From: Martelella mediterranea | GTDB lineage: Bacteria > Pseudomonadota > Alphaproteobacteria > Rhizobiales > Rhizobiaceae | DNA: 52,010 nt | Assembly (NCBI RefSeq): GCF_004342225.1 | Contig: NZ_SMAR01000026.1 | Location: 1 to 52,010 of the forward strand | Direction: 5' to 3' | In this document: in pieces, positions 1 through 52,010 of the stretch | Position numbering within the stretch: position 1 is the first letter of the stretch | Layout: each line of letters begins with the position of its first letter | Notes under the pieces: generated by a model | Databases searched by the model: none | Told to the model about the DNA's origin: nothing | Seen by the model: the letters and a program-made list of their open reading frames with translations, nothing else | Made by a program: the position numbers and the translations under genes

Positions 1-12
1 AGCTCGGGTCAT
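1..12 (-). CDS. 5' end of an unidentified gene (partial)
   Basis: Only the first four codons (Met-Thr-Arg-Ala) of a minus-strand gene lie in the window. The start is supported by a strong ribosome binding site, AAAGGAG, seven bases upstream of the ATG (complement of about 20-26). It lies downstream of ctpA and its terminator. In Brucella-like genomes a divergent polysaccharide deacetylase gene commonly follows ctpA, but four codons cannot show identity. Confidence 0.5.
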
Positions 13-189
13 CGGAAATCTCCTTTGACACAAGGAATCACAAATCACACAAAAACGGAATCCCATACGATTCATTCATCGCGCCTGACGTTCTAAACCG
101 CGATATCAGGGAATGCGCCTGTCTTTTGGTACGACCGATCGCGATTTCAGCCCTTCAGGGTGCAGCCAACTTTTGCAAATAACGCGACG

Positions 190-219
190 AAAAAGACCGG
201 TCAGTATCTGACCGGTCTT
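190..219 (-). terminator. Rho-independent terminator of ctpA
   Basis: A perfect 12-bp stem (arm AAGACCGGTCAG) with a TAT loop is followed on the minus strand by a run of five T. It starts 25 bp past the ctpA stop codon and separates ctpA from the next minus-strand gene. Confidence 0.85.
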
Positions 220-244
220 GATGTTTTCTGGCGTCAATTGTTCG

Positions 245-1639
245 TCAGTTGGCGTCTTCCATTGCCTTTTCAGGCTGTTTTGCTGCCTGCTGATCATGCG
301 CCTTCGCCTGAAGCTCTTCGACGGCCTTGCGCGGATCAGCCGGGAACGCATCATTCTTTTCCGTGCCTTCCAGAAGACCGATCGCATATTGCAGCTGAAC
401 GTCATCTTCGGGTTCACGCGGCACATAGGCGACGGAACCTGAACCTTCGTCTGTTTCCTGATCACCCTCGATGTGGCCACGCAACGCGGACTCACCTTCA
501 GGACGAATAAGGCCCTCAAGGTCTTCGGGAAGTTTCTGCTCAACGATGATATCGGGTTCGATACCGGTGCCCTGAATAGAGGTGCCGGACGGAGTGTAGT
601 AAAGCGCGGTCGTCAGGCGCAGCGAGCCCTGGTCACCAAGCGGTACAATGGTCTGAACCGAACCCTTGCCGAAGGTGCGGGTCCCCACCAGTGTCGCACG
701 CTTGAGGTCATGCAGGGCGCCTGCCACGATCTCGGATGCAGAAGCCGAGCCGCCGTTGACGAGAACCACAATCGGTTTTCCATTAGTCAGATCGCCCGGT
801 CCGGCGCTGAAGCGACGCGTTTCGCGTTCATCGCGACCGCGCGTCGAGACGACTTCACCCTCATCAAGGAAAGTATCGGAAACCGAAACAGCCTGATTGA
901 GGAAGCCACCGGGATTGAGGCGCAGATCGAGGACATAGCCTTTCAGCTTGTCTTCGGGCACCTGTGCCTGAATCTCTTTGATCGCTTCTTCAAGGCTTTC
1001 ATCAAGCTTCTCGTTCATGAAGGTCGTCAGGCGAATATAGCCGATATCGTCGTTCTCAACGCGCCATTTCACGGACTGCACCTGAATGATGCCACGCTTA
1101 ATGGTCATTTCGATCGGCTTGGTCACCCCATCGCGCAGGATAGTGATGTCGATCGGCTCGCCGACTTCACCACGCATCCGGTCGACGGCATCGTTCAGCG
1201 TCATTCCGCGAACACTTTCCCCGTCGATTTCGATGATCTTATCACCGGCGAGAACACCAGCTTCCGACGCGGGAGTGTCATCGATCGGTGCAACGACCTT
1301 TACAGCCTCGTCCTCCATTGTGACCTCAATGCCGAGACCGCCGAACTCACCTTTCGACTCGTCGCGCATCTCCATGGACTCTTCGGCTGTCATATAGCTT
1401 GAATGCGGATCAAGGCCTTTCAGCATGCCGTTGATGGCATCCTGAATCATCTTCTCTTCATCCGGCGGGGTAACGTACTGACTGCGGACACGCTCGAAAA
1501 CGTCGCCGAACAATGACATTTCACGATAGGTGGAATCGTCACTTGCCGCGCGTGCCGGTATATCGGACGAAACCAGAAACCCGGTCGCCGAAGCGCCAAT
1601 TACGACGCCTGCCAGTAATAGCGTAGCCCTACGTATCAT
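245..1639 (-). CDS. ctpA: Carboxy-terminal processing protease (S41 family)
   Basis: This is a serine protease of the CtpA/Prc family, which cleaves C-terminal regions of periplasmic or envelope proteins. From the chosen start the protein has 464 residues: an N-terminal signal/anchor segment (about 3-22), a PDZ domain (about 100-180) and the S41 core. The catalytic Ser is near 300 in GGSASASE and the Lys near 325 in FGKGS, so the Ser-Lys dyad is intact. The ATG at 1639 has AAAGG six bases upstream; in-frame codons further upstream lie inside the preceding gene. It overlaps the stop of the EnvC-like gene by 11 bp, so the two envelope genes are probably cotranscribed and translationally coupled. 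The C-terminal tail (about 390-464) is acidic and Gln-rich and less conserved. Confidence 0.95.
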   Translation of the reverse strand: MIRRATLLLAGVVIGASATGFLVSSDIPARAASDDSTYREMSLFGDVFERVRSQYVTPPDEEKMIQDAINGMLKGLDPHSSYMTAEESMEMRDESKGEFGGLGIEVTMEDEAVKVVAPIDDTPASEAGVLAGDKIIEIDGESVRGMTLNDAVDRMRGEVGEPIDITILRDGVTKPIEMTIKRGIIQVQSVKWRVENDDIGYIRLTTFMNEKLDESLEEAIKEIQAQVPEDKLKGYVLDLRLNPGGFLNQAVSVSDTFLDEGEVVSTRGRDERETRRFSAGPGDLTNGKPIVVLVNGGSASASEIVAGALHDLKRATLVGTRTFGKGSVQTIVPLGDQGSLRLTTALYYTPSGTSIQGTGIEPDIIVEQKLPEDLEGLIRPEGESALRGHIEGDQETDEGSGSVAYVPREPEDDVQLQYAIGLLEGTEKNDAFPADPRKAVEELQAKAHDQQAAKQPEKAMEDAN

Positions 1640-3056
1640 TACGTGCCTTTCCATCATTTTTCTTCGCCCACCAGGATTGAGAATCGACCGGTTTTCCATT
1701 GTGCCGAAACTCAATGTAGAGCGTCGGCCTGTCTGTTTCCAGCGCGATTGTTGCCGCGCTGGCAATGCGTTGTGCGCCCATTTCCGCCAGCGGTTCGCCG
1801 GAGAAGACAAAATCACCCTGTCGCACCTTCAGGCCATCCATGCCAGTCATCACAATATGATACTCGTCACCGACGTTAAGGATGATCATCTCCCCGTAGC
1901 TTCTGAAACGTCCGGCGTAAACCACTGTCCCGTCGGCAGGCGCGGTGACCAGTGCGCCGGGTCTTGCCGCAATGGTGATGCCTGTCGCGGAATGTCCGGT
2001 GCCATCAGGGTCGCCGAAACGGCGCAGAATTTCACCGCCGACCGGCAGCGTAAGCCGCCCTTTCAGTTCAGAAAAGGCATATGCGGGCGTAATGCGGTTT
2101 TTATCGGGCGGTTCCGACAGAGCCTGCTGTTGCGCCCGCTCACGCTGGTCTGCAGTCATCTGGCGACGGCGTTCGGCTTCCTGTTGTGCCAGAACTGCGG
2201 CATTGCGAGCAGACGTAATCTCTGTTTCCAGCGTGCCGATAAGGCTGTTCAGATCGGTGGCGCGTGCCGCAAGCGCCTCGGCCTGCTGTTGTTCTGCTGC
2301 CAGCGCTTCTGTATTTTGCGCCCGTGCCTTGTCGTTCTCAGCAATCAGAAGATCCATCCGCTTTTCTTCCTCAGCCAGCCCATCAAGGTCATTGGCAAGT
2401 GAATCGCGGGTCTCCTCCTGCTGCTGCTTGACGGACTGAAGTTGCCTGAGATCTGCCAGAACTGTTTCCAGTTTACCGCGCATTTCCGGCACAACACCAT
2501 TCAGCAAAATCGCACTTCTGACCGAGTCCAGTGCATCCCCCGGAGCCACCAGAAGAGCAGGTGGAGGGTCGCGCCCCATGCGCTGCAATGCCGCCAGAAC
2601 ATCGGCAAAAATGTCGCGCTCGCGGTTTAGTCGTATATGCAAAACGTCTTCCTGTTCAGAAAGATATGCTATGCGCGCCTCGCTCTCCGCAATCTTGCCT
2701 TCCAGCGCTCGTCGTCTGCCAGCTGAATCGACGAGGGCCTGCTTCAGACTGGCCGTGTCGCCCTGAAGCTTGTCGATTTCCTGCTGAAGCTGTTCGATCT
2801 TGTCCTGAGAAAGCGAAATTGTGTTTTGCAGACGATCCAGTTCGACCTGCTTTTCCTCGCGTTCGGAAGAGAGCTTATCCACCAGAACTCTGGAATCGGG
2901 GCTGATCGCTGTGTCATCGTCGGCGGAATCCTGGCCATGTGATAACCCGGTCCCTGCCAGCATCAGGCAAAGGCACAGCAAGGCACTCCGGAGAGGGCCG
3001 GAAAGAAAGCCAGTTTTTTCTGCCATGCGTTTACGCATCAGGCTATGCCGTTTCAT
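1629..3056 (-). CDS. EnvC-like murein hydrolase activator (degenerate M23/LytM)
   Basis: A 475-residue exported protein with an N-terminal signal peptide (hydrophobic stretch about 22-40), long coiled coils (about 60-135 and 200-310, rich in Gln/Glu/Arg) and a C-terminal LytM/M23 domain (about 335-470). The zinc-ligand motifs of active M23 peptidases are not recognisable: the HxGxD position reads as SATGITIAA and the HxH region as HIVMTG. This resembles EnvC, which activates periplasmic amidases at the division septum rather than cutting peptidoglycan itself. The start is one of three nearby Met codons and is uncertain by up to 11 residues. It overlaps ctpA. Confidence 0.85.
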   Translation of the reverse strand: MKRHSLMRKRMAEKTGFLSGPLRSALLCLCLMLAGTGLSHGQDSADDDTAISPDSRVLVDKLSSEREEKQVELDRLQNTISLSQDKIEQLQQEIDKLQGDTASLKQALVDSAGRRRALEGKIAESEARIAYLSEQEDVLHIRLNRERDIFADVLAALQRMGRDPPPALLVAPGDALDSVRSAILLNGVVPEMRGKLETVLADLRQLQSVKQQQEETRDSLANDLDGLAEEEKRMDLLIAENDKARAQNTEALAAEQQQAEALAARATDLNSLIGTLETEITSARNAAVLAQQEAERRRQMTADQRERAQQQALSEPPDKNRITPAYAFSELKGRLTLPVGGEILRRFGDPDGTGHSATGITIAARPGALVTAPADGTVVYAGRFRSYGEMIILNVGDEYHIVMTGMDGLKVRQGDFVFSGEPLAEMGAQRIASAATIALETDRPTLYIEFRHNGKPVDSQSWWAKKNDGKARNDT

Positions 3057-3167
3057 TCAGGATTTTACAAAGAATAGCGAACATGCAGCCAGAAGATTAA
3101 CGAAAGACGAAAGCGAGGATAAGACACAAATGTTTGACTGTCATTCCGGCCTTGATGAAATGGAGGC

Positions 3168-3650
3168 TCAGACGCGATGGTAGGGATGCCCGGCCATCAG
3201 TGTGACCGCGCGATAAAGCTGTTCTGCCAGTAGAATGCGGACGATCTGGTGGGGCCATGTCATGGCACCGAAATTGACGGTGAGGTCCGCGCGTGTTCTC
3301 AAGGCCGGATCAAGTCCGTCAGCACCGCCTATTGCGAATATGATTTCCCGCTTTCCCTGATCACGGTATTTCTCGATTGCGCCTGAAAATGCGACGCTGT
3401 CCATTGATTTGCCGTGCTCATCCAGCAGGATAAGAACCGTTTCCGGAGAAAGCGTGTTTTCCAGAGCCGAGGCCTCTTCACGCTTGCGGGTCTCTGCATT
3501 CCCTGCGCGACTTTCTGCGATTTCCGTGACTTTGGAAAAATCGATACCCTGCGCCCGCCCGGTCTTCTTCAGCCGGTCCAGATAGCGGGCCACAAGCTCC
3601 TTCTCCGGTCCGGACTTCAATCGTCCGACCGCAAATATTCCGAGTTTCAT
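3168..3650 (-). CDS. rlmH: 23S rRNA (pseudouridine1915-N3)-methyltransferase
   Basis: A 160-residue SPOUT-class methyltransferase that uses S-adenosylmethionine to methylate pseudouridine 1915 in helix 69 of 23S rRNA on assembled 70S ribosomes. The whole length matches the family (about 155-160). The knot region includes FAIGGADGL (about 104-112) and the C terminus has the typical LYRAV...HPYHR signature with the terminal His-Arg. It lies just downstream of rsfS, another late ribosome factor, a common pairing. Confidence 0.95.
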   Translation of the reverse strand: MKLGIFAVGRLKSGPEKELVARYLDRLKKTGRAQGIDFSKVTEIAESRAGNAETRKREEASALENTLSPETVLILLDEHGKSMDSVAFSGAIEKYRDQGKREIIFAIGGADGLDPALRTRADLTVNFGAMTWPHQIVRILLAEQLYRAVTLMAGHPYHRV

Positions 3651-3805
3651 GCGTGTTTCTTCCGGTTTCTCGCGCGTTCAGGAATTCCGCTGTCAGCTGC
3701 AGGCAACCAACTTGCACGAAAATGCACCGGAAACGCATACCGACACAAGGCCGGCCGTTTCACATCGACACGGCAGGCACCGTCAGACGCTGAAACACTT
3801 CAATA

Positions 3806-4210
3806 TCAGTGCATCCGCCCTTCATTCACTTCCGGCGCGGACCACATCTTTTCGATATTGTAGAATTCACGGACTTCAGGCCGAAATACGTGGACGATCA
3901 CGTCGCCGGTGTCGATCAGAACCCAGTCACCTGTATCCTGGCCTTCAACGCGGCACGGGCCAAGTCCCGAGCCCTCGATGTCTTTGACCAAATGGTCGCA
4001 AATTGCCATGACATGACGGTTCGAACGACCCGACACAACCACCATATGGTCGCCGAGCGCTGATTTTCCCTTGATGTCGATGGTCACAATATCTTCTGCC
4101 TTGGAATCCTCGAGACTGGCGAGGACGGCGGCGAGGGCGCGGTCTGCAGCATAAGCGCCACTTTCCCTGCCCGATAGTACGGCATTGTTTGCAGTACTTT
4201 TGGCGTGCAA
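3806..4210 (-). CDS. rsfS: Ribosomal silencing factor RsfS (Iojap/DUF143)
   Basis: An Iojap-family protein that binds uL14 of the 50S subunit and blocks subunit joining under starvation. Core motifs include DIVTIDIKGKS, DHMVVVSGRSNRH and the C-terminal DTGDVIVHVFRPEVREFYNIEKMW, split here by no gap. The start is uncertain. I chose the TTG at 4210 because AAAGGAAG lies 12 bases upstream; a CTG at 4219 has better spacing, and a TTG at 4249 has no visible ribosome binding site. The gene sits between the nadD/phosphatase pair and rlmH, as in many alphaproteobacteria. Confidence 0.9.
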   Translation of the reverse strand: MHAKSTANNAVLSGRESGAYAADRALAAVLASLEDSKAEDIVTIDIKGKSALGDHMVVVSGRSNRHVMAICDHLVKDIEGSGLGPCRVEGQDTGDWVLIDTGDVIVHVFRPEVREFYNIEKMWSAPEVNEGRMH

Positions 4211-4366
4211 TGTTGTCAGGGGTCTTCCTTTCTTTATGGACCGGAACAAGCACGGTTGCGACTCGAAACTTCTTCAGAACCGCTACCAATAAAGATAAGC
4301 GCTGAAGTGGGGCGGTTGCAAGGTTTTCCGTGGAATAAATCGCGGTCTACTGAATTGCCGTCATGT

Positions 4367-5230
4367 TCAATCTATTGAAAAAGCAACGCAGGTTGCATCG
4401 TCGCTGACTTTAAAGCGCGGAAAACGTTCGCCTTCAGGATCTTCTGAGCGTTCTATTGTCCTTAACCTTTCAATCAAGGCAACCAACCCCTGATCATGGG
4501 CGGCTCTGATCAGCTGTTGAGGTGTGAACGCGTCGTAAAGATCGCATAGGGCGGCGAACCCATCGGAGCAGAGAAGGCCGTGAACCGGGGCAGTAAGTCC
4601 GGTTTCTTCACGCACGATGCGCCCGGCGGCTTCCGGCACAAGGCCAAGTGTGAAGATGTTGCCGTCCGGCGTGTTATGTCTTGAACGCCCGGTGCGAAGG
4701 GCAGCAAGTGTCTGCGGGTCATTCTTGATGTCTTTTTCGCCGCGGAAGCCGCCGATGCGCTGAAGATGCGCACGGGCGGATTCTGCCTCGCGGTCGCGGT
4801 TCTGTTTCAGAGCCGACGTTTCGAAGACTTCGCCCGTATCGTCGCTGATCAGGAACAGGCGACTGTCTCCGAGCCCGTAGGTGACCAGCGTCTCACCTTC
4901 GATGCGCAACATCTGAAACGCGGCGGCGGGCCAGGCATAACGTGGCAGGTCGTCGGTGCCTGCTTCTTTGAAATAGAGATCCCTTGCCCGACTGTTCAGA
5001 GTCTCTACTGTTTGAGAAATCGTTTCATGTCCCGCCTGAGTGAAGCTGTCGGCGGCCAGGCCCGCAAGCCATGCGGCGTCGCTAGAATGACCGGTCATGA
5101 CCTGATGCTCGGCAATGCCGGTTGCTCCATCGATGACAAAAACGCTGTCATCGTTCCAGCCAAAGCGGTCTTCACTATGGCCGCCAATTCTGCCGGGATC
5201 ATTGATCGTTTCATGGATACGGATCTTCAT
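4367..5230 (-). CDS. PP2C-like (PPM) serine/threonine phosphatase domain protein
   Basis: A 287-residue soluble protein with the order of PPM motifs: EDRFGW near the N terminus, VIDGATG (the Asp-Gly metal-site loop), YGLGDSRLFL, LLCSDGF and the C-terminal SDDATCVAF. In PP2C enzymes these acidic residues bind two Mn/Mg ions and hydrolyse phosphoserine or phosphothreonine. The start at 5230 overlaps the nadD stop in an ATGA junction, so translation is probably coupled to nadD. The substrate cannot be inferred. It is annotated only as a protein phosphatase or hypothetical in relatives I recall. Confidence 0.75.
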   Translation of the reverse strand: MKIRIHETINDPGRIGGHSEDRFGWNDDSVFVIDGATGIAEHQVMTGHSSDAAWLAGLAADSFTQAGHETISQTVETLNSRARDLYFKEAGTDDLPRYAWPAAAFQMLRIEGETLVTYGLGDSRLFLISDDTGEVFETSALKQNRDREAESARAHLQRIGGFRGEKDIKNDPQTLAALRTGRSRHNTPDGNIFTLGLVPEAAGRIVREETGLTAPVHGLLCSDGFAALCDLYDAFTPQQLIRAAHDQGLVALIERLRTIERSEDPEGERFPRFKVSDDATCVAFSID

Positions 5231-5865
5231 GATGGTCCGTTCATCTTCCGTCTGAGTGCAGTGGAACTGAGTTCCGAGCGTGGTCCATGGATGAAGGTCC
5301 ATGCCGGCGGTCGCATAAAGGGCAGGGCTCTCGCATCGGTTTCGTTGACGCGGAAGCGTTCAAACGTTCGGGCTGTCTTGGATGAAAGGTAAGATAAAGT
5401 TGAGCCGGGCCGGTCGATCACGGCGATGGGCACCGTGCGTGCAATTGTCTGCCATTGCTGCCAGCGATGAAACCCCGCCAGATTATCCGCCCCCATGATC
5501 CAGACAAAATGCACAGCAGGGTGACGCTTCACAATGTGCGTGATGGTCCGCGCGGTAAACGCTGTTCCGAGCGACTTTTCCAGCGCGGTAACACGGATGC
5601 GCGGATCGCGCGCCAGATTTTCACTCATGGCAAGGCGCGTTGAAAGCGGCGGGAGACCGTTGCCGCTTTTCAGTGGATTTCCGGGTGTGACCAGCCACCA
5701 GAGCTGGTGCAGGCCGAGCCTGCGCAAAGCAATGTCAGCAACTAACGTATGTCCTTCATGCGGCGGATTGAAGGATCCACCGAAAAGGCCGATCGTCATG
5801 CCATCTTCCACATGCGGTATGATCAGATGCTCGCGCTTTATGGTATCGCTCTCCACAGGCTTCAC
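5227..5865 (-). CDS. nadD: Nicotinate-nucleotide adenylyltransferase
   Basis: Transfers AMP from ATP to nicotinate mononucleotide to give deamido-NAD in NAD biosynthesis. The nucleotidyltransferase hallmark [11 protein letters not shown] (about 29-39) and the C-terminal SSTALR (the ISSTxIR motif) are both present, as is [14 protein letters not shown] in the middle. Length 212 fits the family. The first 20 residues are weakly conserved, and Met23 is an alternative start. It overlaps proA upstream by 4 bp and the phosphatase gene downstream by 4 bp. Confidence 0.95.
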
Positions 5866-7134
5866 GCTCTGGTCTGGCCGGAGCCGCGCACACAGTATTT
5901 GAACGATGTCAGCTGTTCCACGCCGACGGGCCCGCGGGCATGCATCTTGCCGGTCGCGATGCCGATTTCCGCACCCATGCCGAATTCACCGCCATCGGCA
6001 AATTGTGTCGAAGCATTATGCAACAGGATAGCGGAGTCGATCTCGTTAAAGAAACGGGCGACCACCTCGGGATCTTCTGCAATGACAGCTTCAGTATGGT
6101 GGGATGAATATTTTTCGATGTGTCCAATCGCTCCGGAAATGCCATCAACGAGTTTCACTGCGATCACAGCATCGAGATATTCGGTGGACCAGTCTTCATC
6201 GCTGGCTTCCGTGCGGGCGGTCGCGAGGCTGAGCATGTCGTGGTCGACACGCACGAGGCAGCCCCTTGCCTCCAGTGCCTCGATCAGCGGAAGAGCAAAC
6301 CGGTCAGCAGCGGCTTTGTCGATCAGTAATGTTTCAGCAGCGCCGCAGATCCCCGTGCGTCGCATTTTGGCATTGACCACGATGTCTTTCGCCATTTCGA
6401 GTTCAGCGGACTGGTCGACATAAATGTGGCACAATCCCTCAAGGTGCGCAAAGACAGGAACACGCGCTTCTGACTGCACCCGCGCAACAAGGCTTTTGCC
6501 ACCGCGCGGCACGATCACATCCACATTGCCATTGAGGCCGGCAAGCATTTCTCCAACTGCTGCACGGTCTGTGGTCGGCACGATCTGGATGGCATCTTCC
6601 GGCAGACCAGCAGCGCTGAGGCCTGTTTTAAGCGCCGCATGAACAGCTCTGGCTGAGTGGGCGGAGTCAGAACCTCCGCGCAGTATGACAGCATTGCCTG
6701 CCTTCAGGCAAAGCGCTCCGGCATCTGCTGTAACATTCGGCCGGCTTTCATAGATCACGCCGATCACGCCGAGCGGCGTGCGTACGCGCTCAATCTGAAG
6801 ACCGTTGGGCCGATCCCAGGCGGCTATCACATCACCGACCGGATCTTTCAGGGCTGCAATCGCACGAATGCCTTCCGCCATGGCTCTGACGCGGCTCTCA
6901 TTCAGTTCTAGGCGATCGATGAATGAGCCGGTAATGCCGTTTTCTCTGGCGCGGGCGACATCTTTTGCATTTGCGTTCAGAATCTCGGCTTCGGAGGCAA
7001 AAATGGCATCGGCCATGGCATCAAGTGCCGTATTCTTCGTCTCGGCCGAGGCTATCGCGAGGGCTTTGGAGGCCTGTCTTGCACGCTTGCCAATGTCCAG
7101 CATCAGGGTGTGGATATTGTCAGACTGAAGCTGA

Positions 7135-7142
<8 letters not shown>
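5862..7142 (-). CDS. proA: Gamma-glutamyl phosphate reductase
   Basis: The second step of proline synthesis: NADPH-dependent reduction of gamma-glutamyl phosphate to glutamate semialdehyde. The 426-residue protein has the aldehyde-dehydrogenase-like fold signatures [29 protein letters not shown] and the catalytic Cys in [13 protein letters not shown]. It overlaps proB by 8 bp upstream and nadD by 4 bp downstream, giving a proB-proA-nadD operon. Confidence 0.97.
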
Positions 7143-9433
<2,291 letters not shown>

Positions 9434-9451
9434 TCAAGGTCAAAGAATATC

Positions 9452-10315
9452 GTGAAAATCGCAAGCTACAATATTCAGTTCGGCATCGGTCTCGATGGAG
9501 TTTACAATCCCGAGCGCATCGCCGCCAGTCTTGAGGGCGCCGATATTATCGCGCTTCAGGAGGTGACCCGTGGTTTTCCGAAAAACGGTGGCCGCGATAT
9601 GGTCGCCGAAATTACAACCCTTTTCCCGGATTTTTTCGTGGCTTACGGTCCTGCCGCGGATCTGCACCTTGATTTTGAAAGGCGCGAGGACGGCATTTTT
9701 GAGCGGCGGCTGCAATTCGGGAATATGATCCTGTCGCGCTGGCCGTTGCTTTCGACGCGCCACCTGCTGTTGCCGCGCAGCCGGACGATTGAAAAACTGA
9801 ACTATCAGCGCTCTGTTCTTGAAGGGATCATCGAAACCCCGCTCGGGCCTTTGCGGGTTTATTCCACGCATCTCGATCACATGAACCCTTCAGAGCGGAT
9901 CGCACAGATTCGCTTTTTGAAAGACCGGCTCTTCGGCTTTGCCCTGGAGGGTGCCGGCGTAACAGGCGGCCAGGAGTTCGGTTTGTCTGATCCGCCATTG
10001 ACGGAAGACTTTGTCATTCTGGGGGATTTCAACATGTCTCCTGAAAGCCCAGAATATCTGGAAATGGCGGGACAACGCGATATTGATGGTGCGCGCAATC
10101 TGCGGGCTGGGGTGCCGGTTGACGCGCTGAACCGCCTTGGAAAGCGCGATGAAAAACTGATTACCTGGACGCATCCTGATTTTGCAGAGGGCGAGGGGCA
10201 GTATCTCGATTATGCCTTTGTGAATGCCGGTCTGGCCCCGAAGCTGGAGGACGGCTGGATCGACCTTTCAGCCAAGGGGTCGGATCATTTCCCGCTTTGG
10301 CTCAGCTTTAAGTGA
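9452..10315 (+). CDS. Endonuclease/exonuclease/phosphatase (EEP) family hydrolase
   Basis: A 287-residue metal-dependent phosphodiesterase-fold protein. The family motifs are all present: SYNIQFG at the N terminus (Asn ligand), ALQEV (Glu ligand), YSTHLDH, ILGDFNMSP (Asp/Asn) and the C-terminal GSDHFPLW (Asp-His pair). EEP members cut nucleic acids, phospholipids or inositol phosphates, and the substrate cannot be told. It starts with GTG and is divergent from obgE across an 84-bp gap, which must hold both promoters. Confidence 0.85.
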   Translation: MKIASYNIQFGIGLDGVYNPERIAASLEGADIIALQEVTRGFPKNGGRDMVAEITTLFPDFFVAYGPAADLHLDFERREDGIFERRLQFGNMILSRWPLLSTRHLLLPRSRTIEKLNYQRSVLEGIIETPLGPLRVYSTHLDHMNPSERIAQIRFLKDRLFGFALEGAGVTGGQEFGLSDPPLTEDFVILGDFNMSPESPEYLEMAGQRDIDGARNLRAGVPVDALNRLGKRDEKLITWTHPDFAEGEGQYLDYAFVNAGLAPKLEDGWIDLSAKGSDHFPLWLSFK

Positions 10316-10322
10316 AAACAAT

Positions 10323-10346
10323 GCCGGGCCTGATGAAAGGCCCGGC
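10323..10346. terminator. Hairpin between convergent genes
   Basis: A perfect 9-bp stem (arm GCCGGGCCT) with a 6-base loop lies between the ends of the EEP gene and the downstream GNAT gene. On the minus strand it is followed by TTGTTTTC, so it may terminate that strand best. No clean T-run on the plus side. Confidence 0.6.
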
Positions 10347-10352
10347 TGTTGA

Positions 10353-10937
10353 TCAGCTGAAGCGGAAGGCTTTAAAATATTCCGGCTTCAGTGCGGTGGT
10401 TACTTCCTGCAGCATCTGGCCACGGCTGACCGACCATGTGTCTCTGAGGCCGGTGACCTGAAAACCCAGTTTCTGCTGGACACGCAGGGATGCCGGGTTT
10501 TCCGCAAATGCGCCTGAATGCAGGGTAATATCGCCCATGCGCCGGAAGAACCTGTCGGCAATCCCGGACACGGCTTCACTCATGAAGCTGCGCCCCCAGT
10601 AGTATCGGTTCAGCCAATAGCCCAGATGCCAGCCGCCTTTGCGCAGTTCGATCGAGACAACGCCGATCAGCACGTGATCGGCAGGCTGGGTGATGGCCAG
10701 CGACCATTCTCCTGTGTCTTCGGCTGTTGCGATATTAAGCCAGTCGACAGCGTCTTCAAGGGCGTAAGGGTAGGGCGCCGTTGACAGCATGCGTGTCACA
10801 GAAAAATCTGCCATGGATTGCGCAATGGCTTCTGCATCATTCATCTGCAAAGGCCTTAACAGCAACCGTTCAGTCGCTATGTCCGGCGAAGGGCCGGGCT
10901 GTCTTTCCCGCATGGCTGCGCTTGCCAGAGTGTTCAT
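10353..10937 (-). CDS. GNAT family N-acetyltransferase (RimJ/RimL-like), second copy
   Basis: A 194-residue acetyltransferase resembling the RimJ/RimL group that acetylates protein N termini or small amines using acetyl-CoA. It carries ATERLLLRPLQMNDAEAI at the N terminus, YWLNRYYWGRSFMSEAV (the acetyl-CoA binding region) and ENPASLRVQQKLGF (motif B). The start at 10937 forms an ATGA overlap with the stop of the preceding GNAT gene. The two share the layout of a tandem duplication but have diverged considerably. Confidence 0.85.
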   Translation of the reverse strand: MNTLASAAMRERQPGPSPDIATERLLLRPLQMNDAEAIAQSMADFSVTRMLSTAPYPYALEDAVDWLNIATAEDTGEWSLAITQPADHVLIGVVSIELRKGGWHLGYWLNRYYWGRSFMSEAVSGIADRFFRRMGDITLHSGAFAENPASLRVQQKLGFQVTGLRDTWSVSRGQMLQEVTTALKPEYFKAFRFS

Positions 10938-11572
10938 CGCTGACCTCCCCAGCTCTTCAGGGACATCCAGGTCCTCCGGTCGAGACGGTACCATTCGACG
11001 GCAACCGATCCGCCGACAGCAAGCGACTGCACCATGCCCGGGCCCTGAAACTGAAAGCCGCACTTTTCAAGAACGCGCTTGGACCGGCCATTGACGACCC
11101 GGCAGCGTCCATCGATGTGGTCGATTTCGTGGCGGGTTCTGAAGACCATGTCGACGAGGACCTGAATCGCCTCCGTCGTGTAACCGTTGCCCCAGTAGGG
11201 CTGGCCCATCCAGTAGCCGATTTCCACGGTGTCTTCCCTTTCAGGCAGGCTCTCAATGCCGCAGCAACCGAGGAACTCGCCGTTATCCGCTTTCGTGATG
11301 GCATAGACGCAATTGCCAATCACGCCCTCTTTCGTTCGCTCGACGAAATTGGCTGCATCTTTTTGTGTGTAAGGGTGCGGCATACGCGACACCATGGTCG
11401 CGATCGTTTCGTTGTTGGCGAGATGGGCAATGGCGTCAATGTCATCTTCGTGCGGGGCCCGTAAAACAAGCCTTTGCGACAGAAGAACGGGGCAATCCCG
11501 CCTTTGCTCGTCCGGCCTTAGCCGTTCTCTGGAAAGCCGGGACTGGCTCTCCCTTTGAAGTTCCCTTTGCAT
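10934..11572 (-). CDS. GNAT family N-acetyltransferase (RimJ/RimL-like), first copy
   Basis: A 212-residue GNAT protein: LLSQRLVLRAPHEDDIDAIA, then IGYWMGQPYWGNGYTTEAI and the motif B segment GRSKRVLEKCGF. The N-terminal 28 residues are Arg/Gln-rich and absent from the neighbour, so a later start is possible, although AGGA precedes the ATG at 11572. It lies directly downstream of the rpmA terminator and is translationally coupled to the second GNAT gene. Confidence 0.85.
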   Translation of the reverse strand: MQRELQRESQSRLSRERLRPDEQRRDCPVLLSQRLVLRAPHEDDIDAIAHLANNETIATMVSRMPHPYTQKDAANFVERTKEGVIGNCVYAITKADNGEFLGCCGIESLPEREDTVEIGYWMGQPYWGNGYTTEAIQVLVDMVFRTRHEIDHIDGRCRVVNGRSKRVLEKCGFQFQGPGMVQSLAVGGSVAVEWYRLDRRTWMSLKSWGGQR

Positions 11573-11601
11573 ATCTCAGGTCCTTTCCTGGGTTTGAAAC
11601 G

Positions 11602-11640
11602 AAAGAAGGGAAGATGGTGGCGTCCCATCTTCCCTTCTTT
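11602..11640 (-). terminator. Intrinsic terminator after rpmA
   Basis: A perfect 16-bp stem (arm AAAGAAGGGAAGATGG) with a 7-base loop. T-rich flanks occur on both sides, so it could work in either direction. It sits between the end of rpmA and the start of the GNAT pair. Confidence 0.85.
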
Positions 11641-11718
11641 TTCAAATTCCAGGTTCGGTAACCTGATATCTTAAAGCCGGGTCGATGTGACGCCGGCTTA
11701 TTTTTTAGCGGTTCCGGC

Positions 11719-11991
11719 TTATTCCGCTGCCTCTGCGTGTTTCGGTGCCACGGACACGTATGTGCGGCCATTCGCGCGTGCGCGGAATGTCACATTGCCT
11801 TCAATCTTGGCAAAAATAGTGTGGTCCTTGCCCATGCCAACATTTTCGCCGGGGTGCCACTTCGTGCCACGCTGACGAATGATAATGTTGCCCGGAATGA
11901 CGTTCTCGCCACCGAACTTCTTCACGCCAAGGCGCTTGGACTCAGAATCGCGACCGTTACGCGATGAACCGCCAGCTTTTTTATGTGCCAT
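11719..11991 (-). CDS. rpmA: 50S ribosomal protein bL27
   Basis: A 90-residue protein with the invariant N terminus [20 protein letters not shown] that reaches toward the peptidyl transferase centre, and the signature [20 protein letters not shown]. The ATG is preceded by AAAGGAG. It is the second gene of the rplU-rpmA operon. Confidence 0.98.
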
Positions 11992-12031
11992 TGGAGTTCT
12001 CCTTTAAACCTTCGAAACTTCTGCTTTTGAA

Positions 12032-12346
12032 TTAACCGGCGACAATGTCGGTGATCTTGACGACTGTGTAGTGCTGGCGATGACCGCGCGAACGCTTTGA
12101 GTTCTGGCGGCGGCGTTTTTTGAAGGCGATAACCTTGCGGCCACGCTTCTGTTCAACAACTTCGCCTTTGACGACTGCGCCTTCAACAAAGGGAGCGCCG
12201 ATCTTGGCGTCTGCGCCTTCGCCGACAACGAGAACGTCGGAGAATTCAACGGCTGCACCAGCTTCTGCGTCGAGCTTTTCGATGCGAAGTGTGTCTTCAG
12301 CATTGACGCGGTACTGTTTACCGCCGGTCTTGATGACTGCGAACAT
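12032..12346 (-). CDS. rplU: 50S ribosomal protein bL21
   Basis: A 104-residue protein beginning [14 protein letters not shown], with the C-terminal [19 protein letters not shown]-binding region. The start at 12346 is preceded by AAAGG at seven bases, and an upstream in-frame ATG at 12361 overlaps that ribosome binding site and is less likely. It is first in the operon with rpmA. Confidence 0.98.
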
Positions 12347-12361
12347 TTTTTTACCTTTCAT

Positions 12362-12658
12362 GTTCTTCGTCCGGCTCTGCCGTGCCAGAAGGCCCGGCGT
12401 CCGTCTTTTTGTCAGTCTGGTTAAAGCAGGGATTTCAAAGATATAATTTCTTTAAATCCGGTCTGCGGTCGATGGCTGCCGGTAACCGGCAGCGCGGCGT
12501 GTTTCGATCAGATACACGCATCCGGCAGTGTTGATACTGGCAGTGGGTATTAAAGTCAATCAGAGCGGAGAAAAAAGCTTGGAATTGGCTCTTGCATGAC
12601 AGGCCTTTGCCCGCTAAGAGACACGGCGCGCCCGAAAGGCGCAGACCACATGGTTGCT
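12362..12658. other. Divergent intergenic region: rplU promoter/leader and tRNA-Ser promoter
   Basis: About 300 bases hold no gene. The minus-strand leader of rplU and the plus-strand tRNA promoter must both lie here. An 8-bp perfect inverted repeat (GCTGCCGG, TAA loop) is at 12475-12493. An AT-rich stretch at about 12440-12455 could be part of the rplU promoter. Nothing else stands out. Confidence 0.4.
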
Positions 12659-12750
<92 letters not shown>

Positions 12751-12776
12751 AACGTCCTCGGAAATCAATTAATTAG

Positions 12777-12781
12777 ATGAC
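12777..12781. repeat. Candidate target-site duplication, right prophage end
   Basis: ATGAC occurs immediately before TGTCTTAGG, the proposed right end of the prophage, and again at 49818-49822 just after the proposed left end. Mu-type transposition duplicates 5 bp. The match is short, so this could be chance. Confidence 0.45.
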
Positions 12782-12867
12782 TGTCTTAGGTAGTGTCTTG
12801 GGCTGCCAAATAGCGCATTTTGCACCATCGCCCATTGGGCCACACCCGCTGTAGCGTGACGCGCGGT

Positions 12868-12900
12868 TCCGGAATTTTGACAGCACGATCCGGAATTTTG
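12868..12900. repeat. Direct repeat near the prophage right end
   Basis: The 12-mer TCCGGAATTTTG occurs at 12868-12879 and 12889-12900, 21 bases apart. It may be a transposase-binding array of the phage right end. It also resembles the repeated termini of IS21-family elements, which could mean an IS remnant. I cannot decide between these. Confidence 0.55.
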
Positions 12901-12958
12901 CTTTTTTTCGATATCCAACCAAAAGCTTCCATGACCGGATAACGTCAGCAGTTGAACT

Positions 12959-13915
12959 TCAACGCTGATTTGAAACCTGCCGGAAAATCATCAGAGGTGT
13001 CACACCGTACTGGTCACCTCGTCTGCCTAAAAGCGTCTTAGCTGCCGGAACTAGTTGATCTATGAGAGCTGCAAAGACAGATTGCTCTATTGCTGAGGGG
13101 TACGAGGGTTCCCGGCTTTGAGATGCGTTCTGCGCAGAAGTGTCGCCTGCTACGAAGCTTTCCTCATCATCAATGCCAGGAATAGCGTCCAAGATGCCTA
13201 AGACGAACCATTCTCCAGGTAGGGTGACTCCATGCTTAAGAAAAAGATCACTTGAAGAAACGACGAGTCCGTCTTCACGAAGTGAAGCCCAAAACGACTT
13301 ATCTCCGCTCTGCAGCTCCATTTGGACGCCATGCGGCAAAAGTCCCAATAGCTCCAGACCAAAGGCTTCCGCGCTTGGTTCGGACGATGGCTTTTTTTCC
13401 TTACGCCGCCGAACTTGCCGACTCTCATTTTCCTGTCCACCCGATGAGATAAGAGCACTCACCGAAGGAAGTTTCATTGCGTTTTGGATCAAGCCCAAAT
13501 CTCGAACAGATAAGCCTCCTGAAAACAGTACGATCTGGCCTATGCGTGCTGTTTTCACTTCACGATCCAACATGTTGCGGTCCTGAAGATAGTCTAGAAG
13601 CGAAAGGGCATTTGACCAATACGGGTCGTAAGTATGTTGAGCCTCTTGATGATAACCGGCAGATGTTCCGGTTTCGTGATGGCCGCCACCCTTGACTATT
13701 CCCGGTACACCACCCGAACCCGAAACCCGTCCGATTTCGCTTTTGCCCCGACCAGCACTTTCGTGGCGAGATAGCGCTTGTAGGTGTCCGAAATCATCGA
13801 ATTGCGACAGAAAAGAACCCACACGATGAGCGTCGTAATATAGGAAATCAAAGACGGAATCTGTGCTTTGATGTCCTTGCGCCGCGCCTGATTGTGTCTT
13901 CTTTTCGTCTGACAT
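12959..13915 (-). CDS. Right-end cargo protein, unknown (DUF6414-like N terminus suspected)
   Basis: A 318-residue protein with no signal peptide or membrane segment. The N terminus (about 15-45) reads FDFLYYDAHRVGSFLSQFDD, a pattern I associate with DUF6414-type proteins found in accessory loci. A Ser/Gly-rich stretch (about 50-85) and a Lys/Arg/Ser linker (about 165-185) follow, then a second folded region. No catalytic motif is recognised. It is the last gene before the prophage right end, the usual site for lysogenic cargo in Mu-like phages, and its base composition is visibly more AT-rich than the tail genes. The GTG at 13918 precedes the chosen ATG. It overlaps the next upstream small gene by about 68 bp in another frame. 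Confidence 0.75.
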   Translation of the reverse strand: MSDEKKTQSGAAQGHQSTDSVFDFLYYDAHRVGSFLSQFDDFGHLQALSRHESAGRGKSEIGRVSGSGGVPGIVKGGGHHETGTSAGYHQEAQHTYDPYWSNALSLLDYLQDRNMLDREVKTARIGQIVLFSGGLSVRDLGLIQNAMKLPSVSALISSGGQENESRQVRRRKEKKPSSEPSAEAFGLELLGLLPHGVQMELQSGDKSFWASLREDGLVVSSSDLFLKHGVTLPGEWFVLGILDAIPGIDDEESFVAGDTSAQNASQSREPSYPSAIEQSVFAALIDQLVPAAKTLLGRRGDQYGVTPLMIFRQVSNQR

Positions 13916-14072
13916 CACGCTCTACGTCCTTTGCGTCTTTTTCTGTGTTTTCTATCCGTTCGGCCAAGTCATCACTGAGCTTTGGGCATACCTTTTGAAC
14001 TGCAGCCATGAACCACAGATGGGAGGACGCTCGATTTGTGTTTCGATCAGACAATGCTTTCACCGTGCTCAA
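13848..14072 (-). CDS. Small charged protein, first gene of the right-end cargo pair
   Basis: About 71-74 residues. The start is TTG at 14072 or, better spaced from AAGG, GTG at 14063. The middle is strongly charged and probably helical (DDLAERIENTEKDAKDVERD), and the C terminus is basic. It overlaps the 318-residue gene, suggesting coupled translation of a two-gene unit. The 65 bp between it and the methylase gene is AT-rich and may hold a separate promoter. No family recognised. Confidence 0.55.
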   Translation of the reverse strand: MSTVKALSDRNTNRASSHLWFMAAVQKVCPKLSDDLAERIENTEKDAKDVERDVRRKEDTIRRGARTSKHRFRL

Positions 14073-14137
14073 CCTTCCACGACCTTACTACACTGGCGCA
14101 TATAACAAAATATCTATCCGCGTTTGGGCGGCCTAGT

Positions 14138-14977
14138 TCAAATTCCGCCTACTAGAATTTCAGCCGCCATGCGCAAAGGCTTTGCTGGCGTGATGATGAC
14201 CTCCTTCACGCCCTTCCCATTCCCCTCCGAGATCGAATAGGTGCAATCGACCTCCTCGATGTCGAACCGTGAGAAGGTTTCGAAGACGCCTTGAACCGCG
14301 TTCAAAGACAGAATGAAGGTGCCTTGAAGCCCTTCGAGAACATCTGCCATTGCCTCAAAATCCCCACGGCCGAAGACGCCGGTGCCGTAGTCGGTCTCGT
14401 TGCCCCAATATGGCGGATCGAGATAAAAGAGCATGCCCGGCCGATCATAGCGGCGAATGAACTCCTGCCAGGGCAGGCATTCGATCACGACACCGGCAAG
14501 CCGCTCGTGGATGTCCTCCAGCGTTGAAGCAAGCTTGGTCAGGTTGAAGCGGGCGCTGGTGGTTTTGCTGACGCCGAAATTGCGACCGGCCACCTTGCCG
14601 CCGAAGGCCAGACGCTGAAGATAAAGAAAGCGGGCCGAGCGCTCCAGATCGGTGAGCGTCGTCGGGTCTGTCTTCATCAACCGTTCGAATTCGCGACGGC
14701 CGGATATCTGGAAGCGAAGCGTATCCATGAACTGCGGAAAGTGGCGCTGCAGGATGCGGAAGAAGTTGGCAACATCACCGCTGATATCGTTGATCACTTC
14801 TGTTTTCGGCTGGCGATCGCGGCGCAGGAAGACGCCACCCATGCCGACGAATGGCTCGGCATAGCCATCATGATCGGTCGCGTTGATCCTGGCGATGACG
14901 GTTTTCGAGAGGATGCGCTTGCCACCGATATAACCGGCCGCAGGCGTGACCGGCGTCACCGGCTGCTGATTTACCAT
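14138..14977 (-). CDS. Phage DNA adenine N6-methyltransferase (D12 class)
   Basis: A 279-residue Dam-type methylase. The AdoMet-binding motif is YIGGKR near residue 16-21, followed by YAEPFVGMGGVFL, and the catalytic motif is DPPYWG (about 190). It methylates adenine in double-stranded DNA; recognition sequence unknown (GATC is only the common case). No restriction partner lies nearby, so it is an orphan. In Mu the corresponding right-end position carries mom, which modifies phage DNA against host restriction, and a similar protective role is likely. Confidence 0.9.
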   Translation of the reverse strand: MVNQQPVTPVTPAAGYIGGKRILSKTVIARINATDHDGYAEPFVGMGGVFLRRDRQPKTEVINDISGDVANFFRILQRHFPQFMDTLRFQISGRREFERLMKTDPTTLTDLERSARFLYLQRLAFGGKVAGRNFGVSKTTSARFNLTKLASTLEDIHERLAGVVIECLPWQEFIRRYDRPGMLFYLDPPYWGNETDYGTGVFGRGDFEAMADVLEGLQGTFILSLNAVQGVFETFSRFDIEEVDCTYSISEGNGKGVKEVIITPAKPLRMAAEILVGGI

Positions 14978-14998
14978 TTCAAATATCTCACGACTCAG

Positions 14999-15112
14999 TC
15001 ACAAAGCCGCTGCCCGCTTTTCGCGGGTACGGGTGCGACGGTTATCGAGAATTGCTGTCGGGCGGGTTCGGTCGCCAAACTTGACCCCGCCGCCAGGGCT
15101 TGCCCTGGTCAC
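14999..15112 (-). CDS. Possible 37-residue basic peptide
   Basis: A short frame starting at GTG fills the gap between the fibre assembly gene and the methylase gene. The product is Arg-rich (DNRRTRTREKRAA near the end). There is no convincing ribosome binding site. It may be spurious, and the 144-bp gap may instead carry regulatory sequence. Confidence 0.2.
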   Translation of the reverse strand: MTRASPGGGVKFGDRTRPTAILDNRRTRTREKRAAAL

Positions 15113-15121
15113 CCGTCAGCG

Positions 15122-15670
15122 TCAGTCAGACGGCCACACGATTGCATCATAGATCGCCTGCGCGGCCGCGACCGTCTCAGCCACCTTGATCTGCTCTTTT
15201 GCGCCGATCCTGATCGGCTCGATCTGAGCGCAGATCGCCACCCACTGTTTTTGCATCGTGTCGATGACCGTTGCGACCTCTGCGACCGTTTCGCCGGTGA
15301 TACCAACCTCAGCCACCAGCAGCGGATAATCCGCATCGACCGGATCGGTTTCCGCCAGATAGGCTTTGGCCTGACTGGCTTTTTCGAGGTAAGCCATGGC
15401 CTGACCAGCGCCGGTGGTGATGTATTTGGCGCGGATGTCTTCGGCATCTGCGTCAATGCGGTCCGAGAGACTGGACGTTACGGCGGATAATTCCGGCCCC
15501 GGCGGAAAGGCAAAAGCCCCGCCCTCCTGTCGGTGCATGCCTGCCGCAACATCATCCGATACAGCCTCAAATTGCGCGGCAATGTCGGCATGATAAAGCT
15601 CAGACAATGCTTTGTCTGTCTCAACGATCTCAGCGACGATAGCGCCGCTCATACGTGCATAACGTGTCAT
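15122..15670 (-). CDS. Tail fibre assembly / chaperone-like protein
   Basis: A 182-residue protein directly downstream of the fibre gene, where fibre chaperones usually lie. The C-terminal half is helical and Ala-rich, ending QAIYDAIVWPSD. Central features include a Pro/Gly-rich hinge (FAFPPGPEL). No strong family motif; the call rests on position, size and general resemblance to DUF4376-type fibre chaperones. Confidence 0.55.
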   Translation of the reverse strand: MTRYARMSGAIVAEIVETDKALSELYHADIAAQFEAVSDDVAAGMHRQEGGAFAFPPGPELSAVTSSLSDRIDADAEDIRAKYITTGAGQAMAYLEKASQAKAYLAETDPVDADYPLLVAEVGITGETVAEVATVIDTMQKQWVAICAQIEPIRIGAKEQIKVAETVAAAQAIYDAIVWPSD

Positions 15671-15679
15671 GATAACCTC

Positions 15680-16474
15680 TTAATATCTGATGATGACGCC
15701 GCCCTGTATACCCTCAGCTTCCCACTGGAAGCCGCCGGGACCGGCGGCTAGCGATCCGCCACCACCCGGCCATGTCGCACCGGCAGCACTCAGGCCACCT
15801 TTTCCACCATGAGGACCGGCGCAGTCGCCGCCGTAACCATAAGGATGGTGTCCAGACAAACCATCGCCACCGGCTTGGCCGGTAAGACTAATATCGCCGC
15901 CAACACCTATTCCGCCTGCCCCTCCAGCGGAGTTCAGAATTCCACCGCCACCACCGGTCGCCGAGCAGTACGCACCGAAACTGGTTGTACCGCCCGCAGG
16001 CCCATTCGTAGTCCCTGATATGTTGGTGTCGCCGCCGCCACCCACTGTAACCGAGACCTCGTCACCCTCAGTCAACAAAATCCATTTGCCAGCGTAGCCA
16101 CCACCGCCGCCGCCCTCACCGACATTAGATGCTGCGTCATAGCCGCCGCCACCACCGCCGCCATAGCACTCAACCCAATACCAGCCGGTTTGAGGAGTAA
16201 TAAATGTATGACTACCCGCAGTGTAGTAAACAGTTGTGCCATGTTGGAGGCCTGCAAGTTTCAGCGCCTGACTGAGCTGTGTCAGATCGCCGTCATCCGG
16301 TACTTGCCCAGACTCTTCGATGACATTCAGAACCTCTTCCTGCACGGCGTTCAGCCAATTCGCGGTGACAACGGTGCCCTCCTGGCTGCCACTTCCGGTC
16401 GACAGTATTTCATCCTGAAACCCGCGCTTCCCGCCGCCAATATCGGCGACAGCAGTGCCTGTAATCCGGTCCAT
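15680..16474 (-). CDS. Tail fibre/adhesin with polyglycine-rich C-terminal domain
   Basis: 264 residues in two parts. The N terminus (about 1-75, MDRITG...ANWLNAVQEEVLNVIE) is the attachment segment common to short tail fibres of Mu-like and other phages. From about 105 onward the protein is dominated by glycine, with runs such as GGGGGGGYDAAS and GEGGGGGG separated by short variable stretches, ending GGVIIRY. This layout recalls polyglycine-II tip domains of receptor-binding adhesins. It follows the baseplate gene gp48, so it is the likely host-range determinant. Confidence 0.8.
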   Translation of the reverse strand: MDRITGTAVADIGGGKRGFQDEILSTGSGSQEGTVVTANWLNAVQEEVLNVIEESGQVPDDGDLTQLSQALKLAGLQHGTTVYYTAGSHTFITPQTGWYWVECYGGGGGGGYDAASNVGEGGGGGGYAGKWILLTEGDEVSVTVGGGGDTNISGTTNGPAGGTTSFGAYCSATGGGGGILNSAGGAGGIGVGGDISLTGQAGGDGLSGHHPYGYGGDCAGPHGGKGGLSAAGATWPGGGGSLAAGPGGFQWEAEGIQGGVIIRY

Positions 16475-16477
16475 GTT

Positions 16478-17071
16478 CTACGCTCCCGAATATTGGAAAA
16501 TAAGGCGCGTGTGCGCCGGTTTGATAAGCTGGAAATAGGCTTCAGCTGAGCCGTTCACTTCAAACGCTGCAAGCGATTGACCAGCCCGGTTCCTGCCCGC
16601 TCTGAAGGCGGAGACATCGACGGCAGGCATCGATATCAGCCAGGTAAACTGCTCGCCTTCGGCAATGAGCGGTGTGCCAGCCCGCAACACGCCAGCGCGT
16701 GATGGCCAGAACTCGGTAATAGTGATGGCAAGGCCGAGCATTTCACCGATCCGCAGGAAATACGGTATCGACTGCCCGCCCTTGGCCGTCCAGCGCTGGT
16801 GGGCAAGCTTGCGTCGGTCATCAATGCCGGAAAGCGCGAGATCGCGCTTTGCCGGGTCAGGGCCAAGGACGCGCTCGAAATCCGCAAGACAATGCTCGGC
16901 CGTGCGTGGATCAATCTCGTTCATCATCGCCGCGGCGGCCTGTTCAGCAGTCAGGATTTCACCGGCGACGGCCTCGTAAATTGCGTCCATGACGCCGCCC
17001 TCGGCAGGCCGGGCAAACCCAAATGGCCAATGGGCGCGCAGTGCGCGGATAATGTCAGCAAACCGCCTCAT
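16478..17071 (-). CDS. Mu gp48-like baseplate protein (DUF2313/YmfQ)
   Basis: 197 residues. Members of this family sit between baseplate protein gp47 and the tail fibre and join the fibre to the baseplate. The characteristic middle segment DIIRALRAHWPFG and DPRTAEHCLADFERVLG...RWTAKGGQ is present. Start MRRFADI at 17071 has AGGA upstream; a longer start would overlap gp47. Confidence 0.85.
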   Translation of the reverse strand: MRRFADIIRALRAHWPFGFARPAEGGVMDAIYEAVAGEILTAEQAAAAMMNEIDPRTAEHCLADFERVLGPDPAKRDLALSGIDDRRKLAHQRWTAKGGQSIPYFLRIGEMLGLAITITEFWPSRAGVLRAGTPLIAEGEQFTWLISMPAVDVSAFRAGRNRAGQSLAAFEVNGSAEAYFQLIKPAHTRLIFQYSGA

Positions 17072-17090
17072 GTCTTTTTCCTGCCCACGC

Positions 17091-18245
17091 TCATGCTTCC
17101 GCTGCCCATGTGATGGCTCCGGCAACCGGGAATTCATAATCGCCGAGTGTGTAGCTTTCGGATGGCATGATCAGATCGTGGGCATATTCACCGTTGGCGG
17201 CCGAGATTTCCTCCGACAGCCTGGAGCGCTCGATTGTGGCACCGATCGGCGTCTCATTGCCATCGTCATCGTCGCTTCCAAGTGTGTTTATGAAACGTTC
17301 AAAGGCTTCCTGAATGGCCGCCCGCACGACGGGTGTGTCCGGTCGCGCCCGCACCGTGATCGGCACTTCGGTGATTTCAGCCGCATGGACGCTGACATAA
17401 GCAGTCACCGGGCGAACGCCTTCGGAGGTCAGTGGGTTGCCCAGATGATTGAGCATGGCGGTGCGCTCTTCATCGGTCGGTGCGCGGCCGCTGCCATCCT
17501 CATTGCGCATTGCCACGACGACACCGACAGAGCCACGGCCGACAACATCCGGGATCACACGCACGGCCTTGACGGCAAAGACATCATCCAGCCAGTCATA
17601 ATAATCATAGCCAGCACCGCCCTGCGGTGGTTTGCGGATATGGGCAATGGTGGCGGCCTGCAGCTCTTCCGGCTGCATTTCGTCAGCGCCACCGGCAAAG
17701 GCGGTTTCAACCGTGATCGTGTCGATCTCCGGCCATGGATCAACGGCGGTAAACTGGATGCCGGTTTCATAGTTGCTTTCAGTGCCCGCCAGAGCCGCCG
17801 ATGCGCTAACCGTCACCGATCCACTGGCATCAATCGTCGCCTCCTCAGTCGTCGCAAAGATCAGACCCTCGGATGACGACATCTCAAGACCTGCTGGCAA
17901 GGCTGTGTCGGGATCGCCGGTAATCGTAACGGTCCCGATGGCAAAGGTGGCCGGGCGCTGTTTGACGCCGAAAATCGAAGCGTGACGGGCAACGAATTCT
18001 TCTTCGGCCGTATCGACAAAATATTGCCGACCCCACCAGGCGATGTGGCTATGCAGGGATCGCAGCTCAAGCGAGACCGCCCGCAGCAACCAGGCAAGAA
18101 GACCGCGCGATGATCGGACTGCAAAGGAAATGGCTTTTGGTGTATGGCGAATGCCCTTGGCATCCAGCACTTTCGACATGACGGTTTCCAGCGTGGCGGC
18201 CATGCGCGCGGCAATTGCTCTTGCATCCGGGATCGGCCTGCTCAT
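17091..18245 (-). CDS. Baseplate protein J-like (Mu gp47)
   Basis: 384 residues, a wedge component of the contractile-tail baseplate. Recognisable features are the N-terminal helical region, the central repeated beta segments (VTITGDPDTALPAGLEMSS, a J-family hallmark) and GYDYYDWLDDVFAVKAVRV. It overlaps the gp46-like gene by 4 bp. Confidence 0.93.
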   Translation of the reverse strand: MSRPIPDARAIAARMAATLETVMSKVLDAKGIRHTPKAISFAVRSSRGLLAWLLRAVSLELRSLHSHIAWWGRQYFVDTAEEEFVARHASIFGVKQRPATFAIGTVTITGDPDTALPAGLEMSSSEGLIFATTEEATIDASGSVTVSASAALAGTESNYETGIQFTAVDPWPEIDTITVETAFAGGADEMQPEELQAATIAHIRKPPQGGAGYDYYDWLDDVFAVKAVRVIPDVVGRGSVGVVVAMRNEDGSGRAPTDEERTAMLNHLGNPLTSEGVRPVTAYVSVHAAEITEVPITVRARPDTPVVRAAIQEAFERFINTLGSDDDDGNETPIGATIERSRLSEEISAANGEYAHDLIMPSESYTLGDYEFPVAGAITWAAEA

Positions 18246-18706
18246 CGGTCAATCCTTTTGGAAATGGTGATGGCTTCACCGGCAACCGAACATCTGAGCC
18301 GGATCATATTGCGGGCATGCCACCATGCCTCGACCTCGGCCGCATTGCCGGTCATATCTTCAGACCAGAACAGGCTGTCGCTGGCATAGTATTCTGTCAG
18401 CAGCCGGGTTTCTTCGCTCTGCTTCGCGCGCGACAACAGCCAGAGCCTTGAGCCTGCGAACCGGCCATCGCTGTCCAGGGCGTCGCCGGGGCTGCCGCGC
18501 CGTTCCTGAAGCGATGACGGGTTTGCGCTCCACTGCGTGCGGCCATCCGGCAATTCGTCGCCGTCGAGCGCACGCGCATCAAGGCCGATCGACAACAACA
18601 TCGGGGTAACCGGCGTGGTGTCGATCGCCAGATCGCCGTCTTCCGCGATGGCAAGATCGCAGGACCGGGCTTCAGCATTGAGGATAAGGGCGGCATCGCA
18701 AAACAT
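18242..18706 (-). CDS. Mu gp46-like baseplate protein
   Basis: 154 residues from the ATG at 18706. GP46-family proteins correspond to the gpW/gp25-like lysozyme-fold wedge component. The conserved DLAIAEDGDLAIDTTPVTPMLLSI stretch and the SRLWLLSRAKQSEET segment support the call. The 55-bp gap upstream holds no better start, although the frame is open further. Confidence 0.8.
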   Translation of the reverse strand: MFCDAALILNAEARSCDLAIAEDGDLAIDTTPVTPMLLSIGLDARALDGDELPDGRTQWSANPSSLQERRGSPGDALDSDGRFAGSRLWLLSRAKQSEETRLLTEYYASDSLFWSEDMTGNAAEVEAWWHARNMIRLRCSVAGEAITISKRIDR

Positions 18707-18761
18707 GCCCGCGAGAATGACATGCGCGCGCGATGACCGTTCATGTCTCCTGTGGGAGGGG

Positions 18762-19283
18762 TCAGTCCATTTGTGGGCTTGGCGGCGGACCACCAGGATG
18801 ACCGTGACCGTTATATTTGTCACGCATTTCCTGCATCGAACCGTTCTTGTCGGTCACATCACCGGTCGCTTCGATATCACCTTCGACCTTCAGGATCTGA
18901 GCGGTAATGAACACACCGGCATCCGTCTTGATCGTGATCTGCGCACCGGTCTTGATATCGAGCGTGCCGTCAGCTTTCAGCACCATACGGTCGCCACCGG
19001 CATTGTAAAGCCCGACCTCGTTTTCCTTCAGTCCACCCATGCGCGCCGACGGATTGGCAACCGGCAGCACGACCAGGTCGCCTTCATCGCCGCCAACGGC
19101 CAGCACGATCGCCAGCGCGCCGTCAACCGGTACATGGGCGGCAAAGCCATAAGGCTGCATGACTTCGACGTTGTGCCGCCAGACACCGTCCGCCACCTCG
19201 ACCGAGGCGGTCTGCAGTGCGCCGTCATCTTTCACGTTTTTCAAAGTGGCGCGGCGGATCATGCCGCGATTGGTGTCGGTCAT
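18762..19283 (-). CDS. Baseplate spike protein V-like (Mu gp45)
   Basis: 173 residues. The N-terminal OB-fold (about 1-85) leads to a repetitive beta-helix (LKADGTLDIKTGAQITIKTDAG) and a C-terminal tip containing NGHGHPGG. In the P2/Mu spike family a His-x-His at the tip binds iron in the trimer apex, and HGH here matches that. This is the membrane-piercing needle. Confidence 0.9.
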   Translation of the reverse strand: MTDTNRGMIRRATLKNVKDDGALQTASVEVADGVWRHNVEVMQPYGFAAHVPVDGALAIVLAVGGDEGDLVVLPVANPSARMGGLKENEVGLYNAGGDRMVLKADGTLDIKTGAQITIKTDAGVFITAQILKVEGDIEATGDVTDKNGSMQEMRDKYNGHGHPGGPPPSPQMD

Positions 19284-19340
19284 GTCAGTTCCTTTCCGCG
19301 CGTTGCGAACGGAAAAGTCTGCAACTTTTCCTGCCCGCGC

Positions 19341-20528
19341 TCATAGTCTCTCTGCTGTCGTATCCAGCGCCTTCTTCTTTTTCGCAGGCTTGTTCTTGCG
19401 TTGCTTCTTCTTCGGGTCGCCCTTCTGGAAGGCATCCGGAGAGGTCACGGCAAGAGAGGTGATCGCACCGTCATCGCCGTTTTGAATGAAGGTCACCTTC
19501 GAAATCAGCATGTCGCGGTTGACGTCATTGAAGGCATCGGCAACCGAAACGATCGTGTTCGGCCGCCAGAGCGTGCCGTCCACGGAATGACCGCGCATGA
19601 TATAGGTAATCTCTTCAGAAGCACCGCGCGCTGTGTTGCGCCGCCATTCCGCCTCGGCCTTTGCCGCATCGTGATCGGCCTTGGTGCGCGCCAGATAGAC
19701 TTTCGGGCGATAGCGATTGATCTCGTCGTCTTCAGCAACGCCGGTGGCGGCTGTGCCAGCGCGTTCGGCATTGGTTGCGGACCCGTCGCTGGCGTTTCTG
19801 TCTTCCGGCAAGAGCGGTTCGGCCGTGGTGTCGAGCTTGGCCTGACCGCGCTTTTTGCCCGCCCGCTCGCTGGTGCCACGAACCACTGTCTTTGAGTACC
19901 GGCCTTCATCGCTCTCGTCGATTGACGCCTTCAGGACATTGCCCGGAAGGAATATCGAACCAGCGGCCTTTTCCTCGCCGGTGCGCGTGATCACGACATT
20001 GCCAACGCCATCGGACAGCACGCGCACCTGTCTCTGCCGTGCGCCTTTCTCGATCGCGGTGAACGGGCTTTCGTCCAGATCGATCGAGTAACGCGCGAAC
20101 GGTTCGCCGGTATCGACCTCGGATCGAACGCCAAGGCCATAAGGTTTGACAATCCGTTTGACCGCATCTTCCAGTTTGACATTGTGCATCTCGGCTGGCG
20201 TGTCATCGACGAGCGCTGTGCAGTCGACCAGATCGCCCAGCTTGCAACGGCCTTCGACCGTAATGTCGGCAAACTGGCTTTCGATATTGGACGAGCGTTT
20301 TTCAATATGGCCGTTCAGCACGGTCGTGCCGTCGGCCTTGATCGAGACTTTCGCACCGCGTTTCAGGCGTTTGTTCTTTGCACCATGAGCGTGGACGAGT
20401 GTGTCCGAGGAGGCTTCTTGGTCGCGGCAATAAAGTATGTAACTGGCCGTGAACTCTTTCATGTCGAGCTTGACCTCGATGCCGGTCCAGCCCTCAAACA
20501 GCGTGCCGTTGATCGTGACGTCGATCAT
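19341..20528 (-). CDS. Baseplate hub protein (Mu gpP/gp44)
   Basis: 395 residues, contractile-tail hub of the gp27/late-control-D fold group. Start MIDVTINGTLFEGW at 20528 forms an ATGA overlap with gpN. The C terminus is a Lys-rich tail (DPKKKQRKNKPAKKKKAL), unusual for a hub. Neighbours gpN upstream and gp45 downstream match the Mu order. Confidence 0.88.
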   Translation of the reverse strand: MIDVTINGTLFEGWTGIEVKLDMKEFTASYILYCRDQEASSDTLVHAHGAKNKRLKRGAKVSIKADGTTVLNGHIEKRSSNIESQFADITVEGRCKLGDLVDCTALVDDTPAEMHNVKLEDAVKRIVKPYGLGVRSEVDTGEPFARYSIDLDESPFTAIEKGARQRQVRVLSDGVGNVVITRTGEEKAAGSIFLPGNVLKASIDESDEGRYSKTVVRGTSERAGKKRGQAKLDTTAEPLLPEDRNASDGSATNAERAGTAATGVAEDDEINRYRPKVYLARTKADHDAAKAEAEWRRNTARGASEEITYIMRGHSVDGTLWRPNTIVSVADAFNDVNRDMLISKVTFIQNGDDGAITSLAVTSPDAFQKGDPKKKQRKNKPAKKKKALDTTAERL

Positions 20529-21757
20529 GGCTTCAAAACCTTGATCTCGCCTGCCGGAAGGCGTGACGGATGGCGCGGACAGTTGCGCGAAACGATGTCC
20601 TGCCACACCGCCTCAAGGCCTGCCGGATTGTCACCGGCAATATGGGCGGCAACAATCCATGCATCCGTTGGGCCGGTAAGCTGCAGCGTCAGCGTTTCCG
20701 GAAGCTGCCCGATGATTTCATTCAGTGCTGCCGTGACTTCGACCTTCAGCGTTTCGAGCGCGGAGACCAGCTCATCGGCCTCACCGGCGTAGCGCCCGGT
20801 GACAAGTCCAGAGGTCGCGTCGATCAGGCTGTCAGCCGATGAAAGCACAGACGATCTGACCGCATGCGCCTGTTCAGCACTGTCGAAAGCGGTATACGGG
20901 ATCTGGGCTGAAGCCTGCGCGATTGCATGGGCCGCAGCCACGGCCAGCAACGCCCGGTCGGGATCGGACGGGGCATCGCTGATTGTTCCGGACAATGCCG
21001 CTCCAAGGTTAAGGCCAAGGGCGGTCAGCGCGGCGGGCGTTGCCTGTTCCTCACGGATAGCCTCGGCAGCGGCAGCAATAAAAGGTATGTCCGAGGCTTC
21101 GCCGAAGCGGGATGTGAGATCGGCCACAGCCGTCTCGAAACCTTCCGGTGTTGTTGGTGCCAGGCTGGAAGCGGCATTTGTCAAGCGCGGCAGAAACCGT
21201 GCCGATCCGGCCACCGGCTGCAGATCACCAACCGCATCGCGCACGACACCGGCCGAACGATTGACCGCACGCGTGCGGGCGGCTGAAATCGAGCGGGATG
21301 AAACGGCCGATGAAAGCAGGGCAACAGCGGTACCGATCAGGGCGACGGCTGAAAGGATGCCGCCAAACCCGCCTGAAAGGCCTGTAAAGCCGGTTTGAAC
21401 GGTCTTGAATTTGGCGGAAAACCGGACGATCCGCAGCTCGCGTGAGGCAAGCGTGATCGTGGCCGGTTCTGCCAGAATGACCCGCATCGGCCCACGCCAC
21501 GGATGGATCAGCATCGCAGGCCCCGGCCGGTTGAATGCGGCCTCAAGCGCCAGTGCCTGCACCTGATAGAGGTCTCCGGCAATCACGCCGTTGAGCGTGA
21601 CCTCACCGGGATGACGCCCGAAATCGTCATAGGCCGCATCTTCAACGCCTGGGAAAAGATACTCGACCAGACGCCGCCCGGCCTTTGTGGTCGTGTCCGG
21701 CACATCAAAGGCGATGCCGCGATAAAAGCCCTGGATCAATCCTGGAAGCGTCGCCAT
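20525..21757 (-). CDS. DNA circularization / baseplate protein (Mu gpN)
   Basis: 410 residues. The N-terminal domain (about 1-120) carries the family pattern YRGIAFDVPDTTTKAGRR, HPGEVTLNGVI and LIHPWRGPM. The remainder is an Ala-rich helical region. Family members have been named for a DNA-circularisation role but in Mu gpN is a tail component. It is adjacent to the tape measure gene, sharing an ATG/stop junction. Confidence 0.88.
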   Translation of the reverse strand: MATLPGLIQGFYRGIAFDVPDTTTKAGRRLVEYLFPGVEDAAYDDFGRHPGEVTLNGVIAGDLYQVQALALEAAFNRPGPAMLIHPWRGPMRVILAEPATITLASRELRIVRFSAKFKTVQTGFTGLSGGFGGILSAVALIGTAVALLSSAVSSRSISAARTRAVNRSAGVVRDAVGDLQPVAGSARFLPRLTNAASSLAPTTPEGFETAVADLTSRFGEASDIPFIAAAAEAIREEQATPAALTALGLNLGAALSGTISDAPSDPDRALLAVAAAHAIAQASAQIPYTAFDSAEQAHAVRSSVLSSADSLIDATSGLVTGRYAGEADELVSALETLKVEVTAALNEIIGQLPETLTLQLTGPTDAWIVAAHIAGDNPAGLEAVWQDIVSRNCPRHPSRLPAGEIKVLKP

Positions 21758-24081
21758 CAGGGCATCCCCACAGCTTTGCCGGTATTTACTGTCGCCTTGC
21801 CTTTGCCTTTTGAATTCGCATTGGCGCTGGTAACCGACGTTCCACTCTCTGCCCTCACAGTGACATCAACAGATGCTTCCATATTGTTGTTCGCGGGCTG
21901 CTGGGGCATCTGTTGCGGCTGGACGCCACCGGTCCCGCCGAGCCATTGCGGCCGGTTCGACCAGCTCGGCCAGCTGATAACAGACGAAAGGTCGATATTT
22001 CCGACCGCGTCAACAATACGCGCGCCAATACCGCCAAACCACGCCACCAGATCCTCGACCTTACCTTTGACCGCATCCACCATGGCCTGCGCAGCCTTGG
22101 CACCGGCATCGCGGAAACCGGTCTCCATCTCGTCGGAATAGTCCTTCATCGTGAACATCGACTTGATGCCTTCCCAGAGATCGAGACCGGACGCCCAGCT
22201 TTTCAGGCTGGTCCACCATGCCTCAACCGTGCCACGTGCATCGGCCAGCTGCGCCCGGATGCCCGGCACGTCGATGCCGAACATGCCGTAAAAGTCGATA
22301 ACCTGGCTGTCGACCCAACCGGCGAAATCGGCCAGAGCATTCATCATGTCGGTCACGGCATTCCAGATGACTTCGGAAAATCCTCCGATGAAATTCGAGA
22401 TCGGCTCCCAATAGCGCCAGACCGCCACGCCAATGGCGGCAACCGCAGCGACGATTGCGGCAATCAGGCCCCAGACCGGCGCGGTGACGGTCGCAGCCGC
22501 CGCACCGATTGCGCTGAAGGCGCTGATCAGGCCACCGGCAACCCAGCTGATACCGGGAATGGCAAACAATATGCCGCGCAGGCCAACACCGAGACGGCCA
22601 AGCCATGAAAGCTTCACGCCATTCATGGCAGCGAGTGATGATTGCAGGGCAATCGATCCGGCTGCCGCGCGATAAAAATAAGCAGCAAGCCGCAAGGCTC
22701 CCTTGCCGGTAAGCCAGAGCGGCGAAAGGACGAGGCGCAGACCGGCAATCACGGGCGGCAGCACGAAACCGATGACGCCAAGCGCACCGCCAAGCAACAC
22801 GCCGGCCCCGGCAAAGCTCAGCGCCTTGTGCACGCCGCCATCCGTCTCCTTGTTCCAGGCACGCAACTGGTCAAGCCCGGCTTTCAGGTATCCATTGATC
22901 TGCGGCAGCCATTCGCCAAAGGCCAGACCGACTTCGCGAATGCCTTGCGTACCGATTTCCCGGAAGGTTTTGAGCTGGCGGTTCAGCCCCTTCATCTGCG
23001 TTTCAAAGTCGGCATCGATGACCGAGCTGTCGGCCTGATCCATCTTGTCGCGGATCGCCTTGTATTCATCGACATTGGCCATGAACGGGATCAGGAAATC
23101 CATGACCTGTTGATCCTGGAACAGTTCTCCAAGCCCGCCAGCGCCTGCGATCTGGACAAGCTGCTCGCGTACGGCATCAAGCGCCTCGGCTCCCTGAAGG
23201 CCGTTTGCCTTGGCCTTTGCCATCATCTCCGCGATCTGGTTTTCGGAAACGCCGGTCAGTTTCATAACCTTCTGCAGGACCGCTTCGATCGGGTTGATGC
23301 CTTTCGTCGCGGCGTCCTGCATCACTGCTTCGATGTCGACGCCCATATCCTTGAAGTTCTTGACCGTTGCCGGTGCGAGGATTTTTGAAAGAAAATTCTT
23401 CAGATTGTTCGCCGCCTCGGCGGGGTCGGACGTTCCTTTGCGGGCGATCTGCAGGGCAGCGCCCAGAAAGCCAACGGCTTCCTGTCCCTTCACGCCGAAC
23501 TTCGCCACCTGGCTTGTAAGTGACGGAAAATAGCGGGCCATGTCCTTGAGCTCGAATGCGCCCAGCTTGCCGGAGGTGACAAGCATGGCCAGCACCTTCT
23601 CAATCTGGTCAGCCGGAACGCCCAGCGTCATCATCGACGACGTCGCGACGGCGGCAATATCGGCCGTCGCCGCATTGGCCGCCGTGGAGACCTTGGCGAT
23701 ATCGTCGATCGCACCGTCAATCAATGCGCCATCTAGGCCAGCCGCATACATATTAGCGACGGCGGACGCGATCCCGTCCGAGGCCTGCCCGGTAGCAAGT
23801 GCCAGATCCTCAAACCGCGTCTTCTGGTCATCTATGAATTTGAAAGCCGCAGCGCCGGTCAGTTCCGCTGTGCCCGCCATATCCAGCAATTGCTGCTGAA
23901 ACTCCGCTGCGCCTGCAATCGGCGCCATAAAGGAGATACCGGCAATGGCCGCACCGACAACGCCGATGCGACCAGCAAGGTTTGTAAAGCCGCGCACCGT
24001 GCCGGAAAGACGGCGTAAAGGTCCGCTCATCAGGTCACGCAGGCGAACGAGAACATCAAGTGCCATCTGTCCGGCAGCCAT
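21757..24081 (-). CDS. Tail tape measure protein
   Basis: 774 residues, the longest tail gene. The N-terminal part (about 60-400) is helical and resembles the phage TP901-type tape measure domain (QDAATKGINPIEAVLQKVMKLTG). Several hydrophobic segments (about 425-470 and 500-560) probably insert in the host membrane at injection. The C terminus is Gln/Pro/Asn-rich and then Gly/Lys. Its start lies just after the frameshifted chaperone stop, the conserved order in tailed phages. Confidence 0.92.
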   Translation of the reverse strand: MAAGQMALDVLVRLRDLMSGPLRRLSGTVRGFTNLAGRIGVVGAAIAGISFMAPIAGAAEFQQQLLDMAGTAELTGAAAFKFIDDQKTRFEDLALATGQASDGIASAVANMYAAGLDGALIDGAIDDIAKVSTAANAATADIAAVATSSMMTLGVPADQIEKVLAMLVTSGKLGAFELKDMARYFPSLTSQVAKFGVKGQEAVGFLGAALQIARKGTSDPAEAANNLKNFLSKILAPATVKNFKDMGVDIEAVMQDAATKGINPIEAVLQKVMKLTGVSENQIAEMMAKAKANGLQGAEALDAVREQLVQIAGAGGLGELFQDQQVMDFLIPFMANVDEYKAIRDKMDQADSSVIDADFETQMKGLNRQLKTFREIGTQGIREVGLAFGEWLPQINGYLKAGLDQLRAWNKETDGGVHKALSFAGAGVLLGGALGVIGFVLPPVIAGLRLVLSPLWLTGKGALRLAAYFYRAAAGSIALQSSLAAMNGVKLSWLGRLGVGLRGILFAIPGISWVAGGLISAFSAIGAAAATVTAPVWGLIAAIVAAVAAIGVAVWRYWEPISNFIGGFSEVIWNAVTDMMNALADFAGWVDSQVIDFYGMFGIDVPGIRAQLADARGTVEAWWTSLKSWASGLDLWEGIKSMFTMKDYSDEMETGFRDAGAKAAQAMVDAVKGKVEDLVAWFGGIGARIVDAVGNIDLSSVISWPSWSNRPQWLGGTGGVQPQQMPQQPANNNMEASVDVTVRAESGTSVTSANANSKGKGKATVNTGKAVGMP

Positions 24082-24082
24082 G

Positions 24083-24696
24083 TCAGCTCTCCTTCATTTC
24101 CTTGCGCGCATGCATGATTGCGTTCCACCAGAAGATCAGGTCACGGCTGTCCATGCTCATGATTTCGGCCGCACCGAAACCGGAATGCTCGGCCAGAAAG
24201 CCGATCAGGACGTCCGCGTTTTCCGGCCACTGCTCAAAAAATGGTTCAGCACCCGGCCGCCATTGGCAATGTCGGAGGCGTCAAGCTTGTCCCAGACCGC
24301 ATTCATCACCGCCTGAGAGAGGCGGCAGGATCGAGCGAAGGTCACGATGTTTTGCATGTTGTCCGGCGCTTCGCCGATCACGCGGGTATCGAGACCATTC
24401 AGGCGATGAAACGTAAGGCTCTCGAAAACCTTTTCCTTAACCTTGCCTGACGCCCGAACCTTGATGCGAACGGTCTCGTAGAGCGGCAATGTGATCGTGC
24501 CGTCTTCGTTTCGGATGGCATGTGATGGCAGCTTGTCGAGCGGATCTGTGGCGTCTTCATCGACGATGTCATCGTCGTGAAATCCCTCTGTCTGCTCTTC
24601 GGCCTCAACAACTTCGGCGTCCTCAATGACAGCATCGTCCTCATCGAGGTCGATTGCGAGTTCGCTCTTTGTTTTGCCTGTTGTCCGGTTTGTCAT
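24083..24696 (-). CDS. Frameshifted tail assembly chaperone (gp41-gp42 fusion, 204 aa)
   Basis: A -1 slip at the heptamer TTTTTTG (complement of 24235-24241) in the gp41 frame extends the protein by 50 residues. The zero frame reads CAT TTT TTG; after slipping, translation continues GAG CAG TGG CCG and ends at the TGA at 24083-24085. The extension looks like real protein (LIGFLAEHSGFGAAEIM, then FWWNAIMHARKEM) and ends 1 bp before the tape measure start. Tail-assembly G/GT-type frameshifts are conserved in tailed phages including Mu. The fusion product is expected at a low fraction of gp41. Confidence 0.8.
24205..24696 (-). CDS. Tail assembly chaperone gp41-like, unshifted product
   Basis: 163 residues. 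The N-terminal 60 residues are very acidic and low in complexity (LDEDDAVIEDAEVVEAEEQ); the rest is the gp41-type domain (ITLPLYETVRIKVRASGKVKEK..., then LTFHRLNGLDTRVI). Start MTNRTTGKTK at 24696 overlaps the tail tube gene in an ATGA junction. The last nine residues (SSGRKTRTS) are specific to the unshifted form. Confidence 0.85.
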   Translation of the reverse strand: MTNRTTGKTKSELAIDLDEDDAVIEDAEVVEAEEQTEGFHDDDIVDEDATDPLDKLPSHAIRNEDGTITLPLYETVRIKVRASGKVKEKVFESLTFHRLNGLDTRVIGEAPDNMQNIVTFARSCRLSQAVMNAVWDKLDASDIANGGRVLNHFLSSGRKTRTS

Positions 24697-25055
24697 CCGA
24701 TGATCTCCTGCGGCTCGCCAGCCGACCATTTGAGTTCGATTTTGCCGCCTTCGCCGCCGGTGGTTTCCGGTTTGTCATCGGAAAGAAAGGCTTCTTCGAA
24801 GACGTATGTCTGGCCGGTGTCGCAAACGACCTGCAGCTCGCCTTCCTCGTGGTCGAGAAGGCTCACCAGCGACTGACCTTTTTCGAGGTTGGTGGTCGCC
24901 GTGACTTCCGAACCCTGAAACTCCTGGGCACGGGCAACGCCGCGACCATAGGTGACGACATTGTTCTTGATGCCGCCGAGGCGCAGTTTCGCGCCGGTTT
25001 CAACGGGGATCGTCCGGCCCTTCCAGACGATGTCGACAATGCCAAGTGTCTGCAT
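24693..25055 (-). CDS. Tail tube protein (Mu gpM)
   Basis: 120 residues. The inner tube subunit of the contractile tail, directly after the sheath gene. It is beta-rich, with the segment WKGRTIPVETGAKLRLGG and a Glu/Gly-rich end. Length and order match Mu gpM. Confidence 0.88.
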   Translation of the reverse strand: MQTLGIVDIVWKGRTIPVETGAKLRLGGIKNNVVTYGRGVARAQEFQGSEVTATTNLEKGQSLVSLLDHEEGELQVVCDTGQTYVFEEAFLSDDKPETTGGEGGKIELKWSAGEPQEIIG

Positions 25056-25070
25056 GGTGCACGGCCCTCC

Positions 25071-26555
25071 TTAGGCCAGAAATTCGAGAGACGAGGCGAA
25101 CACCATCTGATTGCCGACGACCTGAACGATCTGGCGCGCATTGGTGCGGTTCTTGTTATTGGGATCGCGCTCGAAGGTGGACGTCTTGATCGTCTCTTCG
25201 ACGTTCTCGATCCAGACGAGACCGCCATAACGCTGGCAGCGCGCAGCCCACGTGCCCTTGATCCGACCCGGCGAGACCACAGCGGAACCGGCTGCCGTAT
25301 CGCCCTCGCCACGGCGCGTCTGGAACTGCTTGTTGTCGTCGATCAGCTTGGCGCGCGGATAAAGCGTGTTGAAATAGGCCGACCAGTCATAGCGGATGCG
25401 CGACATTGTCGCCGGGACCATGATATCCATCCAGGCATCGTCGGTAACGCCAAGCGATGTCATCTTGTAGGTGGTCACCATGCGATTGATGACGGTCGAT
25501 CCGTCGTCAAGATGCAGATAGGTCGAGATGCCGTGCTGCAGCAGGAGATTGCGTTCTTCCTGGGTAAACTGGTCCTCGGCATCCGGCGCTTCCACGCCGG
25601 TCACGACAAGGCTTTTCAGTTGTCGGGCCGGATCGTTGGAAAGATGAAACGCAGCCAGTGCGCAATCGGCCGCTGCATGCACCCAGCTCGATGCCGGTGA
25701 GCGGTTGAGGCAGGACAGCGTCAGAAAGGCGCAATTGGTCAGATCGCCAAGGGAGACTGCTTCTCCATAGGTTGTCCGTTTGCCGGTAAAGCCATGGCAA
25801 TCGAGCTTGGCTGTGGCGACATAGCGTGTCTTCAGCCAGTCGGAGAATAGCTGCACGTTGGTCACGTCCGACCATGGGTGGACAAGCTTGGTAAACCAGC
25901 TGTTTTCGATCAGATCCAGCACGGCCTGAAGGTCAGGATTGCCAGCGCCACCGGCCATATCGGCTATGGCAATGGTCAGCCCTGAAGGCACCGGTTGAGC
26001 AAGCGTATCAACACGCAGGTCGATATCATTGCCGATCTCACCGCCATTCTTCGCCGTTACCGTCACAACACCGGCAGCGGCTTCCGCAGTCACAACAATA
26101 TCGGCATCGTCGTTAATAGCAGCGGCAAGCTTGGTTGCAAGGTCGGCCACCGCATCAGTGGCAAGCGCCGTCATGCGCACCTGCCTCCCGGCGATTTTAA
26201 AGCGCAAGACCGTCGACTGGGCTGCAGCACCGGTAAATGTGATTGTGCCTTCTGCCTTGATCGCAGCGGCATCGTCTTCCAGTGCCGTGACGAACAGCGG
26301 CGTGGTCTTGTTGACCTTGCGGAAGGCGGCAACCTGTTCAGCGCCGATCGAGCCACGACCGAAATAGGCAATCGCCTCATCGCCGCGTGTGATCTGGTGG
26401 GTTTGTCCAGGCTCCAGCGTACCGGTTGCCAGCTTGTGACCGGCCAGCAGAACCTTTTCCGGCCAGTCATAGACACCTTTCTGGCTGTAGTTCGGTTTGA
26501 CCTCGATAAAGACCGCAGGGTCGTACCAGGTCATCGGGATTTCATCGAAGGTCAT
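25071..26555 (-). CDS. Tail sheath protein (Mu gpL)
   Basis: 494 residues, the contractile sheath subunit. The N terminus IPMTWYDPAVFIEVKPN and the C-terminal domain (GTWAARCQRYGGLVWIENVEE...) match the Mu-like sheath family. An inserted Ala-rich beta domain (about 105-190) is the variable surface region. Its presence shows myovirus morphology. Confidence 0.93.
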   Translation of the reverse strand: MTFDEIPMTWYDPAVFIEVKPNYSQKGVYDWPEKVLLAGHKLATGTLEPGQTHQITRGDEAIAYFGRGSIGAEQVAAFRKVNKTTPLFVTALEDDAAAIKAEGTITFTGAAAQSTVLRFKIAGRQVRMTALATDAVADLATKLAAAINDDADIVVTAEAAAGVVTVTAKNGGEIGNDIDLRVDTLAQPVPSGLTIAIADMAGGAGNPDLQAVLDLIENSWFTKLVHPWSDVTNVQLFSDWLKTRYVATAKLDCHGFTGKRTTYGEAVSLGDLTNCAFLTLSCLNRSPASSWVHAAADCALAAFHLSNDPARQLKSLVVTGVEAPDAEDQFTQEERNLLLQHGISTYLHLDDGSTVINRMVTTYKMTSLGVTDDAWMDIMVPATMSRIRYDWSAYFNTLYPRAKLIDDNKQFQTRRGEGDTAAGSAVVSPGRIKGTWAARCQRYGGLVWIENVEETIKTSTFERDPNNKNRTNARQIVQVVGNQMVFASSLEFLA

Positions 26556-26558
26556 CGG

Positions 26559-26789
26559 TTAGTCCTTTTCAGCGGTTTTGGTTTTCGCCGGTGCGGGACG
26601 TGCCGCCTCGACAAGGTCGCCATCACGAAGGCGGCGGCGCACAAACAGCGTGTTGTTAACCTCAGCGCCTTCGGCAGGCACGATCACGCCACCGGGCAGC
26701 GCCACGGCCGCAACGGTCGTTTCCTTGCCATCATACCGGAATGTCAGCGTCCGGCCTTCGCCTGGCTTTACAAATTTCAGATCGGCCAT
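26559..26789 (-). CDS. DUF2635 family protein (Mu gp38-like)
   Basis: 76 residues, immediately upstream of the sheath gene as in Mu. The pattern LKFVKPGEGRTLTF and LPGGVIVPAEGAEVN fits DUF2635. Function unknown; the C terminus is Lys/Ala-rich. Confidence 0.8.
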   Translation of the reverse strand: MADLKFVKPGEGRTLTFRYDGKETTVAAVALPGGVIVPAEGAEVNNTLFVRRRLRDGDLVEAARPAPAKTKTAEKD

Positions 26790-26792
26790 CTG

Positions 26793-27365
26793 TCAGGCTC
26801 CCGTGATTTCGTCTTGTGGGGTGATGTCGTTGCTTTCCGCCAGCGACCAGGTGACGCCGAGCGCTTCGAAGTCCTCGGCTGTTTCAAGTTCGAGGTCGTT
26901 CGTGCTGGTGCAGAAGGAAAACTGAAAATCCACCTGAGCAAGCGCGATGTTGTCATCAGTGAAGCCATCTGCGGCGATTGCACTCGCGCCTGTCACTGTG
27001 AGCGTGCCAGCATCAGGAAAGCTGACGCCGTTCAAGACGGCAGCCGCAACGTTGACAATTGCATCAAGGCCGACGCCACGCGCATCGCCTTTGAACCTTG
27101 CCTCCAGCCCGCTCGATGTTGAGGTGAGCAGGTAAAGACGCCACTGCATAGAGCCAGCGAGATTGCGCGCACCGTCACCGACCTTCATGCCCAACCAGGC
27201 AAGGCCCAGAAACGGTGTCATACGGGCAAGCCGGTTGAACTCTCTCATCGTCATCGCCATCGGGACGCGTTCGAGGTTGAATACGCGTTCCGGAAAGGCA
27301 ATGCGCAGGCGCTTTGTGATCAGTTCATCTTGTGTGGCAATGACGGAGCGGTCGGAAATCATCAT
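26793..27365 (-). CDS. Mu gp37-like head-tail connector region protein
   Basis: 190 residues, between the gp36-like and DUF2635 genes, the position of Mu gp37. A helical N terminus (DELITKRLRIAFPERV) leads into a beta-rich body. Presumed part of the connector. Start ATG-ATG at 27365 overlaps the previous stop. Family assignment is mostly by position. Confidence 0.7.
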   Translation of the reverse strand: MMISDRSVIATQDELITKRLRIAFPERVFNLERVPMAMTMREFNRLARMTPFLGLAWLGMKVGDGARNLAGSMQWRLYLLTSTSSGLEARFKGDARGVGLDAIVNVAAAVLNGVSFPDAGTLTVTGASAIAADGFTDDNIALAQVDFQFSFCTSTNDLELETAEDFEALGVTWSLAESNDITPQDEITGA

Positions 27366-27799
27366 GCACCTCGCAGCGTGTTATAGGTGAAGTCGCGCGG
27401 GCGGTCGGAATAGCGTGGGCCGGAACCGACCTTTGAACCGGTCGCACCTTCTGCCAGTGGGGCGTCGAGATGGACGCGCCGCGCTGCAATGTCACGCAGC
27501 CACTTCAAAACCTCATCACGGCCTTTTTCCATATCGTCGGATGGTGTGACATGCTCGCCCTGGGCCAGCTCATAGCGGGCCAGAACGCAGGTTGCGCGCA
27601 CAAGATCAGCCGGAGGGACTGCCACCGGTATGGCGTAGTAGCCGCGCAGATAGCCTTCGATCATGGCTGTCGCATCGCCAAGAGCCTGCTCAACCCTGAC
27701 CGCATTGACGGTCTCGGCCGTGCGGTCTTCAGGGTTGGACAGCCTCAGCAAATGCGTCTCGCCAAAGCGGGCAATCATATCGGTGACAGTGGCGTACAT
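27362..27799 (-). CDS. DUF1320 family head completion protein (Mu gp36-like)
   Basis: 145 residues. MYATVTDMIARFGETHLLRLS at the N terminus is diagnostic of DUF1320 (split here only by a short linker in other members), with the helical middle DATAMIEGYLRGYYAIPV. Related to gp6-like head completion proteins that close the head and start the neck. Confidence 0.87.
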   Translation of the reverse strand: MYATVTDMIARFGETHLLRLSNPEDRTAETVNAVRVEQALGDATAMIEGYLRGYYAIPVAVPPADLVRATCVLARYELAQGEHVTPSDDMEKGRDEVLKWLRDIAARRVHLDAPLAEGATGSKVGSGPRYSDRPRDFTYNTLRGA

Positions 27800-27871
27800 G
27801 GTTGGGTTTTCCGTTCTCCGGGTGATGACATGGGCGGCATTCGCGCCGCCCATGCCGGGCGCGGCGGGAGG

Positions 27872-28279
27872 TTATTTCTTCGGCGTTGCCTTCGGTGCCT
27901 TTTCGGCGGCGTCCTTCAGCGTCTTGTTTTCCGCTTCAAGATTTTCGACCTTCGTCGTCAGTTCCTTGATTTTCAGGTCGTTTTCACGGGAAGCGCCTTC
28001 GTGGGCCGCAACTTCTTGCTTGAGGCGGGTCACCTCATTGTTTGCCTCTTCCAGAGCGTCATCCTTTTCTTTCAACGCCTGGCGGGCAGCGACGAGCGCT
28101 GACTGTGTCGTGGCGTCCGGGGCCTCGCCGTCAATCACTTCGAAGGATGGATCATCGCGGAATGCCTTGATCTGTTCCTCGCTCCAGCGATTAGCCGGAT
28201 AGGTTGCCGATGCCGGATGCTTGATACCGGCACGGCGCATGCCGGGGTTGCGGCAGATGATGGTGATCTTGTCAGCCAT
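27872..28279 (-). CDS. Mu-like coiled-coil protein (HI1506-related, gp35-like)
   Basis: 135 residues. The N terminus (about 1-50) matches the HI1506-type family with ANRWSEEQIKAF. A long coiled coil (about 60-122) precedes a Lys/Pro end. It lies between the capsid and gp36-like genes, as in FluMu. Confidence 0.78.
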   Translation of the reverse strand: MADKITIICRNPGMRRAGIKHPASATYPANRWSEEQIKAFRDDPSFEVIDGEAPDATTQSALVAARQALKEKDDALEEANNEVTRLKQEVAAHEGASRENDLKIKELTTKVENLEAENKTLKDAAEKAPKATPKK

Positions 28280-28336
28280 TTCGTTTCTCCTTCGGGCTTT
28301 GCGAAAGCCGCTCGTGTTCAGCAGTTTTCGAAAGGC

Positions 28337-28365
28337 CCCTGCGCGGTAGACGGCCCCGCGCAGGG
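28337..28365 (-). terminator. Hairpin after the major capsid gene
   Basis: A perfect 10-bp GC-rich stem (arm CCCTGCGCGG, 9-base loop) begins 13 bp past the capsid stop on the minus strand. No T-run follows, so it may act as an RNA-stabilising or partial termination element that favours capsid mRNA, rather than a full terminator. Confidence 0.55.
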
Positions 28366-28377
28366 TAATCCGGGCGA

Positions 28378-29271
28378 TCAGGCAAGGTAGGGGACGACTT
28401 CGACCTTGGCTGTTGCGCGCCAGATATTGGTTGCGCCTGCATCGTTGCGCTCTGCCTCCAGAATGGCGCGGGCAACACCTTCAAGCTGCGGCGGAACGAT
28501 CAATTTGGTTGGACGAAGATTGATGACTGACCCGTCGCGTTTGCGGATCGTCTGCATCGCCGTGCGGGCAGCCTGGAAGTTTTCCGGCGTCAGCGCCGCT
28601 TTTGACTTATAGGCGGTCTGCCACATGCCATAACCGGCATTGCATCGGCCTGACGTGCCCCAGATATATTCGTCCTTGAAGAAGACGTTGGCGTCCTTCT
28701 CGTCCTGATAGGAGACGAAGTTGAAGGGGCGTCGCTTCTGGAAAACCAGCGGCTTCACGACCTGGCTGTCATCAACCAGGTACCAGGCCGGGCCTGCGCC
28801 AGCGGTGAAGTTCGCAACGGAAACCTCGTTGCCCTGTTCGTTGTAGCCGGGGTGGTCGGTGTCGAAGAAATACTGACCGTCATAGCAAAGCGCGGTATCG
28901 CCGTTTTTAAACAGCGGCCAGACGAGCTGATCGGGAAACTCTGCGGCATGCTGACCGATCTGACCGGCGACTGGTGTGTAGATGCCGATCTGATCATCAT
29001 CGATCGCAGAGCGCGGAACCGACACCGTCTCTTCAAAAGTGCGGTTGCGGATCACATAGGTCTGTGCACCAAGGCGCACGACATTTCGGTCGCCGATCCA
29101 TTCGCGAATGCCCGGCAGTTCATCAAGGCGGGGATATTCGTTTTGTGACGTCGTGGAGGTAACCTCCATGGCCACAAGCCCGTATTGCGACACGGTGGAC
29201 GCAAAGCGTGCATTGAAGGCCGTGGACAGACCGGTAAAAATACCGCGTAGAGTGGAAGCATTGATATCCAT
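28378..29271 (-). CDS. Major capsid protein (Mu gpT)
   Basis: 297 residues. The N terminus (ASTLRGIFTGLSTAFNARF) and the typical LFKNGDTALCYDGQYFFDTDHP segment match Mu gpT-type capsid proteins with the HK97 fold. It is preceded by protease/scaffold and decoration genes in Mu order. Confidence 0.94.
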   Translation of the reverse strand: MDINASTLRGIFTGLSTAFNARFASTVSQYGLVAMEVTSTTSQNEYPRLDELPGIREWIGDRNVVRLGAQTYVIRNRTFEETVSVPRSAIDDDQIGIYTPVAGQIGQHAAEFPDQLVWPLFKNGDTALCYDGQYFFDTDHPGYNEQGNEVSVANFTAGAGPAWYLVDDSQVVKPLVFQKRRPFNFVSYQDEKDANVFFKDEYIWGTSGRCNAGYGMWQTAYKSKAALTPENFQAARTAMQTIRKRDGSVINLRPTKLIVPPQLEGVARAILEAERNDAGATNIWRATAKVEVVPYLA

Positions 29272-29305
29272 TGAAAAATCCTTTCAAGGGCGGTTTGAGC
29301 GGCCT

Positions 29306-29698
29306 TTAAAGCGCCTTCAGCCAGACGCCGGTTTCATCAACAAACCCGACCGTTCCGGCCTGCAGTTCGCCACCGGCATTGGTCAGCTGGTAGGTGTTGT
29401 CATCTGCGGCATAGACCGGTTGATTGATCGAAGACCCGTCTGTTCCGGCAAGCGGGATCTGCAGCATTTCCTTCGAGACGCTGACACGGACAGCGCCATC
29501 GCCACCGGCAGAATTGTCAGCGCGCTCACGTGCCCAGCCGACGATGGCAACGGCATCGGCATGGTCAGGTTTCACGGCAAGACCGGCTGCCGTCACGGCC
29601 ACCTGTGTGCCGCCGAACAAGACGGTGGATGCTGCCACCGGCAAAGCGGCAAAAAGTCCGGAGCGCGTGACGCGCTCGATATCGTTGGATGCTGCCAT
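29306..29698 (-). CDS. Capsid decoration-like protein
   Basis: 130 residues, Ala/Gly/Val-rich and beta-prone, between the protease and the major capsid gene. Small proteins here in Mu-like phages are capsid decoration or stabilisation proteins (DUF2190-like). Identity is by position and composition. Confidence 0.6.
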   Translation of the reverse strand: MAASNDIERVTRSGLFAALPVAASTVLFGGTQVAVTAAGLAVKPDHADAVAIVGWARERADNSAGGDGAVRVSVSKEMLQIPLAGTDGSSINQPVYAADDNTYQLTNAGGELQAGTVGFVDETGVWLKAL

Positions 29699-30265
29699 TT
29701 ACCTGGCCTCCCGTTCGCGCTGTTTCTTGAATGCTTCAGGGTCGACACCCATCAGCGCCATGACCTGTTCGTCATCGGCGGTGATTTCGGTTGCACCTGC
29801 TTCAACCGGCTTGCGACGGCCGAGACCGCCAGCATGGATGGACGGCAGCAGCTTCAGCTCTTCCTCGACACCGCCAGCGTCTTTCTGATGACGCGCGATG
29901 TAATGATCGCGAAGCGCCGGAACGACCTTGCCTTCACCTATGGCGGCGTCGATCACCGTTTCGGCCCGCTCTTTTGCGTGTCCGGATTTCAGGGTGGTGA
30001 GCTGGCCATTCAGATCGGTGACCGTCGCGCTCAGGCTCGAAACCTGTTTGCGCAGATCGTCTTCATCGCCGGTGGCTTCAAGACGGCTCTGCAATGCCGT
30101 GACAACAGCATCCTCATCGCCTTCGGCTTCGGCGATCTTGCCGACGCGCTTGATCAGGGCGGCATATTTGCCGCTTGCGGAATGGGCTGCCTTGACGGCT
30201 TCAAGCGCCTCCGTCTCGGTGGCCGTTTCAGAAAGGCCCAGCGCCTTTCGAAGCTCTTCAAGCAT
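29699..30265 (-). CDS. Internal in-frame scaffold protein (Mu gpZ-like)
   Basis: 188 residues, sharing frame and stop with the protease gene. The internal ATG at 30265 (MLEELRKALGLSE) has GAGG eight bases upstream. Mu makes scaffold Z from such an internal start within gene I. The product is the helical, coiled-coil-rich half. Confidence 0.75.
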   Translation of the reverse strand: MLEELRKALGLSETATETEALEAVKAAHSASGKYAALIKRVGKIAEAEGDEDAVVTALQSRLEATGDEDDLRKQVSSLSATVTDLNGQLTTLKSGHAKERAETVIDAAIGEGKVVPALRDHYIARHQKDAGGVEEELKLLPSIHAGGLGRRKPVEAGATEITADDEQVMALMGVDPEAFKKQREREAR

Positions 30266-30730
30266 CGCATTATCCTCTTTTGCGTTGAGGGATTTCAGGA
30301 AGGAAAGATTGGGGTCGTTGGTCAGCGCCACACGCTCGACTGATGCAATCCGGTGCGGTTTGGATCGCGAATGAAAGAACACCGGAGAGATGAAGCCATA
30401 GGCCTTGTCTTCCATCAGTTCACGCCCGGATGCCGTCCATTCGACACGGCCATAAAGCCCGTCTGAACGCGCCTGGAGTTCAACGATCCAGCCGCGCGCG
30501 GGTGCAGGATGACCGGCCTTGCCAGCCAGATCGGTGGAATGATTTTCATCGACAGCCAGCTTGCGACCAGCAGCATTGAAGGACTGAACGAGGGCGTTGA
30601 GGTCCGGCGCCATATAAGGCCCGCGACCATCGACACCGGAAAATTCCGTTGCTGGCAGAAGCTGCAGCCACTCCGGAACCCCGGCAGCGGCATTAAGAGC
30701 AATCGTATGTGTGGCGCGTGTTTTTCCCAT
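29699..30730 (-). CDS. Prohead protease with C-terminal scaffold (Mu gpI)
   Basis: 343 residues. The protease domain (about 1-150) has LAVDENHSTD (probable catalytic His-containing segment), APARGWIVEL and AYGFISPVFF, typical of the Mu gpI family. The C-terminal half (about 155-343) is helical and charged, the scaffold region, also made separately from an internal start. Confidence 0.9.
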   Translation of the reverse strand: MGKTRATHTIALNAAAGVPEWLQLLPATEFSGVDGRGPYMAPDLNALVQSFNAAGRKLAVDENHSTDLAGKAGHPAPARGWIVELQARSDGLYGRVEWTASGRELMEDKAYGFISPVFFHSRSKPHRIASVERVALTNDPNLSFLKSLNAKEDNAMLEELRKALGLSETATETEALEAVKAAHSASGKYAALIKRVGKIAEAEGDEDAVVTALQSRLEATGDEDDLRKQVSSLSATVTDLNGQLTTLKSGHAKERAETVIDAAIGEGKVVPALRDHYIARHQKDAGGVEEELKLLPSIHAGGLGRRKPVEAGATEITADDEQVMALMGVDPEAFKKQREREAR

Positions 30731-30791
30731 GCCCGATAGCTAGCATCGGCGCATAGGCCCAGATCATGCCCGCGAAGGGAGGTGTCAGGTT

Positions 30792-31298
30792 TTAGCGGGA
30801 GCGGGAAAAGCGGACGATGAAACTTTCGATGGTCTGCTGGATCATCGTTTCATCTTCATCGGAGATACCAAGGAACGGACGCGGCGGCAAGACAACACGG
30901 TCTGCAACGATCAGATTGCCGCCGATGCGGAAATAAAGATGATCGGCATTGCGCGGCACGATCTCCGCGCCCTCCTGGTGCGGCCTGGCATAAATGACAT
31001 TGGTGCCAATCTGCGCATAGTCGTTTCCGGCAAAGTGGGTGATGCTGTCGCGAAGCCTGCCGCTTTCGGTCAGGATGCGGCTGTTGCGTTTGTCGGCGGC
31101 ATAATCCTTATTGACCGGCTGCCATGGCTGACCGTCCGGATCTGTCTGGGTAATGAAGCGCTGCACGGTGGAGGCAACGAGGCCAACGCCGATGACATTC
31201 ATCATCGGCTGGGTGTTGCGGGTGAGCAGCATCAGGCCGCCAAGGCCCTTCATAAGCCCTTTGTCACGAATATCGGCAGTGATTGATACGCCAGCCAT
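30792..31298 (-). CDS. Virion morphogenesis protein (Mu gpG)
   Basis: 168 residues, tail completion/head-tail joining family. Signature stretch DPDGQPWQPVNKDY...RILTESGRLRDSI, then IYARPHQEGAEIVPR and LPPRPFLGIS. A GAAAGG ribosome binding site precedes the ATG. Confidence 0.88.
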   Translation of the reverse strand: MAGVSITADIRDKGLMKGLGGLMLLTRNTQPMMNVIGVGLVASTVQRFITQTDPDGQPWQPVNKDYAADKRNSRILTESGRLRDSITHFAGNDYAQIGTNVIYARPHQEGAEIVPRNADHLYFRIGGNLIVADRVVLPPRPFLGISDEDETMIQQTIESFIVRFSRSR

Positions 31299-31412
31299 GG
31301 TTTGCCTTTCAGCCGCTTCGCGACTATATTTCTGTCAGGACGCGCCGAGCAGGAAGCACCCGCTTCAGCGGGATTGGGATAAGGCGACTTCTGGCCCCCC
31401 GGCGCGTTCTCT
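31299..31412 (-). other. Gap between gpF-like and gpG-like genes
   Basis: This 114-bp gap contains a possible 30-residue Arg-rich frame whose ATG overlaps the upstream stop (ATGA) and a small CCCGC/GCGGG hairpin near 31360. Neither is convincing as a gene or terminator. Confidence 0.25.
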
Positions 31413-32618
31413 TCATTTCAGCTTCTTCATCTTTCGCGCTGTCGTTCTTCTGAGCGAGGTCAGATAGATTTCCTCGCGACCGTCTTTCTTCACAACCTTG
31501 ATGCCAGCATGATAGTTCGCACCCTCATGTTCACCGACATAGGCAAAGCGGCCGTTTCGATCCTGGGCGAGCCTACCGTTCTTCTTCAGCCAGTTCGGCA
31601 GAACAGCATAGGCATCCGGGGTGATGCGGTCATGCTTGAGGTGTGAGCGGATCGTATCAGCCGAAAGCCGCACCTCGGTCCCCGCTTTCACGCCAAGCTT
31701 TTCGCCGTCTCCCTTTCCGGTTCTGGCAACCGGTTGCCATGTGCCATTCGGCCACTTGTCGCGTTGAACAGCCCGCACGAATTTCGCCACCTGTGTTTCG
31801 CTGGCCGTCACTGCCTTTGGGCCGGGCGCGGTATGGGCAAGCCAGGCAGCGCCGGGATTATAATCGAAGGACGGATCCACACCGCGCGGCTGATCGGTTC
31901 CGAGCTGATCAAGGTTTGGCGTCGCGTCATAGCCGGTTGTCTCAATCGCCTCAAAGCGCACCGGCGTGACAAAGCAGCCGCAGCCGAAGCCGTTCGGTGG
32001 ATAGATCGATTGCCAGATCGGATCGTCTGCCGCCCAGACCTTGCCGTCCCAGGCAAGATGATCATGGCGCGGATGTTTGGAGCCTGAATGGTTATAGCGC
32101 CAGCCCGGATAGGCCTCGCGGATTTCCGGACTGTTGAGCTGTGCAAAGCGACCGGCAGCATAGGCCGTGCGCAGATTGGTTTCAAAGATCACGCGCGTGC
32201 GCCAGCCGCGCTCACCCTCATAAGACCAGCCATGGGTCTTGACGATCTGGTCGAAGTCTTTGCGGAAATCTTCGAGTGTCGTACCATCCTTCAAGGCCCG
32301 TTCAATCGCACCTTGAAAGTCACCGACCAGGGCTTCCGTCTGCGCACCGGCCACCATGAACATTTTTGAGTGCGCCGCGTCGAAGACATCGCGCCAGCTT
32401 TTCGTGGGAACACCGACTTTCTGACGCAGGAATTCAATGGCCTCATCGAAGGGCAGCTCGAGCGGATCGCCCGTTTCGGCCATAAGCGAGCGTCGATATC
32501 CTTTGAGGATCGATTTCAAAGGCCTTTCAAAGCCCGTATGGGCGTTTTCCGGTAAAAAGCGTCCGAGTATCCGTCCGGAGCCGTCAGTGCGCGTCTGTGA
32601 GCCTCTATTCGCGATCAT
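31413..32618 (-). CDS. Head morphogenesis protein (Mu gpF) fused to a PBECR2-like nuclease domain
   Basis: 401 residues. The N-terminal two thirds (about 30-255) are the Mu F/SPP1 gp7 minor head protein domain: DVFDAAHSKMFMVAGAQ, RTRVIFETNLRTAYAAGR, HPRHDHLAWDGKVW and the CGCFVTPVRF end. The C-terminal part (about 305-398) has a different character: VRLSADTIRSHLKHDRITP, DAYAVLPNWL and HAGIKVVKKDGREEIYLTSL. This pattern resembles phage-type BECR nuclease domains (PBECR2), toxin-like RNases attached to phage head proteins. The overlap with the portal gene is 14 bp. Confidence 0.85.
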   Translation of the reverse strand: MIANRGSQTRTDGSGRILGRFLPENAHTGFERPLKSILKGYRRSLMAETGDPLELPFDEAIEFLRQKVGVPTKSWRDVFDAAHSKMFMVAGAQTEALVGDFQGAIERALKDGTTLEDFRKDFDQIVKTHGWSYEGERGWRTRVIFETNLRTAYAAGRFAQLNSPEIREAYPGWRYNHSGSKHPRHDHLAWDGKVWAADDPIWQSIYPPNGFGCGCFVTPVRFEAIETTGYDATPNLDQLGTDQPRGVDPSFDYNPGAAWLAHTAPGPKAVTASETQVAKFVRAVQRDKWPNGTWQPVARTGKGDGEKLGVKAGTEVRLSADTIRSHLKHDRITPDAYAVLPNWLKKNGRLAQDRNGRFAYVGEHEGANYHAGIKVVKKDGREEIYLTSLRRTTARKMKKLK

Positions 32619-34161
32619 CGTCCAGCTCGTCCAGAAGCGCTGCCTGGCCCGCCAGATGCGAGACCATCATGGCCGATGCCATGGCCTTGGCCAGTTCTTC
32701 TTCTCTCAGATCCAGTTTAGCCAGGCGGCGCGATGCATCCTGCAGACTGGTTGCCTGATTAAGCGCGTCACGGATCTCGTCAATCTGATCATTGAGGATA
32801 CCGGATGCCTCGTCTTCCAGCCGGGCGGTGATGACATCGACCTGATCGCGCGCAGGTGCTTTGGCATGGGCCGATTTGTCAAAGAGACTGTTCAGCGCCT
32901 GCCGCGCCGATCCGCTGCCAGCTTGTGGCGAGCCGCCGATCGTTTCTTCGTTGGCCGTTGGCGCAGGTGCACCCAGACGGTCATAGGCATAGCGTGCTGG
33001 CAGCTTCAGGCCGTTGCGTGCAAAGATATCGAAAGCGCGCGCAAACTCTTCCAGCGGCACCTCATCGGGTCGGCCGATCTTGAGGATCGGATAGTGTTCC
33101 TGCGGGCCGAAGCGGAACGCAATCATATTGCGCACCAGCTGCAGGTTGATTGTGCTGCTCAGATCGAACGCGTCTGAACGCTCGATATCCTCCTGAACCT
33201 CACGATGCTCTTTCGAAACCGCGTGCCCGCCAGAGATTGCGTCGGTCGTCGTGGTCTGGCCGAGCACCAGTTTTGATGTCTGCCGATCAAACCAGTCGGC
33301 GCGGCGTTCAAACATATCGGTCGAGGCTGATTTCGAACCGATTTCCTTGAAGTCGATTTCCATGGAGCGTGGAATGATGGCGGCGCAGTCACCTGCAATC
33401 TGGCTGACGGCTTTCCACAGCACATCCTTCTCAGCCTCGGTCGCGCCGCTGTCGTATTTACCAACGCGGATCGGCTGGCCGAAGTTCTGGCAGAAGATTG
33501 CCCAGTCCTTGATAGTGAAGTTTTTGAACATCCAGCCCCATGCCGCAACGCGGGCAATACCGGAACGCACCGTCAGGCCGGATTTGGCTTTCGAGCGATG
33601 AATGATGAACTTGGCCGGTTCGAGGTCGACGCGGCCTGCGCCATCACGCAACATCACGGTCTCGCCGTCATGCTGGTCGAAGTCAAAGAAAGTCGGTGAG
33701 CGCCAGATCAGCTCACGCGGCGTCCAGGACGAGGCCGTCGTCTTCCAGTCAATCTCCATGATCGACATGCCCTTGCCGATCGCGTCCAGTATGTCGAACA
33801 GACTTGCCCGAAGGATCCCGTCATCAACCCAGCTCTGCAGATATTCGGCGTGCTTCTTGTGGTCGGTGGCATCGGAGGCAGGCTTTACCGTGATCGGAAG
33901 CTGGCCGACCGAGCGCTTGCGCGTGGCGAGCACGGCCAGATAATGCGGATCGCGCTCTTCCATATTCTCGGCCAGCTCATAATAAGACAGCGGGTCGCCA
34001 TTGGCAGACGCGCGCAGGATCCGCGCCAGCCGCACCGGCGTCATGCCATCTGCCTGATCCGTCGTGAACGGATCCCGCACCGTGCCGGTTCTAGCCGTTG
34101 CGATTTCTGCCATCAGCTGTTTGCCGAGGATCACGCGGCCCATAAAGTCTCTTAAAGCCAT
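32605..34161 (-). CDS. Portal protein (DUF935, Mu gp29)
   Basis: 518 residues. The central segment GKGMSIMEIDW, SPTFFDF and VAAWGWMFKNFTIKDWAIFCQ (from different parts of the domain) identify the DUF935 portal family. The dodecameric portal forms the DNA entry vertex. The C-terminal 130 residues are helical with several acidic stretches. Lies just after the large terminase. Confidence 0.93.
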   Translation of the reverse strand: MALRDFMGRVILGKQLMAEIATARTGTVRDPFTTDQADGMTPVRLARILRASANGDPLSYYELAENMEERDPHYLAVLATRKRSVGQLPITVKPASDATDHKKHAEYLQSWVDDGILRASLFDILDAIGKGMSIMEIDWKTTASSWTPRELIWRSPTFFDFDQHDGETVMLRDGAGRVDLEPAKFIIHRSKAKSGLTVRSGIARVAAWGWMFKNFTIKDWAIFCQNFGQPIRVGKYDSGATEAEKDVLWKAVSQIAGDCAAIIPRSMEIDFKEIGSKSASTDMFERRADWFDRQTSKLVLGQTTTTDAISGGHAVSKEHREVQEDIERSDAFDLSSTINLQLVRNMIAFRFGPQEHYPILKIGRPDEVPLEEFARAFDIFARNGLKLPARYAYDRLGAPAPTANEETIGGSPQAGSGSARQALNSLFDKSAHAKAPARDQVDVITARLEDEASGILNDQIDEIRDALNQATSLQDASRRLAKLDLREEELAKAMASAMMVSHLAGQAALLDELDDDRE

Positions 34162-34164
34162 TGT

Positions 34165-35769
34165 TTACAACCTCCCGCGCAGGCCGAAGCCGGTTTGATC
34201 GTCATCGTCATGCGCATTCGGAAAGGCCGTGCGCGTGGATGATGGTGCGGCCCGGTACCCATACTCATGCATTTCCTGTTCACTGGCGAAGACGGCGAGC
34301 GCGCCAGCCGGTGCGGCATCGCCATGCCGGTCGAAACCATCAGCGCCCATATTGTGAAACCCGACCGGCACCTTCGCGATACCGCGCTCCATCTTCAGCG
34401 CCCGGTAGTCATTCAGGATGTCGTCATCCATCGGCAGCTCTATCTGCCCGTCTTCGAATGCAGCCTTCAGCTTCGGCATGTTGAGCATGTACCAGTTCTC
34501 CGAAAGTTTGATTTCGGACACAAAGCCTGCTCCGAATTCCTGCCGTGCCATCTCGGCCAGCGCCGCTCCGTTACCGGTCGCATCGAATGCTGCATGAAAG
34601 AAGCGCGGAAGATGGTCGCGGATAAAGCGAACGATCTGGAACTGCGAGGTGTAGGGAACATTCCGCAGCTCCAGAATAAACGGTGTGGCCAGTGTCAGGT
34701 CTTCGCGCACCTGGAGCGGATGGATGACCGAAAGGTCGGACGTGCGGCCAAAGTCCTGACCGAGACAGGAGCGCAGTTTCGGATCGAGCTTTTCGAGCAG
34801 CGGTAAAAGCTTCTCACGACAGAAGGCCTCGACCTCGTCTTCGCGCAGCTTTGATGGCCAGTCGACGAAGCCGTCCGGAGGGCTCCAGCGAATGACCGGG
34901 ATTTCTTTTCTCATCCGCGAGACAATCAACGCCCGCGACAGGTAGGCCCCGGACGACATGGACGGAACGCAGAACAGCTCTTCGTCAGCGCCGCTGCCAT
35001 AAAACCTGATGATCGAAGCGCGCCATTCCGCCTCGGCCTCTGGCGTCCACGTTTTGCCTGTGACAAGGCAGATACGCTCATAAAGGCCCTCGATCAGCGC
35101 AGCATCGAAATCGATCTTCATATGCTGGTAGTCTGACTTACCAGCAAGAATGTCCTGTATCTGCTCATTGAAATGGTTTTCGAAGCCGTCATGCGTTGAG
35201 CAGACAATGACCTGACCACCCCACATCAAGAACGCGAGAGCAGCTTTGAGAAGCTGTTCGAGGCTGTCAACGAAGGCCGCTTCGTCAATCATCACCACGC
35301 CCTGTTTGCCGCGCAGTGTGCGCGGTGCTGAGGACAGGCCGACAATCTCAAAGCCGGATGCGAACTTGATCCGGAAGGCCTGGATGGATCGTTCGCCGTC
35401 CTTGTCGCTGTCGTCGAACAGAAACTCTTCCAGCTCCATCGCAGCGGACGAAAAGGCTCTGGCCCACATAGCGCAGGCGTCAATGAATTCGCGCGTCATC
35501 TCCTGGCTGTACGAGATATACATGAAGTCCATACCGCCAGCTTCGCGGGATCGTGCTGCACGCAACACGGCATAGGACGCGCAGGCCCATGTCAGACCAA
35601 TGCGGCGAGACTTCTCGATAAACAGAACCGGACAGGTGCCTTCCAGCAGAGCAACCGTGCGGGCCTGATATGGCAGGAGTGCTTTGCGCCGCTCGATCTT
35701 TTCAAGAACCGCGTCCGTCGATTGACGCCGGGCGCGCGCCCAGTCTTCTTTCGAAACGGGTCCGCTCAT
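34165..35769 (-). CDS. Terminase large subunit (Mu gp28)
   Basis: 534 residues. The ATPase domain has a Walker A-like loop FIEKSRRIGLTWA (about 50-62) and a Walker B VVMIDEAAF (about 160); the RNase H-type nuclease domain contains GQDFGRTSDLSV and FDATGNGAAL. Packages the genome by a headful mechanism in Mu. It overlaps the small subunit by 4 bp. Confidence 0.93.
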   Translation of the reverse strand: MSGPVSKEDWARARRQSTDAVLEKIERRKALLPYQARTVALLEGTCPVLFIEKSRRIGLTWACASYAVLRAARSREAGGMDFMYISYSQEMTREFIDACAMWARAFSSAAMELEEFLFDDSDKDGERSIQAFRIKFASGFEIVGLSSAPRTLRGKQGVVMIDEAAFVDSLEQLLKAALAFLMWGGQVIVCSTHDGFENHFNEQIQDILAGKSDYQHMKIDFDAALIEGLYERICLVTGKTWTPEAEAEWRASIIRFYGSGADEELFCVPSMSSGAYLSRALIVSRMRKEIPVIRWSPPDGFVDWPSKLREDEVEAFCREKLLPLLEKLDPKLRSCLGQDFGRTSDLSVIHPLQVREDLTLATPFILELRNVPYTSQFQIVRFIRDHLPRFFHAAFDATGNGAALAEMARQEFGAGFVSEIKLSENWYMLNMPKLKAAFEDGQIELPMDDDILNDYRALKMERGIAKVPVGFHNMGADGFDRHGDAAPAGALAVFASEQEMHEYGYRAAPSSTRTAFPNAHDDDDQTGFGLRGRL

Positions 35770-36347
35770 TTTGCTACCCCGAGGATCTGATCAAGGATCG
35801 ACTGCGCGCCTTCATCGGAAATGCCTTTTGCTTTCGCGACCTTCTCGACGGCTTCTGTCGCTTTTTCACGGAACTCCGCTTCAACCTTTTGACGGCGTGC
35901 CGAAGATACACTCTGGGCTTGTGAGGCCGCGCGCAGGGCATTGGCCAGCGCCATGGCGCCCTTCGGGTCGAGGCCTTTTTCGCCTCTGGATGCGTAGATT
36001 TCCATGACCAGTGATTTGACGGCTTCTGATGCGATAATCGTCAACTGATCGCTGTCTTCCGGGTCGTAGCTTTTCGACAGTGAAGAGACGATCTGGCGCA
36101 CGTCATTCATGCGTGCAGTCACTTCTGCAAGTCTGAGGCTGTGGCGGTTGAAGGATTTGAACGACGGGATATCGAACTCAAGCTCACCACGAAACTCAGC
36201 CTGAAGCGCTTCAAGGCGATCGACAAACTCCTTGTAGATATCGGTCTGGGTACGGTCATTTTTGTTCAGCGCGGCCGATGCCCACGCAACAATCGGTGCG
36301 CATGGCTCAGGCAGCAACTGAATGGATGATAGGCGACCGCGTCCCAT
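35766..36347 (-). CDS. DUF3486 protein, probable small terminase (Mu gp27)
   Basis: 193 residues from MGRGRLSSIQLLPE, a good DUF3486 N terminus. Mostly helical and charged. Located directly before the large terminase, as in Mu. Confidence 0.85.
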   Translation of the reverse strand: MGRGRLSSIQLLPEPCAPIVAWASAALNKNDRTQTDIYKEFVDRLEALQAEFRGELEFDIPSFKSFNRHSLRLAEVTARMNDVRQIVSSLSKSYDPEDSDQLTIIASEAVKSLVMEIYASRGEKGLDPKGAMALANALRAASQAQSVSSARRQKVEAEFREKATEAVEKVAKAKGISDEGAQSILDQILGVAK

Positions 36348-36348
36348 A

Positions 36349-36648
36349 TCAAACCTCCGGCGAAGGGCGCGCGATCCCCTCAACAATCGAACGGCGCTCG
36401 ACATGGTCGAGACCGGCACGGGTAATCGACGCAATCATGACGGTTCCGGCTTCCGTCACGGTCACGGCCCCCAGTTCGTCAAGTTTGCGGATCTGTGTGC
36501 GGACGTAGTCACGCGACCGGTTATGACCGAAAGAACGCAGCAACACTGTCAGTAGCGTTTCGTTCATCGTACCGTCGGTTTCCTCGGCAAGGCCGCGCAA
36601 AATGATCAGGCGCGCATCGCGGGCGGAATATTCCGGGAAAGAAACCAT
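36349..36648 (-). CDS. Mu gp26-like small winged-helix protein
   Basis: 99 residues. The YSARDARLIILRGLAEE start and a winged-helix pattern (DYVRTQIRKLDELGAVTV) match the VpaChn25_0724-type phage family near the terminase. Start at 36648 is chosen because GAAGG lies upstream; a GTG at 36660 is possible. Confidence 0.78.
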   Translation of the reverse strand: MVSFPEYSARDARLIILRGLAEETDGTMNETLLTVLLRSFGHNRSRDYVRTQIRKLDELGAVTVTEAGTVMIASITRAGLDHVERRSIVEGIARPSPEV

Positions 36649-36649
36649 T

Positions 36650-36985
36650 TTAACCTTCACCCTTGGTTCTCAGATAGTTGTCGATACGATCCACGGTCAT
36701 AGAAACACGCCCTACGACCTGACCCGTTGACATGACTGTGCCTTCAAGCTTGGCCATTGAAAGCTCCAGCTTCTTCAGTTCGTCTTTGCCCGGAAGCTGC
36801 TTGACCTCGGCCTCGACACTCAGCGTGCGGCGGTCCAGCTTGGTGACTTCGTCCTCAAGTGACTCCAGTTTCGCGGTGTTTCCTTTTGCACGGGCGGTGA
36901 AGATCGAATGCACAAACGAGCCAATTGAAATGAGCAGGGAAATTGCTGTGAGAACTGGCAGAAACGTGCCGACTTCAATAACCAT
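36650..36985 (-). CDS. DUF2730 family membrane protein (Mu gp25-like)
   Basis: 111 residues. One N-terminal transmembrane segment (about 5-30) followed by a coiled coil (about 35-100). DUF2730 members are found between lysis and packaging genes of Mu-like phages; function unknown. Overlaps the Rz1-like gene by 11 bp. Confidence 0.82.
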   Translation of the reverse strand: MVIEVGTFLPVLTAISLLISIGSFVHSIFTARAKGNTAKLESLEDEVTKLDRRTLSVEAEVKQLPGKDELKKLELSMAKLEGTVMSTGQVVGRVSMTVDRIDNYLRTKGEG

Positions 36986-37271
36986 GATCGGCCTCCATCG
37001 TTTCCGGCGCGGCATCGACGGCGTTGACGGCACCAGCGCGGCGGGTTTCACAGGTTCGCAGGTTCAAGCGGTCAGTGCCCCACAGCGATGTCACTTCAGC
37101 CTCGCTCAGGCCGCGATCATCCGGCAGCGCAGAAGGTGCCGCGCATCGCTTGCGCGCCTCTGACGGCAGCACCGGTTTAACGAGCTTAGTGATGACGATC
37201 GGTTCATCGGGGGAGGATACGCACGCGCTCAGGCCCAAGGCCGCAAGCAGCGCCACCAGGCAAAGCCGCAT
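36975..37271 (-). CDS. Rz1-like outer-membrane lipoprotein (o-spanin)
   Basis: 98 residues with a lipoprotein signal peptide: basic start, hydrophobic stretch and lipobox LSAC (Cys about 17). The mature part has VITKLVKPVLPSEA and a Cys-containing region typical of phage Rz1-like proteins. Its 5' end overlaps the Rz-like gene by 68 bp in a different frame, the classical nested spanin arrangement. Confidence 0.82.
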   Translation of the reverse strand: MRLCLVALLAALGLSACVSSPDEPIVITKLVKPVLPSEARKRCAAPSALPDDRGLSEAEVTSLWGTDRLNLRTCETRRAGAVNAVDAAPETMEADHGY

Positions 37272-37566
37272 TCGCTCTCTCCATTTCCTTCAGTTTGGTT
37301 TCGGCTTCGGCCTCGGCCGTGCGGATTTTGTTGTCGGCGAGCATGACGGCGCGGAGCTGGGCCGCGACGGCCGCTTCTTTCGCCGCATTGGCTTCGGCAA
37401 TCTTGCCTTTCCAGAAGGCGTTGCGTTCGGCAGTCGCCATGTCTTTCGCATCTTTCACCATGCCGTTGACCTCGTTGACGGCGGTAAAGGCAAGCAGGCC
37501 ACCAGCCGCAAACAGCAAGCCAGCGACCACGAGCGGAGACAGGTATTTCGCCAGAAAGGCAGCCAT
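37204..37566 (-). CDS. Rz-like inner-membrane protein (i-spanin)
   Basis: 120 residues: an N-terminal transmembrane segment (about 10-30) and a long Ala/Glu/Lys-rich periplasmic helix (about 35-100). With Rz1 it would span the periplasm and fuse the two membranes at lysis. Confidence 0.82.
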   Translation of the reverse strand: MAAFLAKYLSPLVVAGLLFAAGGLLAFTAVNEVNGMVKDAKDMATAERNAFWKGKIAEANAAKEAAVAAQLRAVMLADNKIRTAEAEAETKLKEMERANAALPGGAACGLGPERVRILPR

Positions 37567-37817
37567 TATGTCTCCTTGTCCGGCTCGCCGTTGCCGAACC
37601 GTGCGATGGTGCGCATATCGACGGAGCCAAGTCCGCGATGAATGCCGAGCAGTGCCAGGATCATTCCGACCATTAACGGAATGACGGTTGGTGCAAGCGC
37701 CAGCGCGCCGTCAGAGCCATAAGAGGAAGCGGCGACGATGATGAAAATCACTGCCCAGGCAAGCGCATGGGAAATGCCCATGAAGCGTTTGGAGCTGCGA
37801 TAGCTTGGCTTCTCCAT
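37566..37817 (-). CDS. Holin-like membrane protein
   Basis: 83 residues, two hydrophobic segments (about 15-32 and 38-58) and a charged C terminus. Its position between endolysin and spanins supports a holin role. Start ATG at 37817 has GGAG eight bases upstream; a GTG two codons earlier overlaps the endolysin stop. Confidence 0.68.
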   Translation of the reverse strand: MEKPSYRSSKRFMGISHALAWAVIFIIVAASSYGSDGALALAPTVIPLMVGMILALLGIHRGLGSVDMRTIARFGNGEPDKET

Positions 37818-37819
37818 GG

Positions 37820-38521
37820 TCACAGCTCCAATGCCCGGTAAGGCGGTTTCCTGGCCAGCGCCCGGTCCATTTCATCGCGGGTTTGCGGGCCGACAATGCC
37901 ATCAGCAACAATGCCGCGATACTTCTGGAACCAGATGGTGACCATCTCGATTGTGTGGTCGAAGGTATCGGTCGGCTGCACCGGCCATTTGTGATCGATC
38001 ATCTCGCGGAAACGGCGAAGCTCTTCTGTCCAGTCCTCGACCTCCGGTCCCATATCGCCACGCCTCAGAACCAAATCCTCGTAGCCGAGCAGGTCTTCCA
38101 TCGTCGGGAACAGATAGGCGTATTCAGCTCTGGCATCGAATGAAGGGCATGCCTTGCCTACATCATAGTCGTGGTGGCCGCTGATTTTGCCGATGTTGAA
38201 GCGGTCGCGCAGATCGGTGATTTCGGCCAGAAGCGCGTCTTTCTGGGCGGGCGTGCGAGTGTCGGCAGCGGCGGTGAAGTCGCGGTTCATGCCGCCGACA
38301 TAGACCACGCCGATCGTGCCAATGTTGTGGCCTTTGACATGCGCGCCGATGCGTTCGATCGGGCGACCTGCTTCGCGGCGACCGTCAAGGTGGATGACGC
38401 GATGATAGCCGATGCCGGACCAGCCGCGCTCAAGGTGCCAGTCATTGATCTCGGCAACGCTGACGGGGCGCCCTTCGGGTGTGGCGGTGCAGTGAATGAT
38501 GATTTCGTTGATGGGGCGCAT
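37820..38521 (-). CDS. Endolysin: N-acetylmuramoyl-L-alanine amidase with peptidoglycan-binding domain
   Basis: 233 residues. The amidase_2 domain (about 1-140) has IIIHCTATPEGR, WSGIGYHRVIH and SGHHDYDVGKACPSFD, giving the zinc ligands His, His and Cys as in T7 lysozyme. A peptidoglycan-binding-like repeat follows (about 150-225, VEDWTEELRRFR, IVADGIVGPQTRDEM). First gene of the lysis/late block. Confidence 0.92.
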   Translation of the reverse strand: MRPINEIIIHCTATPEGRPVSVAEINDWHLERGWSGIGYHRVIHLDGRREAGRPIERIGAHVKGHNIGTIGVVYVGGMNRDFTAAADTRTPAQKDALLAEITDLRDRFNIGKISGHHDYDVGKACPSFDARAEYAYLFPTMEDLLGYEDLVLRRGDMGPEVEDWTEELRRFREMIDHKWPVQPTDTFDHTIEMVTIWFQKYRGIVADGIVGPQTRDEMDRALARKPPYRALEL

Positions 38522-38622
38522 TACATGACGGCCTCCCGATCCAGAAAAGCGTGAAGTGATTGGCTTATCCGGAAGATAGGTGGCGAGGCGTCAGCAGGTC
38601 ATGCCTCCAAAGGGAGGCGCGA
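38522..38622 (-). promoter_or_regulatory. Likely Mor-dependent promoter region of the late genes
   Basis: The 101-bp gap between the Mor-type gene and the endolysin should contain the activated promoter, as Mor/C proteins act just downstream of their own gene in Mu. A small GCCTCC/GGAGGC hairpin (38603-38618) follows the mor stop. I see no clear -35 element, which fits an activator-dependent promoter. Inference from position. Confidence 0.4.
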
Positions 38623-38994
38623 CTAGAAGAGATCCATCTGGCGGGTGGGTTTGCGCGGCTTTGCCGGGCGCGGTGCAGCTTTGAACAGCTTGTACACGCC
38701 ACTTTCGCTCATGCCAAGACGCCGCGCGATATCGGCATGCGATTGGCCCTGGAGCCTATATTGATCAGCCCGCCACCTGCGCGCAAGTGGCACTTTGATA
38801 TATTCGCCAGCATATGCAGCTGAAAGGCGGTGTAGGATGTCGGACCCAAGACCTTCCTTATCGGCAGACTTGGCCGGATCATTGGGCACATAAAACCGGA
38901 TGCCGCCGACACGTTCCACCAGTTTCAGGAAGTCCTCACCGCCGAGCATGTCCCGCAGCTCCTGCTCCATATCACGACGTTCGTCATCAAACAT
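38623..38994 (-). CDS. Mor-family transcription activator
   Basis: 123 residues. The N-terminal dimerisation region includes LVERVGGIRFYVPN, and the C-terminal helix-turn-helix is HADIARRLGMSESGVYKLFK. Mor of Mu turns on the middle/late genes. It closes the early block and precedes the lysis genes. Confidence 0.85.
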   Translation of the reverse strand: MFDDERRDMEQELRDMLGGEDFLKLVERVGGIRFYVPNDPAKSADKEGLGSDILHRLSAAYAGEYIKVPLARRWRADQYRLQGQSHADIARRLGMSESGVYKLFKAAPRPAKPRKPTRQMDLF

Positions 38995-39199
38995 GATGGC
39001 CTCCCGGATATTGTTTCGTTTCGCAGCGGATGATTTCGGTGGTGACGATGGATAGCTCGTAGGTCAGCCCGGCGCGTTTGCGGCTTTGGGGCGAAAGACC
39101 TTGAAGACGCATCAGGAGCGCATTGCGGCGCTCCTGAAGCCTCTTCAAAGCTTCACGGTTTTCGGTGACTGAGAAGAGAGGAAGGTTATCGGTGGTCAT
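38987..39199 (-). CDS. Small unknown phage protein
   Basis: 70 residues, helical, with an Arg-rich middle (LKRLQERRNALLMRLQG). Overlaps both neighbours by a few bases. No family recognised. Confidence 0.7.
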   Translation of the reverse strand: MTTDNLPLFSVTENREALKRLQERRNALLMRLQGLSPQSRKRAGLTYELSIVTTEIIRCETKQYPGGHHV

Positions 39200-39453
39200 C
39201 CTTTGCCCTTCCGCTCTGCTCGTTTTCGTTCAAGGCAGGTCACAACGGTATCGCCTGCGATGATGAACTTGACGCCATCGGCCAGCACGGCCTTCGCGCC
39301 ATAGCGCACGCCATCCCGGCAGGCGGCGCAGATCTCGGCGCGCAAACCTTCGACATCGAGGCCATGCCTGCGCTCCAGATAGCGCAGCAAGGCGTGGTCG
39401 CTGACGACAGCGATTTCGAAGCCGGTGACAGGCATGGAGGAAACGGGCTTCAT
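39196..39453 (-). CDS. Small unknown phage protein
   Basis: 85 residues starting MKPVSSMPVTGFEIAV at an ATGA overlap. The pattern SDHALLRYLERRHGLDVEGLR and FIIAGDTVVTCLERKRA recalls small phage proteins adjacent to GemA/Mor but I cannot name it. Confidence 0.7.
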   Translation of the reverse strand: MKPVSSMPVTGFEIAVVSDHALLRYLERRHGLDVEGLRAEICAACRDGVRYGAKAVLADGVKFIIAGDTVVTCLERKRAERKGKG

Positions 39454-39650
39454 GAAAGGAGTCTTTCGATATCTCTGGCCAAGCTGGAGACTGAAATGTC
39501 CCAAGTCACGCCCATGTCTTCGTCGAGCGAATAGGTCATTGCGTCACCGCCGTCAGTGCGGGCGACAGGTACGCCGACATCCTCAAATGCTTTGACCAGC
39601 GCTTCCTCGATGAGGTTGATGCGGCGAAGTCTTTCTCTGACATCATCCAT
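39450..39650 (-). CDS. Small unknown phage protein
   Basis: 66 residues from MDDVRERLRRINLIEEAL, at an overlap with the gemA stop. Acidic, helical N terminus. Unknown function. Confidence 0.7.
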   Translation of the reverse strand: MDDVRERLRRINLIEEALVKAFEDVGVPVARTDGGDAMTYSLDEDMGVTWDISVSSLARDIERLLS

Positions 39651-40288
39651 CACGCACCTGCCTTTCGCGCGCGGATGCGCTCGCCGAGAGTGTTCATAAT
39701 TGCGATCCATTCGGCGGTCGTTGGTGGTTGAGAGGTAACAGGTCGTCCGATCTGGTTTTGCACCCATCCGAGAAAATCAGCGCCGTTTCCGTTGAGATTG
39801 CGCCATTGTGCGGCCGCGATCTTGTAGCCAGCGCCTGTCTGCCAATCGGGGCCAAACGTGTTTTCGCGCCAGTCAACATCAGCCTCGCGTGCCATCCAGC
39901 CCTTGAGCGCTTCAATCGCTTTGGAGGCGTCGCCGCCATAAGTCAGGAAGCGCGTATGGTCGATGCCGGTCTGTCGTTTCACGAAGGCGAGTAGTGCCGC
40001 GTCATCGCGATTGTTGACCAGGCCAAGGTTCCACGCTGCAATCCAGAGCGCCTGGAGCTTCGGCGCGAACTTGCCGGTGAGTTTCTTGCGGCCATCCGGG
40101 CGGTGTTCAACTGCTTTCGGTTGGAAACCTTCATTGCGGAAGACCGTCAGAACCTCCTGGCGTTCGGCCTCGGACATGTCTTTGGCAGACGTTTTTCCGG
40201 TGATGGCCGAAAGCTTGGCGCGATAGGTTTCGTCGTCTAAGCCGAGCTGCTTCTTGGCAACATGCAGTGCTGCGATTGATCTACTCAT
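39650..40288 (-). CDS. gemA: GemA-like regulatory protein (DUF1018, Mu gp16)
   Basis: 212 residues. The start is set by an ideal AAAGGAG seven bases upstream. Family patterns: IAALHVAKKQLGLDDETYRAKL split across the N terminus, and FAPKLQALWIAAWNLGLV, IDHTRFLTYGGDA in the middle. In Mu, GemA affects host gene expression and supercoiling. Confidence 0.88.
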   Translation of the reverse strand: MSRSIAALHVAKKQLGLDDETYRAKLSAITGKTSAKDMSEAERQEVLTVFRNEGFQPKAVEHRPDGRKKLTGKFAPKLQALWIAAWNLGLVNNRDDAALLAFVKRQTGIDHTRFLTYGGDASKAIEALKGWMAREADVDWRENTFGPDWQTGAGYKIAAAQWRNLNGNGADFLGWVQNQIGRPVTSQPPTTAEWIAIMNTLGERIRARKAGA

Positions 40289-40520
40289 GATCAATCTCCT
40301 TTGCTTCCGCAATAATATGTGAGGCTGCAACGTAGGAAGGCCCAGGGCACGGATGCGTGCAGGCAAAGACGCCTTCAATGCGCTCAAAGGCCGATCCGCA
40401 ATAATATGCGCGTGCGTGTCTGCGCTCGTCGGCGGAGCCTATGGAGCCGTTTTCTGCCAAACCGCAGACGGGGCAGCGCAGAAAGCGTTCGCTGGCGAAA
40501 TGTTGGGAAATCGCGTTCAT
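40281..40520 (-). CDS. Small Cys-containing phage protein
   Basis: 79 residues with CPVCG near residue 16 and further Cys at about 41, 54 and 58. Probably a small zinc-binding protein. Unknown function, overlaps gemA by 8 bp. Confidence 0.65.
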   Translation of the reverse strand: MNAISQHFASERFLRCPVCGLAENGSIGSADERRHARAYYCGSAFERIEGVFACTHPCPGPSYVAASHIIAEAKEIDHE

Positions 40521-40768
40521 GATGCACTGCCTTTCCGGTGTGTAGCGGGCTTTCGTCTCAAGACATAGACTTCAGCCAACTGCTCCTTAGCGGCATCAAT
40601 GATGCTCTGTGCTGCCATTCTCACGCTGTCGCACGGGTAATGACGTTTTTGAGCACATTCGCATAATCCGTTCGCAAACCGGCAAACCCCGTAACCAGCC
40701 ATAACGGTGGATGACGGACTTCCTGCTATTGCTCGGGCGTTTGTGCTTGGACGGTTTGGGCTACGCAT
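40517..40768 (-). CDS. Small unknown phage protein
   Basis: 83 residues from MRSPNRPSTN; a GTG one codon earlier at 40771 is also possible. The C-terminal half is helical (AQSIIDAAKEQLAEVYVLRR), with four Cys in the middle (about 28-46). Unknown. Confidence 0.62.
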   Translation of the reverse strand: MRSPNRPSTNARAIAGSPSSTVMAGYGVCRFANGLCECAQKRHYPCDSVRMAAQSIIDAAKEQLAEVYVLRRKPATHRKGSAS

Positions 40769-41451
40769 CACGCACCTGCCTTTCCGGCAATGGCTTTCGG
40801 GCCACTGGAACCGCCGACGCCATGCGAAAGATTGACGTTGTTCCCGGAGGCTATGCCCATCCCGACGGCATTGCCGTTCTTGAGGCGTCTACTATCCGTC
40901 CGGACAGGAACCGTTTGTGGATAACGTGCGGCCAGTGCGCGTTTGGCTTCGGCCGAGGCCGAAGCCGAAACGGTATCGGCAAAGAGCGCATTCAAACGGA
41001 CCGAAAGCCGATAAACCATCCCTGCCGTGAAATCATAAACGGCCTGCCGCTTTGTTTTGATGTTTCGGCGGCGCTTATAGAAAGTCGTCGTCTTGAACTC
41101 GCGCACGGCTCTGTCAATTGCACGATCGAGAACAACGTAGAGATAGGTTGCGATCTCCGGCCCCGGGGCGCGGCCAATGAAGCTTCTGTGGTTGTCGTCA
41201 TCGATGACAAGCAGGGTTGCTGTATTGGTGCACAGTGCCAGCCTTCGCCAAAGGAGGTCGCGGATTGAGGCTCCGTGGGTTTTGGCCTTCACCGATTGCT
41301 GGCTAATTTCAATGTCGACTTCTGACAGGCCATATTCACGCATCAGTGCAGCTGCCTTTTCGGCAGCGGCGAGCGCTTCTTCTTCCGTGCAGCCGCGTGA
41401 TGTGGTTTTCTGCAGCAATGCGGCGATGCGGCGTTTGATGCTCTCGCTCAT
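40768..41451 (-). CDS. DUF2786 domain protein
   Basis: 227 residues. The N-terminal DUF2786 domain (about 1-50, IKRRIAALLQKTTSRGCTEEE... AALMREYGLSE) is common in phage early regions. The remaining part resembles the companion DUF7168-type region. Function unknown. Confidence 0.85.
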   Translation of the reverse strand: MSESIKRRIAALLQKTTSRGCTEEEALAAAEKAAALMREYGLSEVDIEISQQSVKAKTHGASIRDLLWRRLALCTNTATLLVIDDDNHRSFIGRAPGPEIATYLYVVLDRAIDRAVREFKTTTFYKRRRNIKTKRQAVYDFTAGMVYRLSVRLNALFADTVSASASAEAKRALAARYPQTVPVRTDSRRLKNGNAVGMGIASGNNVNLSHGVGGSSGPKAIAGKAGA

Positions 41452-41600
41452 TTCGCCACCGCCTTTCCAGCGTCCTCATGCTCCTGCCGGACATGCATGT
41501 TGAGGCCCTTTTCACCGCGGAGTTTTTTGCCGCAGTGCGGGCATTGATGCCCAGCGCCAGCGCGCGACTTCTTGTGTTTCGATGTGACTTTGACCGCCAT
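41448..41600 (-). CDS. 50-residue C2H2-type zinc-finger protein
   Basis: A very short gene between DUF3164 and DUF2786, with 1- to 4-bp overlaps at both ends that fit the operon. It encodes a C2H2-type finger: CPHC at 20-23 and H36/H41 (spacing C-x2-C-x12-H-x4-H), with a basic N terminus (KVTSKHKKSRAG). Likely a DNA- or protein-binding adapter; no family name. Confidence 0.7.
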   Translation of the reverse strand: MAVKVTSKHKKSRAGAGHQCPHCGKKLRGEKGLNMHVRQEHEDAGKAVAK

Positions 41601-42367
41601 CACGCACCTGCCTTCGCCAGATCAATCGTGATCGCCTGCCAGCGATCTTCGACTTTCCGGCGATGATAGAACCGTACATACTGCTTCGAGCCAGTCACCC
41701 GCATGGCATCGCGGATGGCGCCCATGGCCCGCTGCCAGCGCTCGTCATCGATGTTGTGGCGAAGCAAGCTAAAAAGGTCAGCGCGATTGATGCGCCCCTC
41801 TTTGTCCGTGCTGAATGCACGGGTAACAATTGCCTGCAGTGGCGCCGGGCTATCGGCTGACCATTCATTCATGCATTCGTCGAAGAGCTTTTTCGCAACC
41901 TGTAGCTCCGGCCCGAAATCGATACGGTCTGCAATCTGCACCTGGACTTTGTAGAGGCCATCGTAAGACTGGTAGGTCCGATTGCCCTTCTTGCCGCCCT
42001 TGGTGACTTCGTATTCCTGCGCCAGCAGCGCGTCGAAGCCGTCCAGGTCGATCATGGTGTGTTCAAGAAACCTGCCGATCTGGGCGGAGAGGTCAAAGGC
42101 AAAGCCGATGACCTTGCGCACAACCTCATCTTCCAGCTTATGCTGCGGCTTGACCAAATCCAGAGGCACAAGCCGGTCGCTGGCATCGGTCATCATCTCA
42201 CGGCCGTTCACCATCGTGACACCGGTACCGACTTCGCGGACCTGTGCCTGGTAAAGCGCTTCCGGCACGAACCGGCCGCGCACATCTTCGATATAGCGTC
42301 CGCCATTGATTTCAGCGGTGCGCGGTTGGTTCTGCTGTGCTTCGAGAATGTATGCTTCACTGGTCAT
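41600..42367 (-). CDS. DUF3164 family protein
   Basis: 255 residues. The N terminus NGGRYIEDVRGRFVPE and central LAQEYEVTKGGKKGNRTYQSYDG identify DUF3164, found after the transposase genes of Mu-like phages. Probably acts in early phage DNA metabolism; the exact role is unknown. Confidence 0.9.
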   Translation of the reverse strand: MTSEAYILEAQQNQPRTAEINGGRYIEDVRGRFVPEALYQAQVREVGTGVTMVNGREMMTDASDRLVPLDLVKPQHKLEDEVVRKVIGFAFDLSAQIGRFLEHTMIDLDGFDALLAQEYEVTKGGKKGNRTYQSYDGLYKVQVQIADRIDFGPELQVAKKLFDECMNEWSADSPAPLQAIVTRAFSTDKEGRINRADLFSLLRHNIDDERWQRAMGAIRDAMRVTGSKQYVRFYHRRKVEDRWQAITIDLAKAGA

Positions 42368-42600
42368 GCTGCATCACCTCCGTTGTTGTCGTGGTTGGTA
42401 ATCAGTGTCAGATGTGGTCGGCGGCTTCCGTCCTTCTGGAGGCAGGCTTCCGCCTCCAGTTCTTCGGTGAGAGCTATGCCCGTATTCATCCGGGTCACCA
42501 TGCCTTCGAGTTCGTTGACGCTTGGCCGCTTCTGCATGCGCACGAAACGCTTCATTTCATCGCGGACGCCGGACAGGTATTGAGATGGCTGGATGTTCAT
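42364..42600 (-). CDS. Small unknown early protein
   Basis: 78 residues (MNIQPSQYLSGVRDEMKRF start). ATGA-type overlaps on both sides show it belongs to the early operon. No family recognised. Confidence 0.7.
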   Translation of the reverse strand: MNIQPSQYLSGVRDEMKRFVRMQKRPSVNELEGMVTRMNTGIALTEELEAEACLQKDGSRRPHLTLITNHDNNGGDAA

Positions 42601-42905
42601 GCCTTGCCTCCCTTGAAATCGGGGCGAACAATCTTGCCGTCAGGATCGGCAATCATCTGCTTGAGTTTGCGGGTTGCTTCATCTTCGAGAATTTCGAAGC
42701 CTTCACGCCGCGCCTGTTCGAGGCGGTGCACGGAAAGTTCCTGTTCTGTGTTGCGGGCCAGTTTGCGCAGGACATGCAGCTCATCTGAAAGCCTCTGGCA
42801 ATCAGACGCTGAAAGGCCATGACCATCGCGGTGCGCTTTCTGTAGCTTGGTCGCATGAAGGCAAAGCGTATCGCTCAGCAACGTGTCGATCAGGGTGGCG
42901 CTCAT
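42597..42905 (-). CDS. Small unknown early protein
   Basis: 102 residues, mainly helical (DELHVLRKLARNTEQEL). Starts overlapping the stop of the B-like ATPase gene. No family recognised. Confidence 0.7.
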   Translation of the reverse strand: MSATLIDTLLSDTLCLHATKLQKAHRDGHGLSASDCQRLSDELHVLRKLARNTEQELSVHRLEQARREGFEILEDEATRKLKQMIADPDGKIVRPDFKGGKA

Positions 42906-43927
42906 TGCAGGTCTCCCAGATCACGATTTTTCCAGGCAGCTCTCAGGTGATCGAGAGAGAGCGGTAGACCTTCTCCCATGGCGTACATGCGCGCGAGTTT
43001 GACCGTGCGGTCGATCTGGCGGAGTGCACCGGGTTTCAGGCCAAGTCCGAGCAGAAACTTGATGCAGTCCGGATCCTCAATGCCGAGCGCAGCCACAAAC
43101 AGCCGTATGTCATCGGCGCGGTTGCCTTCGCGCCGAAGCCGCTTGTCGATGCGTGAAAGCACCTGCGCGCGTGACGCAACCGAACGGCCTTGCTGGCGCA
43201 CAAAGCTGGCAGCTGTGTCTTCATTGCCGACAAGCGCGATACCGCAATTGTTGACATCGACGAAGTGGCGCAACTGGTTGATGCTGTCAGCTTCAAGGTT
43301 CTGCGCTTCATCAATGATCAGGAGTGTTCCGTCTCCGACGCGGTTCAGCTTGCGGCCGATGGCGCGGACCAGCCTTGCGGGATTGTGCTCGGATACATCA
43401 AGGGCCTCGGCAAGCTCGACCAGCATACCGTGAACGCGGGATGTGTTCGGGCTGATTGTCGCCATATAGGCATGAGGCCGGGTAGCGCAGTAGTGGCGGC
43501 AGGCTGTGGTCTTGCCAACGCCAGCATCCAGCGTGACGGCGACCAGAGCAGGCGTCATCTGTGCCCACATCAGCGTTTGCAGAACTTCGTTGGCGATTTT
43601 GGTTTTCACGAACGCAGGGCTGGCCGGGATAGCAGAGGCCATGTCGGCGGCCTCCTCGACACTCGTCAGCCACTGCGCAATCTGCTGGTTATAATTGGCA
43701 AGCGTGCCGTTGTATTTGCCTGAAAGCCACTGAGAAAATGTACCTTCGGCAACACCGCTGCGGCGGGCGACTTCGGCTTTTGACCATCCGTTGGTTGATG
43801 CCATTTCGGCTGTGCGCGCAGTCAGCGCACGCCATTCATCAACATCGCCAACTGGATGTTTTTCCAGGAAGGCTGCGGTTGGCTGGCTGAGAACCCAGCC
43901 GTTATTTGCATTAAATTTCTTAGTCAC
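42902..43927 (-). CDS. MuB-like AAA+ ATPase, transposition target selector
   Basis: 341 residues. An N-terminal helix-turn-helix region (about 48-70, AEVARRSGVAEGTFSQWLSG), Walker A DAGVGKTT (about 134-141), Walker B LLIIDEAQN (about 202-210) and an arginine-rich sensor region. MuB binds target DNA, activates MuA and gives target immunity. Start is GTG with CGGAG nine bases upstream. Confidence 0.93.
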   Translation of the reverse strand: MTKKFNANNGWVLSQPTAAFLEKHPVGDVDEWRALTARTAEMASTNGWSKAEVARRSGVAEGTFSQWLSGKYNGTLANYNQQIAQWLTSVEEAADMASAIPASPAFVKTKIANEVLQTLMWAQMTPALVAVTLDAGVGKTTACRHYCATRPHAYMATISPNTSRVHGMLVELAEALDVSEHNPARLVRAIGRKLNRVGDGTLLIIDEAQNLEADSINQLRHFVDVNNCGIALVGNEDTAASFVRQQGRSVASRAQVLSRIDKRLRREGNRADDIRLFVAALGIEDPDCIKFLLGLGLKPGALRQIDRTVKLARMYAMGEGLPLSLDHLRAAWKNRDLGDLQ

Positions 43928-43971
43928 TATAATTGGCTCCGTTGTTAGCCCCTATCGGGGTGTTTTCTTTT

Positions 43972-44001
43972 GGGCGGGAGCTGCAATCTCCCGCCCTTTT
44001 T
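43972..44001 (+). terminator. Plus-strand intrinsic terminator before the B gene
   Basis: A perfect 9-bp stem (arm GGGCGGGAG), loop CTGCAAT, then TTTTT on the plus strand, i.e. antisense to the early operon. No plus-strand gene ends here. A second small hairpin (CCCC-TAT-CGGGG) lies at about 43949-43960. Confidence 0.7.
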
Positions 44002-44050
44002 CATTGCCGGAACCGAACGCATTACTTATCGGTTTTCAGATACTGCCGGT

Positions 44051-46027
44051 TCATCCGGTCTTGGTTTTGCCGCCTTGCGGAAATTGGATAACGCCTTCGC
44101 TGTCTGCGTACCTTTCAAGAGCACGGCTGAAGGCGTCCTCGTAGCGATCCTCGTCGTGCTGTTCTTCAGGCAGTTGTTCGAGTTTGGCAGCGAGATTGCC
44201 GGTGGCGATCCGCGTGACAGTCGGGCGCACCTTTTCTGGCTTTGAGGGCGGACTGGCCTTGCTGCCCTTGTCCAGAATTTCGGCCAGTTCTTCAGCAGCG
44301 AATTGCTGTTCCAGCTTGGCCTTCTGCTTCGTTGCCTTCTGCCAGTCGGCGCGCTTGCGTGCGTGGCGGCGGGCTTCTTCCTGACTGTCGAAGCGGACGG
44401 CGCCGACCGCCTCAGCATCGCAGATGTACCGGCCATTCGGCTCGTAGACTTTCACCGGCTTATTCAGGTTGTCCGGATCGAAACGAACCATCAGGGTTTT
44501 GCCGATCCACTGGTTGAGTTCGATCGACCAGTACCGCGATCCCATGAAATGGATGGACCCGTCCGGCTGGCGCGCTTTCAGTCCCTTTGCTGACAGAAGC
44601 CAGATCGTGCGCTGTGCTTCCGTTGCCTGGCGAACGATGGTCGATGGCGCTGCCATGCTTTCGGCGAAGACCTGATCGAAGCTCTTGCCCTTGGCCGTCT
44701 CTGTGCGACGGCCGGTGCGGGCGTTATGTTCAGCAATAATCTCGGCAACATGGGTCTGCAGCTTGTCCAGATCGCAGGCGCTCTGCATATAGTTTTCTGG
44801 CTTGGCGTCTATCGTATTGCCGGTGTAGCAACCCGTCATTGCAGGATGCTTGCTGATCTCTTCAGCCAGACTGCCCCAGGCACGTTCGATCGGTTTGGCT
44901 TGGCCGTGATATGGCGTCACAAAACGCGGCTCGATGCCAAGCGTGACCAACAGGCCGGACACTTCGTCTGCGTCAATCTTGTAGCGATAGCGGGTGCGTG
45001 CACCACCAGAAATCATCTTGGATGCGAAGGCCCGGCCGTTATCGAGGTAGATGCGCTCCGGAATGCCGAAGTCTTCGACCATATCACCGAAGCAGGCGCG
45101 GATCGCATCCCACGTTTCGGCCTCTGCAAGCCGCCATGAAAGCACCTTGCGCGAATACAGATCCTGCGTGCCGATCAGATACATACGGGTTGGTTTCTCA
45201 GCCCATGGCACTTTCACAAACAAGTCGAGCCTGTGACCGTCGGCATTGACCGCTTCCATCGCATGCAGGTGTGCGACGGAGCGCTCTTGTGCCGGAAACA
45301 TGCGCTTGGCCTTTTCGCGGCCTTCGCGGCTCATAACCTGCACGGCCTTTGGCACTTCGTGTTCGAGGCGGCGACGCAGTGATCGCTCAGACGGGATCGG
45401 GTTCCAGCCTTCAGACCTCGCCGCCTTCACCATTCGGCGATAGCAAGCCGAAAACGCGGGCTTCTCCGGACGAAGATAATCAGATTTGAGGAAGGCCCAG
45501 GCGTCGGCGTGACAGGTCGCAATCTCGTTTTCGACACCATTCGCCTTCGACGAGAAGGAAGGCGCAAGCGCGGCAAGCCAATCCTGTTTCGGATGGTCTT
45601 TCACCATCGCCCACCATTCATAGTAGGCACTCTTTCCTGTGCAGGTGTACTGCGTTGCCGTTTCGACAGCCTTCTTCTTCGGTAGACCGGCCTCAACCAT
45701 TGCTTCAACGCGCTGGATCACTTCGAGGCGCTTTTCGCAGAGCGCTTTATGCTCGCTCGAAAGGGCCTCAAACCGCCTCCAAAGCAGCTTTGAGGCGTCG
45801 GACTTTCGGGCTTCTGGTTCAGTGACCATGAAGGCGAGCTTGGCGCGAGCGGCGTTTGGCAAAAGTGAATAGTGATATTCGTATCCGCCGCCCGCTTCTT
45901 TTCTGACCCTGGCTCTTTCAGTGCCGCGCGCGCCGGACAAGCGCTCGTTGACCCTGAATTGCGAAGTCGGCAACCCCGGTAACTTAGCCGCCGCCAGTTC
46001 AGCTGCTGTAAACCACTCCTGCTTCAC
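44051..46027 (-). CDS. MuA-like DDE transposase
   Basis: 658 residues from a GTG at 46027, which has AGGAGG seven bases upstream and overlaps the previous stop (GTGA). An N-terminal DNA-binding region (about 1-90), the RNase H-fold catalytic core with D263 (NADGH), D329 (YLDNG) and E381 (PIERAWG), and the Mu-type C-terminal beta-barrel (about 490-560). Spacing of the catalytic residues is close to MuA (D269, D336, E392). Carries out replicative transposition and integration. Confidence 0.95.
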   Translation of the reverse strand: MKQEWFTAAELAAAKLPGLPTSQFRVNERLSGARGTERARVRKEAGGGYEYHYSLLPNAARAKLAFMVTEPEARKSDASKLLWRRFEALSSEHKALCEKRLEVIQRVEAMVEAGLPKKKAVETATQYTCTGKSAYYEWWAMVKDHPKQDWLAALAPSFSSKANGVENEIATCHADAWAFLKSDYLRPEKPAFSACYRRMVKAARSEGWNPIPSERSLRRRLEHEVPKAVQVMSREGREKAKRMFPAQERSVAHLHAMEAVNADGHRLDLFVKVPWAEKPTRMYLIGTQDLYSRKVLSWRLAEAETWDAIRACFGDMVEDFGIPERIYLDNGRAFASKMISGGARTRYRYKIDADEVSGLLVTLGIEPRFVTPYHGQAKPIERAWGSLAEEISKHPAMTGCYTGNTIDAKPENYMQSACDLDKLQTHVAEIIAEHNARTGRRTETAKGKSFDQVFAESMAAPSTIVRQATEAQRTIWLLSAKGLKARQPDGSIHFMGSRYWSIELNQWIGKTLMVRFDPDNLNKPVKVYEPNGRYICDAEAVGAVRFDSQEEARRHARKRADWQKATKQKAKLEQQFAAEELAEILDKGSKASPPSKPEKVRPTVTRIATGNLAAKLEQLPEEQHDEDRYEDAFSRALERYADSEGVIQFPQGGKTKTG

Positions 46028-46230
46028 TGGTCTGCCTCCTGGCTCGCCATGGCACGGCGGATTTCCGGGGCATGAATTTCCATCCATCTGAGTGTACGGA
46101 GTGCCGCCTCCAGGTGCTCTTTCTGCAGTGCGCGGTGTGCGGGTGAAAGCGTCAGCGAACGGCCATGAAGCAGGCTGTCCAGTGCTGCCACTTGGCTTCT
46201 CAGCGATACGCCTCGTCTTGCCGTAGCCAT
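46024..46230 (-). CDS. Small unknown early protein
   Basis: 68 residues from MATARRGVSLRS. The stop of the gene upstream overlaps its start by one base, and its own stop overlaps the transposase start. Helical and Arg-rich. No family recognised. Confidence 0.68.
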   Translation of the reverse strand: MATARRGVSLRSQVAALDSLLHGRSLTLSPAHRALQKEHLEAALRTLRWMEIHAPEIRRAMASQEADQ

Positions 46231-46694
46231 CAGCGCGCCCTCCGGATTGTCACCGGCTTGGAGCGGAGCGCTTTTAACTGCCCTTCGATCTCTTTGCGCT
46301 CCTGCTGGAGCCGGGCGATTTCGGCCAGTCGCGCCTCGTCGCCCTGAAGCAACAAAAGCCCGTCTTCGGATACGATGACATCCCAAAGCCAGAGTGCACC
46401 CGTTGCGCGCACGAAGGCTTTGAAGCGCGGCAAGCTGATATCGTGGCCGCTTTTACTCTCGGCGGTATAGGCATCAATCGTCGCCTTCGAGATTGAAGGC
46501 AGGCCGAGGTAATGTGCCATGCGTGCCGCGATCGTTGGGCGGTCAAATGGGGCCTCGCGGATAGCCCGCGCCATTTCCCGTTTCAGCCGGGAGCGAAAAC
46601 GATCGAGGTCGATCTGTTCGACCGCATCGCGCGTCGGAAAGACCGGTGATGAAAAGAAATCCATCTGTGAGGGGTCGCGATTCGTCGACATCAT
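46230..46694 (-). CDS. Unknown early protein with HTH-like segment
   Basis: 154 residues. Contains RPTIAARMAHYLGLPSISKAT, which looks like a helix-turn-helix, and a C-terminal coiled coil (ARLAEIARLQQERKEIEGQ). Proteins of this style precede the transposase in alphaproteobacterial Mu-like phages. ATGA overlap with the ParB-like gene. Confidence 0.72.
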   Translation of the reverse strand: MMSTNRDPSQMDFFSSPVFPTRDAVEQIDLDRFRSRLKREMARAIREAPFDRPTIAARMAHYLGLPSISKATIDAYTAESKSGHDISLPRFKAFVRATGALWLWDVIVSEDGLLLLQGDEARLAEIARLQQERKEIEGQLKALRSKPVTIRRAR

Positions 46695-47515
46695 GCAGCC
46701 TCCTGAAAACTGGAAAGGCCAATTTCCTCTAGGAACTGGTTTCGGGTTGCCTGGCTGGCCTGCCCCCAGGCTTTGCGCAAAGCGGCAAGCGCTTCCGTTT
46801 CCGGATCACGTTCGGTCTTTTCGGGCTTTGGCGGCTTGGTCAAAGCCAGAACGCTTTGCGGATCACCGCTTTCTTTCAGCGCCGCTGCTGCCTTCACCTG
46901 CATGTCCGGCGTCAACTTCGCAAACTTCAGCAACAAGGCCTGATTGGTTTCGGCTTCCGTTCCGCGCACGGCCTGCCGCATAGCGGGCTGTAGGTTAAGG
47001 CCGATACGAGTTGCGCGTTTGTAGGTTTCCGGGCCAAAGCCAAGGCGTTCCTGGACTTCCTTCGCCAGATCCTTTCCCGATGCAAACACCGAAGGGTCAT
47101 CGTGACCCTTCGAGTTTTTGAGGTTACGGTTCTTATCAATTTTGCCGTGCTTTTCTTCCCAAAGTTCCCGGTACTTCATCACGAAGATAGCGCGATCGAG
47201 CGGGTTCAATTCGTTCCGGTAAAGGTTCTCTGAGATCTCAAGAAGCTGGGCCTCGACCTGATCGGCGGCAACGACAATCGCGTCGATTTCTGCCCAGCCG
47301 AGCAAGCGAGCGGCCGAGAGACGATAGCCACCAGCGATAAGCGTGTATGGTGTTTTCCCTTTGTTTTGCGCAGGTGTGCTTCTGATCATGATCGGGCTGA
47401 TCTGGCCGCGCTCTTCAAACGACGCGGCAATGGCCTCGACATACCCTTGATCAATCGGGCGCAGACGTTCGCCCATGTGGATTTTATCTATCGATGCAGA
47501 AATGAACTCGGCCAT
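46691..47515 (-). CDS. ParB-like nuclease/partition domain protein
   Basis: 274 residues from MAEFISASIDKI at 47515 (GGAGG upstream). The ParB N-terminal domain (about 5-110) contains PIMIRSTP, LIAGGYRLSAARLLGW (the GxRR-like box is GYR) and SENLYRNELNPLDRA. The C-terminal part is helical and charged. In transposable phages its role is unclear: perhaps CTP-dependent DNA binding or regulation. Confidence 0.87.
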   Translation of the reverse strand: MAEFISASIDKIHMGERLRPIDQGYVEAIAASFEERGQISPIMIRSTPAQNKGKTPYTLIAGGYRLSAARLLGWAEIDAIVVAADQVEAQLLEISENLYRNELNPLDRAIFVMKYRELWEEKHGKIDKNRNLKNSKGHDDPSVFASGKDLAKEVQERLGFGPETYKRATRIGLNLQPAMRQAVRGTEAETNQALLLKFAKLTPDMQVKAAAALKESGDPQSVLALTKPPKPEKTERDPETEALAALRKAWGQASQATRNQFLEEIGLSSFQEAA

Positions 47516-47516
47516 G

Positions 47517-47876
47517 TCACGCGGCCTCCGCTTCGGCTTTGCCGAATGCCTGGCCGTAAAGCGCCAGCGCCCGAAGCCCCATCTTATGATAGGCACGATC
47601 GAAAACCGGGCAGTCGCGGCGCAGATTGACCTTCCACATAGTCTGCTTGATGCGTCCGACATTGCGGTCTGTAATCTTTGCAATGCGGCGGGCAGGCACG
47701 TCGAAGTAGTCACGCATCATCGTTAGCGCACATTGCCGCGCCAGAGCGGCATCCAGCATGTCGTTCGGAGGATCGATAATGTCTTCGAGCGAAAGATGGC
47801 TGAAATGGCGAGCGACCGCGCTGTAGCAGCAGGTCAGCATCAGCCTGTGGCGATCATCCTCTGAGTAAATATTCAT
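47517..47876 (-). CDS. Unknown early protein
   Basis: 119 residues from MNIYSEDDRHRL, with GGGGAC just upstream. A possible helix-turn-helix lies at about 62-80 (PARRIAKITDRNVGRIKQTM). It ends one base before the ParB-like start. No family recognised. Confidence 0.7.
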   Translation of the reverse strand: MNIYSEDDRHRLMLTCCYSAVARHFSHLSLEDIIDPPNDMLDAALARQCALTMMRDYFDVPARRIAKITDRNVGRIKQTMWKVNLRRDCPVFDRAYHKMGLRALALYGQAFGKAEAEAA

Positions 47877-47892
47877 AAAAGTCCCCTTGATT

Positions 47893-47979
47893 TTAACGTC
47901 CACCAGCGATCCAGAACCAACCGGCAGTCACACAACAAAGCGCGCAATATCCAGCCAGCCCGATCCAGATCGCGGTCAT
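47893..47979 (-). CDS. Possible 28-residue single-span membrane peptide
   Basis: A short frame MTAIWIGLAGYCALCC... with one hydrophobic span and a basic C terminus. The start overlaps the end of the upstream frame (ATGA). The ribosome binding site is weak. Such small membrane peptides are frequent in phage early operons, but this one is not proven. Confidence 0.35.
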   Translation of the reverse strand: MTAIWIGLAGYCALCCVTAGWFWIAGGR

Positions 47980-48680
47980 GGCAATGCGCTTTCTTTCTCA
48001 ATTGTCGTGTCGAATTTGGACGCACGTTTCGCCATTGTGCGCTGATTGCATTTGCTGCAACCATGGTTCACACAACACGAATGGAGGCATGAACATGGGG
48101 TTGGATCAGTTGGCTGAATACATTGGCAAGGAGCAAGCCTACATAGGTGACCTATTGCTGAAAGAAGGCATTGAGAACCTTGCTGATGCTTGCGAGGAGA
48201 TTGGCATTCAGAAACAGTGCGATCTTGTTCACAAGGAAAAATACAAGAGCATGACCCGTCTGTTTCTTGCCGGAAACAAAACGCGCAGGCGCATGTTTCT
48301 GGAAGGGTTGGGCGATGATATCGTCCGCCGCACTTTCCTGATCGCCGTTGCTTTTGAGATAAGGTGCGCTGAAGCATATGCTGAAACGCTTCAAAAATAC
48401 GACCCCATGCCCCGGCTCGGACAGGCAAAGACATCGTCTCTGTTGCAATATGCGGCGGCGGCTCAAAGCCTGCAGGAAAGCTATCCGAGCCTCTGGCCGT
48501 TTCAGGATCACGACCCGTTCGATGAAGGTTAGAAGGCTCCGTTTCGAAACGATAGCGGTTGGCCGCGCGCCCACTCAGGTTATGGCGAACTTCCGGCGCC
48601 GAGGGGGTATCAAGGTCACGGCGTACGCTTTCGGCAAAAAGACGTGCACACTCTGTCAGAGGATCTGGATCGCACGCCAT
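47976..48680 (-). CDS. Unknown early gene after ner (only the first ~50 codons are convincing)
   Basis: The start ATG at 48680 lies one base after the ner stop and has AGGAGG nine bases upstream, so translation here is likely. The first 50 residues (MACDPDPLTECARLFAESV...) look like a real phage protein. The frame then stays open for another 185 codons exactly antisense to a plus-strand gene, giving an unnatural Cys-rich product, so its true end is doubtful. A sequencing error or a real extended overlap are both possible. Confidence 0.35.
   Translation of the reverse strand: MACDPDPLTECARLFAESVRRDLDTPSAPEVRHNLSGRAANRYRFETEPSNLHRTGRDPETARGSDSFPAGFEPPPHIATETMSLPVRAGAWGRIFEAFQHMLQRTLSQKQRRSGKCGGRYHRPTLPETCACAFCFRQETDGSCSCIFPCEQDRTVSECQSPRKHQQGSQCLLSAIGHLCRLAPCQCIQPTDPTPCSCLHSCCVNHGCSKCNQRTMAKRASKFDTTIEKESALP
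48095..48532 (+). CDS. Unknown plus-strand gene inside the early region (moron candidate)
   Basis: 145 residues from ATG at 48095, with GGAGG seven bases upstream. The product is a soluble, probably all-helical protein with a conserved-looking core (TRLFLAGNKTRRRMFLEG, RRTFLIAVAFEIRCAEAY). It is one of only two plus-strand genes in the 37-kb element, the other being the repressor, so it may be expressed in the lysogen. No family recognised. It lies antisense to the open frame that follows ner. Confidence 0.65.
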   Translation: MGLDQLAEYIGKEQAYIGDLLLKEGIENLADACEEIGIQKQCDLVHKEKYKSMTRLFLAGNKTRRRMFLEGLGDDIVRRTFLIAVAFEIRCAEAYAETLQKYDPMPRLGQAKTSSLLQYAAAAQSLQESYPSLWPFQDHDPFDEG

Positions 48681-48681
48681 G

Positions 48682-48975
48682 TTATGCCGCCTCCTGATCG
48701 GAAATGCTTTTCCGGCTTTTCGGCGGACCGTACTTATTGCTATTGTAAATGACGGATGTTTTTCGTGGGTAGCGATCCGGCCAAAGCTTCTCAGGCGTTG
48801 TGCCGATGAAGGCGGCCAGCACAGCCTGACCTTCATAATGCGTAAGGCCCTTAACCTTGCGCAAAGTGGACGGGTGTAAACCGTTGTGGGCGGCAAGCTC
48901 AGTGAGGGTCATGCCGCGATCGTGGACCGCATCTTTGATCTTCTTCCAGACCTTGTCTGGGGTCGGGGTGCTCAT
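48682..48975 (-). CDS. ner: Ner-like DNA-binding protein
   Basis: 97 residues from MSTPTPDKVWKKIKDAVHDRG, with GGAG seven bases upstream. The helix-turn-helix is MTLTELAAHNGLHPSTLRKVKG, followed by the typical AAFIGTTPEKLWPDRYP, both diagnostic of the Ner/Nlp family. In Mu, Ner down-regulates the early and repressor promoters to stabilise lytic growth. It is the first early gene and divergent from the repressor. Confidence 0.93.
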   Translation of the reverse strand: MSTPTPDKVWKKIKDAVHDRGMTLTELAAHNGLHPSTLRKVKGLTHYEGQAVLAAFIGTTPEKLWPDRYPRKTSVIYNSNKYGPPKSRKSISDQEAA

Positions 48976-48996
48976 GAAATAACTCCGCTTTGAAAG

Positions 48997-49020
48997 CGGG
49001 CGCTGCAACGCCCGTTTTTT
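48997..49020 (+). terminator. Plus-strand intrinsic terminator in the ner leader
   Basis: A 6-bp GC stem (arm CGGGCG), loop CTGCAA, then six T on the plus strand. Lies between ner and the repressor. It would stop plus-strand transcription arriving from the 48095 gene before it reaches the repressor. Same loop as the terminator at 43972. Confidence 0.7.
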
Positions 49021-49040
49021 AAGGCTCGTATTAGTAACAA

Positions 49041-49122
49041 CCGCGCCCCACTGATGTGGTGCGCATAAATAGGGATAACGAAGAAACGTCGTTTTGTAAA
49101 CGACATTTTTTCGTTTTGAGGT
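49041..49122. promoter_or_regulatory. Early/repressor operator region
   Basis: Between the divergent ner and repressor genes. A perfect inverted repeat GTCGTTT-TGT-AAACGAC is at 49088-49104, with further TCGTTTT and AACGAAG half-sites on each side (49079-49117). A second imperfect inverted repeat (GCGCCCCAC with GTGGTGCGC) is at 49043-49064. These are likely binding sites of the repressor and Ner. The repressor's own GAGG lies only one base from its ATG, suggesting weak translation. Confidence 0.7.
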
Positions 49123-49638
49123 ATGGCGCGACCACTTAAGCCGAGAACTCCGCTCGCTGCCCGTCTAATTCAGGCGCGAGAGCAAGCGGGTTTTAAAAAT
49201 CGGAGCGATTTTGCGGATAGGATAGGAGTCGCGGCGGACACGCTGGGAACTTATGAGCGCGGAGTAGCTGAGCCGAACACGAACCTTCTGATGGTTTATA
49301 ATGAAACGTTCGGAATAAATATAAACTGGCTTCTCACCGGCAAGGGTGATGTGTTTGATGACGCGACCAAGCCGTCGAGACCTGTCCTGTTCCCTGAATT
49401 GATGGAAGGACTCGTTGAAGCAGTGCTAAAAGTTCACAGAGAATTTGGTATAACCCTTCCAGACGGAAAGGCGGCGGCGGAGGCCACTGAGCTTTACAAC
49501 CGGCTTCTTCAGCAAGGCTCAGATACCGCTAGCGAGGAAGGTCGAAGGCTGTTGATGCCCTTTATCGAGCACCTCCTTAGAGAGAGGCTTGAAAAGGCTC
49601 GGGAAGAACCTGGCACCGGTAAACGCGAGGTTTCATGA
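49123..49638 (+). CDS. XRE-type lysogeny repressor
   Basis: 171 residues. The N-terminal helix-turn-helix (about 12-62) contains AREQAGFKNRSDFADRIGV and TLGTYERGVAEPN. A linker and a helical C-terminal region (about 90-165) follow; there is no S24 peptidase Ser/Lys pair, so induction is probably not by RecA-driven self-cleavage. It points outward toward the left end, as Mu c does, and is divergent from ner. Confidence 0.85.
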   Translation: MARPLKPRTPLAARLIQAREQAGFKNRSDFADRIGVAADTLGTYERGVAEPNTNLLMVYNETFGININWLLTGKGDVFDDATKPSRPVLFPELMEGLVEAVLKVHREFGITLPDGKAAAEATELYNRLLQQGSDTASEEGRRLLMPFIEHLLRERLEKAREEPGTGKREVS

Positions 49639-49817
49639 TCGTGCGCTAAGGCGTTCCCGCTGCTCTGCCGACAGGCAACGGGAAATCGTTCGAGCGCTGA
49701 GCGTTCGGTTCAGTTGAAGCTATGATGGGGATTGATAGCTATCCGTTACCACCAATGGAAATCGGGCATTCTTTAGGGCTGAGCAGGAAACTACGCATGG
49801 TATGCACTCTTAAACAA
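49639..49817. other. Prophage left-end region
   Basis: 179 bp without a gene, between the repressor and the proposed left end. Contains an inverted repeat around 49719-49742 (AGCTAT...ATAGCT) and CCACCAATGG at 49750-49759 (related to CCATTGG near the right end). Probably holds transposase binding sites. Confidence 0.5.
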
Positions 49818-49822
49818 ATGAC
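49818..49822. repeat. Candidate target-site duplication, left prophage end
   Basis: ATGAC, matching 12777-12781 at the other end of the element. Confidence 0.45.
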
Positions 49823-49925
49823 TTACGTGTCAACGCTATCAGTCACGTTTAATGGTTGCAACAAGGCCATTCTTTTTGGCAATGATCGTTGCTAGATCAC
49901 TTTTATCCAGCCGTATGAGGGGAAT

Positions 49926-50345
49926 ATGAAACAACTGCTCCTGACCGCCTGTGCCGCCGCACTTTTCGCGACACCAAGCTTCGCCGAGATGACATGTGTT
50001 CCGCTTGAAGATATCGACACATTGAGTGCCGATGTGGGTGAGGCCCACGTCAATAACTTCTCGCTTTCCTCTGGCCAGTTGCGGGCGAGTGTTTTTATCC
50101 CCGGCGTCACTTTCTCCTATTCTGTGGTCAATAGAGATACTGGCCCGGTCTACGTCTCTGTAGATATCATCATGAGGGACGAAGAAAACACGATGATCGC
50201 TGCGCTTTCGGCGATGCCGACGCCATACGTCACCCCTGGTAGGACAGAAGCTGTTTCAAGAGAGACGATCTTGTCGGTCGATGAATTTTCTAAAGTTAGT
50301 ACAATCTGTATCCGCGCTGCAGGGGTTGTTAAGCCAACTGAGTGA
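49926..50345 (+). CDS. Small exported protein of unknown function
   Basis: 139 residues with a clear signal peptide (hydrophobic LLLTACAAALFATPSFA, cleavage likely after Ala20). The mature part is beta-prone and has two Cys (in MTCVPLED and TICIRAAG) that could form a disulfide. GAGGGG precedes the ATG. First host gene beyond the prophage; no family recognised. Confidence 0.75.
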   Translation: MKQLLLTACAAALFATPSFAEMTCVPLEDIDTLSADVGEAHVNNFSLSSGQLRASVFIPGVTFSYSVVNRDTGPVYVSVDIIMRDEENTMIAALSAMPTPYVTPGRTEAVSRETILSVDEFSKVSTICIRAAGVVKPTE

Positions 50346-50812
50346 ACTGGCTCACGCCTCTTGTCAGCGGATAGTGGTGATGTCCCCGTGCATCTCAATC
50401 ATCGCAAATTCAGATTTAACATATTGAAAAATAATGCTATTCTTTTAGTTGCACGGGATGTGCATCTAAAAATTGGATTTTCTCCGAAAGGATGCTGGCT
50501 TTTATTCCGTATAAGAGCTGCCTTGAGTTCTTCTCAATCCTTATTTTTCAATGTCTTGAAGGGCTCTCAAAGGCGACTGGCGCGATTTCAAAGAGGTTTT
50601 TAAGGATTATCGGATTGCGCTCGCTGAAGGCTGTTTTCGCTGGTATGGTGTCGCGTGTGCTGTCAAAAACCGTTCGGCTGGCCTTCCTGTCGTATCGCCC
50701 GCAACCCCTTTTAATTCGGGGCTTTCCCACGATTTCTCACTTAATCTCGGATATTCCCGTAAATTCCGGATCCTTGTGTCAAACAACACCCGCGGCGCAT
50801 CGAGCACGAAAA
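50346..50812. other. Gene-poor stretch
   Basis: About 470 bp with no supportable complete gene. A 106-codon plus-strand frame without a usable start (50560-50880) is present; its 3' third runs antisense to the HAD extension. The first 200 bp are AT-rich. May be remnants of decayed genes. Confidence 0.4.
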
Positions 50813-51664
50813 TCAAACCTCATCCCTGTGCACAGGCCGATATCCCGCTTCGCGAGCTATGCGACCAAGAATTCCCTTAACCGTGACATCCAATAGCTGC
50901 CCAGGACGGTAATCTGCAGGAACAGCATAATTGGCTCGATCCTATGCTATCAGGCGTCCAACTTTTTGCTGAGTCTTCTCCGTCGGCCATTCCGCCGGGT
51001 CGAATACAGCAATAGCTGAACCTCCTTGAACACGAACCATCTTCATCGATGGAATATCTGTGTCGCCGTCGCCAATGAAAATCATCCGCTCAAACGGGAG
51101 CGGGCGTTCGTTCATAGGAATCCAGCGGTTGATCTCCTCGTCATTCCAGGTGTTGGAAATGCCCTTGTTAATTCGAAATATGAATTGCGTCTTGTTCGTA
51201 TAGTTCACGGCTACGGCTGGCCAAGTCGCATGGCCGTCATCATCATAGGCATAGCCGGACGCAAAAATACCTTTAAACTTGGAACGGATGCCGCAACCTT
51301 CAATCATTTCCCGATTACCTGATGAAACTATATAGTGTTCGAGCGCCAGTTCACGCTCACGAGCATAGTCATCCATCCGATGAAACCACTCTTCGACACC
51401 ATCGAAGAATGGAAGGCGTGCACCGTGTTCCTCCAAGGCTTTCCGAGTTATCTTTTCGGACGCCTTCTCAAGCATCATTTGCAGATAGATCAGCGTTTCA
51501 TCTGCGTCCTGAGCCTTTTTTTGTTTTTTGACATAGCGCCAAAAAGCGCTGGTGTCTTCATAACCGATCTGCGGAAGAAATGTGTGTTGCTGCATAGCGC
51601 CCGGAGAAAGAGTTCCGTCGAAATCATAAATCATCGCAGCGCGTCTCAGAGTATCTGCTGTCAT
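50813..51664 (-). pseudogene. HAD-like phosphatase gene with internal TAG
   Basis: The first 240 codons (50942-51664) encode a HAD-superfamily protein: YDFDGTLS (nucleophile D14 and D16), YIVSSGNREM (motif II) and IFIGDGDTDIPSM (motif IV). It ends at TAG 50942-50944. The same frame continues for 42 sense codons (starting DRANYAVPADYRP, later LLDVTVKGILGRIA) before TGA at 50813-50815. The tail reads like the family C terminus, and a GAG to TAG change would restore it. Either the 240-residue form is functional or the gene is recently broken. Confidence 0.7.
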
Positions 51665-51717
51665 GTATATTCCGAATATTTCTCGTAATTATGATCGCTG
51701 TGTTTCGTTTTCGAAGC

Positions 51718-51909
51718 CTACTGCAGGCTGAGAATCCTCTCAGGCTTGAACGTCTCAAACGTCTTAATCCCGGAGGTCAATCCTTTGTGGGCGGTTGGGG
51801 TGCCAATTCGGCCCTTCAGCCAGCATTGACGACCTTTCAGCACATAGGTGAAGGCGGCGCAGCGGTCATCGTCTATACAGGCGAGGCGACATTGTTGTTG
51901 GGTTTGCAC
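51718..51909 (-). pseudogene. PAN/Apple-domain protein, 5'-truncated by IS
   Basis: 63 codons remain. Cys pattern and sequence (CRLACIDDDRCAAFTYV, then CWLKG) match the C-terminal half of a PAN domain, as in exported rhizobial proteins. The frame upstream runs into the IS end within a few codons and meets the transposase stop. No signal peptide remains, so the gene is almost certainly inactive. Confidence 0.7.
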
Positions 51910-51919
51910 CGAGCTCTTA

Positions 51920-52010
51920 GAGTCTGTTCAAGAAAGCGGATAGCGGGCGAGCCGCCTTGTCATGAGCTTGATCATCGCGGTCTGGATGAAGGCGAGGCTT
52001 GTTGCCGAGA
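51920..52010 (-). mobile_element. IS5-family-like insertion sequence, one end (partial)
   Basis: The terminal sequence GAGTCTGTTCAAGAAAG resembles IS5-group ends; a TTA just outside (51917-51919) could be the short target duplication. The rest lies beyond the window. Confidence 0.65.
51928..52010 (-). CDS. IS transposase, C-terminal 26 codons (partial)
   Basis: The minus strand encodes SATSLAFIQTAMIKLMTRRL and ends ARYPLS before TGA at 51928-51930. The FIQTAMIKLM..RRLA pattern is typical of the last helix of IS5-family DDE transposases. Confidence 0.7.
   Translation of the reverse strand, partial: SATSLAFIQTAMIKLMTRRLARYPLS

Follow-up and report, generated by a model that had tools for sequence, protein, structure and literature searches.

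An overlapping DUF6414 gene pair in the cargo slot of a Martelella Mu-like prophage, a candidate mobile anti-phage module

What are the two overlapping open reading frames found at one end of a prophage of Martelella mediterranea, and what might they do for their carrier? The window, by which we mean the whole stretch of DNA analysed (52,010 nucleotides of contig NZ_SMAR01000026.1), contains a Mu-like prophage at 12850..50788, in which a domain search of the window recognized MuA (DDE_2, 4.7e-43), the MuB C-terminus (5.2e-22) and a Mu portal protein (4.9e-96), and both ends of which were located. The right terminus (12850..12906) is a motif common to sister prophages and starts with TGTAGCGTGACG at 12850; the left end is at 50788, and a 5-bp target duplication, CCCGC, flanks both ends (12845..12849 on the right side, with its partner at 50789-50793). 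An earlier note, made from the sequence alone, had placed the pair between a methylase gene and the right end of a Mu-like prophage, and the ends agree with this. The pair lies between the phage core genes and a phage end marked by a target duplication and, given the right end at 12850 and the CCCGC repeat, forms the final block ahead of that end.

Both reading frames of the earlier note are present on the minus strand (12959-13918 and 13848-14072). The larger gene (12959..13918) has 319 codons when read from GTG at 13918, or 318 from the next ATG at 13915. The smaller gene, which encodes a charged protein, ends in TGA at 13848-13850 and has 74 codons from TTG at 14072 (13848-14072) or 71 codons from GTG at 14063 (13848..14063). 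The GTG is our preferred start because GGAAGG occurs nine bases ahead of it and because this reading aligns with the small protein of L014, a related prophage discussed below. The two genes overlap out of frame over 71 nt (13848..13918, minus strand). A D12-class adenine methylase gene (14138..14977, minus strand; PF02086, 1e-21) is separated from the pair by a gap (14064..14137, minus strand) that contains no consensus promoter match; the consensus scan of 12850-15200 gave a single site, within the methylase gene, where 1.3 were expected. The AT-rich potential promoter once suggested ahead of the pair was therefore not recovered by the scan. The reported difference in composition does hold, with a GC content of 0.500 for the pair, 0.576 for the methylase gene and 0.597 for the tail genes (15122-24081).

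Does the small reading frame encode a protein? We collected relatives of the large protein from 13 phage records, 80 viral loci (retained from 92) and 38 genome loci; one viral locus, L002, is either the window prophage itself or a copy. A TGA is found at one identical base in 104 of the 106 sequences carrying the DFLY motif, and the other two are entries of a single remote gene without a partner. Our working set of 64 loci comprises 51 dereplicated loci and 13 that were added by hand and not dereplicated; it omits L003/L004 (a single remote partnerless gene), L077 and L127 (gene start missing), and six near-copies (L047, L062, L063, L111, L113, L124) in which the TGA is identical. In all 64 loci the pairing is preserved, and a small ORF is present whose C-terminus is of one type and whose TGA stop always falls on one base of the DUF6414 gene. 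This stop takes its T from the last position of the codon preceding a conserved D, and its GA from the D codon itself. The preceding codon is TTT in 32 loci, TAT in 30, TCT in 1 and TGT in 1, its third base always being T; among the F and Y codons in the rest of these genes, 579 have T and 413 have C as their last base. Any chance figure for the fixed stop is overstated, as related loci are treated as independent; the pattern is still clear.

Within the overlap, entropies summed over 61 loci (three with insertions were dropped) are 15.0, 10.2 and 17.3 at the first, second and third codon positions of the small frame, and the small frame is the better conserved of the two. The tail of the small protein bears a motif glycine in 59 of 61 loci, R or K two residues later in 60, and L, I or V as the final residue in all 61. 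Because the stop is fixed in 64 of 64 loci, and because of the codon-position pattern, a chance ORF is ruled out: the small ORF is a real gene under selection. A DNA element of the aba type is unlikely to be the sole cause of the overlap, since third positions of the small frame take most of the variation. As a separate observation, the DUF6414 frame is broken in the records of L013, L097, L126 and L128, where the end of the small ORF is intact.

What families do the two proteins belong to? Membership of the large protein in PF19952 (DUF6414) is borderline: the called protein scores 26.6 bits, above the gathering cut-off of 25 bits, and a six-frame search gives 23.5, below it. DUF6414 is nonetheless the only Pfam family matched by this protein at E up to 1, and at a limit of 0.1 PF19952 is recovered in 46 of the 49 relatives that were aligned. 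The match to phrog_9699 is strong and spans the full length of the profile (1.8e-52, positions 2-269 of 270). The earlier note had reckoned with a known unrelated function of this family; PF19952 and phrog_9699 come without a stated function. DUF6414 was not named in the literature searched, which does not prove its absence from print. D24, Y27, D29, Q39, G44 and G298 do not vary among 58 aligned sequences, and variation is rare at W210, D244, R299, T307, P308, I311, F312 and R313. The predicted model is of mixed alpha/beta type (mean pLDDT 78.8, pTM 0.73), with low confidence at residues 58-87. No relative of solved structure was found by sequence, nor any fold match at 0.001 or better: the best PDB row in Foldseek has an E value of 0.11 and the best viral row, which is nameless, 0.0045 with a TM-score of 0.19. 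The top PDB rows resemble what we take to be OB-fold proteins, a hint only at a best E of 0.11. Distant PF19952 members (L003, L170-L172) are without an overlapping small partner of the window type; the remote partnerless gene of L171 lies beside ORFs that by eye resemble FRG-domain and similar defence-associated proteins.

The small protein is predicted to form two helices and a free tail, which bears the conserved motif (mean pLDDT 76.7, pTM 0.42). Two PHROGs of unassigned function, phrog_15141 and phrog_29688, are each matched by 26 of 49 small proteins. Additionally, 13 of the 49 match a PHROG labelled as membrane protein (best 3e-6), a poor fit to a cytoplasmic partner that counts against the reading we favour below. 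The window proteins themselves have peak 19-residue hydropathies of 1.33 and 0.57 and lack a long hydrophobic stretch, which makes a membrane exclusion protein unlikely, at least for the window proteins. PADLOC contains no model for the DUF6414 protein and gave only a weak match of the small protein to JetA (0.011); by PADLOC models the pair does not belong to a known anti-phage system.

Is the place that the pair occupies in the prophage a variable one? The methylase is closely related to others from its own genome and genus, and in 17 sister loci (L151-L167, at least 72% nucleotide identity) similarity to the window ends at 14159-14199, at the end of the methylase gene, which is the inner border of a variable slot. 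Beyond it the content differs from locus to locus, with other cargo or none; slots L152, L157 and L166 are interrupted by contig ends, and no clear cargo gene was found in L151, L153 and L154. A tblastn search of 19 loci, two of them with a more distant methylase, recovered the pair in none. The slot thus varies among related phages, which the earlier note had proposed to check, and the pair is not a fixed structural component of them. Ten proteins, chosen by us among the slot ORFs, were compared with PADLOC families. At 1e-5 five of them matched, and of nine window-prophage genes other than the methylase none did. The five are an RT-protease (RT-Protease_XI, 9.6e-158), a DUF2971 protein (PDC-S31, 2.8e-42), a relative of HEC-07 (4.7e-43), a DUF4238 protein (DUF4238-Pers, 1.8e-9) and an MrcB_N-HNH protein (mREase_IV, 2.1e-6). 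A sixth is dCTP-deaminase-like by Pfam. The five slot proteins with no PADLOC match are counted against an anti-phage reading. In the control set of ten other window-prophage genes the methylase alone matches PADLOC at 1e-5, and at the loose limit of 0.01 three of the nine others do so weakly (best 0.0003-0.0005). Slot proteins at L155:3338-4048, L159:2140-2922 and L162:3644-4582 have no Pfam or PADLOC match at 0.01 and are candidates for new accessory systems.

A 48%-identical pair is found at the same end of L014, a related Mu-like prophage with tail proteins 45-62% identical to those of the window; no other among the 29 loci tested has neighbors that match the window tail proteins. The proposal that the pair is accessory cargo is supported by the variable slot, the relatives of defence genes in sister slots, accessory positions in other phages and L014. 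In the window prophage, the pair would be the current occupant of a swappable slot that extends from the methylase to the right end.

The right terminus has a setting of its own. In nine of ten prophages with a recognized terminus, the window included, it lies 9-101 bp past the 3' end of a tRNA gene and always faces it (12659-12850 in the window; L151, L155, L158, L159, L160, L162, L163 and L164); L165 has a recognized terminus and no tRNA in the stretch examined. The nine tRNA genes are Ser-CGA (2), Ser-GGA (1) and Leu-TAG (6), and the Leu sites, being from related species, need not be independent. Among sister loci without a terminus, a tRNA gene is present in the slot region of L153 (Lys) and L154 (Arg) and absent from that of L152, L156, L157, L161, L166 and L167. 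A genome of 4.3 Mb typically has about 50 tRNA genes, so that some 0.1% of random insertions would be expected so near a tRNA. At five sites, the right-end motif occurs two to five times near a single tRNA gene (L163:2408-2797; L160:2896-2946; L155:2495-2541; L158:3657-4261; L162:2989-3121), as if repeated insertions had left them. The phage is a transposing one whose targeting is apparently tRNA-proximal. Such targeting by Mu-like phages is not reported in those parts of PMC5488378 and PMC12486242 that we drew on, which does not prove its absence from print.

Where else is the pair encoded? Its occurrence is rare and scattered: it was found in 2 of 397 genomes from the order and in 2 of 385 from the class, both counts including the window genome. 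It follows an S24-type repressor gene in a Klebsiella prophage and a repressor gene in Bordetella phage IFTN8; it is found just ahead of a large tail protein in Moraxella Mcat13 and Mcat17, and behind the tail assembly chaperone in Acinetobacter qsb1. One viral contig, IMGVR_UViG_2808606803_000002 (L061 and L072), carries two divergent copies of the pair. Neighboring genes were taken from a crude custom ORF caller and scanned if they had at least 75 residues (102 upstream and 92 of 94 downstream, two host ORFs of the window being left out). Repressor and regulator families lead the PHROG counts among the 102 upstream genes (phrog_4 and phrog_8, 10 members each). A local profile, seeded with the annotated L009 repressor and three neighbors that we picked, identified a repressor-like protein that is encoded on the same strand no more than about 350 bp upstream in at least 10 of the 64 loci. 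The same position, near or behind the prophage repressor, is given for rexAB and bstA in the part of PMC8585504 used here.

The pair has a second vehicle. In Nitratireductor (L093) and in MAGs of Phenylobacterium (L099), Reyranella (L103) and Methylocystis (L104), a gene for a 303-310-residue protein lies directly upstream, with a spacing that ranges from a 4-base overlap to an 11-base gap. Matches to PF12762 (DDE_Tnp_IS1595; 1.0e-37 to 1.0e-46) coincide with these four genes, their positions having been matched arithmetically, and PF12762 also matches fragments that precede the pair in L094 (5.2e-8) and L108 (2.8e-7). Inverted repeats of 27 to 38 nt surround transposase and pair in L093, L103 and L104, outside of which are perfect 8-bp repeats (CTTTTAAT, ATTTGAAT and AAACTTTT, respectively), so that these loci contain complete elements (L093:4860-6988; L103:133-2237; L104:255-2306). 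Incomplete cases are L099 (left end only), L094 (right end only) and L108 (transposase fragment). Given the transposase, the inverted repeats and the 8-bp duplications, the pair rides as an IS1595-type passenger in these genomes, where it is like the passengers of other IS1595-family elements. This is not its vehicle in the window, where the known IS end motif was not found beside it and where a transposase, inverted repeats and an 8-bp duplication enclosing it were likewise not found. No report joining IS1595, phage defense and passenger genes was found in the literature searched, which again does not prove absence from print.

What might such a pair do? Its accessory sites in unrelated temperate phages, the defence-filled slot and its carriage by transposons make a defence or addiction module the simplest explanation. 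On balance, we favor the reading that the pair is a mobile anti-phage module, by which the lysogen is most likely protected from other phages. What we observed is a pair that stays together, a constant overlap, selective constraint on the small frame, a slot of changing content and transport by phages as well as transposons; we infer the binding, the trigger, where the proteins act and their effect on phages. Both ORFs would act as one inseparable, horizontally mobile accessory module. The small helical protein would be translated just before the DUF6414 protein, could dock on it via its conserved C-terminal tail and might thereby restrain or license it; infection by another phage would release or trigger the DUF6414 protein, which may act within the cell, possibly on nucleic acid, to abort the infection. 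Counting against the anti-phage reading, the position of the pair also suits toxin-antitoxin, lysogeny-control or host-benefit genes. More tentatively, the pair could represent a new and widespread class of two-protein defence, a sensor or inhibitor and an effector locked against recombination by their out-of-frame overlap, which moves in temperate phages and IS1595-family transposons.

The main rival, which we consider rather unlikely, is a toxin-antitoxin system, in which the tail of a small antitoxin encoded upstream blocks a DUF6414 toxin, the pair persists because its loss harms the cell, and effects on phages are possible side effects. It would account for a small gene that precedes a larger overlapping one in 64 of 64 loci, for the scattered occurrence, and for the carriers, since prophages and IS1595-type elements both gain from addiction. 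However, the small protein, with its two predicted helices and a tail, contains no DNA-binding domain by Pfam, and the matches in sister slots are to defence families and not to toxin-antitoxin families. That the pair instead acts on the phage that carries it, by tuning repressor, induction or transposition, is improbable: a repressor gene is often near, but the pair is also found among tail genes, at the far end of Mu-like phages and in IS1595-type elements with no phage repressor adjoining. Least credible is a single fusion made by +1 frameshifting at the stop of the small gene (CTT TGA, as in the RF2 gene, which frameshifts +1 there), with the small ORF as the N-terminus of a longer DUF6414 protein; the frames are one base apart, every stop is a TGA at one fixed position and CTT precedes it in 26 of 64 loci, the window included, but the last codon is another in 38 of 64, for which reason we reject this as a general mechanism, and the large genes of the window and Klebsiella have their own start codon and a purine-rich site inside the small ORF.

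How does the anti-phage module that we favor compare with known systems? BstA, a prophage abortive-infection protein, has a KilA-N domain, whereas the large protein of the window is only DUF6414 by Pfam, and two proteins stand in place of one. RexB of phage lambda is a membrane protein, unlike either window protein, neither of which has a long hydrophobic stretch; the pair differs from RexAB also in its small gene coming first, in its out-of-frame overlap and in the lack of a Rex family by Pfam. In the part of PMC8585504 used here, BstA resembles the pair as a single effector-sized protein of mosaic occurrence that is often encoded behind the prophage repressor, and RexAB as two genes in the repressor region. 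A position behind the repressor is seen in other loci, and in the window the pair is instead at the Mu-like right end. Pseudomonas phage Fc02 has two overlapping ORFs with exclusion activity in its immunity region, but its products of 7.9 and 20.7 kDa and their different arrangement, as described in PMC9936078, set it apart.

From two anonymous ORFs the analysis arrives at a module that is defined, can be tested and has some 64 loci for comparison, and part of the uncharacterised DUF6414 family gains a partner and a likely setting. The cargo slot in this group of alphaproteobacterial Mu-like phages offers a place to look for defence genes. Should the anti-phage role be true, the pair would be a defence module common to temperate phages and IS1595-type transposons.
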